A stretch of DNA of 64,000 nt, from NCBI RefSeq assembly GCF_012489685.1, contig NC_080043.1:41431127-41495126 (forward strand), read 5' to 3'. A program made the translations under genes and the position numbers. Below the pieces are notes generated by a model that was given only the letters and a program-made list of their open reading frames with translations, did no database searches and had not been told where the DNA came from. Source of the stretch: Lotus japonicus. Lineage: Eukaryota; Streptophyta; Magnoliopsida; Fabales; Fabaceae. Of the stretch, positions 1 through 64,000 are shown piece by piece; position 1 is the stretch's first letter; each line of letters starts with the position of its first letter.

Positions 1-1807
<1,807 letters not shown>

Positions 1808-2562
1808 TGCAACACACATTCATTGGTTATAGAATATATATTATGCTTTTCAGCAAGCCTTTGAGTTGAATCCCAACTTACAATCGTGAGATGGAAACCC
1901 TAATTCTCCACTGAACAATCGTTTAGAATATTATTCGTTGAAGTTAAGAAGCTTGACAATCCCCGCTTCAAAGTACAAAAACTATCTATATCCAGGGAAT
2001 CATCAAAGCTAACAACCGATCAACGTTAGAGATGTACGTTCTTAGAGAATGAATTCACGATCGCTTCATCGTCTCGTGTAAAATGCCTTGCGACTTTGAC
2101 CTTCCTCTGTTTGGTTCAAGCTGTCTTGTAGCTTTGTCTTGCATATATCATCAGACAGTAGAAGGATGTGAAGCATAAGTGATATTTACTTAAATATAAT
2201 TCACATGAAATTTTTAACCGTTCTACTTATATCCTTGAAATTGTTATCATTCAAAATTTGATAAACGATATAGATAGCGTTTAAACTTAACATCTTAGAG
2301 TCTCCATCTTGGCATCTTAATTGGATGCTTGGTCGTCAGAGATTTAGGGGAGAAGTGTGGCATCGCCGCTGTTGACGCCGTCAAGAAGGCCAAAGAGATG
2401 GTGGCGGCGCAGCAATGGGAGTGAGGAGGTAGCAGTTAGGGTGAGGAAGAGGAGAGGTCTGCTAGGGTTTTGTCGTAAATGTTTTGATATATAAAAACAT
2501 TAAGATTTGTTTGTTTCAAATTAATATATTTTTTATTATTTAATAGGAACGTAATTAAAAAA
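1808..2562. other. Intergenic, no gene seen
   Basis: AT-rich sequence with no long open frame, no recognised repeat boundary and no RNA gene that I can support. Confidence 0.5.
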
Positions 2563-2667
2563 ATAGCTCAAGTGGTAGGAGATGGGGGACATATGGGTTG
2601 GGTAAGGGAGGTACATGAATCGATTTCTGGCGGGTGCAATTTATCTTTCCGATGTACCAAAAAAAAC
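2563..2667 (+). mobile_element. tRNA-derived SINE, copy 1
   Basis: The sequence starts with a tRNA-like A box (TAGCTCAAGTGGTAGGAG), has a weak B-box-like stretch about 50 bp later, and ends GATGTACC followed by an A run. It aligns along its length with the SINE at 2,833. Target-site duplications are not clear because both flanks are A/T runs. SINEs of this form are transcribed by RNA polymerase III and use LINE proteins to move. Confidence 0.7.
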
Positions 2668-2832
2668 TTTTTTTTAATTTCAAAAAAATTAACAAAAATT
2701 ATTTTTGTTTAAAACAACAATTAAATGTACTTATTATTTTCCACAATATATCGCACATCATCGCAATAAATGTAGGATTTAAGTTTTTTTTAATAGGCAA
2801 ATAAAACTTGTTAGTAATGTTAGTAAATTAGT

Positions 2833-2949
2833 CCCTATCCCCGAATGATAGTTCGAGTGGTAAGAGTTAGGGGACATATAGGTTGGGTGGGAGAGGTCCA
2901 GGGATCAATCCTTAGATGATGCAATTTATCTTTTCGATGTACAAACAAA
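2833..2949 (+). mobile_element. tRNA-derived SINE, copy 2, with 11 bp target-site duplication
   Basis: An A-box-like start (TAGTTCGAGTGGTAAGAG), a B-box-like GGGATCAATCC and the tail GATGTACAAACAAA match copy 1. The body is flanked by a perfect 11 bp direct repeat, AGTAAATTAGT, at 2,822-2,832 and 2,950-2,960. That is the expected product of target-primed reverse transcription and fixes both ends. Confidence 0.82.
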
Positions 2950-3980
2950 AGTAAATTAGTAACTCCTTAGGGCCCGTTTGGTGCACCGTATTAGACCTGA
3001 TTGTATAAGCTTATACAATACATTATTGGCTTCTCAGTTGTTTGGTGCTTACGTCGTATTGGATAACTTTATCCATCAATCCTTTCTAATACATTAAAAT
3101 GATGGATAACTTAATCCATCACTAAAAGGCAGGATAAGACCTGATAAGTTTTAATGTATTAGCTATTTAAAAATCTTCCAACCCTAGCCTCATTCATCTG
3201 TATGCTCATCACACGTCGTTCCTGCTTCCTGTTGTCACGTTCATATTCATCTTTGTGGCCTTCATTCATCTTCTTCCTCCTTTCACCTTCTTCTTTCTCC
3301 ATTCCTCTTCTTCCTCCTCTTTTCTATTTTTCTCCTAGCCCTATTTCATCTTCTTTCTCCTTTCACCTTTCCTCTGTTCTCGCTATTATTTTCCCCCAAA
3401 TTAGAAGCTAGAGTAATTTCTCTTTGTATGGGATTTTGTTCGATACTATTCATATGTTTGATGTGATTATTTGGAAAACTGCACTTGGCTGGATGGTTAT
3501 AGGAACTAAATCAATTGTGGGATTTGTGGCTCTGAAGCATGTAGGGGAAAAAGGATTACCAGTAATCGTGTCTGTTTGGAATTACCATGGCTTAATTAAC
3601 CGTTCTCCTCTTGCATCAATTCACGAAAGATTAGTGAAAAGGACTTGACAAGCTCTGAAATGGAGTTTAGCTATTGATACATGTTGATTGGGGCATTGAC
3701 AATTTTGGCCACTCATATGAACGTTCTGGGGTGTGGTTTTAAATTATTAAAATCCCTTTCTATTGCAAAGTTCTAATTTGGGGGTTTTAAGGGACTTCTC
3801 ACTTGTCCCTTAATCCATTATTTTCTGTTCTGATATTGTATTTTAGTTCTAAAACTGTCTGTGCTAGCTTAGAATACAATTTTGATTTATGAAAAAAACA
3901 ATTGACTGGATGATTTAGAGCGTGACTGAGACTAGAGCTGGCACATATATTTTGCATATCCTCTTGATTTTGATTAGTTG

Positions 3981-4136
3981 TGTAAGATTGGATACTCTCA
4001 CCACAAATTATGTGTGAGGTAGACAATGTTATTTATAATGATAAAAGTACAGAATATGTTAAGGAATATTCTGAGGCATATTACAAAATATATAAAAGAA
4101 TATCCCGTAGGATAGTACACTTATTTATCTCTAACA
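3981..4136 (-). repeat. 3' LTR of copia copy 1
   Basis: 156 bp. It differs from the partner at 8,866-9,021 only at the third base (TGT against TGC). The pol frame runs into it by about 16 bp. Confidence 0.95.
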
Positions 4137-7100
4137 CCCCCCTTCAAGCTTAGCGTTGGATTGAGACCAACTCGAAGCTTGGATCTAAAAAGGTCAAACA
4201 ACGGACGAGACAACGCCTTAGTGAAAATATCAGCAAGCTGGAGAGAAGTAGGCACATGGCGAACAGTTAATCGACCAGAAGCAACCAGCTCACGAACGAA
4301 ATGACAATCCAAGTCAATGTGTTTGGCATGCTTATGAGCAACAGGATTCTGGGCCATAAACAAAGCACTTTGGTTGTCACTAAAAAGAAGAGGGGTCGCC
4401 GATAACCGAACACAAAGCTCATGAAGAAGATTAATCAACCAAACGAGCTCAGAAGCAGTATTGGTCATAGCTCGGTACTCAGATTCACAACTAGAGCGAG
4501 CAACAGTGGGTTGTTTCTTGGCACTCCAAGACAATAGATTATCACCAAGAAAAATAGCGTAGCCATAAGTAGATCGGCGAGTGTTCGTGCAGCGAGCCCA
4601 ATCAGCATCACTAAAACCAAGAATAGCAGGGGAAGAGGTACGACGAAACGTAAGACCAAAGTGTTGTGTGCCACAAACATAACGAAGAATGCGCTTGACA
4701 GCCTGAAAATGATCCACAGTCGGAGCCTGAAGGAACTGACTAACCGTGTTAACAGCATATGACAAGTCAGACGAGTAATGGTCAAGTACTGCGAGGCCCC
4801 AACCAAAGAGCGATAATGTGTAGGATCTGAGTAAGCCGCACCAGAACTGACAAGATGAGAACCAGCAGCCAAGGGTGTCGAAACATGACTGGCCTCAAGC
4901 ATCATAGCACGAGAAAGCAAATCATGTGCATATTTGGCTTGTCCCAAGAATAAACCATCAGCAGTATAAGTGATCTCAAGACCAAGGAAATAGCCAAGCT
5001 TACCCAGATATTTAATGGCGAACTCATCATTAAGACGAGCAATAAACTGAGTCAGAAGAGATGGATCACTACCAGTAAGAATGATGTCATCCACATACAC
5101 AAGTAGATAAAGAGTAATATGTCCTTTGTAGAAAAAGAACAAGGATGGATCAGCTCGACTACAAGAAAAACCATAGCGCAGGAGAAAAGAGCTCAAGCGC
5201 TGAAACCTAGCACGAGGCGCCTGTTTGAGGCCATATAAGGCCTTGTTCAACCGACACACATGACTCGGGAAACGAGGATCAACAAATCCAGGAGGCTGCT
5301 CCATATAAACAGTTTCAGTGAGATGACCATAAAGGAAAGCATTTTTGACATCCAACTGATGAAGCTGCCAATCATTAAGCACGGCAAGAGATAAAATAAG
5401 GCGTACAGTAGTAGCTTTGACAACTGGACTGAAAGTAAGAGAGTAATCAAAGCCTGGAATCTGCGTGAAACCCTGAGGTACCAAACGCGCTTTTAAGCGC
5501 TCAACAGTGCCGTCACTATGAAATTTAGTGCGAAAAACCCATTTACTTCCAACAACATTGGTAGTGGAAGGACGTGGAACCAAAGTCCAAGTGCAATTCT
5601 TATGAAGAGCAGAAAGTTCATCCTCCATGGCTGCCAACCATTGAGGATGCTTCAAAGCAGATTTGAAACCCTTAGGCTCAGTAACAGTATGCAAAGCAGT
5701 GAGAAGACCAGTAGGCTGAGCATGAACCAAGGCATAACGCGGATTCGGCCGAACAATGCCATTCTGAGATCGAGTCCGCGGGCGATTAGCAACAGGAGCA
5801 AGAGGAACCTTAGCCACAACAGGAGGAGTAGCTGGCGGTGAAGCAGGCGGAGCCTGAGCCACAACAGTAGGGGTGGCCGACGGCGTTGGGGAAGTAGGAT
5901 CCGGTGAAGGTGGTGTATCATTGTGAGGAACCAACGAAGGTAATGCATCATTGTGAGGAACCGGCCGCACATCTGGGTCATCACAAGAAGGACATGACAG
6001 AGGACCAGTCGGTGATGAACTCTCTGAAACAACGGGAAGAGCAGGTTGTGAAGATGTAGGGGAGCATGCAGCTGGTTCATAAAACGTAGAGACCTCCAAG
6101 TCATTAGTATAAGAGTTAGAACCTGCAAAAGGGAAGCAAAATTCATCAAATTGGGCATGACGGGACACATAAGTGCGAGAAGTAGCCGGTTCGAAGCATT
6201 TGAATCCCTTGTGGTGACTGCTGTATCCCATAAATATGCAAGGAGTACTCCGAGGACTAAATTTATTTTTCACGTAGGGGCGCAAGCACGGATACACCCG
6301 ACATCCAAAGGGATGAATAATGTATACCGCAGAACTGAAGGCATCAACCCAATAGCTAGTAGGTACATGTGAGTGATACAACTTAGCAAGACCAAGCTCA
6401 AGAACATGTCTGTGTTTCCGTTCAACCCGACCATTCTGTGCTTGAGTATGAGAGCATGAAAATCGATGAAGCACACCAGAGGAAGCAAATAAGGCTTGTA
6501 CTTTGTTATTTGTGAACTCAGTGCCATTGTCACTTTGAAAAACTTTGATCGACCGAGAGAATTGATTTTCCACAAACGCTTTGAATCGAACAAGCACATC
6601 ATAAAAATCAGACTTGCGCTTCAATGGATAAAACCAAGTAAACCGGGAGAAGTCATCCACAAAAATAACAAAGTAAGAGAAACCATCAACAGAATCAACA
6701 TGAGACGGTCCCCACAAATCACAATGTATAAGGTCTAAAACGGCAGAAGCTCGTTGATGATTATCATAGAAGACTAAACGCTTACTCTTAGCCATCTGAC
6801 AAGAAGTGCAGCAGATGGGCTTAGGCAAAATAGAGGAAACATCTAAACAACCATGTTTATGCAATTGTTTAATGATGTCAAAATTAACATGTCCTAACCG
6901 TGAGTGCCATAATTCAAAGGAGGCACGGGGTAATGGAGATATGGTAGTAAGCAACGCTTGCGGTCCTTGGTTTAACACATAAAGTCCTTGTTCACATCGG
7001 CCCCTTCCCAGAACGGCGCCTGTCTTTCGGTTCTGAAGCACAAAAGAATCATCCAGAAAAATAGCTCTAGCATTATGGTCGCGTATCAATTTGCTAACAG

Positions 7101-8262
7101 AGACAAGATTTTTAGTTAACTGAGGCACAACCAAAACATTAGATAAAGGAACAGAATGTGAAACAGAACGAGAACCAATATGGGAAATATGTAAGCCAGC
7201 ACCATTACCCACAAGAACACGATCATTACCGGAGTAGTCATGAGAGTCTGTTAGCTGAGATAAAGAAGGAGTCATATGAGAGGTGGCACCTGTATCCATA
7301 TACCAATCGGAACGAGTTGAGTTGTCCAACGAACAACCCGCAGCAAATGATTGTGCTAAATTTGCAGACTCGGAAGAACGATCCCAGCGAACCGGACACT
7401 TAGCTGCATAGTGACCCTGCTCACGACAAATTTGACAGCGAGGAGGAGAAGAACCACGATGACTAGAGCCACCATTGTTGCGACGCTGACAAGAGCCATC
7501 ATTAGAGTGGCCATGATTTCCACGGTTTCCACTATTGGAAGACTGATTGCTAGAAGAGTGAGTCTGAGTGCTCGCATGGAAGGCAGTAGGCGGAGGGGTC
7601 ACTCAGTCCTCAAGAGAAGCTTGAAAAATAGCATGGCTCTCGACTTTACAAAGAATGTCAGCAAAGAGAGGTAGGGGTACGTGATCAAGTTGACCTGTGG
7701 AAAAATTTGCATATGAGGGGCCAAGACCACGAAGAAACCAGTGAACTTTGTCATCATTAGCCACAGGTGCACCAATAGCAGCTAACTTTTCACAAATAGA
7801 GCGGAAGTTCCGTCCATACTCAGAGACTGAGAGAGAACCACGACGCATAAGTTGAAGTTTATCGCGGAGACACAGTTCACGAGCCTTGCTTTGTGAATCA
7901 TAAGCAGAGTGTAGAGCAGTCCAAACATCCCGAGCAGTGACAGCACTGAGAGTCTCAGATAAGGCCTCCTCAGTCAGAGAGGATAGAAGGAGACTATTGA
8001 CATTGCAATCACGAGCCTGCCACTGAGCAAAAGAAGGATTTGGAACATGAACACCTGTACACAAACCGGAAGAGAGGATTTGTGGCACAAACTCTGGCGG
8101 TGGATCAACCGTAGCATCAACAATATCAAACAAGTTCTGATTCTGAAGAAGAGCAGTAACCTGTTTACGCCAGAGAAGAAAATTATTGGCTTTAAGTTTC
8201 ACTGTAATCATATGCACCAGAGTGGTGAAGGAAAGAGTCCGTGGAGTAGCATGGTCACCCAT
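4121..8262 (-). pseudogene. copia gag-pol polyprotein, disrupted
   Basis: Translation would start at 8,262. Gag runs to about 7,400 with an intact CCHC zinc knuckle (CQICREQGHYAAKC). Protease shows WYMDTGATSHM. Integrase has the HHCC region, the Asp residues of IHCDLWG and FQSDNGTEF, and the Glu of NGRVERK. RT has [10 protein letters not shown] and YVDDI, and RNase H follows to 4,121. Three lesions are visible. A TGA at 7,603-7,605 replaces a Ser codon present in copy 2. About 27 codons are missing in frame near 6,318 in the integrase C-terminal part. One base is lost near 4,770, just before the SYAV block. The polyprotein would normally be about 1,400 residues. It is not functional as it stands. 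Confidence 0.9.
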
Positions 8263-8865
8263 TGCTGGAAAGAACCAAAGTTAAGCCTTTACAACCAAAA
8301 TAATAATCAAATAGCTGAAGAGTATTATCAATTGAAAATTTCAACGTTGATATGCAATTGAACAAGTTCAAGTTGATAAGATGACAAAAAGTAATAATAA
8401 TAAAAAAACAATCGCACAAGACAGAAGGAATTCAACACGTCCAGGATGCTTGTGTCTATATTTCAGCTTTGAATTGAATCCAATTCAACACGTTGGCGGT
8501 GGCTGCAGAAGGACAATAATAGAGGAGCGTAGCGACGCGAGAAGATCAGAACGGATGCGGTGCGAAAGGGGCCCTTTGGACAGATCTGTACTAAAACTGA
8601 AGTAACACCAAATGGAGGTTAACAGATCTGAAACTGTGAAAATAGAAGAGAATATGCGAGTGCGGATGTGCACAGCGGCGCGAAGGCGGCAACGATCAAA
8701 GAAGCAGTTGCACGCGGGAGGAAGGGCGCAAGAAAGCGGCAGACAGTGGCGGTTGGGTCGCAGGCACGTCACGGGCTGGAGAAAAGGAGAGAGATGGGGC
8801 TCACAGTGGGTGGGAGACGGCACAAGGGTTTGGAGGCTAGGGTTTGGAACCTAAACCTGATACCA

Positions 8866-9021
8866 TGCAAGATTGGATACTCTCACCACAAATTATGTGT
8901 GAGGTAGACAATGTTATTTATAATGATAAAAGTACAGAATATGTTAAGGAATATTCTGAGGCATATTACAAAATATATAAAAGAATATCCCGTAGGATAG
9001 TACACTTATTTATCTCTAACA
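8866..9021 (-). repeat. 5' LTR of copia copy 1
   Basis: 156 bp, next to the initiator-Met primer-binding site at 8,857-8,865. This makes it the 5' LTR and fixes the orientation as minus. Confidence 0.95.
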
Positions 9022-9345
9022 AGTTGTGTTTAGGGATTAGGTGTGGTAATGTTCTTTTAATTGATGAAAACTAGTTCAAATCTTGAAACTATTTTGCAAG
9101 TATGATAAAATATGTTTAAAGGGTAATTTTATACAAATATTTAATTTTTATACTATACATCATTATTCATTACTTAACCAATTATAGGATTGTATTAAGT
9201 TAAAGAATACGACAAATTATACAATGTCACACCAAACGTTGTATAGTATTAATTTTTATCAGGTCTTATACTATCAGGTCTTATACAATCAGGTTTTATA
9301 CTATCAGACCTTATACTATACAACATACCAAACGAGCCCTTAGAG

Positions 9346-9420
9346 TTTGACTTTGAATCCTTTACCCTTCATTCAGCAAACCCTTATGTCCACTAACTCT
9401 TACCACTTGAGCTAACACTC
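9346..9420 (-). mobile_element. SINE fragment, reverse orientation
   Basis: Read on the minus strand, it has TTAGCTCAAGTGGTAAGAG followed by GTGGACATA and later GGATTCAAAG, matching the A-box and B-box regions of the two SINEs at 2.6 and 2.8 kb. No tail or target duplication is recognisable, so it is truncated. Confidence 0.5.
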
Positions 9421-9810
9421 AGGAAAAATGTAAGATTAAAATATATTATAAATTTTTAATTGAAGTGCATGTGAATCATATTATTTTCATCTCATGCGTA
9501 AATTTCTCTGTGTTTTACTTTATTAATTAATTTAAAAAAAGTTTTACTTTGTTAATTACATATTTGCATTTTTAGTAGAAACTTACAATCTGATTCTAAT
9601 CTTCAAATCAACGATTTTTTGGCCTCTTCCTGATCAAAAATAGGATCCCGATCTTGATAACCTTCTTCTACGTAATTAGTTCCATTGATTTTACTCTTTT
9701 CTAATTTTCCAGGTGATTTCTATGATACCCTAAATGCATCATACATGACTGACGTGACCAATAAATAATTTACATCTATCTTTTTTTTTACTTTTTTTTT
9801 TTTCGTTTTT
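9421..9810. other. Intergenic AT-rich, no gene seen
   Basis: Low-complexity AT-rich DNA with long T runs at 9,781-9,810. No coding or RNA feature can be supported. Confidence 0.5.
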
Positions 9811-10014
9811 TAAAAGAGAAAATAGGAGATGCACTGACAGTGTAAACTTGTTTTACACATGCACCCAATTGATTTCCGCCACATCAGCAATTTATTAATT
9901 TACTAATTAAAATTAAAAAGATTTGTAACTACTTAGTCTTATGTGGCATAATGTGATTGGACGTCAGTGTAAAACTTCTTTACACTGACAGTGCATATTC
10001 ATTAATCTCTTTTA
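9811..10014. mobile_element. Short inverted-repeat element (MITE), about 0.2 kb
   Basis: The left end reads TAAAAGAGAAAATAGGAGAT then GCACTGACAGTGTAAA. The right end reads TTTACACTGACAGTGCAT then TCATTAATCTCTTTTA. These form an imperfect terminal inverted repeat of about 36 bp around an AT-rich centre with no coding capacity. The target duplication is not obvious, so the superfamily is not assigned. Confidence 0.7.
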
Positions 10015-10575
10015 AATATAGAGGGGATAGATGGTAAATTTAAAGAATTGAGGGAGTCAATAAAATTAAATATTTATTATGTTATAGTCCTAACATTTTT
10101 TCATAATTCACATTCAGGAAAATGGATTAAGCTTCATCTTAACCTAGAAATTTATCCTTCATCTTCATCTTCTTCATAGTCATCTCCCTTAACAAAGTTA
10201 AAATACCACTTCATCTTCCACAATTCAGATTTGGAAAAAAGAAAAATAGAAAATATGAACACCAAACCTAACCACAATACATATCTGAAAATGAGAAAAA
10301 GAGGAATGAATCACCAAATCGAATCCTGAGCTTTCTATGCATACCCAATTCAATTTCTTGAACCTTTCACAAACGCCACTGCTTCTTTCGCATGTCGCTT
10401 CACCTTCTCAATCATCTCGTCATCTTATTGCCCTTCCGGCGACGATATTGCTTTTGTCATAGCCGCAAAAACCGATTTGCCAAGCCTCTCTTGTGGGTAC
10501 ATGGGTCTTCCTGGACCGGTTCTGAACCAGAAAAATTCATACTTTGCAGATTTGGGAAGGACACAACATATATCA
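10015..10575. other. Intergenic, no gene seen
   Basis: TTC-rich and AT-rich stretch. The short open frame near 10,392 has no recognisable motif and runs into the LTR that starts at 10,576, so I do not call it. Confidence 0.5.
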
Positions 10576-11378
10576 TGAAATTCTAGTTCCCATGTGGTAG
10601 ATGTCCTACGCGATGCTTAGGCAATTGCTTTGACAATCGAATAACAGTGAAGAGTAAAACATTAAAATAAACAAAGCACAACAACAAAGTTGTTAACCCA
10701 GTTCGGTGAAACTTCACCTACGTCTGGAGGGTTTGCACCCAATGAAAGGAAATCCACTATCTCAAGATATAGGAACTACAGACACTCATGAACACCACAA
10801 CTCATAGTTCTCTTCCTAATCTACCCAGTGTATTTCTACTTAGTATATCGACCTAAGTATGAGAGCCCCTCTCACTTTCTCTCAGCCACTACCACAGTGA
10901 TTGGTAAGAACAACAATAATTAGAATTTTAACACTCAAAAACACAGAACACAACCTTGCCTTATAGAATCAATGAGCAAGGTTTGTTCACAACGAACACA
11001 AGGACTAACACAATTAACAATCCTAAAACACTTGATCTGTTTCTCTCAAAAGCTCTGGTAGTCTTCACGTTTGAGCTTCAGCAGCCACACTAGGGTTGCA
11101 GAGGCCGAAGCCAGTAGTCCAACATCAACAAATCAAAACGCAATCTTCCATTATGATGATTGTGTTTACAGATCAATCAACCATTAACACAATAGAGACA
11201 TATCCTCAATCAGAGATTGCCTCATCAAATAAACCAGCCCACAATAAATAACCAGAATACAACTACTTAAACCATAAGTAACCACAATAAAATCTTCACC
11301 AGATTTTCAGGGCACTTCTGACACTTTTGTACTGAGAAGTCACATGTCGAGGCACTTGCTGAGACATCTGTCCAGACA
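10576..11378 (-). repeat. Left LTR of the gag-only copia element
   Basis: About 0.8 kb. It aligns with 17,172-17,920 over roughly 740 bp with scattered differences and a few small indels. It then ends in an unrelated-looking tail that closes in CCAGACA. Confidence 0.75.
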
Positions 11379-11445
11379 ACGTGCTGTTGATTGGTTTCTT
11401 GAATTCAGATTGCTTTCCAGCAGCCACAAATTCCTTTGGAACCTT

Positions 11446-12117
11446 CTAGCCTTCCCTGTTTGTAGTCCTGTAGTCAAAGCCAATACCCTTCAAGCTTCTC
11501 CCTTGTTTGCTTCTTTTCTTGAGAATCTCATCAAGCATATCTGAGCCATTGTTCAGCATCCTAAGGGATTTGTTTGTGGTTTCAAGCTTGTTTTTCAAAG
11601 AAGCAACTTCCTCCTGCAATTCTGCATTAACACCCATTAATTTTACCTTTTCTAGAGTATCAATGTATTCAAGCTTTGATTTCCAGTCATCAAGTTCTTC
11701 TTTTAGTTTGCTGCTGATCTCATATAGCTTCTCTTTTTTAGTAGTCAGCTGCTCTATTTCACTTTCTTTCTCTCTCACACGCTTACATGCTTCCTTCCAC
11801 TTTCTATGCAATAATCTGTAAGTTTCAGCCAGCTCTTCATCAGTTACGCCCTCATCACTGGAGTCAGGTTCATCTATTATTCCAGAGAAAGCAGTAACTT
11901 TGTTTGCAGAGACCCCATCTTCCTCATTTGTGTCTTCATCTGACCAGGTTACCATTATGCCTTTCTTCTGCTTTTTAAGATAGGTAGCACATTCAGTTCT
12001 GATGTGACCATATCCTTCACATTCATGACATTGCACTCCTTTATTCTGACCAGATTTATCATCCTCTTTGGCCTTCCTCTGAAAGTTAGAAGATCTAATG
12101 TTGTCGAACTTCATGTC
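11446..12117 (-). pseudogene. Gag, C-terminal half (zinc knuckle and coiled coil)
   Basis: It continues the gag interrupted at 16,290; the split point is marked by the 5 bp duplication ATGTC. The frame encodes KFDNIRSSNFQRKA, then a CCHC knuckle (CHECEGYGHIRTEC). An acidic stretch (WSDEDTNEED) and a long Glu/Lys-rich segment that looks like a coiled coil follow. It ends after GIGFDY at 11,446. Nothing resembling protease or pol follows before the LTR. The Cys and His residues of the knuckle are intact. Confidence 0.8.
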
Positions 12118-15100
12118 TGTTAAGTTCAAACACATCATAATGTTTTTAAATCTAATTATTGATCATAACAATTTTTATAGAAGCACCTCTATTGTCAACT
12201 AAGCTTCTTATAACATTTGAATTTCAGGAGAAATTCAATTCACTCTATTTGATTCAACGTTCAATCATCACAAAAAGAAAAAGCTTCAGAAGTCACAAGA
12301 CTGTTTGACAAGCAAACTCTTTCAAGTCATGACACATCTGCTCTGACCGTCCAATGCCAACTCATCAGTCAGAAATATTGAAGACAAATTTTGAGCGCCA
12401 AAGACAAAGTCAGATTGCAACCAATTGACTTACATTCAAATCAAATCACGTAAAGACTATGTTGCTTTAGTTAAAGGCACTCTGACCAACAAGGGAAAAG
12501 GATAAGATGTCAATATCAAATTTCCCAATTGTCTCATGTCTGAAAAGTAGCCCAAGTCTATTGTCACCTACTAGCTGACAAACATCACCTTTATGGCTAA
12601 AAGATAGACTGGACTCTAAGCATGCATTCAATGAAGCTACCGACCGAAGCCATTTGAATCAACAGATGGATCTCATCTCACAACGGCTAGAACAACGGTC
12701 GGATCATATGACTCACAACGGCTACAACACTAGCAAGCGAGTATATAAGGCACTCATGAAGAATGGAGATCAAGGGAATTTGTAAGACCCTAATTTAATT
12801 AGTATTATTATTTATTGGGATGAATAAATAAGTATTGATTTTGTGAAGTTTTGGTGAAGTTTAAGTTGTTTGAGAATCTGTCTGTGACCTTGTATGATTT
12901 TTAGAGTCATCTTAACGACCTAATCTTGAGAAGCTTTCTTCATAAGAGTTGTAGTTCGCTCTGTTAGCTAAAGTCTCCCGTTGATTTCATGTCATTCAGA
13001 CCTTTGTAGCTCGAGTTATTAAAGTTTTGGTGAGCAGAGGTCAGGCTGTACAGTCCTTGCGATTTTGCTATACGAATGGTTTTAATTCCGAAATTATTTT
13101 CAAAATTCAAGGAAGGGGGGACTGTTTAACTTTAATATTCAGTTTTATTTTATTAAAAAGTTGGATAATTAAGTATTTTCAAATAATAGAAGGTAGAATT
13201 TGAAAATAAAACCCTAATGGGCCTTGGGGGCCGCGGGTTTGCATGGGAAAAGAGGGGGAAGGTTTCAGCTTTGAGTGAACAAAAGAGGGCTGAATTAGAA
13301 ACCCTTCCAAACACTTTTCACGTTGAAAACAGAAGAAAGAAGAGAGAAAAGAGAGAGAGGGACTCGTGAGTGAGAGAGAAGAGAGAGGAGCCGCCACCAT
13401 CAACCCTAAACGCCGCCGCCGATTCGTGGAGGAAAAGGAAGAAGTGCGGCCGAGAGGAGGGAAAGGAGAGGAGGCGCGTGTGAGGGGGAAAAACAGTAAG
13501 GAACTATTCTTCATCTTCATCTTCTTTCAAGTTTTAAGGCCAAGGTGAGGGGGGTTCTAGTAAAGGGTAGAGTCTAGGTTTATTTGTTGCAAGATTTATG
13601 ATGTTCTACGTGATGAAGATGCCATGCTTGTCTCTAGTACTTGCAAAACTTTCCTTGATATTTTAGAGCCTTAAAGAACATGTTTAGGGGCTGGAGTTTT
13701 CTGTTTTGACATGCCTATGCTTGATCTTGATGATTTTGGTGTCAAAACCTTGCCATCTTTGCTCTATATGCTTAGTTTTGAGTTTTGGGTTTATGGTATG
13801 TGCTAGATCTGTTTGGATGATGATATTTGGTGTTGAAAACCCTGTTGGAAAATGAATATGTACGACTTGATGAACATGAACAAAAATTTTGGAAAGCCCT
13901 AGGCCAAAGGAGGCCACGACCGAACCCTAATTTGGGGTTTCAGCGAACTTTTCTCGTTTCTCTTGTCTACATGTTGGCTTGATAATTTGGTACTGTTTTG
14001 GTAATGTGTTTATGATAATATGAATATGGTGATGAGGATATGGATACCCATTAGATACACGAACCTATTTCTTGATGATTTATAAGCCAAATGTACATAG
14101 TATTGATGCATGACTTAGAAACCTTGAGAATATGTGAGTAGATGAGACTTAAGTGATGTTATATATGAATATGTGTTGCTGGATTTTGTATGAATGTTGT
14201 GAATAAGCATGTTAAAGCGACATTGGTTGTCCACTTGACTAGTTAGGCCGAAACCCTAACTATCTCAGGTTTCGGTATGCAAGTTTGAATAACTTGCTAT
14301 GTTTAAGTTGCTGAATTTTTATATTATGTTATGATACAAATTTGACTAATGGACACTTCTATAATATGAGAATAGGAGTAGAACCTAGAGATGAGACTTA
14401 GTCGCTTGCAAGTAGTGTGATGTGACTTAAGGTAATAGTTCTAGGAGTAGGCTATGAACCATGAGAACGATGGTGCCGTTAGAGACAAACGGTTACTTGC
14501 ACACGAGGGTGGTTGTGGATTGATTGTGTGTCTCCACGTGATCAGGATTGACTGTGGTCTCCTCGAGATTTATGGATTGACTGAGTGTCTCCATGTGATT
14601 TAGGTTGACTGAGTGTCCCCTTGTGATTGTTCATCTGCGGATGATCGAGATTGGATCCATGGTGTTGAGGTGGTTGTGTGAAATGGTGAGGACGTTAGTT
14701 TGACCAACTTAGGGTTACTAACTTCAGATATGACACTATTAATTATATGATTATATGCCTGTGATTTCTGAGAGTCTTTGCATGAGAACTAACCCTCTTT
14801 ATTTGTTTATGTGTTTGTTATGGGAGAGCCCAGATGGTGCGGATCACGAGTTAGGTGCACCCCTGGACGATCGATCTCCATGATCAAGCGAACGACAATG
14901 CCTAGGTGACCGACTCATGCCAGGAGCATCGAATATACGTCGGCAGTGCTACGATCACTAGTCGTGATCGAAAGGGGGACACCATTCAGGTCCAAGAGAT
15001 GGAGCGAGGAAAAGTTAAGATGTCGTCTGTTCCTTGTCGTTTCCTACACCTGAAGGACGAGGGTTCGAGGACGTCTTCAGCATAGGTATCCGAAGAGGAG

Positions 15101-16289
15101 GAAGACCCCTCGGAGGATATGGCGATCGCTCTGGGGCGACCATTGGCAGGGCCCATTGCTACACCAGTGCCAGCTCCGGAGGCAGCTACCGTCAAGCGGA
15201 AGGCTGAGGATCCAGTAAAGCCACGGAAGAAGAATTGTGGAGGGTGGCTCGAGGAGTCTGAGTCAGAGTGATGTTCGTCTTTATTTTGGGATGAGTGACC
15301 GTTAGCATTGGACTTTACTTATTTTGATTCTTTTGATTTTTCTGCTAAACAATTTAATGTAATCAGCACTTGAGTTTTCAGACTACGGTTGGATATTTGT
15401 TTCCGTTTGGATTTTACTGTTTAATGAAGAGAGTTATTTGTTTCAACGGTTGTGATGTTAAATAATTCCGCGCTTTTGAAAATTAAGGTTTCAAGAGTTT
15501 TATGTAAAATGAACGTTCGTCGCTAATTAAAGATTAATTAATTGAACGACGAAAACTTTTTACGAAAACTTTGGGGCGTTACAAAATTAACTTTGCAAGA
15601 CAAGAACTCAAAGCATTCATTTCAACTTTCTTCAAAGCATTCAAAGCTCAAAGCAGAAAATTCCCTAAGTGTCAAATCCAAGCCATTACTTCTGCAAAGT
15701 GAAAGAGAGAACCTCGTACCTTAAAAAGAGTCAAATCTCTTTATTCCTTTCTCTCTTAGACTTAGAACTCTCAAGTGAACCAAAGTCAAATCTTAACCCA
15801 AACACTTAGAGTTCCAGTGCTATAAATTATCTACTTATACTCTTGTACGAAGAGAAAACTTGTAGAGTGAAATAATCTTGTAAAGATTGTGGGAGAAGTC
15901 ATGAACAATACTTGTAGGAGAAGTCCTGAACAATACTTGTAGGAGGAGTCCTGTAGAATACTTGGAGAAGTCTGTGATAATACTTGTTGGAGAAGTCCTT
16001 GAGAATACTTGTATCGAAGAAGTCCTTGATACTTTCTAGTGAAAATCTTGGTGTTGGCCAAGTACTGGACATAGCTCAGTCGTTTAGGGTGAACCAGTAT
16101 AAATCTCTGTGTATTGATCGTCTGCCTTTACTTGCTTAAATTTCCGCTGCACTAAACGGTTTACGAAATGTTTTACTAAACGTTTTTCAAGAACTAATAT
16201 TCTTTTCACAAACCTAGGTTTTAAAAAGCAATTTTCAAGTACACAATTCAAACCCTCCCCCCTTTTTTGTATTATTTATTTGCATCTCA
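12118..16289 (+). mobile_element. Solo LTR (copia-type), split by a gypsy solo LTR
   Basis: The ends TGTTAAGTTC and GCATCTCA are flanked by a perfect 5 bp duplication ATGTC (12,113-12,117 and 16,290-16,294), exactly inside the gag frame. Without its own insertion it is about 1.36 kb with no coding sequence. A TATA-like GTATATAAGG at 12,741-12,750 gives a plus orientation. Near the right end, CACAATTCAAACCCTCC followed by a T run resembles the 3' part of many plant copia LTRs. The copia assignment is inferred from length, target size and that motif. Confidence 0.8.
12781..15583 (+). mobile_element. Solo LTR of a chromovirus-type gypsy element, 2.8 kb
   Basis: It begins TGTAAGACCCTAATTT and ends GGGGCGTTACA, the same kind of termini as the 4.4 kb LTR at 49,115-53,504 when that is read on minus. 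Candidate target duplications are GAATT (12,776-12,780) and AAATT (15,584-15,588), four of five bases matching. No internal region, primer-binding site or pol remnant is present. It interrupts the surrounding copia-type solo LTR just after its TATA-like box. A GC-rich block near 13,370-13,470 is part of the LTR. Confidence 0.78.
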
Positions 16290-17107
16290 ATGTCTTGGAC
16301 ATTAGACTTTGATCTTTTGTCAATCTTTCTTAAGGCTCTGTTAAACTTTCTTCCAATAAGAGCTAGAGCTTCAGAAAGGTTTTCACCTTCACACTCAATA
16401 TCATCATCCTCATCAGTGTTTGACACAAAAGCTATGCACTTATTCTTTTTCTTAGTCTTGTCAAAGGTTAACTCATAAGTTTGCAAGGAACCAATAAGTT
16501 CATCAACCTTCATGCTTCCAATGTCTTGAGCATCCTCAATTGCAGTAACTTTCTTAGAAAACTTCTTGGGCAGAGATCTCAGGATTTTCCTCACAAGCTT
16601 CTCATCTGACATAGGTTCTCCCAAGGCAAAGGATGAGTTAGCAAAGTCACGTACACACATATGAAATTCTGAAATTCTCTCATCTTCAGTCATCCTCATG
16701 TTCTCAAACTGAGTAGTAAGCATTTGAAGTCTGGACATCCTTACTCTGGTAGTTCCTTCATGAGCAGTTTTCAGAATATCCCAGGCTACCTTTGCAACAG
16801 TACACATATTGATGAGTCTAAACAGGTTCTTGTCAACACCATTGAAGATGGCATTCAAAGCTTTACAGTTCCCCAGAGCAGCTTCATCTTCTTCCTTTGT
16901 CCATTCTTCCTCAAGTTTCTTAGTGGTCGCGGTAGAACTTCCTTCAGTCTGTTCCTTGGTAGGATGCTTCCATCCTTTGACAATAGCTTTCAAAGTCTTG
17001 CTGTCAATTGACTTGAGAAAAGCAGTCATGCGAACTTTCCAATAGTCATAGTTAGTACCATCCAGAATGGGTGGCCCATTGACTGATCCTCCCTCCTTGT
17101 TGTCCAT
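16290..17107 (-). pseudogene. Gag, N-terminal half
   Basis: The start at 17,107 begins MDNKEGGSVNGPPILDG and is 54 bp from the primer-binding region. It continues with NYDYWKVRMTAFLKSID, typical of the copia gag-polypeptide domain (UBN2 type), and with FEN, DFANSSFALGE and KILRSLPKKF further on. The frame is open up to NVQDI, where the solo LTR enters at 16,289. The other half lies at 11,446-12,117. Without the insertion, gag would be about 490-500 residues. No lesion other than the insertion is evident. Confidence 0.82.
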
Positions 17108-17171
17108 GAGAACTGAATCTATCTCCCTGGAGCTGACCCAAACAGAACAGGGTGCCTGCTCTAATGCCAAT

Positions 17172-18002
17172 TGAAATTCTAGTTCCCGTATGGCAGATGT
17201 CCTACACGATGCTTAGGCAATTACTTTGACAATCGAATAACATTGAAGAGTAAAAGTATAAAATAAATAAAGCACAACACTAAAGTTGTTAACATAGTTC
17301 GGTGAAACTTCACCTACGTCTAGAGGGTTTGCACCCAAAGAAAGGAAATCTATTATCTCAAGATATAGGAACTACAGACACTCATGTACACCACAACTCA
17401 TGGTTCTCTTCCTAATCTACCTAGTATATTTCGACTTAATATATCGACCTAAATATGAGAGCCCATCTCACTTTCTCTCAACCACTGCCACAGTGATTGG
17501 TAAGAACAACAACAATCAGAGTTTTAACACTCAAGAACACAGAACACAACCTTGCCTTATAGAATCAATGAGCAAGGTTTGTTCACAACGAACACAAGGA
17601 CTAACACAATTAACAACCCTAAAACACTTGATCTGTTTCTCTCAAAAGCCCTGGTAGTCTTCACGTTTTGGGTCTTCATATATATAAGCTTCAGCAGCCA
17701 CACTAGGGTTTCCAGAGGTTGAAGCCAGTAGTCCAACAACAACCAATCAAAACGTAATCTTCCATTATGATGATTGTGTTTGTAAATCAATCAACCATTA
17801 ACACAATAGAGACATATCCTCAACCAGATATTGCATCAACAAATAAACCAGCGCACAATAAATAACCAGAATACAACTACTTAAACCGTAAGTTACCACA
17901 ATAAAATATTCACCATATTTTCAGGGCACACATAAGCACTCCAAGTCATGGACTGATGTCCTGTGCTACACATTGGCAAATGTCACAACATCTGCTTCGA
18001 CA
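17172..18002 (-). repeat. Right (5') LTR of the gag-only copia element
   Basis: About 0.83 kb. It starts TGAAATTCTAG directly after the primer-binding site and ends in TTCGACA. The hAT-type element at 18,029 lies 26 bp beyond it. Confidence 0.72.
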
Positions 18003-18028
18003 CCAGGTTGTTTTTTACAAAATGCAAG

Positions 18029-19102
18029 CAGGGCTAAGCATCGGGCGGGTTCGGTCGGATTCGGGCCCATTTTGGCCCAACCGACCAAAACCGCCATGAA
18101 CTAATACTGGCCCATTCCCGACCGTGAACATTTTCGGGTATGTCGGGCTCGGGTAACTTCTGATAGTGGTTTATTCGGGCGGGTTACTGCGGTTTGTTTC
18201 TAAAGATGATATGGGGAAAAACGTTTTTGATTTTTGCCAACTTGTGAGAATGAAAAAAAGATGTAAAGTGTAGATGAGAGATAAATGTTGCAGATAGAAA
18301 GAGAAGAACTGATACACCCTCATTTTAGAAACATAAAACAGATTTAGAATTTAGAAATCAATAAATCAACCTCAAAGAGAAAATTTAGTACAGGAAGGAC
18401 ATTGAATCAAGAAGAAACCATAGAAGAATACTTGGAATCCTTAACCACACTGCCGCATCAAGATCTAGTCGTGCAACGGTCTCAAACAGAAGCAACAACA
18501 ACGAAGAGGAAGAGGACCTTAAATAGAGGAGGAACCCGTTGAGAATCCTGTGGAACCTTCACGAAGGACCTGTTACACTCTTGTTGAGTGGTGATATTGA
18601 TTTTGTTGAACAAAAACAGAGCAAGGAAGATTGCTTTTGATGCTACGTGGTGTTGTTGAGTGTTGAGTTAGAGCAAATGATGTGTGTGGGTCAGTGGGAA
18701 GAGAAAATAGTGACTAGTGAGTAACATAAAAGATTTGAAATAAATTAGGTGAGATACAACTAGCTTCAACTCCCAAGATTTATAGTATAAAAAATAAAAA
18801 GAAGTCTGAAAGTGTTCAGTATTAAAGACAAGACATGACATGTTGAGAAAGAAGTATAGATAAGACACTATCGAGACATGAGTAATTGTGTATGTGAAAT
18901 TTGAATATTTAACTCAAAGTGTCGGTCGGATTCGGTTACCATGGGAAAAAAATCTCACACCCGCACCCGCCCGGTACACCCGCTGCTAACTGAATTGTTC
19001 AAACCGAAAATGAGCAGTAACCCGATTAAACTCACCTGAGAGGAAAAATCTGTGGTCGGGTATTACGGTTTCGGGCGGATTCGGTTTTCTTGCTCACCCC
19101 TA
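18029..19102. mobile_element. Non-autonomous hAT-type transposon, 1.07 kb
   Basis: A perfect 8 bp duplication, AATGCAAG, flanks it (18,021-18,028 and 19,103-19,110), the size produced by hAT transposases. The ends, CAGGGCTAAGC and the complement of GCTCACCCCTA, match at 8 of 11 positions. Subterminal sequence is rich in CGGGC and GGTTCGG words near both ends. No transposase frame is present. Confidence 0.87.
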
Positions 19103-19110
19103 AATGCAAG

Positions 19111-19720
19111 ACAACCAAAAGTAACCACATATTAGAGAAAAGGTTGAAGCTTGGTGATAGATTTCTGGGTTTCTCGTTGGATGGTGGTGATGAGATTCGG
19201 GAGGATTAGGTTTCTCTCTCCCACCACAACCCCAACCTCAGATCTGTAGTGAAACTCACTTCTTCTTCTCCAATCCCAGATCTGCAATGAAATCTATTGA
19301 CAAAATTGGCGAGACAAATTGGACATGTCGAAAAACTTGGCGCCATCACTCCCTGTAATGTGGCAATCACTATCTGTAAAAAAAAAATCATGCACGATGA
19401 CTCAATCCTTCCTAGAAGCATTTGAATCTCAACGGAGTAAAGCAAGTTACCTGAATCTACAAGATTGAACTAGTCTTGATAGATCTTCTGGTGCTGTTTT
19501 GAGCATGAAACGAAGGGGAGCGAATTGAACTCCATCGTTCTCATAACGCAGCTTCTCTGCGTTTAATGTTCCAAAAGCAAGCGAGAGCGTTGTACGATGA
19601 TGATGGCTTGTACTAGCGGTGTCGTATTTTTGGTGAGAAACAAGAGGTTTTACAAACTCCGTTTATTCATACGAAGGAAAGTTGGGAGTAACAGGGAATA
19701 AAGATTTAGAGAAAAGACCT
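19111..19720. other. Intergenic, no gene seen
   Basis: No open frame with recognisable content and no repeat termini that I can support. Confidence 0.45.
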
Positions 19721-20048
19721 ATGAAGAAGGGTGATCCCCTAATGTGCGCCACTTTTAAAGTCCACTTGCTTTAACCTGCTATAACAGGTCAACACATTTT
19801 TTTTTTATTTTTTTGGGAATCCAAATATATATATTATATATAATAAAAAGGGGAGAGACTAAGCTCAAATATAGGATAATGAGGATACACAAAACCAAAA
19901 CCTCAAACATCCAAAGAAATGCACACCTACTTAATCATCCTAAAAGGTATAAACAGCAAGAACCTCTCTAAACAAAGGAGAAAAGCCAGTGGGGTGAACT
20001 CAAAAACTTAAACCATAACCAAAGAACCACCAAAAGTAGAAACAACAC

Positions 20049-20258
20049 TCAAGGCGGCCACCACTCCTCCATTTCCTGTGCCAGGCCGCGAATAGCCGCC
20101 TCATCCCCACCGTCAAAAGTACAACCCACAAGCTTACCAACCATCCACGCCTTTGTAGCTCGCGTCCAGTAACGACCCCTTGTAGCGCTCCCTGAAACAA
20201 ACGGAGCAGGATGAGGCAAGGGCAAGATCTCACTCGACGAAGGACCTCCACCATTAGC
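20049..20258 (-). other. Open 70-codon stretch inside the outer Mutator-like element, possibly captured coding DNA
   Basis: Reading minus from 20,258 gives 70 sense codons ending in a TGA at 20,049-20,051. The composition is higher in GC than the flanks, with segments such as GRYWTRATKAWMVGK and ending EEWWPP. I do not recognise the family. Mutator-like elements often carry pieces of host or LINE coding sequence, and this looks like such a piece rather than a gene. Confidence 0.35.
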
Positions 20259-20379
20259 TGCATATATTTTTTTTAAAAAAAAAGATGTGTCAACATGCTA
20301 TAACTGTAAAAAAAAAATAACAGTCAAAATAAGTGGTGTAAAATTGCACCACTCTAAACGTGGTGCATATTAGGGAGAA

Positions 20380-21629
20380 GGCTTATTAGCACTTTTGTTC
20401 CCCCAGGATTACAAAATGTGCAAAAGGCGTCCCTAAACTTAAAAAATAGCATATTGTATCCCCGACGTTATTCTCCATTAACAGTTTTGGTCCCTCACCA
20501 TATTCTGTTAAGAAACTAACGTTTTCTGGGTAAAAAATAATAAAAAAATCAGAAACACATGAACTTCATCATCCTTATCTCTTTCTTCAAACATTCTTCA
20601 TCATCTACCTAGAAACCACAAGCTTTCAAAATAAAATCTTCCATAATCATCTTTTTTTCCCAGAATCATAATCCTTCTCCTTCAACCCTCACACTTCTCA
20701 CTTTTCCCATCTCTCTTCCGAATCCAAAGATAACCAACCTCTTCAAACCCTCTCCTCAATCAGACTTTTCTCCTCCGCTTCCAAACCCAAAACCTAGCAA
20801 CGCTCTCCCTTCTACGCTCCTCTTCTGCCCTTGTTCTGGGTTTGTTGCTGGTTGGGCGTAGTGAGTCAGTGTGGGTTTGCTGGTATGCGATTTGGGGGCG
20901 GGGAGATGGAGGTTGTAGGTTGCGATTGAGGGGTGAGGCGGTGGAGGTTGTTGGTCGCGATTTAGGGAAAGCGGTGGTGGTGGTTGTAGGTTGCGATTTG
21001 GGGGTGAAACAAAGCTCCATTCATTACATTAACACAAGGGTGGGGCGGTGGAGGTTGTAGTCATCCAAACTGCAAGTTCTCTAAAGTCTGTCCAGTAAGA
21101 ATCACCATTTCAGGAGCATTTGGTTTTGAAATTGGGGTGGTTTTTCAATATAGGAGTTATGTGCTCTCTGTAACTTGATGCTTGGTCTCGTGGAGTTTGG
21201 ATTTGGGCACGAAAGTGGTTGGAATGGTGCTGGGTGTATCTCCTATAGTGGGGGGTTTAATTTTGCTGGTTTAGCTTGCTAGTTATGGACTATAACTTTA
21301 TTAGTCTCATTTCTGTATAAGTCTCAGTTAATGTCACTAAAAAATTGATTTTTTGAAATTTTGATTTTTTATTCTGGATTTTTCTGACTGTTTATGAAGA
21401 AGATGATGAAGAATGTTTGAAGAAAGAGATGAAGATGATGAAGTTCACGTGTTTTTTTTTTTATTTTTTATTTTTTACCCAGAAAACATTAGATTTTTAA
21501 CAGATTATGGACAAGGGACCAAAACTGTTGACGAAGAATAATGTCGGGGATGCATTATGCTATTTTTAAAGTTTAGGGACACCGTTTGCACATTTTGCAA
21601 TCCTGGGGGACCAAAAGTGCTAATAAGCC
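20380..21629. mobile_element. Mutator-like (MULE-type) element with long inverted repeats, 1.25 kb
   Basis: The ends GGCTTATTAGCAC and GTGCTAATAAGCC are perfect inverted repeats at the outer edge. The inverted similarity continues inward for roughly 240 bp (to about 20,620 and from about 21,390). A perfect 9 bp duplication, TAGGGAGAA, flanks it (20,371-20,379 and 21,630-21,638). It inserted 11 bp from the end of the outer Mutator-like element. The centre (20,760-21,060) is richer in GC with repeated GGTTGTAGGTTGCGATT-like words. No transposase is present. Confidence 0.87.
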
Positions 21630-21649
21630 TAGGGAGAACCATGAAGAAG

Positions 21650-22187
21650 ACGTAGTGATTTTTAGAGAAGAGGTGTTTGAAGACTAGGAGCATTATCAAT
21701 TAATACATTAATTGAGGACTACTTAATATGCGGTGAAATTAATAATAATATTTGACAGAAAAATAAAATAAAAGTGTTTAATTAATTACACTCTAGATTT
21801 ATTTGATTGGAACACATCATCTCATTATCAGATCCTATTATGGCTTAAGGTATGGTAACAAACACCTTTTCAATATATATCATCCACATATTTTGCGCTG
21901 GTTTTTGTATGGTAGAAGGTTTTTTTGTCTCACATAACAAACTTTTATTTCTATCAAAATACTTGAGCGTTATATTGATGCAAGGACAAACAATCACTTT
22001 AAAAAGTAGCACCGTATAATATATCAAAACAACTACGTACGTCGTTATAAGTAATTTCTCCAAATTCATCTTGACCCGGCCAAAGAGGTCTTAATCAGAC
22101 AATTCTCACAGGTAAGTCCAAGAAAAGGTGTTTGGTGGTTTAAGTTGAAAACTACAAGATCAACATATAGTTCATTTTTAACTTTCC
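21650..22187. other. Upstream region of the cysteine protease gene
   Basis: AT-rich flank with no other gene. It is expected to hold the promoter of the protease gene. I cannot assign individual transcription-factor sites beyond the TATA box. Confidence 0.5.
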
Positions 22188-22195
22188 TATAAATA
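22188..22195 (+). promoter_or_regulatory. TATA box of the cysteine protease gene
   Basis: TATAAATA lies 108 bp before the start codon. This leaves room for a transcription start near 22,220 and a 5' leader of about 80 bases. Confidence 0.7.
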
Positions 22196-22302
22196 CCACA
22201 AATCATCTTGAATACCAGCACAACACATCTTTCTCATCACATCTTTAATTAACCAAAGTTATTCAAAGTCACCATACTCCATACACTAGCTGACTAGCTA
22301 CC

Positions 22303-23420
22303 ATGGCTACCAAAAATCAATTCTATCAAATTTCATTTGCATTGGTTCTCTGTTTGGGATTGTGGGCTTTTCAAGTCTCATCTCGCACTCTCCAAGATGC
22401 CTCAATGCATGAGAGGCATGAGCAATGGATGGCTCGCTATGGCAAAGTCTATAAGGATCTCCAAGAAAAGGAAAAGCGTTTCAACATATTTCAAGAAAAT
22501 GTGAAGTACATTGAAGCTTCCAACAATGCTGGCAATAAACCTTACAAGCTAGGTGTTAATCAATTTACAGATCTCACCAATAAAGAGTTCATAGCAACTA
22601 GAAACAAATTCAAAGGACACATGAGCTCATCTATCACAAGGACAACCACTTTTAAGTACGAAAATGTAACCGCGCCTTCCACTGTGGATTGGAGGCAGGA
22701 AGGAGCAGTGACACCTGTGAAGAACCAAGGCACATGTGGTAAGTATTTGATAATTCATGCAAATTGAATCCAAGAAGTCAAGATTGAAATGTCATCTAAC
22801 TCTAGTTTCAATTAATTACCTTTCTAGGATGTTGTTGGGCCTTTTCTGCTGTTGCCGCGACAGAAGGAATTCATAAATTGAGTACTGGGAATTTGGTTTC
22901 TTTATCTGAACAAGAACTTGTTGATTGTGACACAAGTGGTGCAGACCAAGGTTGCCAGGGTGGTCTTATGGATGATGCTTTCAAATTCATCATCCAAAAT
23001 GGTGGACTCAACACTGAAGCTCAATATCCCTATCAAGGGGTTGATGGAACATGCAATACAAATGAAGAAGTTACCCATGTTGCTACCATTACTGGGTATG
23101 AGGATGTCCCTAGCAACAATGAGCAGGCACTGCAACAAGCTGTGGCTAATCAACCAATCTCTGTAGCAATTGATGCCAGTGGTTCTGACTTTCAAAACTA
23201 CCAAAGTGGTGTCTTCACTGGTAGCTGTGGCACTCAGTTGGACCATGGTGTTGCTGTTGTGGGTTATGGTGTTAGTGATGATGGAACCAAGTATTGGTTG
23301 GTTAAGAACTCATGGGGAGAAGATTGGGGTGAAGAAGGATACATTAGAATGCAAAGGGATGTGGAGGCCCCAGAAGGACTCTGTGGCATAGCAATGCAAC
23401 CATCTTACCCAACTGCATAA
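22303..23420 (+). CDS. Papain-type (C1A) cysteine protease, SAG39-like, one intron
   Basis: Exon 1 is 22,303-22,738, the 89 bp intron is 22,739-22,827 (GTAAGT...TTTCTAG, phase 1) and exon 2 is 22,828-23,420. The protein has 342 residues, the usual length. It starts with a signal peptide (about residues 1-27, hydrophobic [12 protein letters not shown]) and an I29 inhibitory propeptide with the ERFNIN-type pattern around residues 55-74. The mature enzyme begins near 124 (APSTVDWR). The oxyanion Gln142, catalytic Cys148 (GCCWAFS), His285 (LDHG) and Asn306 (KNSWG) are all present, and NVT at 121 is a possible glycosylation site. The intron splits the catalytic-site motif between Gly codon bases. 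Such enzymes degrade protein in vacuole or apoplast during senescence or stress. The start context ACCATGGC is favourable. No lesion is seen. Confidence 0.95.
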
Positions 23421-24287
23421 TTACCAAAAAAATTGATACCACTTGCAATTCTATTGCAATTTCTTCTTAAGTTCAAATTCATACTATCTGATATTTGTAC
23501 ATTGTACCCTCTACATGAACCATTCACCATTGTACCCCTCAATTTATACGCAATGAAATATAGTATTGTCATGATTATGACTTATGATACATAAGCATCC
23601 TGAGTTTTTTTTAAATGGATTGAATGAAATTTACAGATTTCAATATGTAGGATATGTAGGGGATTCAAGCACTCGATTGCACGAAGTAGTAGAGCGAGAA
23701 ATCACAGATAAAACACACAGCATCTTTGGTCACGCAGTTCGGCCAAATTGCCTACCTCTGCGGCTATAGAGTAGCTATAGCTCCTTTGTATTACTTGTAG
23801 CATGAAGCATGTGGTGCCAAGTACAACTTTTATGGTTACATTGTTATCCTATTTAGAGTTGATTCTTTTGATCTCTATTTTACAATAAAATCCTAATAAA
23901 TCCTATAACAATCCCTTAAAACCTTTTACAATCCACATTAAATCAAATCCTAATAAACTAAAGATTTTAGTCCAAAATATAATGAGTCAAATCTCAACAC
24001 AATAACATAATGAAAAGTTTATAAATCCAAAAATAATGAAGCTCCAAAAATAATGGAGCATTATGTTATGTTGGTTCAGGATCATTACTCTACTTATAAA
24101 TGTGAGTTTGATTGGTGGATGTTATTACCTATATATGTGTATTGTGTGTCTGTTTAGTAATTCACGAAGTACTATCCCATACTTTATTAATATGGAGACA
24201 AGCTATGATGGGTGAGATAGCTTCTACTTGGATACCCAACCAAACCTAGCCACTTAAATCATTTCTACATAGAAAATATGTTTTTAG
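23421..24287. other. 3' flank of the protease gene, with a copia-LTR-like fragment
   Basis: The first 150 bp resemble the 3' flank of the paralogue fragment after 46,821 and are probably 3' UTR. From about 23,640 to 23,800, the words CACGCAGTTCGGCCAAATTG and CTACCTCTGCGGC are typical of plant copia LTRs. No termini can be fixed. No further gene is visible. Confidence 0.4.
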
Positions 24288-24800
24288 TGTTGAGAATAGA
24301 GTGGTGCAGCGGAAAAAGTAGGAACACAAAAATTTATCTTCACTTGTGAGAAGAGAATATAGAAACTTGCAACAAAACCAATATCAACAGTAACAATAAT
24401 AGATAACAATAAAATAAAATAAAATAGACACAAAAGAAATTTTAACGTGGAAAAACTTATCTCAATTTGAGAGAATAAAAAATATGAGCACAAGCCAGAA
24501 AATCACCACTGTAGAAAAATAATGAATACAAAATAGTGTCTTCCTAAATACATCAAAATCTACACCTTTAAGGTGGAAAGTGGAAACAGACACAACCAAA
24601 AAAACCCTAACAAAAAAGGGTAAACTATCCCAGACTACAGAGAAGGTAAAAACTGAAATAAAAATTTCAAAAAAAGCTGAAATAAAAAATATTAAAATAA
24701 CGAGCACGTCGATAGGAAACACATACTGAAACTATACCACCAAAATCTGTCAACGACTTAAAACATTCTCCTTTTCTTGCCTGCTACTGTTGTGCTGCTT
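24288..24800. mobile_element. LTR-retrotransposon-like fragment, boundaries unclear
   Basis: A start TGTTGAGAATAGAG, the word GTGCAGCGGAAAAAG and TTTTAACGTGGAAAAAC are characteristic of copia LTR regions. A matching end, a partner copy or a target duplication was not found. Confidence 0.3.
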
Positions 24801-26344
24801 TAAAGTGTGAAATAAGGGTGTGCTGCTTCAAATTGTGAAATAAGGCTTTACTCCCTTAAAAAGTGAAACTTGGGGTACAACCCATTTTCTTTTCCTTAAA
24901 ATCAAGTTGGGCCCCACTTAAGGACCACCCAATTGTTAGACGCCAACTAGATTTTATTGTTAGATGTTTGTGGGTATTAGGAGTCATATATGTTTGATGT
25001 TAACTAGCTCGACCCGAAGAAAAGCAGTGCCCCCCATGTTAGCATCAACTAAAAGTCAACACTATTAACTTACTAAAAAGGTCAAAACTACGGTTAATAT
25101 CAGCCAATCCAACCATAAATAATCAACATTAGTGTCGGTCTAGCTAACGTAACATATAAAAATAAAATGTCTTTCTTCTTGTACTAGGGACGTAACTTTC
25201 TATTATCTATGCTTTGATAGATTATATTTTCACTATAAGAATATGGTGATTTTAACGTGTGAATTTAGAATCGGCTACGACAACGACACTAAACTCTACA
25301 CATTTGTGTTGGCTACACTGGTTTATACAAAATGAAAATAACTTACTTAAAATTTGCGGCAACTAGACCTTCGATAAATAGTGTTGCATTTTACCAAGTT
25401 AGCATTGGTTAACACGAACGCTAAGATGATTGACCATTTTAACATCTGACTTCGGGCAGTTAGAGTCGACTGTTCTACGCTAAGTCCGCCAACCAGTGTA
25501 GTGGCGGGTGGAGCTGGTGTAAATCATGCTACAGACTAGCCATGACATGGTCAATAAATTGTGTTAGATCGGTCGACAATAAGTCTCATATTTTTCTTCG
25601 CTCGAATTTCCTTATAAGCTTCTCTTTTCCAAAACCACCTTTCTCACAAACCTTACCTTTCAATATTCTCTTCCACCTCCATCTCCCTCCCTAGCCACCC
25701 CTAGTTGCTCCTCCTCTGCACCCTCATGCGTTGTGTTTCACCATGTTTCACCATCACGCCCACCATTACTGCCACCCCTCTCGGGAACCCTCCTCTATCA
25801 CCCCTCACCATCACCCCACCCTTACTGTTGCCTCTCTATCAAACCCTCCTTTGTTGCGCCTCACCTATCCCCCACAAATATTTCCTCTCCTCCCCCAAAG
25901 CCTCCTCCGTCGCGCCTCACCATCACCCCATCCTTACCTCCGCTCCTCCCCCAAACCTCCTCCATCGCGCCTCTCACCGCTCCTTCCTCCTCTGCCATTT
26001 GCTTCCCCCGTCCTTCATCCTCCGCAAAAGTCACTATCTCTTTCTCCACCCTTCGCAATTGTTTCGCACCATTTGTCCTACTAGCGTTGTTATAATATGC
26101 ACTACATTTTTCAGTATATGTTTTTCTAATCTGGGTTGTATCTTTTCTATTTGTGTGTTTATTTGCTAACTTTTTTTTGTTATATTTTTCTAGGTTGTGT
26201 CTCTTTTTAATAGACTTATCTATTAGGATATATTGGTTTACCAAAATGAAATTCATGGTCAAAGGAGACTTGGCACATGTATGTTTGTAATTTTAAACTG
26301 ATTTTTTTTGGATGATGTAAATTGCTTATAGATTATGAATACTA
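24801..26344. other. Intergenic, with CACTA-like termini and a C-rich block
   Basis: CACTATAAGAATATGGTG at 25,231 resembles a CACTA-element end, and TTCTTCTTGTACTAG ending near 25,186 resembles a degenerate opposite end. GTCGG/CGGCT-type words recur nearby. Neither can be paired with confidence. From 25,650 to 26,080 there is a C-rich, T-rich stretch whose open frames in several phases are all Pro/Ser/Leu-rich. I regard these as composition artefacts and call no gene. Confidence 0.35.
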
Positions 26345-26953
26345 ATTTGTTTAAGTTTAATTTTGTTAGGTTGTGGTTGTATTACAAGTTTGTATGCGTA
26401 AGTGTGAACAAAAAATTGAGCTTCTAAAGAGAAAGGGACTCAATGCTAAGACCGGTTAGAGCTCATTTACTGTTTTTGACTGATTATATGCAAAACTGGG
26501 CAACACTATATAGAAGTTATGAGATTCTCGTGTTTAGATGTATTGTATGTAAAAGTGAGAAGTGCTATATAGGAATTCTAGGAATATTTCCAAGTATTCT
26601 CAAGTATGTTAAAGTGAGAAGCACTATATATATGAAATTTGAAAATATTTGTTTAAGTTTAATTTTGTTAGGTTGTGGTTGTATTACAAGTTTGTATGCG
26701 TAAGTGTGAACAAAAAATTGAGCTTCTAAAGAGAAAGGGACTCAATGCTAAGACCGGTTAGAGCTCATTTACTGTTTTTGACTGATTATATGCAAAACTG
26801 GGCAACACTATATAGAAGTTATGAGATTCTCGTGTTTAGATGTATTGTATGTAAAAGTGAGAAGTGCTATATAGGAATTCTAGGAATATTTCCAAGTATT
26901 CTCAAGTATGTTAAAGTGAGAAGCACTATATATATGAAATTTGAAAATATTTG
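26345..26953. repeat. Perfect 302 bp tandem duplication
   Basis: 26,345-26,646 is repeated at 26,647-26,948 with no difference seen by eye, followed by the first five bases again (ATTTG). Each unit contains the same 77-86 codon open frame starting at ATGCTAAGACCGG (26,443 and 26,745). This has no recognisable motif and is not called as a gene. Confidence 0.95.
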
Positions 26954-27032
26954 TATGATATGTAAACTTTATTATTGATGTATAAGTATAATAGAAATAT
27001 CTCGTTCCTATTATAATCATATGAATGAATAA

Positions 27033-27899
27033 TGTTCCGTGCTAAAACATAGAGAAGAAAGGTAGTACTCAAAGTGTGAGGAAAGTGATGTGAATGCTTA
27101 GAGAGAGAAACTCTAACCGCTTAGAGAGAGAAACTTTAACCGCTTACAGAGAGAAAATATAACTGAATTTCAATGCTATTATTTCTCAAATGAGCTAAGA
27201 GTCCCTTACAATTGGTATTCCCCTCCTATTTATAGAGGTCGAGTTGGGCTTTGGGGCCTTTAGTCTGTCTAAATGGGTCAGTTGGGCTTCGGGAAGGGAG
27301 ACCCAAGGTCATGGTGTGTCCTACGCCCAAGGTCAGGTCTCCTGGGCGAGGGACCCTGGGGTCTCGCCTAGTCCACAAGTCCACAAGACACCGAGCTCGA
27401 AGCATGAGAGCTAAGTGTGTCTTTAAGCAAGAAACAAGGCAATAGCCCTAAGGATGCCGACTAAAACTTAAAAACTTAAAATCTAGAAGTGAAAAACGAT
27501 GGCCAACATGGCCTGATAAATAAAGCCTTTTGCAATCGACACTTTGGACCTTCAGCTGCGTCCTCTTCTTTCGGACGACCCCAGTCCACAAGCAGGCTTG
27601 TGGCGGCGGCTTTTAGTCTGCCCGCCTCAGCATAGTTATGCACGTACCTTGAATCGTGACACTCTGTCACGTGTTGTGTCCATCCCACGCGTCGAGCCTT
27701 GAAGTGATGTCAGGGTCAGTGAATCCACAGAATCTCAACCGCTACCTTTGACATGTCCCTTCCAGTCACGTCACAACTTTGACAATTTGAATTTTAACCA
27801 ATCGACAGCAACCGTTGCAGCTTTTCATTTAATGCGTCTTTCTCACTCCCTAAAATTTCGCAACTGCAATCATGTCATTTCCTGACGTCATGGGGCACA
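27033..27899 (-). repeat. 3' LTR of the Tat-like element
   Basis: It starts TGTTCCGTGC and ends GGGGCACA, immediately followed by ACCTCTCTTTTTTTCTCC, which on minus is a good polypurine tract. A minus-strand TATA box (TATAAATA, about 27,228-27,235) agrees with minus transcription. It contains one extra roughly 23 bp CTTAGAGAGAGAAA unit compared with the right copy. Confidence 0.75.
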
Positions 27900-28102
27900 A
27901 CCTCTCTTTTTTTCTCCACATCTCTCGGTAACCGTCCACAACTTCTTCCTACATGTTCCCTTCTGCACGTCACTCCCCGCTTATAACAGCATTATCTCAC
28001 TAACCCCTTTCGTTCCTTTACGATTACAAACCTTTGCTTTTTCACCCTTACGCGAACTTGTCCAGTGTCAAAATTACCTTTATTCCTTGCAATCCCTCTG
28101 CA

Positions 28103-30092
28103 ATGACTCCAAAGCGCCAGACCAAAAGTTCCAAACGTAATGTCGTCGCTGCCACCCCTCTCTGGTGCGTTCCTCTTGAAGAAAAAGACGGCATTGCCTT
28201 CCGAACGAGGACTTGGAAATCTTTAAGTGCTCCCGCCGCGAGGGCTTTGCCGGCCGGGACAATGCCTAACCAACGGTCAAGTTTGGAAAAAGAATCGTAC
28301 ATTTGGGAGATTTCCAAAGAATCGTCCATTTGGAAAAAGCTTATGTATGTCAGTCCCTGCTCACCCTTTGAACGCCCTTGGCTTCGTCCCAAAGACGACT
28401 TCGTGGGTGCTCCTCACTTCTTTTACGTGTATGGGTATATATTCACAAATTTGAAGATTAAATTTCTTTTTTCCCCTTTTATCTGCTCCGTTCTTCACAA
28501 TATCAATGTGGCTCCTAGTCAACTTCATCCACAAAGTTGGGCGTTCCTCCGGTGTTTCGAAATTCTCTGCGACGCGATTCACCAGGAACCTGAACCTTCA
28601 ACCTTCTTTTATTTCTATCGCGTATCTGTCCAGCCCTCCCCGCAGCGCAGCTGGGTTTCCCTAGAAGCTAGGCCTGGTCGTCAGCGCTTCAACCCTATCT
28701 GGCCTAGCATCACCGTCGATTTAGCCCAGATATTCTTCAGGGTTATGGTGTCCCACGAATATCCTGAGGTTTTCACACACAGAGATGGCACCGCTCGATT
28801 TCCTTTCTACTGGACTCAGGGCGCGCGCCAAATAATTGACTCGTCTGATGACTCCCTCACTCCTGAATACAAGGCTGTCATCGACTTGCTGGCCCGTCTC
28901 GTCGTTTCAGACTGCTCTCGCGTGATTGGTAAATCTTCCTCTTCTACCCCTCTCATTCTTTCTATTTTCTACCAGCTTACCTTTTCCTTTTTTTTTTTTA
29001 TTTTTAGGACAAACTCACTGTGCCGATGAGGAGCTTCTGGCGGCCTTTGAGAAGAAAAATAACGTCTCCTTTCCTCCTCGAATAAATTTGAAAGGCGACA
29101 AGGCGTCTCTGTTGAGAATACAGGCGAGCGGAAAACGGCCCCTTGGCGAGGAGGATCCTCGCCCTTCCCCGAAAAGGTTGAATTCCAGCGAGCCTTCAGG
29201 GACGATGCCAGCCCAACACGGTCTTGTCGACGACTCACTTTCCCGTCCAACAGTTATCTCGTCGCCGCTTGGTCCAAACTTGACGTCTTCCGCCAACGCC
29301 CCTCCTCCACCTGCTCATACTTCCACCCCCTCCTCAGAGTCTGTGAGTCGGGGATTCCCGTATTCTTTAACTTTGACATCAGCCCAAATGGCGCGAATGG
29401 ATGAAGTTGTTAAGCAGCGTGGTTTGGATAATGTCTCTGAAGGGGCTGTGGCGGGAGTGCTCCACGCGTTCCACTACTATAGGCGCTCCGCCCAGGATGC
29501 TGACGAATTACGATCCAAAGTGGCGCGCCTCCGCGCTCTCAATTCTCAACTTGCTGAGGATCGCGAAGTGCTCGCCGCTCAACTGATCGCCAAGGAAAAC
29601 TCATTTTCCAAAGAGCTAGCCGAGCAGTCCGCTCGTGCTGAAGTTAGCTTAGAGTTTCGAGATAGGAGGATTTCTGAACTGGAGAAAACTCTTGCAGAGC
29701 TGCGGCAGGAGGCGCAGCTAGAATTGAGCGCGAAAGCATACCAAATAGCTTTGACGGAGGCCGACCTTGAAAACCTTCGATCTGACCTGGCGAAGAAAGA
29801 TGATCTTCTATCCTCAGCGAAGACTCAAGCCCATCTTGACGCGAAGGCCTTAGAAGAAAGATTGAGGTCAAAGGCTGCTGTTGCTGCCGTTTCTAAACGC
29901 GGCCGAGGCTTCTTCCTCGCCAAAGCCCAAGTCAAACATCTCCATCCTCTGATTGATCTCAGCCAGATGGGGGCATTTAAGAGGGTTACACCCACAGGAT
30001 TGGTCGGGCCCGACGATCATCCAGGCTTCGTCGCCGAGCGTTTCCTGACGGAAGAACATGTAGAGCCAACTCAAAATGTTAGGAGTCCTTAG
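28103..30092 (+). CDS. Antisense accessory ORF of the Tat-like element, spliced, about 636 residues
   Basis: Exon 1 is 28,103-28,928, the intron is 28,929-29,007 (GTAAATC...TTTTTAG after a long T run) and exon 2 is 29,008-30,092; the joined frame stays open. An upstream ATG at 28,034 is in frame, but MTPKRQTKSSKR at 28,103 looks like the natural start. The N-terminal region, with VAPSQLHPQSWAFLRCFEILC-type sequence, matches my memory of the plant family annotated as 'putative gypsy type transposon' (PF04195). Exon 2 is Pro/Ser-rich and then a long Glu/Ala/Leu coiled coil (about residues 440-580). It runs opposite to gag-pol, with a TATA-like TTATAACA at 27,981. Its function is unknown. Confidence 0.75.
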
Positions 30093-30290
30093 ATTATCTT
30101 TATTATCTTTGTACCAAGGGTCTCTTTTTTTTTCTTATTTTTAATGAGAACCCCAAGTTTTTACTGCTTTTGCTATGAGTCTTTATTGTACGCCTCCCGC
30201 CGGGAGATAAACTATGCGGGACGTTCCTCTTAGGGAATTTCAAACGTCTGCCCAAGTGCTTCTTTTCCACGTTCCAACGGTTTACTGTTG

Positions 30291-30404
30291 ACCACCGGCC
30301 ACGAACGCTCAAGCCTTAATTGCAAGTCGCTCCTTTTCTAAGAAAAACTCCTCGAGAAACTGCTCAAACAATAACTTCCGGAGACTGAACCGGGCTTATA
30401 AATA
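30291..30404 (+). promoter_or_regulatory. Promoter of the small antisense ORF (gypsy copy)
   Basis: ACCACCGGCCACG at 30,291, CCTCGAGAAACTG at 30,350, CAATAACTTCC at 30,369 and TATAAATA at 30,397 precede the ATG at 30,460. The same four elements occur in the same order before the ORF at 35,765, with identical 19 and 28 bp steps between the last three. Confidence 0.72.
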
Positions 30405-30459
30405 AGAACCAAAACGCAGCAAACTTCACATCTCATCTGCTTTCTAAAACTTCAAGGAA

Positions 30460-30849
30460 ATGGCATCCTACATTGCCTGTTTGGAAGAGCTTAGAAAGAA
30501 AGCTTTTGATGAAGATCTCTTCATCAACGTTAGGCATCCGGAGGATCCCAACGTTTACGTCCTGACCAACAAGTTGCTGGGAATGGATTTGAGTCCAAAG
30601 ATGGACGTTATCCTTAGAAATTTCCTCTGCTTCGTGGAAGAGATTCAAGAGCTCTGCTGATGGGAGCTGGATTTGCTGGAGGAGATAGGAGCAGTGAAAA
30701 CAGCTCTGGAGACGGCGGAAGAAGGTCTTGAGAAGCTGGAGCTGAGCCGAAGACTGTGCAACCTAGAGTACAGGCAATACCGTTTGGAGCATGAGAGGAC
30801 AGAGCAACGCAAAGAATGTAGGAAAATGAGAAGAGATCCTCCCTTTTGA
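30460..30849 (+). pseudogene. Small antisense coiled-coil ORF, gypsy copy, one nonsense codon
   Basis: It starts MASYIACLEELRKKAF, has the conserved block FVEEIQEL, and ends KMRRDPPF: 130 codons including an in-frame TGA at 30,658-30,660. The frame reopens at once and stays aligned to the end with the intact homologue at 35,765. By eye, about half of the residues are identical and many of the others are conservative. The second half is Glu/Leu/Arg-rich with heptad-like spacing, so a coiled coil is likely. There is no signal peptide, membrane segment or known domain. It lies 370 bp after the large antisense ORF, in the same direction and opposite to gag-pol. The function is unknown. Confidence 0.7.
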
Positions 30850-31941
30850 ATGTATAAAGTCAAATATTTGAATAAAAGTTTTGTTTCCTGAATTGTTTTG
30901 ACGTGCATCATTATGAATCATACGAGCAAACAAATAACCGAGTTAGTAAATCGTCACGACACAAACAGATAAATGAAGGAATAAATGAATAATTAAATGA
31001 GCGAAGGATAGTTAAGCGGGCGAGGCGGGCGGCCCGCTACTTATCTTCGCCTTTCGTTGATCGCTGCTTAGCACGTGTTTTCAGTGCTTGTCTCCCAGTT
31101 TTACGTGAGTAATTTTCGAGAGTGTGCTACGTATAACTAGGACTTTCGCTCGGTATTTTACCGAGGCTTTTGTTCGCACCAATATTTCCCGTAAGAGCAG
31201 GTGCGGCCCCTCCAGCCTTATTAGGTGGGGATTTGCAGTTGCTCGGAGCCCAATGGCCATATGAGTTTACCCGAGACTTTTGGCCTAGTTAAAAAATGCT
31301 TCCCGCATTTCAGGAAGACTCGACTCGCCCAAATTTCAGGGAGGTTCTTTGGATAAGGAGCTTTATTCGCGCACGCCGCCAACGGGTGGCGACGGGAAGC
31401 TCATCCGCACACGTCGCCTGCAGGGGCTATGGTCAGCGCCGGACTTTCCGGAGTGATCCCCAGACATCAAGGTCGTGTTGGGATCGCCACCTTCAGGAAA
31501 TTTTCCCACCAGGCTGCCGTCTCAGTTCGATAGTTAGGAGTATTGCTAAGAATATCCTTTTGTATTTGATTTGTTTAAATTTTTACATCGAGGGATGCCT
31601 CGTTAAAAAACTCCCGTGTCGGAGAAAAAGAGTGCATCTTTATTTTGGTCCTTGCCTTTTGGTCTCCTTTTCAATCAGAGTATTACTCCCAGCATCCTGT
31701 CTTCCTCGCCTTCTTTGCCTTCTCTGCCGTGGCGAGGGATCTGTCCCTGTCCTTCCTCGCGATTGGCGGGCCGAGCTGACTTCGTTGGTCTTCTGTCCTC
31801 ATCCCTTTGTTGCTCGCCCTCCCTCTTGTTACCCCTTCCTTCTGCTGTTTTCTTTCCTTCATTCCCGGTCTGACGATGAGTTTCTCCCATTCCTGCCTTC
31901 CGAGGGGGCCAAGCAAATGCAGGCGGCTCCCCACAAACAAT
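30850..31941. other. Tat-like element interior, no gene supported; pol deletion lies here
   Basis: RT, RNase H and integrase should lie between the antisense ORFs and the protease, but no trace of their motifs is visible. An open plus-strand frame at 31,296-31,961 has no recognisable motif and overlaps the pol remnant, so it is not called. Confidence 0.5.
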
Positions 31942-32787
31942 TCATCTTTTCCCCCAATTGAAGAGGTCAACGTTATCTTCTACTATTTCACTCAAGCGTT
32001 GTTCTTGTTCCTTTGTGAGTCTGGGCTCGATTGTCAGTATTCCTCTACTGGTAGCGTTCATGTCCCAGTTCTCGTCATACAGCTCATTATCTTTTTGAGC
32101 GTAGAGCTTGCCTTCCCCTATCCTACGGGATTCTTCGCCCTGATTCCTCCCCTTCCTTTCGTCGCCGTCGCTCTGGTTCTGTGCTCCCAAACGCTCTTGT
32201 TCACCTTCACCGCCTTCAGACGTCCCAATCTTTTGGCACCTGTGCCCGTCACCAGCTCCTTTTCTGCCATACAGGTTGAGGCAATGGCTATTGCACTTCC
32301 TCGCCTCCTTTTGGTCTACTGCCAGTTTCCATATCCCTCCGCAAAGTAGGGGATACTTTACCGCAAGGTGGGCCGTAGATATCACTGCATGGAGGTGATT
32401 TAAGGTACCTCGCCATATGATGACGTTATAAGCAGCCGCGACTTGTAGGACCAGATATTTTATCCTCAAGAGCTCGGCGTCCTCGCCCACTCCGAAAACT
32501 GTATCCAACTCTACGTAGCCACGTACCTGAACTTGCTTCCCGGAGAAACCTACCAAACTTCCTGTGTATGGCTTTAAATCCTTGTCCGCCAGCCCCATCT
32601 GTCTGAATGCGTCCTCATAGATTATATCCGCCGAGCTGGCCTGGTCTAAAAGCACCCTCTGTACATTGAAACCTTTTATTCTTACCATTACTAATAACGG
32701 ATCGTTCGTATGGGCCTTGATTCCCTTGAAATCCGCGGTCGACATGACTATGTTTGGATGTGGGCACCCATATGGTCCTGGATACAC
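31942..32787 (-). pseudogene. Aspartic protease and start of RT region, Tat-like pol remnant
   Basis: The frame shows VQRVLLDQASSADIIYEDAF, the catalytic region of gypsy retropepsins, followed by a second conserved block GFSGKQVQVRGYVEL. Tat elements normally have a Gly after the residue next to the Asp (D-x-G-S-S). Here it is Ala, so activity is doubtful. The C-terminal end, RLTKEQEQRLSEIVEDNVDLF, is the leader found just before RT; the frame then stops at 31,942 and RT is missing. This frame is shifted relative to gag within 32,615-32,787. Confidence 0.8.
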
Positions 32788-33776
32788 CTGTACCGATGTT
32801 GTCGCCCCACTGTCTCCCGGCCCGCCGCCGATACGTCATTGCAAACTTCGAAACCTCCAGCGATTGTGTTCGTTGCTTCAACCGTTCCTCCGCCCTCGCC
32901 GCTATCAGCTTCTTCAAATTCCTTCCCCTTCGCCTCTGGCGGCCTTTCGCCCTGATAAGCTGCCTGATTCGACCCTTCAGCATGAAACAGTCGGTGGTGT
33001 TATGGCCCTCTAAGTTGTGGTACTCACACCACCTCAGCGGATTCCTCGCCTCGCTTCTGGGGTCCTTTCTGCACTCGTCGACTCTGTTCATATTCTCAAT
33101 TTCCGCCTCGAGAAGTAAATTTGCTAACTCCTTGTTTGAGCATCCCTGCGACCTCATTCGCTGGCTTACCTTCGCTTCTCGGCGAGGGAACCAGTGCTTT
33201 CTATCCCTCGTTTTCGGGTGGAGTAGTTGTCCTTTATTCTTCTTTAAGAACCGGCCAGCTTCCCCAAACCTCTGCTCACGACTTCCTTCCTTGTATTGTA
33301 TCATTTTCCTTGCCAGCGACACCTTTGTCGCACGCTCGCCCTTCCTCTTGTGCACTTCAATTTCCTCTTTTAAGATGTAGCCCTGCGCTCGGGCGCGGAC
33401 TTCCACCATTGAGCATGCCAGCTCCCTACTCAGCTCGCAATAAAATTCTCCCCAGGACAGACCGCCTTTGAAAGCGCACACGCACACGCGTGGCTGAAAT
33501 TCGTCGAACCTCGCGGATATGGCACTGTATCGTTTCACATATTGTGTCAAGGTTTCACGTTCCTCCTGCCGAATATCAAATAGATCCTCGATCGTCCTCG
33601 CAGAGAAATAGTCAAGGAATTTTGATGAGAAATCGCGGAACTTAGCTATGGATCCTGGAGGCAGATTCGTGAACCATTCCTTTGTCGCGCGTCAAAACGT
33701 TGATGGAAGCATCCTGCATTTCACAGCGTCGGAAACCGCGTACTTCGCCATCTTCGCATCAAAACGAGGCAGATGA
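32615..33776 (-). pseudogene. Gag (retrotransposon gag domain and zinc-knuckle-like motif), Tat-like element
   Basis: The frame continues the gag entering at 46,083. It runs PRFDAKMAKYAVSDAVKCRM, then a TGA at 33,692-33,694. It reopens through WFTNLPPGSI, FRDFSSKFL, QYVKRYSAISARFDEF (the core of the gag domain) and a motif WCEYHNLEGHNTTDC of the C-x2-H-x4-H-x4-C kind used in Tat gags. It ends at 32,615, where a frameshift separates it from the protease. The Sirevirus entered at 33,776. Confidence 0.82.
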
Positions 33777-34972
33777 TGAAGGTATGAAAAACGGTAGAAA
33801 GGGGGGGTTTGAATAACGTTTTCAGAATAAAACTTCCACCTTAAAGATTTTAACAAATCTTTCGAGAACAAAGTGCTTAAGATAAGAGATAGAAAAGCAC
33901 ACAAGGATTTTTATCCTTGTTCACTTGATAAATCCCTCAAGCTAATCCAGTCCACCCGTTAAGGTGATTTCTTCCTTCTTAGAATGAAGGCAATCCACTA
34001 ATCAGGTAAATGTTACAACTGCACTTGAAACCTACAAGTGACTAACAATTACACTGACTTAGCTCACACTAAGATTCACTCTCTTAGTCTTCTCTCGGAT
34101 CCGATCCTAAAGGTAACTAAACAACTGTTTTAGAAAGAATGTTTACAAAGAGTTTTCTTCTGAAAAGCTAATAGTAAACACAATGAATTCAGATGAAAGA
34201 ATGCTTAGAAGGTTTTTTGAATTTAGCTTGCGCGTGTGAGATTCTTCCAACCGCATCTTTCAATCTTCAGCCTCTATTTATACTCCAAGGATTAGGGTTT
34301 GAACGCTGCATGGAAATGCTACCGTTGGAGGGCAGTTCTGGAAATTCTAGCTTCTGCTATGGCTGAGAATGTTAGGTAGGTCGTCGGGATAGTACATTTG
34401 CTTTTGTACTTGGATAGTGACTTGACCTTTAAACCTAGTAGACTTCTGATCAGGGGAATGCTTCATGTTGGAACTTGTGAAGCCAGTTGATCAGAGTCAG
34501 AGGGAAGCACAGATCCTCTGACCGTTGTATCTTCTGATTCTGAACTCAGAGGGAAGTACATGGTCTTCAGAGTCATCTTGCTTCTGGACATCAGAGATTT
34601 CACGTTTCAGCTTCTGGATCTTCAGAGTCTTCTACACCATCAGAACATCTGAACCTTCAGAGTTTCTTGGTTGTCAGAACGTCTGAATCTTCAGAACTTC
34701 AAGTGATTGAGTCCATATCAGAGCTTTGTGTGGCTTCAGATCTTCTGAAGCGTTTCTACTGTTCATAGTGAACATAGATGTTGCGAAAGCGTTGCTTGGA
34801 TCACTCTTTATGCACAGTGCTTCTGATTTGTGTGAGATTGAATTGAGGTCAGAGCCTGTAAATAACACACTCAGAAAAACACGTTAGAGTACCATAATTG
34901 TTCATACTAAAATGTTAACTTGTAATCATCAAAACATAGAGTTGTACTACTCGATCAAAACTTGATCTTACA
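33777..34972 (-). repeat. 3' LTR of the Sirevirus
   Basis: TGAAGGTATG...GATCTTACA. A minus-strand TATA box (TATAAATA at 34,275-34,282) is consistent with the element's direction. The second half is dense in TCAGAG/CTTCTG words. Confidence 0.95.
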
Positions 34973-35610
34973 ATCTCCCCCTTTTTGATGATGACAAAAC
35001 CACGTATTTTGATGAACAATTCTTAAACAATAAACTGAATTCACTCAGAGTTTAGAGATATAGAAATAGACTTATCCTGATGTGAATAGTTTATTTTGCT
35101 CATCCTGAATCCATGTCACAGCTTGATTCTGAGCATAGCTCCCCCTGAATCTAAGACTTAATGAAAAATGTTAGAAATGTCTAGATTCTGAGCTAAATAA
35201 TGTAAGAGTTCAGAGTGAAGGCGCATGACATAGATGAAATAAAATAATCAGAGCGCATAAGTATTCAGAGTCAACGATAAGTGGTATCAGAGTCAAATAG
35301 AATCACTTCAGAAGAAGTGAAATGTATTCCTTGTATTTGCCCAGTGACACATCTATGGTCATAAAGGTGGAACTCTTAAATTCTCCAAAGGAAAAATAAA
35401 TCACACTAACACAGCTTACACATAAAAAACTGGGTGTACTCCCCCCTTTTTGTCATAAGCAAAAAGTATGAGGTGTGAAAAAGCTTAGCTTGAAGTACGA
35501 GGTACTCCCCCTTAGAGAAGGTCTAAGTTTAAAAAAATGGAGAAAGAAACGATGCATGAATGAGAGTTAAGCGAACTAAAGAAGGGAGTTAATGCAAAAG
35601 ATGAACGTTT
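34973..35610. other. Sirevirus 3' non-coding region
   Basis: It begins with the polypurine tract. No gene is seen on either strand before the promoter of the small antisense ORF. Confidence 0.6.
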
Positions 35611-35713
35611 ACCACCGGCCACGGGAGTAAATAGAAGCTTCAGTTACCAAGGACTTAACCTCGAGAAACTGTAGGAGCAATAACTTCCAAGGAGAGAATG
35701 AAGCTTATATAAG
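35611..35713 (+). promoter_or_regulatory. Promoter of the small antisense ORF (Sirevirus copy)
   Basis: ACCACCGGCCACG at 35,611, CCTCGAGAAACTG at 35,659, CAATAACTTCC at 35,678 and TATATAAG at 35,706 precede the ATG at 35,765. The matching boxes at 30,291-30,404 have the same order and nearly the same spacing. Confidence 0.75.
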
Positions 35714-35764
35714 GCGATTTAGAAGAGGGTAAGCTTCACAACTCAATCAATACCATAAAAAGAA

Positions 35765-36157
35765 ATGGCTTCATACATGGTCGCACTGGAAGAGCTCAGA
35801 AGGAAAGCCTTCGAGGAAGACATGTTCCTTAACATCCGGCACCCTGATGGTACACGAACGATACACGAGCTGACGAAGACACTGCTTGACGAAGACCTTT
35901 GTCCAGAGCTGGAGAAGGATTTGAAAGAATTCCTTGCCTTCGTGGAGGAAATTCAGGAACTCAGCCAGCTTGAGCTGAATTTACTGGAAGAGAAGGAAGC
36001 TATGGAAAAGAGACTCAAGACGACAGAAGATAGTCTGGAGAGGGATGAGCTGAACAACAAACTCAACAACATCCAGTATTCATTGGATCATCTGGAGAAA
36101 GAAAGGGTAGAGCAGCGCCAAGAATGCAGAAGAATGAGGAAGGATCCTCCATTCTAG
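35765..36157 (+). CDS. Small antisense coiled-coil ORF, Sirevirus copy, intact (130 residues)
   Basis: It starts MASYMVALEELRRKAF and ends RRMRKDPPF with no interruption. An N-terminal half contains FLNIRHPDG and FVEEIQELSQLEL. The C-terminal half is very rich in Glu, Lys and Leu with heptad-like spacing, so a coiled coil is likely. It has no signal peptide, membrane segment or known domain. The homologue at 30,460 in a gypsy element is about half identical, with matching ends and one short indel near residue 30. It is transcribed against the element's own genes, from its own TATA-containing promoter, and ends 187 bp before the end of the env-like ORF. It could be a captured host gene or an accessory gene of the element. 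Confidence 0.78.
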   Translation: MASYMVALEELRRKAFEEDMFLNIRHPDGTRTIHELTKTLLDEDLCPELEKDLKEFLAFVEEIQELSQLELNLLEEKEAMEKRLKTTEDSLERDELNNKLNNIQYSLDHLEKERVEQRQECRRMRKDPPF

Positions 36158-36343
36158 ATTTAGGGACAAAATGTATGATGTAATAAACATAAATTATTAT
36201 GAATAAAGAAAAGGATTTTGCAAACACAAGGTCATTTATATATATGCAATGATAAACTACTAGTAAGCAAAACATAGCAAGTAATGCAAAGAAAATAGAA
36301 ATAAAGAGAAATTAAGTTAAGAAAAACGAAAGAAATCCTAAAA

Positions 36344-39229
36344 CTAAGGTTTATCAGAGCGACGCAGGAGTTCTTGAAGAATTTGCTTCATGTCCATCAG
36401 CAGAGTCTCATGAGAATTAAGACGTTGTTCCATGATATCAAGTCTGGAAGAACTTGGCTGTGTAGAGCTAGAAGGAACATTCTGAGCAGATTGATGAGCT
36501 TGAGTGGAATCAGAAGCAGCAGGAGTGAAGACCACTGGTGCAAGAGCTTGACATCTAAGAGCTTCAGCTTCAGCTTCAAGTCTCTCAGCTTCTAATCTTG
36601 CATTTTCAGCTTGTACAGCCGCTTGACGTGCAGCTTCTTCTGCTTGCTCTTTCTTTCTTCTGGCCTCTTCAACAGCTTCAAGTAACTTAGTTCTTTGCTG
36701 TTGTTCATGCAGAGCCACTCTTCTTGTAAACCGCTGCCTAGCAGCCTCAATCCTCTGATCCCTTTCTGCAGTGAGATGACTCATCATAATAGGAACCTGA
36801 GCAACTAACCAAGTACTCAGACGATTCCATTCTTCAGCAACAGAGTCAGCGTTCTCACTCAGGTCAGTGTGACCTTGCACATTGCGTAACATCAGTGAAG
36901 CTTCATGATTAAAAACACTGATGCACTCAGAGAGAGAGGTTGGCCTGAGATATGTGTAGGGAATAATGGAGAGGTTGGTTTCAGGAGAGGTTGGGTGGTT
37001 GCTGCGGTTTGCCTCAGAGGCACCTTGAGGAGAGCCAATATCAAAAGTTTGGACATTTGGTTCAGAGGCTCCAAGGTTTGGTTCAGAGGTTTCAACCTGA
37101 GGATGTGGTGATCTAACCGAAGAGTGATTAGACACAGAGTTTTCTGGTTCTGGTTGAATAGGCTCTTGATGAACTTGGTCAGATTGGACTTGTTGGGTTA
37201 AAGGGTCTGCTTCATGCAAGGGTTCAGCCTGGATAGGATCATCTGGGTCAACTAGATGTTCTGGTCTAGGTCCAGGGTATCTCCTGGGGCTTGGTACTGT
37301 GAGGTAGTACTCTGGAATGGCAGACACTTTTTCTTTCCTGACGTCCAAAAATTTACGAAGTGACTCAGAGTTGTTGGAAGGTGAGGAGTCAGCAACATTG
37401 GTAGGAAAGGATACAGAAGTATAGGGAGTGGAAGAATCTGTATCAGCAGTTCTACGATCAGGACGTTCTGATGCTCTGGGGACAGAGTGATCAGACGTTC
37501 TGGGTTCAGGTTCTGGATGTTCAAGTTCTGGTTGTTCAAGAATGATGGGTTCAGAGGTTAGTGGGTTGTATTGGATGGTAATGGGAGAGGTTGGTTCAGA
37601 GGGACGTGGAGTCTGAAGCATATTCCACAGAGGTGCTTCTTCTTGGGAAGGTTGAAAAAATGAAGACCTTGGGGAATTAGGTGGAGATGTGGTTTGAGCA
37701 GCTGGTTGAGACTCTGGGATAGGAGTGAGTTAGGTGGCGGTGCGGTTAAGAAGTGTAGAGATGGGGAGTGCATCAAGTGAATTTAAATCATCATCAGATT
37801 CAGTGACAGCAGACTTACTTGATGAACGCACGACAAACCGAGTCACTCTGGCAGAAGTCTCCATTCTGATGACTGCAGCAGCAGGTTCCACACGGGTAGG
37901 CTTATCCACAATTCTGACTTGCTTCTTCTTTTTCTTTGGAGGAGAAGGACCATCATCATTATCACCATCATCACCATCATCAGGCTTGGTGGTTTCATCA
38001 TGCTTCCTCTTAGGCTTGTCAGCCTTCTTCTTCTTCTTCTTCAGAGGAACATCAGACTCCTCAGAAGATTCCTCCAAGACCATTTTTCTCTGAACTTTCC
38101 TCTTGGGAGGAGAGTCAAACTCTGGAGCTGGTGGCAATCGCTTGAAGAACTCATCTACATCAATCTCAAACCCTTGTTGCTTCAGATCATCAATGTAGCA
38201 CAAAATAGCTTCTGGGTTGTCTGCTTGGGTCCACAAAGGGAAATCATTCAGAGGCACCCTTCTTTGTCTTACTTCATCAGAAGTATCTTCATGAACAGGG
38301 GCTATTTTCTTCTTGACCAATCCCATCTTCTTCAAAGATGTGGATGTGAAGACATCACTGACAATTGTAGACAGATCCTCTGTGCATCCTGCCTTGATCA
38401 GATCTTCTACGAATTTACTCTCAATGAAGAGATCTGAAAGCAGTCTCCCAAAGGGGATGTACTTGATGGCAGACTTGATGGAGGCAGTGGTTCTGGACTT
38501 CCTGATGCATTCTTTCATGTAAGAGAACAAGAAGAAAGGAAGGCGGATCTTCCTCTTATCCTGAATGAAGAATAGCATTGCCTTCTGGCAGAAGTTGATG
38601 TAATCAGGAGAGCTACCCTTTGGCCTCTGGTTGATGCAGTGAAGCAGAATCTTGTGCTAGATTCTGAGCTTGGGATGAAGATCCACCACCTTGTAGTCGC
38701 TCTTGCCATGTTTGTAGTTGGTGTAAAGAGCCTTGTTGGTTTCTTCCTTTGTTCTGGGTTTCAACTTCGATTCTGTCAGTTGGAATCTATACCCAGTTCC
38801 AGTGTGTGCACCCAGCAGATTCACAATGGACTTCTCAGTGATGATTATCCTCCTTCCAGCAATGTAGGAGACAACTTGTGTATCATCACAGTCCGTGTGT
38901 TTCCAGAATTCCTTGACCAATTTGTCATAAATTGGACCTCTAAGCCTGTTGAAATACTCTTCCCATCCCTGAACTTGAACTTCAGGACGAAGATCATACC
39001 CATTTGCAGCTATATTATCCAGGTCGAATCTCCATTTAGCAAGCACTTGGAGTTCTTCCGGAGCATAAACGCAGTGAACGGCACAGCCCCTTTCTGCAAT
39101 CGGAATCATCTTCTCTGAAGCTTGACCTTGATTAGGAGCTTCAGGACCCAATTAGCCTGTAGCTTGACCTACTACCATATGAGGAAACCTGGTTGCATCT
39201 GCAACTTCGTTTCTGTTTTGTCTCACCAT
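36344..39229 (-). pseudogene. Sirevirus env-like ORF, three nonsense codons
   Basis: One frame runs from the ATG at 39,229 (MVRQNRNEVADATRF) to 36,344, 962 codons, broken by TAA at 39,150-39,152, TAG near 38,657 and TAA at 37,730-37,732. Order: an N-terminal part with AERGCAVHCVYAPEEL and RGPIYDKLVKEFW; a Lys-rich, acidic part with several KKKKK runs; a long Pro/Ser/Glu stretch; and a strong Ala/Glu/Arg coiled coil near 36,570-36,740 (minus). This layout, downstream of pol, matches the env-like ORF of SIRE1-type elements. Its role is unproven, and envelope function is only a hypothesis in the literature. I see no convincing membrane anchor. Confidence 0.82.
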
Positions 39230-39659
39230 TTTGAAGTCGGTTGAAGGTTTTGGGTAGAAGGAGAAAGATGTACAGAGAGAGAGAGAGATCGTGGGGATAA
39301 GTTTTTGAAAAACTGAAGAGAGAGAAGGTAAAACCGTAAGTGTAGGAGAACGTGTGTGTATAGTGGGTTTTGACAAATAACCGTTGTTGGTCAAAAAACA
39401 ATTTAAAATCAACGGTTAGAAATTAAAAACATGATAGTAGCAGTTAATACACATATCACACGCAGGAGAGAAGCACATCAACACTCATTACGACAGACTG
39501 TCACAAGGGCACAAGGAACTATGCATCAGAGATACTGACACGTTTACTGTCTCAGCTTCAGAGTCAGCACCAATGGGTACATAAACTCTGATAGAGTTAC
39601 CTTCTGGACTAGACATCTTCTGATAAAGAAGTATAATAGTCAGAGGTTCTGAACCATCT

Positions 39660-42600
39660 TCATGCTGGACAAAAGTCCATATTCAGATTTTTCAGAATGA
39701 AATTAAATCTATCCTCTGCTAAGGGCTTTGTAAAGATATCTGCCCATTGATGGTCAGTATCAACAAACTTCAGAAGAAGTACGCCCATCTGTACATAATC
39801 TCTAATAAAGTGATACTTTACCTCAATGTGCTTTGCCCTTGAATGTAAGATAGGGTTCTTACTCAATGAGATTGCAGCAGTGTTATCACAATAGATTGGG
39901 ATATTGCTCTCAAGGATTTGATAATCCTCCAGCTGATGTTTCATCCAGAGCATCTGAGTGCTGCATATTGCTGTTGAGATATATTCTGCCTCTGCAGTAG
40001 ATAGTGCAATGGTTGATTGCCTCTTGCTTGCCCATGAGACTAAGTTGCTTCCCAGAAATTGACAATTTCCAGAAGTGCTTTTTCTCTCTGTTCTATCTCC
40101 AGCATAATCAGCATCACAATAACCTGAAAGCTTATACTCTGATGTTTTCTTATACATCAAGCCAAGGTTAGTGGTACCTTTCAGATACCTTAGGATCCTC
40201 TTAACAACAGTTAAGTGGGTTTCCCTTGGATCTGATTGGAAACGAGCACATAAATGAACACTAAACAATATATCTGGCCTAGATGCAGTTAAGTATAGAA
40301 GTGATCCTATCATACCACGATAGAGCTTCTGACAAACTTTACCACTTGCATCTTCTTTCTCCAGAATGCATGTAGAATGCATTGGAGTCTTGGCAATTGT
40401 AGATTCCAGCATATTGAACTTCTTCAGAAGTTCTTTAATGTACTTGCTCTGATGGATATATGTTCCTTCTGGTGTTTGATCAACTTGTATTCCCAGAAAG
40501 TACTTGAGTTCTCCCATCATACTCATCTCAAATTCAGCCTGCATCATCTCAGAAAATTCTTTGCATAGAGATTGATTAGCAGAACCAAATATAATATCAT
40601 CAACATAAATTTGCACAATTAAGATATCATCTTTGTAAGTTTTGCAAAAGAGAGTTGTATCTACTTTACCCCTTACAAACTCATTCTCCAGAAGGAATGA
40701 GCTGAGTCTCTCATACCATGCTCTGGGAGCTTGCTTCAGACCATAGAGTGATTTCTTCAATTTGAAAACATGGTCTGGGTTCTTTTCATCCTCAAAACCT
40801 GGGGGTTGATGAACGTAGACTTCCTCTGATATCAGCAGTCTGATTGCTTCTAGTCTTGCTACTGGAGCAAATGTTTCTGTGTAGTCTATTCCTTCCTGCT
40901 GGCTATAGCCTTGAGCAACTAGCCTTGCCTTGTTTCTGACTACATCTCCTTTCTCATTCAACTTGTTTCTGAACACCCATTTTGTTCCAATTACATGGAC
41001 ACTTTGAGGCTTCTTCACTAGGCTCCAAACATCATTCTTGGAAAATTGATTCAATTCTTCTTCCATGGCCAGAATCCAGTCCTTGTCCTGAAGAGCTTCA
41101 TCAATTGACTTGGGTTCAATTAAGGACACCAATCCTTTCAGACTGAGCAGGGTCTCTTCAGAGGGTCTGAAGGCTGATCTGGTTCTGACTGGTTCGTCTT
41201 TGTTGCCCAGAATCAATTCCTTAGGATGAGCTGCAGTGATTCTGCTCTTCTTCTGAGTTTGTGAATTAGAGGGACCAGCTTCTTCTGGTTCATCTTCCTC
41301 TGGCTCAGCTTCCTCTGGAGCTTTGCCTTTGTCAGAAACACTTATACTTAAATCTGCAAATTTCTCAACTAGCTTTGACTGGTCAGAGTCAAGCTTATCG
41401 TCAAATCTAACATGAATAGATTCTTCAATTGTTTTAGCATCAGTATTATAGAATCTGAAACCTTTAGATCTCTCAGACTAACCAAGTAATAGACATTTAG
41501 AGGACTTAGCATCAAATTTATAAAATCTATCCTTAGTATTAAGAACATAACAAACACAACCAAAAGGATGAAAGTAAGAAATGTTGGGTTTTATATTCTT
41601 CCACAATTCATAGGGAGTCTTATTCAGAATTGGTCTCACAGAGATTCTGTTCTGAATGTGACACGCTGTGCTTACTGCCTCTGCCCAAAAGTGCTTAGCT
41701 ATGCCAGTTTCTTGGAGCATGGTTCTAGCCATCTCCTGAAGAGTTCTGTTCTTCCTCTCACCAACACCATTTTGTTGAGGAGTTCTGGGGCAAGAGAAAT
41801 CATGTGCAATTCCATAGGAATCAAACAGACACTCAAACTTGTCATTCTCAAACTCTCCACCGTGGTCACTTCTGACACGCACAATCCTACAAGCCTTCTC
41901 GTTTTGCACCTAGGCTATGAAGGTAGAGAACACAACATGAGACTCATCCTTGCGGGTTAGAAATTTTACCCATGTCCAGCGGCTATAGTCGTCAATAATG
42001 ACCATCCCATATCTCTTGCCACCTATAGACTCAGTTTTCACTGGTCTAAATAGGTCGATATGCAGAAGTTCCAACGACCTTGAGGTTGAGACAACATTCT
42101 TTGCCTTGAAAGGGACTTTTGTGAATTTGCCTTTCTGACATGCTTCACAAAGAGCGTCTGAAGAGAACTTCCGAGTGGGCAAGCCCCTGACAAGGTTTAG
42201 CTTGCTCAGCTGAGAAATCTTTCTCATACTGGCATGCCCTAACCGTCTATGCCATACCCATTGCTCTTCATTAACAGACAGAAGGCACTTCACATTCTGA
42301 GCCTCCAACTCAGATAATCTGATATTATAAATGTTGTTCTTCCTCTTGCTGTTAAATAGAACAGAGCCATCGATCTGACTTACAGCCCGGCAGGACTTTT
42401 GATTAAAGATAACATCATAACCCTTGTCAGCTAATTGACTTATAGACAATAAGTTATGAGTTAAGCCGTCTACCAATAAAACATTGTCAATGCATGGACT
42501 ACTATCTACACAAATAGTACCAGTACCAACAATTTTACCCTTTTCGTTGCCACCAAATCCAACTTCGCCTCCAGGCTTAAGTTTTAGCTCTTGGAACATA

Positions 42601-44484
42601 CGCATTTCTCCCGTCATGTGACGCGAGCATCCACTGTCCAGATACCATGATTGGTGTTTCAGTGGAGCTATCAAGGATATCTGCAACATAGATAATCTTA
42701 TCCTTAGGTACCCACTTTCTGGGTCCTCTCTTGTTAGTTACCCCAGAGGTTCTGATCACCTTGGGTTTCTCAACATGGTAATGTAAAGGAATTTTTGCAT
42801 GATATTTAGACATGGAGAAGGATCCCTTTTTAAGAGGAGGTTTAGCAACTTCAGCAGGTAAAGGATCAGGTAAAATGGTACCAGAGGGAACAAAGCATTC
42901 ATACAAAGATTTAACTTTAGGCATAGAAGGCTCATTTCTAATTGGTTTAGAATAGCCAATGCCATGCATTCCATTTCTGCTTACGCCATAGATCATTGAA
43001 GCCATTAAGCTCCTATCTACACTTTTAGCCAGGAATCTTTGAAAATATTTTTCATACTTAGATTCATGCTTACTATCAGAGGCATCGCAGGTAATAACTT
43101 CTTCTAACTTAGCAATTTGATTCTTAAGCACAGAGTTAGTATTCGCTAAAGCATGGTTATCATTTTTCAAATCAGAAATGATTTTCTCATGTTCAGAAGG
43201 AGTCTTAGAAACATCAGATAAGTTCTTTTTCAGCTTCTTATGCTTAGACAATAAAGAGTTATACTTATCCATGATATCAGACAAAGCATGTTTCAGTTCA
43301 GAGGTTGAGAAAGAAGCGAATACCTCATTTTCATCGTCTGAGTTAGGATCTCCTTCTGATTCTGAGTCAGAGTCAACAACATCCTTTGACTCTGCTCCTT
43401 TGTTTTTGACAATGGCCATGAGTCCTTGGACTTCTCCATCAGAGTCAACATCCTCTGACTCTGATTCATCAAAAGTCACCATCAGACTTTTCTTGGTCTT
43501 GAAGTGCTTCTTCGGCCTCTTGTCCTTCTTCAATTTTGGACAGTCACTTTTGTAGTTCCCTGATTCTTTGCACTCAAAGCATGTGACTTACTTAATTGAG
43601 GACTTCTTCTGACCTGAGGATTCAGACTTTCCTTTGGCCTTTCCAGAGCCTTTGTACTTGCTCTGCCTGTGCTTCCAGATACAGTTGAGTCTTTTAGAGA
43701 TCAGAGTCAGCTCATCTTCATCAGAATCTTCTGATGCTTCTTCAGATTCTTCTGCTTCAGCTTGAAGAGCTTTTGACTTTTCTGCTTTAGCCTTCTCAGA
43801 TTTGGATTTTAAGGCTATTGACTTCTTCCTCAGATCTTGCATCTCTGAGCGCTTCAGCTCATGGCACTTCAGTATGCTAATGAGTTCTTCTAAACTCATA
43901 CGCTCAACATCCCTCGTAAGCTCTATTGAGGTCACCAAGGGCATCCAGCTTTCAGGAAGACTTCTGATGACCCTTATGACATGATCTTTTGTTGTGTAGC
44001 TCTTTTTGAGAGGTCGTATTCCAGCTACAAGCAACTGAAATCTGGAGAACATTTCTTCAATGGACTCGTTTGGCTCCATGATGAAGGATTCATACTTTTG
44101 GATCAAAGACAATGCCTTTGATTCTTTGACTTTCTTGTTTCCTTCATGAGACATCTTCAGGGATTCAAAGATGCCTTTTGCATACTCACGATTTGTAATC
44201 TTCTGGTACTCTTCATAAGAGATAGCACTTAGAAGAATTGCTCTAGCTTTGTGATGTTGTGAGTAAAGCTTCTTTTGATCTGCAGTCATCTCTGACCTTG
44301 GGATCTTCTTGCCTTCTTCATCAACTGGACGCTCATAGCCATCCACAATAATATCCCAGAGATCTGCATCAAAACCCAGAAAGAAACTTTCAAGTCTATC
44401 TTTCCAATATTCGAACCTTTGACCGTCGAACATGGGAGGCTTTGCATTGTAACCATCTTTTTGCGTTTCACTGGTGGTAGCCAT
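39660..44484 (-). pseudogene. Sirevirus gag-pol polyprotein, disrupted
   Basis: Gag begins MATTSETQKDGYNAKPP at 44,484. A TAA at 43,588-43,590 lies just before the zinc knuckle, whose His is replaced by Asn (CFECKESGNYKSDC). A frameshift near 42,640 precedes the protease (WYLDSGCSRHM). Integrase keeps its HHCC region and acidic residues (HIDLF, RSDHGGEF, NGVGERK) but has TAG at 41,910-41,912 and, after it, TAG at 41,478-41,480. RT is open to 39,660, yet it lacks about two dozen codons near 40,830: the block with the first catalytic Asp that should stand between LEAIRLL and [20 protein letters not shown] is intact. RNase H (TAEAEY, CDNTAA) is intact. The element cannot be autonomous. Confidence 0.9.
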
Positions 44485-44566
44485 TGTTTTTCACACCGGC
44501 CCGGATCACTGAACACTGTTAGGTGTGATAATCAGAACTTGCGCTCTGATACCAATTGAAGGTATG

Positions 44567-45776
44567 AAAAACGGTAGAAAGGGGGGGTTTGAATAACGTT
44601 TTCAGAATAAAACTTCCACCTTAAAGATTTTAACAAATCTTTCGAGAACAAAGTGCTTAAGATAAGAGATAGAAAAGCACACAAGGATTTTTATCCTGGT
44701 TCACTTGATAAATCCCTCAAGCTAATCCAGTCCACCCGTTAAGGTGATTTCTTCCTTCTTATAATGAAGGCAATCCACTAATCAGGTAAATGTTACAACT
44801 GCACTTGAAACCTACAAGTGACTAACAATTAGACTAACAATTACACTGACTTAGCTCACACTAAGATTCACTCTCTTAGTCATCTCTAGGATCCGATCAA
44901 ACTTGATCTCCTAAAGGTAACTAAACAATTGTTTTAGAAAGAATGTTTACAAAGAGTTTGCTTCTGAAAAGCTAATAGTAAACACAATGAATTCAGATGA
45001 AAGAATGCTTTGAAGGTTTTTTGAATTTAGCTTGCGCGTGTGAGATTCTTCCAACCGCATCTTTCAATCTTCAGCCTCTATTTATACTCCAAGGATTAGG
45101 GTTTGAACGCTGCATGGAAATGCTACCGTTGGAGGGCAGTTCTGGAAATTCTAGCTTCTGCTATGGCTGAGAATGTTAGGTAGGTCGTCAGGATAGTACA
45201 TTTGCTTATGTACTTGGATAGTGACTTGACCTTTAAACCTAGTAGACTTCTGATCAGGGGAATGCTTCATGTTGGAACTTGTGAAGCCAGTTGATCAGAG
45301 TCAGAGGGAAGCACAGATCCTCTGACCGTTGTATCTTCTGATTCTGAACTCAGAAGGAAGTACATGGTCTTCAGAGTCATCTTGCTTCTGGACATCAGAG
45401 ATTTCACTTTTCAGCTTCTGGATCTTCAGAGTCTTCTACACCATCAGAACATCTGAACCTTCAAAGTTTCTTGGTTGTCAGAACGTCTGGATCTTCAGAA
45501 CTTCAAGTGACTGAGTCCATATCAGAGCTTTGTGTGGCTTTAGATCTTCTGAAGCGTTTCTACTGTTCATAGTGAACATAGATGTTGCGAAAGCGTTGCT
45601 TGGGTCACTCTTTATGCACAGTGCTTCTGATTTGTGTGAGATTGAATTGAGGTCAGAGCCTGTAAATAACACACTCAGAAAAACACGTTAGATTACCATA
45701 ATTGTTCATACTAAAATGTTAACTTGTAATCATCAAAACATAGAGTTGTACTACTCGATCAAAACTTGATCTTACA
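44567..45776 (-). repeat. 5' LTR of the Sirevirus
   Basis: It has the same termini as the 3' LTR, with two insertions of about 12 bp relative to it near 44,830 and 44,905. The minus TATA box is at 45,079-45,086. The primer-binding site abuts it on the left. Confidence 0.95.
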
Positions 45777-46083
45777 GATGATCCTTTGGACTGGTTTGTC
45801 CGTCGTACGCTTCCAACACGAGGTTCGTCATGCTGTCCGAAACAATCACCTCACGTACTGCCGCCGAGAAAGGCTTGGTTCCGGTCGTAGCCGCAGCTTC
45901 CTCCTCCTCTTGATTCCACTGCCGGAGGTGATAATACCTCAACTGCTCCTGTAAACACTCATTTTGCATCTTAAAGTCGCCACTTAGCGCTCGACGTGCT
46001 TCTGCACAACGATTTCTATCGCTTCTTGCGGTGCGCGGGGAAGAGACGTCGTTGCCATGTCGTTGGCGAGGCGTCTTCATCAA
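45777..46083 (-). pseudogene. Gag N-terminus, Tat-like element
   Basis: It begins MMKTPRQRHGNDVSS 188 bp after the primer-binding site, and has a stretch rich in Glu and Gln and then SMTNLVLEAYDGQTSPKDHL. At 45,777 the sequence meets the end of the Sirevirus. The 5 bp GATGA is duplicated at 33,772, where gag resumes in frame. Confidence 0.78.
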
Positions 46084-46270
46084 ACTTCGCTAATGAAAAC
46101 GAAAATTCCGCCAAAAACCTTCGAATTACGGAGAATCTCTTAGAGGATCGAACTTTTCGAAATCAAAACGCAATAACCCGAGAACCAAGTCCGGATGAGG
46201 AAAATCGTACAAAAAAGCAAGCTTCACTCCACTGAATCACAATCCACATAGTCTAGGAATAGAAATCTAC

Positions 46271-46291
46271 CGATCCCCACAAACGGCGCCA
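46271..46291 (-). promoter_or_regulatory. Primer-binding site of the Tat-like element
   Basis: Read on minus, it is TGGCGCCGTTTGTGGGGATC, two bases inside the LTR. TGGCGCCGTT starts are used by Athila/Tat-clade gypsy elements. I do not assign the tRNA. Confidence 0.75.
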
Positions 46292-46293
46292 AA

Positions 46294-46821
<528 letters not shown>

Positions 46822-48570
46822 TTACTAAAAATTGTATAGGAATATTGGATTATTCCTAGACTATATACAGTTCTAATATCTTTCATATCTCTTGCTATCA
46901 GTTGTGTATAAATTGTATCCTCTACATTATCATTATACTTGTTTCTATGCTATGAATTACATATATGAGCCATAGGCCATAGCTATTACTTATCAGATAT
47001 GACATACAGCACATCTTGAGTTTAATTTTTGTTGTGATGTTACCGAAATTTTAATTGAAGTTTACGAATTCCAGAGTAATGAGTGATTGAAAAATGACCA
47101 GGCCTTGACATGATTCTATTGAAAGTGTAGTCTAGTCGTTCATTTTAAAAATCTTTTTTTTGGCTACATCGGAAAATTTAAGTAGCGGAACAAACCTATC
47201 AGTAAATAGGATAATAGGCTTATGCTAACATGTTAAGATATTCGTTGTTTGTTGACAAAGACTTTCAATTCATCAAACCCTGCTTACAAGAAGAATCAAC
47301 CTATTCTTATGCATGACCACAAGCAATTTTATAGCAAGCTCAACTCATTCCATATAAGGCTTAATTGCATTTTATGTGTATGATATATCGAAATTATGCG
47401 ATTTGAGTTACAAATTTTAGTGACGTGAGAAATTATTGTTCACTCATTTGTGTTACATCAAAATGCTAAAAAAAGTGAGTGATGTGACTCTCATTTAATA
47501 TCCCGCACTCCAAACACTATAAATGTATTTTTTTTCATAATATTTGAGACATCACTAAAATAGTTAGTAATAGAGTAAAATACACTCACCCCCTCAAGGT
47601 TTGTCAGAATGACACTCCACCCCATTCTTCTTTTAAATCTACACTTCACCCCACCTCCATCTAACAAGTTAACACCTTCTAAAAAGATGCTAACGGAATA
47701 TTTTTTTCCTCATAATAACAATTAAAATCTAATAAGTAAAATAACAAAATCATTTTTTTTTATTTAGAGTAGCAAAACTTTTCAACAAAGGAACTTCAAA
47801 TTAACTTATAATGTATTCATTAAAAAAGTGAAAAAATTTTATTTTTGTAATAGTTTAAGTTAAGGGTGAAATGTATGGAATAGTCCTAAACTTTTCAGAT
47901 TTTCAGAATAAATATGACTTACTATAAATTAATCTTCAAATTATGAATATTGCTATTATTATATTAGACTATTTTGTTAATCAGAGTTAACTCAACAATC
48001 GTTAATGATCTTCATAAACTATAATTCTTGTATGTGAGAATGTTCAAACAAAAAAATAGTAATCTTTAGGATAATGTAAAAAAAATTCTCTAGTGTCTAA
48101 TAGGGTTTGTAAAATTTTTTTTCTTCCGGATATCTTCTTTAGTAACTTTGAGATCCAGTGCATCCATTGCTATAAAATATAACTTATTTAGAGCAACATA
48201 CTACCAAAACCTAGATTCATAAATTAAAATAGTACAAAAATATTTTCATCATAAATGAATCTGAAATTTCTTTATATTTATTGATAATTTTTTTATAGTA
48301 TTTATATTCTCTAAATAAACAAGTAAAAATGATTTTTATTTTAATTATTATTAAATATTTAAAATAATTAGTTGAGTTAATACGAGAATAAATTTTTTAG
48401 TTCTAAATAATTATAATTTTTAACGAATGAAGTTTACCATTTTAAAAATATTTTTACTATAAGTTAATTTGAAGTTCTTTATATTTATTGCTGAAAAGTT
48501 TTGTTATTCTAAATAAAAAATTAAAAAATAATTTTGTTATTTTACTTATTAGTTTTCAATTATTATTATG
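46822..48570. other. 3' flank of the protease fragment and AT-rich intergenic DNA
   Basis: The first 150 bp resemble a 3' UTR. The rest is very AT-rich. CACTCACCCCCTCAAGGTTTG at about 47,584 resembles the ends of some Mutator-like elements, but no partner end was found. No gene is seen. Confidence 0.4.
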
Positions 48571-49114
48571 GGTTAAGCGTCATATTGGTCCCTGTCTTTG
48601 TCTCGCAGTCTGAGGTAAGTCTCTCCCCGAAAAATTTATTGCATTTAATCCTCGTGTTTGAACTTTCTTTGGAGCGAATCCTCGCCAGAGGGCAGAGCTC
48701 CGACGAGTTCTTAAATGGCATGCTCACGGGGTTTAAAATGCTTATGTGGATTTTAAAAATAAATTACACATCATAAAATTAACAAAATTAAAACATATTA
48801 CTAATTCTAACCTAATCTAATTAACAAAATTAATTTCTCCCCCAAATTAATCTCAATTCCCCCAAATTAACCCAATTCCTTTTGAACTATCATCAACTTC
48901 ATCAATCTTCATCAATCTTCAAACCCAGGACCCCACCATCAACAATCAATCTTCATCAATCTTCAAACCCAGAAATCATCAATCTTCATCAATCTTCAAA
49001 CCCAGAACCACACCATCAACCATCAACCTGCAACCTCACCCTCACCCTACTTCACCCTCACCTTCACGGTCTCACCCAACCTCAACCTCACCCTCACCCA
49101 CCTGCAACCTGCAA
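48571..49114. other. Possible Mutator-like terminus and C-rich repeat, cut by a gypsy LTR
   Basis: GGGTTAAGCGTCATATTGGTCCC at 48,571 is the kind of edge seen on long-TIR Mutator-like elements; the opposite end is not visible. From 48,885 to 49,110 the words TCATCAATCTTCAAACCCAG and CAACCTCACCCTCACC recur irregularly. TGCAA at 49,110-49,114 is the probable target duplication of the following gypsy element. Confidence 0.35.
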
Positions 49115-52100
49115 TGTAACACCCCGATTTCGGTGACGTCACTTTAGTAACCAAAAATCAAATAAAGCGGAAAAGCAGGTCTATTTTTTTCGTTTTGTTT
49201 AAATAAAAAGACTTGTCGAAATAAAGACTCAACTCAATCGCGATTAACAGCGACTAACATACAATATAAGTACAACCCTCTCTGCAACTAAAAACATCGT
49301 CACGAGTGTCCTCAAGTGACGGAAAGTAAATGAAAGTAGCGACCGCAGGAAAATAAGTGCGACCCATAGTCAGAGTCATAACCTTTATAAATACAGTCCT
49401 CCAATAAAGTAAGTCAGCCCAGAACGGCCTCCAAAAGACCTCCTACGTCCGACAAACTCCCTGTGATTCTCATGGAAGAGAGCCACACAACAAGCTAATA
49501 GTCGGGGACCTACCCTGCCCCAAAATAAGAAATGACAATCAGAGCTATGACAACGACACCCGATATACTACACCCCTAACATCGACCCTCATCCGATCCA
49601 GCATGAAGTTCGGGTCCACGTCGAAGGCTTAGTAGTAGTCATTTCGCTCTGGGTCCTCCCCGAACGACGAACCATCACGAATCAGCTGTCGAACGTCTGA
49701 CAGCAGGCCGACCGCCTAAAGACAAACATAAACACAAAGCCACAACGCGAGGGTCAACTCACAGAATATAATAGATAATACAAGCAACATGTGAAGAATA
49801 AGGGGGTATATATATATATATATATGTTGTATATATACGTATAAGTTCTGCATTGCCTACCCTAAGGTATATACATGGCATGTTATCGAATCTCTAGTAA
49901 CAACACAATATTCAATATCTCAACAATTCAACAAATAACATAACATTGTTCACCAATATCAAATCGTCAAAATCTCAACCTATGAAGCTAGGTGATAAGG
50001 TTAGTCAAACAATGTATCGTCCTCCCAACGCACAAGTGTCTAACTAAACAAATGTTCCCTGTCATTTGCCCTTGGGTAAACGACGATGAAATCTCACGCT
50101 TCCATGAAGTCTCACGCTTCAATGGAGTCTTACGCTTTCACGAAGTCTCACGCTTCAGTGAAACTTATAGTTTCCCCGGCTTATCCTTTAGATAGCCAAA
50201 CAACAAACTGCTCATCGAGCGAAGAGTATCAACATACTCAGAAACTTATTAGTTTCCCCAAAACTTGGATTCGGCGACCCTTCTCATTTACCAAAACTAA
50301 TATCCAAGCCCTAAGCTTTCACCTGACATTGTTATCATTATTAAAAGGGTTCAGAGATTGTTTAGTGTATTATGAATTTTCCTTGTAAAATAGTTTCCAT
50401 TTAGGTTCATCTCTAATCTTATAAGTTTAAAAGACCTCATCATCCCAGTAATTCCCAGAGAAGGTCTCGATCCATTAAACAATAACAAGGTCGAACCTCT
50501 GTTCGTCCCGTCAAACTTTCCCAAAATCTCATGATAAATTTGACATAACCGTCCGTTATCCTCACTCTGACGTACAACAGATATATGTGTAATTGCATAA
50601 TCAAATTAGCACAATCCGAAAGTCAAGGCACATATATCAACACATCCTAGATTAACCATTTAGCACATAGCATGTGAATCAATATCAACACATCCCAGAT
50701 TAACCATTTAGCACATAGCGTGTGAATCAATAGCAAAAACAAATCCAGCGATAAATATTCAACATTGTCAGTCGAAGCCTCAGAAAACGTTTCTCAGTCA
50801 ATCACAATCAGGTGCATAAATAATAAATCAAGTCGAATTCATCGACGCCTAAAACATTAGCTAGCAAGGTAAGTTGCCCTCACCTTTGCCAATTTCCGTA
50901 CTAAGGTGCAACTCCGATCCGATTACATCTTTTTTTGCCTGCGTCGGCTCGATTCCTTCTATTGTGTAGCTTCGATGCAAGGTGCTTCCGTTCATCGTAC
51001 CTTTCACAAGCATACTTAACGAAATCACTAATCGAGCTACTTACTACTCAAGTCTAGAGTTATGACTTCAGGCAATTGACTCGAAACGAACGAATGTTAA
51101 ACGACTCTTCCTCAGAACACAGCTACATCAATTAGTAGAGTATTTATCTCTTTTTGAAATTAAAACCATTTTGTAAAGCAAATCGCAACTCCTTCCTTAA
51201 CAACTGTTAAACTTCAATTTTCACAATAACAATGAAAATATTTATTTTTCTTTAAAACTTGCTTACTTGAGGCTAAAACATATACAAGAGTTGAAGGCTT
51301 ACGAAAACCAAGTTTTAGACACTTGTCGGCGAAGAGTCGTCAGAGAAAGTTGCGGCTCACGGGTTGACGGAGGAACTGTCGCCGGAGACACAAAGGAAGG
51401 GTGTTCCTTTATCCTTTCGCGGCTAGAAGCTCAACGGGCTATCCGTTTCCCCAAAGAATCGACGGTTTGCCCAGAAAGTTCAGCCGAAGGTCGACGGTGG
51501 TCGTCGGGGTCGTCGAATAAAATGACCCAAATATTAAATTGAAAATAGGGATTTACTCTCCTCGCGACATGGATCGTTGCAGTACACTCCATTTTTACAT
51601 TGGTCGCTGGAGTTGACCGGATAAAGCTCCCGAAGGCGGCAGCGACGGCAGTCGAATGCGACAGAACGACGATCCGAAACATGGGTTTTGTTGTGGTGGT
51701 TGCAAGGGTTCCAATGGGACTAACCTCGCTGTGAACGGAGGCCCGAGGACACCGGAATCAAAGAGAAAAGTTGTCGACGTCGGCGACGTCGGCTTGGCGT
51801 TTCAACTCTGTTTTCACGTTGCTTTCTCTTCTGTTTTTGCTCACGTTTTTTTCGTGGTCGTTGAGCTCATGGTTATGGCTAGCTGGAGCTCTCTGCGATG
51901 GTGGTTGGTGTCAGTCCGGAGCGGCAGTTGTGGCTGCACAAAAAGGGGAGAAACTCGCGTGATGGTGAGGTGGTGCTTGCGGCCTTAAGCTCGCCGGAAA
52001 ACCCCCAGATCTCGTCGGTGCTTGCTCCAACAGCTTCAGTGGCTGTCCATCTTCGTGTTGCAGGTCATAACCAGCGTTTTCTTGGGGTTTTGAGGTGACT

Positions 52101-53504
52101 CTCAAGCAAGAACAGACATGGGTCTTGGTGTTGTTCTCGTCGGAGTTGGAGATGTGCTCGCGTGGGAGAAAGAAACATGGTGTGCGTGGTTTGCACGAAG
52201 GAAGGAACGTGGTGATGTTGTTCCTTGCTGCAGAAAATAGAAAAGAAATGGGGAACAAGAAGCATGATGTGCGTGGTAGCTTCTCGTGGGAGAAGAATTG
52301 ATGATGGTAAGAAGATGGCATGGTGAAGAGGAGATGATGAAATATGATGATGATGAGCGGCTGTAGTAACAAAGAAAATGAAGAAAACGGAGAATGGGTT
52401 TGTATTGTTTAGGAAAGAAGAAGAAAATAATGTTGAAGGTATGTGTGTGCTGCAACGAGAGGAAAATGAAATTGCAATTAGGAGAAAGGGAGAGTGACTC
52501 GAGTATGAGAGGGAGAGGATAAGTATGAAGGGAGGGATAAGGATGGATAGATATTTTGAGAAATTATTTTTAAAACTGGTATGAATTGATTTAGACACCG
52601 GAAGATTTATCCTATAAAGTTAAGAGAAAAATGTAGAGATAATATATTACTATACCAAAAATTATGAGAAACTTAATGAAATGATAAAATATAAATTAGA
52701 ATCACTTTGAGCAAATTAAAATGATTCATAGATAAAGAAGTGAGTAAGAATTAAGCCAAAGAATAATCGTTAGACAATTAGAACAAATATGACGTCGTCA
52801 TATTATGCAATTAAGCTAAGTATCCTTCAATAAAAGGCTGATACTTGTTTCAGATTCATTTTAAATGAGGAAATGGCTTGAACGCAGTCTGCTTCAAAAT
52901 GCCGCAGAACTACTTTTTGCAATTGATGTCAGATGAGAAAACTTCCTTCTGAAGAAAGATTAGAAACATCGAAAGAAATCGGTACGCACATGTGAAATCT
53001 TCATTTGAGGCTCTGAATAGAAAAAGTCTTCATCGACAGTTTATTTTAAGGTTCTTGAGCTATCAGAGATTCAGTTTCGGCAAACTTCCGAGAATTGGAA
53101 TCGGACGTTCGTATATTCCAGGGTTTCGTATCGAAACACTTGTCATGGAAATGAATAAGAGAAATTCTTATATTTCTCTGAAGATTTTTGGAATTAGTTC
53201 TTATAGTGTTTTAGGAGTAAATTAATCGTTTACTAACGCTCTTGCCCTAAGCGTAAGCGAATAAGACTCGCGCTATAACTTATATCGACTTTAATACTAT
53301 TCTTAGTCGGCGTAAGCGAATAAGACTCGCGCTATAACTTATATCGACTTTAATACTATTCTTAGTCTTTTCCTGAACTTTCTCCTTCATAAATTTATTC
53401 CATTCAATAAACACTTGTTCAGGTTTCCTTCACGATACATCGAAACCTAATCGTGGTTAGGAATTTAATTAATTAATTCTATAACTGAAATTTTGGGTCT
53501 CACA
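49115..53504 (-). repeat. 3' LTR of the chromovirus element, 4.39 kb
   Basis: Complete LTR. It has TA-repeat tracts at 49,808-49,826 and lacks most of the CACGAAGTCTCACGCTTC array found in the right copy. It has a 59 bp tandem duplication at 53,251-53,368. The open frames inside it have no matching protein family that I recognise. Confidence 0.88.
53251..53368. repeat. 59 bp tandem duplication in the chromovirus LTR
   Basis: GCGTAAGCGAATAAGACTCG starts both units (53,251 and 53,310). The units are nearly identical, so the duplication is recent. The right LTR is truncated before this point, so it cannot be compared. Confidence 0.9.
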
Positions 53505-53568
53505 ATACTACCCTCCAAAAAGAAAGTTTCGTCCTCGAAACTTAGAGTTCAGTAAAAAGCTCCGGATA

Positions 53569-53814
53569 TTATTCCTTGATCTTTTCCTCTAACTCCCATA
53601 TAGCACTGTTTGTGTCTTTTTTCCAAATAACTTTCACTAAAGCACTCTGCTTTCCCCTCAATTGTTTCACTCTTCTAGCCCCAATGCTGACTGATGGCGT
53701 CTCAAAAGACATATCATCTTTCAACTCTATGTTGTCCGGCTCGACCACTTGCGTCGGGTCTACGTTGGAAATAATATTGGTTGGCATTTTGTGCAATCGC
53801 ACAGCCTTAACCAC
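53569..53814 (-). pseudogene. C-terminal pol remnant (chromodomain-like tail) of the chromovirus element
   Basis: The 81-codon open stretch includes DPTQVVEPDNIELKDDMSFE, ARRVKQLRGKQSALVKVIW and SAIWELEEKIKE. This is the segment at the very end of chromovirus pol, where the RRVKxLRGKxxxLVKVxW and ATWELE motifs lie. It ends 65 bp before the 3' LTR, the expected place. Upstream (53,815-53,945) the frame continues with stops and then fades. Integrase, RT, RNase H, protease and gag are absent. Confidence 0.75.
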
Positions 53815-55540
53815 TTGTTCATTTACTTTCGTTCGTCCGAAATTCTGCTTAAACTCGGTATACCTCTGCCATTCCAGAGTGAATGTTCAACTTGTCCTCG
53901 TATTCTTCACTCATGATCCAAAACTCAACTTGATCGCTTGATAACCCCTAGACGAACTATTCCCTTGGAATCTACTATTTCATTAACGTCACTTCCAACT
54001 TCGTAACTATCCTCATTCGCACCATGAAATCAATCTTCTACTTAGTCACCATTCGCATTAAAACCCGACTTGAGTCTTTATACCTTGTGCATCACTAGAC
54101 TCATTCCCTTTAACATCAATTCATAAACAACTGATAAGCTAATCATCATCTTAATATCTAACAATCCATTATTGTCATTTCCTTCCTTAAAACTTTCCTC
54201 ACTCAAACCAATTTACACTTACTGAAATCCTTAACACTTCACACAAATAAGGACTCATCCCCTAGAAGATCAAATCATAACTATACCTCAAGGGACTTAA
54301 CTAGTCATTTTATCATCCAATCCTCCAACCTTCCGAGATTTAACTGATATCATAACCGCTAACACCACTAAATCTCTTATTCGTACATGATTTTTTTTTT
54401 AACTCACAAAATTAATCTTAACCATAGGATTCTTATTCAACTTAGTAAAATTCACTCTCTAAATCTAGCAGGCATCATCGGAATCTATAACAAAGTTCCA
54501 TTCACTCTTAGACTTTAAGCAACTTGTCCAAATATGAAAACCTCAAGTATTCATCTTAATACTAACACTTTTCTTTCTGCAACTTGATCACCATCTCGTC
54601 AATCAACTTCCTAATCTCTCAATCAAATTCTGACAAACTTCGAGTCCTACGCACTTTTAGACAAGAATTCATAGACTTAAAACCTAAACCTTTTCCAAGT
54701 TTGGATCTCTGATGCTCTGTAACTCTTCAACATTTCCTAAAAGAATATTCATCTCTTAAAACCACAACTCCTTCGCAAGGAAAACAAATACTTAACACAA
54801 ATTTTCCTCCCAAACCCAACTAATCCTCGATCAAATCAAGTTAATCTTACCAATCCTTCTATCAAAGTCCATAGCCAGCTGTGATTCCAAATATCACCCC
54901 CTCAGTATTAAGTTGATCAAGCCTAATACATCGAAGGTGGAAATTTAGAAAAACCCACTGGAACAGTCAATGAGTTCCTATCATCCAGTAGTCACAAATA
55001 TCCTGATATTAAATCCTCAACGATTCCGCTACTGAACTACACCCCCTCAACATAATACGTATACTACCCATAAGGAATCTCTCTGGAATTCATTCTTCAA
55101 CTCCTAACTTCCTTTTAAACGCATCGGTGGAAGACTACTTCCTAGGCTTAGCGTGTTATTCTAAACCTCGTTTACTTCTATAGTTTAAACATGAGCAACA
55201 GTCAAATAAAGTCTTAATAGGTGTAATAACCCTAAGGTCAAAACTCAGACAGTAAAAGCAAGTTAGGCGTGTTGCACACGCTACGAGAGTAATGAAGTGT
55301 ATTATACTAGAATGAGAAAGAATGGTTAGAAGGTTACCATCGTTCTTTTTAGTTAAACAAACAGTTAGTACTAATCATAAGATAGCATTTACCATAACTA
55401 TACAATATGATTAAGCAATAACTTCAATCAATTTTAAGCGAAAAATCGCTTGGTAGACAATCAATTTTTATTCTTTGAAGAGTCACACAACCTAGCACAG
55501 AAGACCTATTCCCCAAAGACTCCCGAAAGACTCGACAAGC
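53815..55540. other. Non-coding interior of the chromovirus derivative
   Basis: AT-rich sequence with stops in all frames; no motifs of gag or pol were seen. The primer-binding site follows at 55,541-55,551. Confidence 0.6.
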
Positions 55541-55551
55541 TCTGATACCAC
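55541..55551 (-). promoter_or_regulatory. Primer-binding site of the chromovirus element
   Basis: TGGTATCAGAG on minus, complementary to initiator-Met tRNA, three bases inside the 5' LTR. Confidence 0.85.
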
Positions 55552-55554
55552 AAT

Positions 55555-58500
55555 GTAACACCCCGATTTCGGTGGCGTCACTTTAGTAACCAAAAATCAA
55601 ATAAAGCGGAAAAGTAGGTATATTTTTTTTCGTTTTGTTTAAATAAAAAGACTTGTCGAAATAAAGACTCAACTCAATCGCGATTAACAACGACTAACAT
55701 ACAATATAAGTACAGCCCTCTCTGCAACTAAAAACATCGTCACGAGTGTCCTCAAGTGACGGAAAGTAAATGAAAGTGGTGCCCGCAAGAAAATAAGTGC
55801 GACCCATAGTCAGAGTCATAACCTTTATAAATACAGTCCTCCAATAAAGTAAGTCAGCCTAGAACATCCTCCAAAAGACCTCCTACGTCCGACAAACTCC
55901 CTGTGATTCTCATGGAAGAGAACCACACAACAAGCTAATAGTCGGGGACCTACCCTGCCCCAAAATAAGAAATGACAATCAGAGCTATGACAACGAAACC
56001 CGATATACTACACCCCTAACATCGACCTTCATCCGATCCTGCATGAAGTTCGGGTCCACGTCGAAGGCTTAGTAGTAGTCATTTCGCTCTGGGTCCTCCC
56101 CGAACGACGAACCATCACGAATCAGCTGTTGAACGCCTGGCAGCAGGCCGACCGCCCAAAGACAAACATAAACACAAAGCCACAACGCGAGGGTCAACTC
56201 ACAGAATATAATAGATAATACAAGCAACATGTGAAGAATAAGGGGGTATATATATATATATATATATGTTGTATATATATGTATAAGTTCTGCATTGCCT
56301 ACCCTAAGGTATATACATGGCATGTTATCGAATCTCTAGTAACAACACAATATTCAATATCTCAACAATTCAACAAATAACATAACATTGTTCACCAATA
56401 TCAAATCGTCAAAATCTCAACCTATGAAGTTAGGTGATAAGGTTAGTCAAACAATGTATCGTCCTCCCAACGCACAAGTGTCTAACTAAACAAATGTTCC
56501 CTGTCATTTGCCCTAGGGTAAACGACGATGAAATCTCACGCTTCCATGAAGTCTCACGCTTCAATGGAGTCTTACGCTTTCACGAAGTCTCACCCTTCAG
56601 TGAAATCCCACACATTCACGAAGTCTCACGCTTCAGTGAAGTTTCACGCATTCACGAAGTCTCACGCTTCGGTGAAGTTTCGCACCTTCATGAAGTCTCC
56701 CGCTTCAATGAAGTTTCACTCCTTCACGAAGTCTCACGCTTCAGTGCAGTTTCACGCCTCCGCAAAGTCTCCCGCTTCAGCGAAGGATCCCGTCGCCACA
56801 AGGTCTCCCGCCTCAGTGAAGTTTCTGCTTTCACGAAGTATCACGCTTCAGTGAATTTGCACACGTTCACGAAGTCTCAGGCTTCAGTGAAGTTCCATGC
56901 TTTCACGAAGTCTCACGCCTTAGTGAAGCTTCTCGGCTCATCCCTTGGATAGCTAAATAAACTGCTCAAAGAGTGAAGGAGTACCAATGTACTTGGAAAA
57001 TTATAGTTTTCCCGGCTTATCCTTTAGATAGCCAAACAACAAACTGCTCATCGAGCGAAGAGTACCAACATACTCAGAAACTTATTAGTTTCCCCAAAAC
57101 TTGGATTCGGCGACCCTTCTCATTTTCCAAAACTTATATCCAAGCCCTAAGCTTTCACCTGACATTGTTATCATTATTAAAAGGGTTCAGAGGTTGTTTC
57201 GTGTATTATGAATTTTCCTTGTAAAATAGTTTCCATTTAGGTTCATCTCTAATCTTATAAGTTTAAAAGATCTCATCATCCCAGTAATTCCCAGAGAAGG
57301 TCTCGATCCATTAAACAATAACAAGGTCGAACCTCCGTTCGTCCCGTCAAACTTACCCAAAATCTCATGATAAATTTGACATAACTGTCCGTTATCCTCA
57401 CTCTGACGTACAACAGATATATGTGTAATTGCATAATCAAATTAGCACAATCCGAAAGTCAAGGCACATATATCAACACATCCTAGATTAACCATTTAGC
57501 ACATAGCATGTGAATCAATATCAACACATCCCAGATTAACCATTTAGCACATAGCGTGTGAATCAATAGCAAAAACAAATCAAGCGATAAATATTCAACA
57601 TTGTGAGCCGACACCTCAGAAAACGTTTCTCAGTCAATCACAATCAAGTGCATAAACAATAAATCAAGTCGAATTCATCGACGCCTAAAACATTAGCTAG
57701 CAAGGTAAGTTGACCCTTACCTTTGCCAATTTCCGTACTAAGGTGCAACTCCGATCCGATTACATCTTTGTTTGCCTGCGTCAGCTCGATTCCTTCCATT
57801 GTGTAGCTTCGATGCAAGGTGCTTCCGTTCATCGTACCTTTCACAAGCATACTTAACGAAATCACTAATCGAGCTACTTACTACTAAAGTCTAGAGATAT
57901 GACTTCAGGCAATTGACTCGAAACGAACGAATGTTAAACGACTCTTCCTCAGAACACAGCTACATCAATTAGTAGAGTATTTATCTCTTTTTGAAATTAA
58001 AACCATTTTGTAAAGTAAATCGCAACTCCTTCCTAATCAACTGTTAAACTTCAATTTTCACAATAACAATGAAAATATTTATTTTTCTGTAAAACTTGCT
58101 TACTCGAGGCTAAAACATATACAAGAGTTGAAGGCTTACGAAAACCAAGTTTTAGAAACTTGTCGGCGAAGAGTCGTCAGAGAAAGTTGCGGCTCACGGG
58201 GTTGACGGAGGAACTATTGCCGGAGACACAAAGGAAGGGTGTTCCTTCATCCTTTCGCGGCTAGAAGCTCAACAGGCTGTCCGTTTCCCCAAAGAATCGA
58301 CGGTTTGCCTAGAAAGTTCAACCGAAGGTCGACGATGGTCGTCGGGGTCGTCGAATAAAATGACCCAAATATTAAATTGAAAATAGGGATTTACTCTCCT
58401 CGTGACATGGATCGTTGCAGTACACTCCATTTTTACATTGGTCGCCGAAGTTGACCGGATAAAGCTCCCGAAGGCGGCAGCGGAGGCGGTCGACGGCGAC

Positions 58501-59056
58501 AGAACGACGATCCGAAACATGGGTTTTGTTGTGGTGGTCGCAAGGGTTCCAATGGGACTAACCTCGCTGTGAACGAGGCCCGAGGACACCGGAATCAGAG
58601 AGAAAAGTTGTCGACGTCGGCGACGTCGGCTTGGCGTTTCAACTCTGTTTTCACGTTGCTTTCTCTTCTGTTTTTGCTCACGTTTTTTTCGTGGTCGTTG
58701 AGCTCATGGTTATGGCTAGCTGGAGCTCTCTGCGATGGTGGTTGGTGTCAGTCCGGAGCGACAGTGGTGGCTGCACAAAAAGGGGTGAAACTCGCGTGAT
58801 GGTGAGGTGGTGCTTGCGGCCTTAAGCTCGCCGGAAAACCCCCAGATCTCGTCGGTGCTTGCTCCAACGGCTTCAGTGGCTGTCCATCTTCGTGTTGCAG
58901 GTCATAACCAGCGTTTTCTTGGGGTTTTGAGGTGACTCTCAAGCAAGAACAGACATGGGTCTTGGTGTTGTTCTCGTCGGAGTTGGAGATGTGCTCGCGT
59001 GGGAGAAAGAAACATGGTGTGCGTAGTTTGCACAAAGGAAGGAACGTGGTGATGTT
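55555..59056 (-). repeat. 5' LTR of the chromovirus element, truncated
   Basis: It matches the left LTR from its first base to the equivalent of 52,219, then ends at GTGATGTT, where the second Ale-like copia begins. It is about 400 bp longer than the matching part of the left LTR because of the tandem array at 56,528-56,935. Confidence 0.87.
56528..56935. repeat. Degenerate tandem array in the right chromovirus LTR
   Basis: TCACGAAGTCTCACGCTTC followed by AGTGAAGTT recurs about 14 times with a period near 29 bp and many substitutions. The left LTR keeps only the first three or four units (about 50,086-50,160). The repeating His-Glu-Val-Ser-Arg-Phe seen in translation is a product of the array. 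Confidence 0.9.
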
Positions 59057-59073
59057 TGTAAGATTGGACACTC

Positions 59074-62000
59074 CCGACTACACGAAAAACTATAGCGCAT
59101 GAGAAAAGAGCTTAAGCGCTGAAACCAAGCACGAGGGGCATGTTTGAGGCCGTAGAGGGCCTTGTTCAACCGGCACACATGAGTCGGGAAACGAGGATCA
59201 ATAAAACCAGGAGGCTGCTCCATATAAACAGTTTCACTGAGATGACCATGAAGGAAAGCATTTTTGACATCCAACTGATGAAGTTGTCAATCATTGAGCA
59301 CGGCAAGAGACAAAATAAGGCGTACAGTAGTAGCTTTGACAACAGGACTGAAAGTAAGAGAGTAATCAAACCTTGGAATCTGCGTGAAACCCTGAGCTAC
59401 CAAACGCGCTTTTAAGCGCTCAATAGTGTCGTCACTGTGAAATTTAGTGCGAAAAACCCATTTACTTCCAACAACATTGGTAGTGGAAGGACGAGGAACC
59501 AAAGTCCAAGTAGAATTATTATGAAGAGCAGAAAGTTCATCCTCCATGGCTGCCAACCATTGAGGATGCTTCATAGCAGATTTAAAACCCTTAGGCTCAG
59601 TAACAGTATGTAAAGCAGTAAGAAGACCAGTAGGCTGAGCGTGAACCAAGGCATAACGCGGATTGGGCTTAAAAATACCATTCTGAGATCTAGTCCGGGG
59701 GCGAGCAGCAACAGGAGCAAGAGAAACCTGAGCCAACACCGGAGAAGTAGCCGGTGGTGAAGCAGGAGGAGCCTGAGCCACAATAGTAGGGACTTCTAGC
59801 GGTGCTAGGGAAGTAGGAGCCAAGGTGGGGCATCATCATGAGGAACCGGCGAGGGTGGTGCATCATCGCGAGGATCCTGCAGAACATCTGAGTCATCACA
59901 AGAAGGACAAGACAGAGGACCAGTATGTGGTGAACGCTCCGGAATGACGGGTATAGCAGGTCGTGAAGATGGAGGTGATCCTGCAAACGGTTCATAAAAA
60001 GTAGAGACCAACAAGTCATTAGCGGAAGAGTTAGAACCTGCAAAAGGGAAGAAAAATTCATCAAATTGAGCATGACGGGACACATAGGTCCGAGAAATAG
60101 CTGGATCGAAGCATTTGAATCCCTTGTGGTGACTGCTGTATCCCAAGAATACGCAAGGAGTACTCCAAGGGCTAAACTTATTTTTCATGTATGGACGCAA
60201 GCACGGAAACACCCGACATCCGAAAGGATGCAAATTAGCATACGTAGGCGCAACATGAAATAGAAGCTGAAACGGAATCTGATTAGAGAGCACCTTGGAA
60301 GGGACACGTTTAATTATATATACGGCAGTACTGAATGCATCAACCCAATAGCTAGTAGGGACATGTGAGTGATACAACATAGCAAGACCAAGCTCAACGA
60401 CATGTATGTGTTTCCGTTCAACTCGTCCATTCTGTGCTTGAGTATGAGGGCATGAAAACCGATGAAGCACACCCGAAGAAGCAAACAAAGCCTGAACTTT
60501 GTTATTAGTGAACTCGGTGCCATTATCACTTTGAAAAACTTTGATCGACCGGGAGAATTGATTTTCCACAAATGCTTTGAATCGAACAAGGACATCATAA
60601 AAGTCAGACTTGCGCTTCAATGGATAAAATCAAGTAAACCGGGAAAAGTCATCCACAAAAATAACAAAGTAAGAAAAATCATCAACAGATGCAACAGGAG
60701 ACGGTCCCTACAAATCACAATGGATAAGGTCTAAAACTGCAGAAGCTCGTTTATTATTATCATAAAAGACTAAACGCTTACTCTTAGCCATCTGACAAGA
60801 AGTACAACAGATAGGCTTAGGCAAAATAGATGAAACATTGAAACAACCAAGTTTATGCAATTGTTGAATAATTTCAAAATTGACATGTCCTAATAGTGAG
60901 TGCCACAATTCAAAGGAGGCACGAGGCAATGGAGAACTGGTAGTAAGCAGCGCCTACGATCCTTGGTCAAGCACATAAAGTCCTTTATCACATCGGCCCC
61001 TTCCCAGAACGGAGCCTGTCTGTCGGTTCTGAATAACAAAAGAATCATCGAGGAAAATAGCTTTAGCATTATGGTGACGAGTCAATTTGCTAACAGATAC
61101 AAGATTTTTAGTTAACTGAGGCACAACCAAAACATTAGATAAAGGAACATAATGTGAAACAGAACGAGAACCAATATGAGTAATATGTAAACCAGCCCCA
61201 TTACCAACAAGAACACGATCATTACCAGAGTAGTCCTGAGAGTCCGTCAGCTGAGATAGAGAATGAGTCATATGAGAGGTGGCACCTGTATCCATATACC
61301 AGTCGGAACGGTTTGAGTTGTCCAACAAACAACCCGCAGCAAATGATTGAGCTAAATTGGCAGACTCAGAAGAACGATCCCAACGAACTGGACACTTATC
61401 AACATAGTGACCCTGCTCACGAAAAATTTGACAGCGAGGAGTGTAAGAGCCACGACGACCAGAGCCACCATTATTGCGACGCTGACGAGATCCACCGTTA
61501 GAGTTACCGTGATTTCCACCACGAGAACCTCCACCATAATTGCCACGGTTGCCACTATTGGAAGACTGATTTCCAGAAGAGCGAGTCTGATTGCTTGCAT
61601 GGAAAGTAGCAGGTGGAGGAGTCACTGATTCCTCAAGGGAAGCCTGAAAAATAGCATGGCTCTCGACCTTACAAAGAATGTCAGTAAAGAGAGGTTGGGG
61701 TACCTGATCAAGCTGACCTGTGGAAAAATTTGCATATGAGGGGCCAAGACCACGAAGAAACCAGTGAACTTTGTCATCATTAGCCACAGGAGCACCAATA
61801 GCAGCCAATTGATCACAAATAGTGCAAAACTTCCGTCCATACTCAAAAACGGAGAGGGAACCACGACGCATTAGTTGGAGCTCATCACGAAGACATAGTT
61901 CACGGGCCTTGCTGTGTGAAGCATAAGCAGAATGTAGAGCAGTCCAAACATCCCGGGCAGTGGTAGCACTAAGAGTCTCAGATAAAGCTTCCTCAGTCAG

Positions 62001-62285
62001 GGATGAGAGAAGGAGACTATTGACGTTTCGATCGCGAGCCTGCCACTGAGCAAAAGAAGGATTTGGACCTGGAACAACATTACGCAAACCAGGGGAAACA
62101 ATCTGTGGCACAAACTCCGGCGGTGGATCAACTGTAGGATCAACAATGTCATAAAGATTTTGATTCTGAAGAAGAGCGGTGACCTGTTTACGCCAGAGGA
62201 GAAAATTATCTGGCTTGAGCTTCACTGTAATCATATGAACCAAAGTGTTAAATGACATCGTGGGAGTAGTAGTAATATCAGCCAT
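59074..62285 (-). pseudogene. copia gag-pol polyprotein, copy 2, heavily disrupted
   Basis: Gag starts at 62,285 (MADITTTPTMSFNT) and continues openly through protease (WYMDTGATSHM) to a TAG at 60,954-60,956. The zinc knuckle has lost its second Cys (CQIFREQGHYVDKC). Further nonsense codons are TAG at 60,708-60,710, TGA at 60,630-60,632 and TGA at 59,287-59,289, each where copy 1 has Trp. A frameshift lies near 59,810. Integrase is otherwise complete, including the stretch missing from copy 1. RT reaches only [16 protein letters not shown] before the deletion, so YVDD and RNase H are gone. Confidence 0.9.
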
Positions 62286-62771
62286 AAGGAAATTGCCAAC
62301 TAATCAGATATGGCAATGGTGAGTAATAACAAATCAGGCCTTAAATAAAAGATGACCAAAAAACTTCAACGCTGGCCAAAGAGAAAAGTGGCCAGAAATA
62401 ATAAATAAATAAAATTGGAAGAAAGTTATCCAGAGGGAGCCAATAAAGCTTGTGCAGCGCAGATACCAATTGTCCAGGAAGCCAATAAAAGTAACAATTG
62501 ACGGTGGTGATCCAGAAAAAAAGCAAGCGGTCAAAAGTCAAAGCTGGAAGAGAAAAGTGATGAAATTCAAACCGGCGTGAATCCCAACAGCGGACGGCTG
62601 GCGGCTGACGGTGAGATAGCAGCGCATGGAAAACAAGGTCTGGTGGAGCAGAAATCAGAGGAAGGTGGCAGAAAGCTGCACAGCAGCACTGGAAAATAAA
62701 CAGTAGGGAAAGAAGAAAGTGGCGGCAATGTAGGTTTGGAGACTAGGGTTTCACCCTAAAATCTGATACCA

Positions 62772-62886
62772 TGTAAGATTGGATACTCTCACCACAAATT
62801 GTGTGTGAGGTAGACAATGTTATCTACAATAAAGAAAGTACAGAATATTCTAAAGAATATTCAGAAACATATTACAAAATATATTA
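62772..62886 (-). repeat. 5' LTR of copia copy 2, truncated
   Basis: It starts TGTAAGATTGGATACTCTCA and diverges from the copy-1 LTR at several bases. It loses similarity after ACAAAATATA. Confidence 0.8.
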
Positions 62887-64000
62887 AATACCCTTGAAAC
62901 ATCAGGGGTCAAAAGTGTTTTTTAGCCAAATAGATATTTTACCATTGATGATGTCTATATATTAGAAATTTATCATAATATCTTGATATTATATACTTAT
63001 TAACATTTTTATATATCGGAGCAAATTGACTTATATAATGAGTCAAAGTTTTAAGTCTATTTAGAAATAGATAAATAATGTATTTTAATAACTTAATATC
63101 ATATTGGCTCTCCGACTCTAAGAAATCAACATAATATCGTTTAGTTTCATCTCTACCTAGTAACTTATAATATTATAAGTCTGATTGTTGAAAAATTTAT
63201 TTTAGTATAATTTAACCCGTTAGCTTATAAGTTTGATAGCTTTTGTACAGATAAGTTTGTTAGCAAACGTAAAACACTTGTTGTGAAATAGGTCTTTAAA
63301 TAGGCTACCAGGCCAAGTCAGGCTTTCGAGAAAGCCAGACCAGGCTCGAATAAAAGCCTTTGATCGGCCACAAGTCAGGCTCAAGCCTTAAGATTTTTAA
63401 ACAGGCTAGGCGTATTTACACAAAGCCTACCTAGGCCCAGCGTATTCCCACCCCTAAATTCATGCGTTATGCACGGATGGGATAAAAATACTTTGACGAC
63501 ATATATCATACAATTTTCATATTTTCTCTCTTGTTTTTCTTTTTTAATTATTTGAGGTTTTTTTCTAATTTTAGTAACATTTCTCAAGTATTTTGTTTTT
63601 GCGTCCCCATCCTTGACCCATCTCGATCGGGATTTCAGATACAAGAGAGATTCATTGAGTTTCGCTACACTCCAAAATTAAGATTGCAAGTGTTTCCTCA
63701 ATAGGATGTCTTCTTGATTTAAGCCTTCTTCCCCCGCTTTTCTATCAAGACCTTCTAGTTTACAAGCTATTTCCTTCCCTTCTCGATTCAAGTCATCAAA
63801 CACCTCAAGGTTTCAAGCTTTCAAGCGAGCCTTGAGAGCTTTAAATTTTTCCATTAAGACAATCGACCCCATCCTTGGAATTGCAACCTATTCCAAACAT
63901 CTCCACAAACACTTTCAGTCTTTGGTCCTCGAGCCAACAATTTAAAGTATGGATGGCTTTTGTTCCCTAATTATGATTTGAGTTCCAGACAATAAGGGGA
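62887..64000. other. AT-rich intergenic DNA, no gene seen
   Basis: No coding or RNA feature is supported. The only notable part is the hAT-like end near 63,440. Confidence 0.5.
63300..63456. mobile_element. Right end of a hAT-type element, left end not found
   Basis: Repeats of CAGGC and GCCTA-type words lead to CGTATTCCCACCCCTA, whose complement TAGGGGTGGGAATACG is a typical hAT terminus. No matching 8 bp duplication or left terminus could be found. Confidence 0.35.

Follow-up and report, generated by a model that had tools for sequence, protein, structure and literature searches.

A small intronless gene, encoded antisense to gag-pol, is carried in Lotus japonicus by at least two unrelated retrotransposon families, a large Sirevirus group (Copia) and a Retand family (Gypsy). 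The most probable interpretation, which we put at roughly 60%, is that it represents a self-contained antisense accessory gene of both families that was transferred once and that acts in trans as a helper of its carrier. Antisense accessory genes have been described as a Gypsy trait, above all of Retand elements; the present one has a Copia carrier as well and is shared between superfamilies. To our knowledge, no function has been assigned to such genes in plant retrotransposons. The window, that is the whole stretch of DNA analysed, spans 64,000 nt (GCF_012489685.1, NC_080043.1: 41,431,127–41,495,126, forward strand).

The window contains a minus-strand Sirevirus (33777–45776), recognized by its pair of LTRs (33777–34972 and 44557–45776, 96.6% identical) and nested inside a Retand element. 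The Sirevirus, 12.0 kb long with LTRs of 1.2 kb, displays the features of its class: a Copia reverse transcriptase (RVT_2, 39663–41216, minus strand, Pfam E 2.7e-66), long LTRs and the octamer AGGGGGAG repeated near the 3′ LTR. Three PPT octamers (CTCCCCCT, plus strand, at 34975, 35139 and 35505) are located in the linker (34973–35600). The minus-strand ORF that adjoins the accessory gene (36344–37621) is env-like by position only, and Pfam gave no match to it above cut-off. The Retand element is represented by part of its 3′ LTR (27033–27287, minus strand) and a 5′ LTR remnant (46292–46525, minus strand), with 27031–27287 matching 46292–46525 at 86.8%; just inside the remnant is a PBS-like CGGCGCC stretch, the PBS type of which is presumed. 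Upstream of the small gene are TRP28 (PF04195, Transposase_28) frames on the plus strand, antisense in Retand (28034–30092); PF04195 matched 28034–29029 with an E of 7.5e-5 and 23.3 bits, below the Pfam curated cut-off of 26.2, and the overlapping frame 28926–30092 gave chance-level Pfam matches (best E 0.076). Two minus-strand ORFs, at 31942–32787 and 32615–33550, are presumably of protease and gag type, respectively, names that come from reading the sequence, Pfam having given none. No reverse transcriptase ORF was seen between these ORFs and the antisense genes.

The accessory gene of the Sirevirus (35765–36157, plus strand) is intact and encodes a protein of 130 residues (P0001). In its 3′ flank (36158–36210, plus strand) an AATAAA, possibly a poly(A) signal, lies 27 nt past the 390-nt coding stretch. 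The Retand copy (30460–30849, plus strand) carries a TGA in frame at codon 67 (30658–30660) that interrupts the reading frame, so that the Gypsy copy in the window is a pseudogene. Both copies are antisense to their minus-strand carriers and are positioned between pol and the 3′ LTR. An earlier sequence-only reading had described two related plus-strand ORFs, about half of whose residues are identical, lying antisense to gag-pol in a gypsy element and a Sirevirus. The carriers, the orientation (RVT_2 and the Retand ORFs at 31942–33550 are all on the minus strand) and the relationship were borne out, while the description as two ORFs holds for 35765–36157 but not for 30460–30849, which the TGA at 30658 prevents from being a single ORF. 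The two proteins exhibit 54% identity and have in common the MASY start, the FVEEIQEL block and the DPPF end. When the DNA of the two regions was aligned locally the score was 313, compared with 50 for the best of 100 single-base shuffles, which rules out chance similarity; the two sequences are true homologues.

As judged by sequence comparison, the Sirevirus copies share an upstream module with some of the Retand copies. In the Sirevirus copy in the window (module at 35611–35764, plus strand) ACCACCGGCCACG, CCTCGAGAAACTG, CAATAACTTCC and a TATA box are found at −154, −106, −87 and −59, and in the Retand copy (30291–30459, plus strand) the blocks are at −169, −110 and −91, with the TATA box at −63. 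The identical 19 and 28 bp steps that had been claimed are thus exact. The core motif, with up to one mismatch, occurs at 571 sites in the genome, compared with none for a reversed-pattern control. The upstream regions of the Retand copies RETwin, L078 and L083 scored 61, 69 and 54, respectively, against that of Sirevirus copy L051, where the maxima from 200 shuffles each were 28–31, and the best shuffle was exceeded in 12 of 20 comparisons (five Retand by four Sirevirus copies). The upstream region of L082 beat the best shuffle in none of four comparisons and that of L081 in one (33 versus 28), indicating that not all Retand copies can be shown to have the common module. The TATA box and the shared blocks point to a putative promoter.

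Across the genome 86 copies of the gene were read, 79 in Sireviruses and seven in Retand elements, following own-genome protein searches that scored 150 out of 4288 candidates and 150 out of 4256. Among loci L001–L080, 79 are in a Sirevirus and one (L078) in Retand; all five further loci (L081–L085), picked for length and identity, are in Retand. The gene is free of internal stops in 67 of the 79 Sirevirus copies and intact in five of the seven Retand copies. It is antisense to gag-pol between pol and the 3′ LTR, as in an aORF-3R, and its protein is conserved across copies that were themselves found by protein similarity. The Retand copies adjoin the antisense TRP28 gene, described as a typical feature of these elements (PMC11963269), while at each of the 79 Sirevirus loci the gene is adjoined by linker, 3′ LTR or env-position sequence. 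In the gene tree, which is unrooted and has no outgroup, the Retand genes form one side of a branch with support of 100/99 and the Sirevirus genes occupy the other. It is hardly credible, although a Sirevirus does sit nested in Retand in the window, that the Sirevirus copy is a mere Retand fragment inserted into or recombined with one Sirevirus, as Retand TRP28 or downstream sequence, the Tat-element sequence beyond the module that the sequence-only reading had named as decisive, accompanies the gene in none of the 79 Sirevirus copies, and the Sirevirus genes keep to their own side of the tree. The single Retand group agrees with an old, one-time passage of the gene together with its upstream module between the superfamilies, in one direction or the other, and leaves repeated exchange unsupported. 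The conservation of the protein, and in part of the upstream sequence, in both kinds of element suggests that an accessory gene moved from one element class to another and is useful to each.

The gene is under purifying selection in both carriers. Median dN/dS was 0.132 for the 79 Sirevirus copies (3081 pairs), 0.107 for the seven Retand copies (21 pairs) and 0.162 for comparisons across carriers (dS was finite in 472 of 553 pairs), bearing in mind that dN is biased downwards because the loci were found by protein similarity. The identity of Retand and Sirevirus proteins is 49–71% (median 58%, 553 pairs). Selection on the protein had been proposed with a ratio near 1 set beforehand as the refuting value, and the ratio of about 0.13 upholds the proposal. 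Frame controls on 50 copies rule out a non-coding explanation: pooled dN/dS was 0.179 in the true frame, whereas the two remaining plus frames gave 1.05 and 1.86, and stops occur in at least 47 of the 50 copies in each of the five other frames, compared with three of 50 in the true frame. One minus-strand frame also displayed a low pooled dN/dS (0.293), yet contains stops in 47 of 50 copies. In 33 independent pairs dN was lower and dS higher for the gene (medians 0.027 and 0.154) than for the ORF in the env position of its own carriers (0.041 and 0.107). An apparent silent hyper-divergence of the coding sequence (dS up to 1.8 versus about 0.1 in the linker) mostly shrank in the independent pairs, where dS was higher for the gene than for the env-position ORF in 23 pairs out of 33 and the differing fourfold sites numbered 164 of 1255 and 468 of 5551, respectively. 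A home-made recombination index (50 copies) was marginal, with 20 of 500 permutations giving a value equal to or lower than the one observed. It is very improbable that the antisense transcript is what matters, through double-stranded RNA or transcriptional interference, with the ORF a by-product. Antisense transcripts of other elements have been considered for roles of this sort (PMC7264820), but the dN/dS of 0.11–0.16, and the fact that just one frame in six is open in most copies, argue for the protein.

The ORF comprises 129–130 codons and its product is acidic (pI 4.8–4.9), a property that alone gives no hint of DNA binding. The predicted structure is a coiled-coil or helical hairpin at residues 47–126, mostly of good confidence (mean pLDDT 71.5; first 40 residues 46–58). 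Comparison of the predicted fold with the PDB (Foldseek, best E 1.0) gave no functional clue, and a PDB sequence search gave a best E of 0.35. Pfam matches (best E 0.03) were all under the curated cut-offs and are regarded as coiled-coil noise, and PF04195 did not match P0001, P0004, P0006 or P0007. Scans of bacterial genomes and viral contigs with P0001 found no relatives. One protein database search returned four proteins at E≤0.001, and a second, among the 7995 candidates sharing most words, seven at E≤1 with an alignment. Two proteins, P0003 and P0008, are attributed to Bradyrhizobium TM233; papers naming this strain concern, in the portions available, sorghum-root isolates, so that plant contamination is the probable origin of both, and nothing firm about other host species follows from them. 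It is improbable that one host gene, together with its promoter, was captured by the two families independently. The unit does look like a complete small gene, and the tree, for want of an outgroup, would also accommodate two capture events involving close relatives; however, no host homologue appeared in either protein database search or in Pfam, and the antisense orientation and pol–3′ LTR position are alike in both families. The argument against a host gene reaches only as far as the own-genome searches, each of which scored 150 candidates, out of 4288 and 4256, respectively.

The self-contained unit would consist of upstream module, ORF and nearby AATAAA. The TATA box, ∼60 bp upstream of the ATG, would drive an mRNA opposite to gag-pol, and the small acidic coiled-coil protein would then act in trans, helping its carrier. 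We infer that the protein functions as a trans-acting accessory factor, most likely, in line with proposals for the antisense products of Grande and Retand, as a regulator in the nucleus or at the level of expression. It is rather unlikely that the protein is instead a component of the particle or pre-integration complex. The predicted helical hairpin would suit such a part, and selection in both element types, whose gag proteins differ, would then require a generic role, for example in nuclear entry; an antisense promoter, if used, would however uncouple expression from gag-pol dosage. A more tentative extension of the accessory-gene interpretation is that promoter and gene form a common-good cassette that passed from one of Copia and Gypsy to the other, spread to hundreds of copies and serves, in trans, elements whose gag-pol machinery is entirely different, conceivably, for instance, against host silencing.

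As the gene is conserved in two superfamilies whose gag-pol is unrelated, its possible functions narrow to a need of both, and selection on the same protein in two settings provides an internal comparison. With intact copies and the upstream motif available, transcription and localization tests are straightforward in this model legume.

As to known systems, the claim that no described family fits stands for the protein but not for the kind of gene: antisense aORFs (TRP28 proteins, gene23) at the same site, between pol and the 3′ LTR, are described in Retand, Grande and RIRE2, and the Grande gene is reported to be transcribed from its own promoter and to have a nuclear product (PMC7264820, PMC11963269). 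In these accounts such aORFs are Gypsy genes, mostly above 600 nt and with TRP28, whereas the Lotus gene encodes 129–130 residues, lacks TRP28, adjoins a TRP28 gene in Retand and occurs also in a Copia genus. ORF2 of common bean and the Lotus element LjRetro26 likewise provide legume Gypsy ORFs opposite to the retrotransposase, but bean ORF2, set apart by its description, is longer (211–939 aa) and is reported from 15 Gypsy families and from Gypsy only, two Copia families having env-like extra ORFs (PMC4093653). A literature search found no antisense gene reported in a Copia element, or common to Copia and Gypsy. The ORF3 of bdelloid rotifers is an accessory ORF that, by exchange, occurs in both LTR elements and Penelope-like Athena elements; it differs from the Lotus gene in encoding enzymes (GDSL, DEDDy) with cellular relatives, and in animals, and the available part of the account reports no antisense gene with its own promoter among ORF3 types (PMC5408684). 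Lotus2 and LjRetro3 are Lotus Sireviruses, and Lotus2 (12.12 kb, LTRs 1.22 kb, linker 1.68 kb) is close to the Sirevirus in the window when sizes, not sequences, are compared; the same source describes the Sirevirus PPT octamer and, where it deals with the linker, treats the part outside env as non-coding (PMC2829016). The data presented here suggest that in Lotus a stretch of the Sirevirus linker, hitherto examined as non-coding sequence, is a gene.

The two carriers of the small antisense gene both lie on the minus strand of the window, with the Copia element (45776 to 33777, minus strand, LTRs 96.6% identical) inserted in the Gypsy element. The reverse transcriptase of the Copia element matches RVT_2 (E 2.7e-66). 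The element also has three PPT octamers of the Sirevirus kind, the terminal one adjoining the 3' LTR, an arrangement described in PMC2829016. The Gypsy element has LTR pieces at 46292-46525 and 27031-27287 (minus strand), identified by their pairwise match within the window. It carries ORFs that, from their sequence, we take to be of gag and protease type, together with plus-strand TRP28 frames (PF04195, Transposase_28; E 7.5e-5, under the curated cut-off). Antisense TRP28 is given as a typical Retand trait in PMC11963269.

At 28034-33550 the protease-type ORF of the Retand carrier directly adjoins the antisense genes, with no reverse transcriptase, RNase H or integrase ORF. The same contiguous order is found at L078, a second Retand locus, so the absence may mark a non-autonomous gag-protease family and not a deletion private to this copy. 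Within L078 an inverted 84% match to the Sirevirus LTR end (3310-3389 in gene-strand orientation) begins at the point where the Retand protease sequence breaks off, which suggests a Sirevirus insertion in this copy as well. Other repeats in the window include stretches at 46521-46831 and 23120-23430 that are 85% identical. By eye, the former is presumably the end of a papain-like cysteine protease, and at 46521-46525 it adjoins what remains of the Retand 5' LTR. There is also a perfect 308-bp tandem duplication (26345-26954), a pair of long direct repeats (49112-52219 and 55551-59056, 97% identical), of which the latter contains an expanded short tandem array around 56528-56939, and a further pair at 5156-8224 and 59075-62247 (87-90%).

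The sequence-only reading proposed two related ORFs with about half of their residues identical. The relationship holds, with a DNA alignment score of 313 (at most 50 among 100 single-base shuffles) and proteins that are 54% identical, but only the Sirevirus copy (35765-36157, plus strand) is an intact ORF, of 130 codons. The homologous stretch in the Gypsy element (30460-30849, plus strand) is a pseudogene, as codon 67 is TGA. The 19 and 28 bp steps claimed between the upstream blocks are exact in both copies, the blocks lying at -169, -110, -91 and -63 in the Gypsy copy and at -154, -106, -87 and -59 in the Sirevirus copy. Allowing at most one mismatch, CCTCGAGAAACTG-N6-CAATAACTTCC occurs at 571 genome sites (reversed control, 0), and among the 100 sites listed at least 29 were seen by eye to lie directly upstream of gene copies, including Retand L078. 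Upstream regions of three Retand copies (the window's own, L078 and L083) scored 61, 69 and 54 against that of the Sirevirus copy L051 (shuffle maxima 28-31). Across five Retand and four Sirevirus copies, 12 of 20 comparisons exceeded the best of 200 shuffles, L081 doing so in one of four and L082 in none of four. By sequence comparison, the upstream module is common to Sirevirus copies and at least three of the five Retand copies tested. In 66 of 84 copies an AATAAA lies no more than 110 nt downstream of the gene, a raw count for a word common in AT-rich DNA.

The genome (553,688,102 bases, 65 contigs) was searched with the protein of the window's Sirevirus copy (P0001; 150 of 4288 candidates scored) and a database relative (P0004; 150 of 4256); by manual count, 139 and 125 of the respective 150 scored rows lacked an internal stop. 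We read 85 loci: the top 30 of each search (L001-L030 and L051-L080, respectively), L031-L050, hand-picked from lower P0001 rows, and L081-L085, five more P0004 rows chosen by length and identity. Among L001-L080, 79 are Sirevirus copies (L001 being the window's own) and only L078 is Retand, where TRP28 matches at 91% and the downstream sequence at 92% and the gene is intact; L081-L085 are all Retand. With the window's Retand copy the total is 86, comprising 79 Sirevirus and seven Retand copies. No internal stop is present in 67 of the 79 Sirevirus copies, and five of the seven Retand copies are intact, the exceptions being the window's (stop) and L083 (start codon lost, end altered). The idea that the Sirevirus copy is an inserted Tat fragment falls, as in all 79 Sirevirus copies the gene adjoins linker (the stretch beside the 3' LTR), 3' LTR or env-position sequence, and in none does Retand TRP28 or downstream sequence lie beside it. 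By reading, the env side is visible in 77 of the 79 and some 3' LTR sequence in 74, a few partial or inverted. In six copies (L032, L035, L040, L050, L016 and L030) the coding sequence is patchy relative to L001, one third at 79-85% and another at 92-98% identity, with flanks mostly around 90-97%; the pattern looks like segment exchange between copies.

Selection on the protein, as the sequence-only reading suggested, is borne out by median dN/dS values far from 1: 0.132 among Sirevirus copies (3081 pairs), 0.107 among Retand copies (21 pairs) and 0.162 for cross pairs (472 of 553 with finite dS), all biased low because protein searches supplied the loci. Pooled over 50 Sirevirus copies, dN/dS was 0.179 for the coding frame; the two remaining plus frames gave 1.05 and 1.86, and the three minus frames 0.985, 0.293 and 2.277. 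Stops occur in frame in three of the 50, and in at least 47 of 50 in every other frame, including the minus frame at 0.293. As an internal control, 33 independent pairs gave median dN and dS of 0.027 and 0.154 for the gene versus 0.041 and 0.107 for the env-position ORF carried by these same elements. We infer that a neutral reading is untenable despite the sampling bias because of the size of dS. In all four Retand comparisons with the window, dS of the small gene (30460-30849) lies above that of the neighbouring TRP28 frame (28926-30092): 0.61/0.19 (L078), 1.2/0.16 (L081), 0.7/0.5 (L082) and 0.55/0.35 (L083).

In a protein tree of 31 copies (seven Retand and 24 of the 79 Sirevirus; no outgroup) the Retand genes form one side of a branch with support 100/99, L051 being the closest Sirevirus lineage. 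An earlier tree that included database proteins gives the same picture, placing P0002-P0004 on the Sirevirus side and P0006 and P0007 on the Retand side, although P0007 has a long branch and its placement is unsure. The topology fits a single old transfer or the capture of two close relatives. Many recent exchanges between the superfamilies do not fit, as the Retand genes form one group. Two of the database relatives, P0003 and P0008, place this plant retrotransposon gene in the Bradyrhizobium sp. TM233 assembly, probably through contamination.

The location, antisense orientation and frame of the gene are conserved in both carriers. Its product has 129-130 residues (pI 4.8-4.9); AlphaFold2 on 36 sequences (mean pLDDT 71.5) predicted long helices at residues 47-86 and 90-126, mostly with good confidence, the first 40 residues being poor. 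No Pfam family scored above cut-off for the small protein, and no PDB entry matched in sequence or fold at E≤0.001. The upstream module would drive transcription opposite to gag-pol, and the antisense transcript would be translated into a small protein acting in trans. We give about one chance in three that this protein regulates element or host expression. A component of the particle or pre-integration complex is an unlikely alternative, and the rest of the weight lies on roles beyond these two.

Our literature search, in which sources were mostly judged from titles and abstracts, turned up neither an antisense gene described for a plant Copia element nor one common to Copia and Gypsy. Extra ORFs in plant Gypsy elements were reportedly surveyed by Steinbauerova et al. 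in 2011. Gypsy elements are known to carry antisense accessory ORFs (PMC7264820, PMC11963269 and PMC4093653). The closest analogue is Grande's antisense gene, which is transcribed from a promoter of its own and has a nuclear protein product (PMC7264820). Bdelloid rotifers likewise have genes common to unrelated retroelements (PMC5408684).
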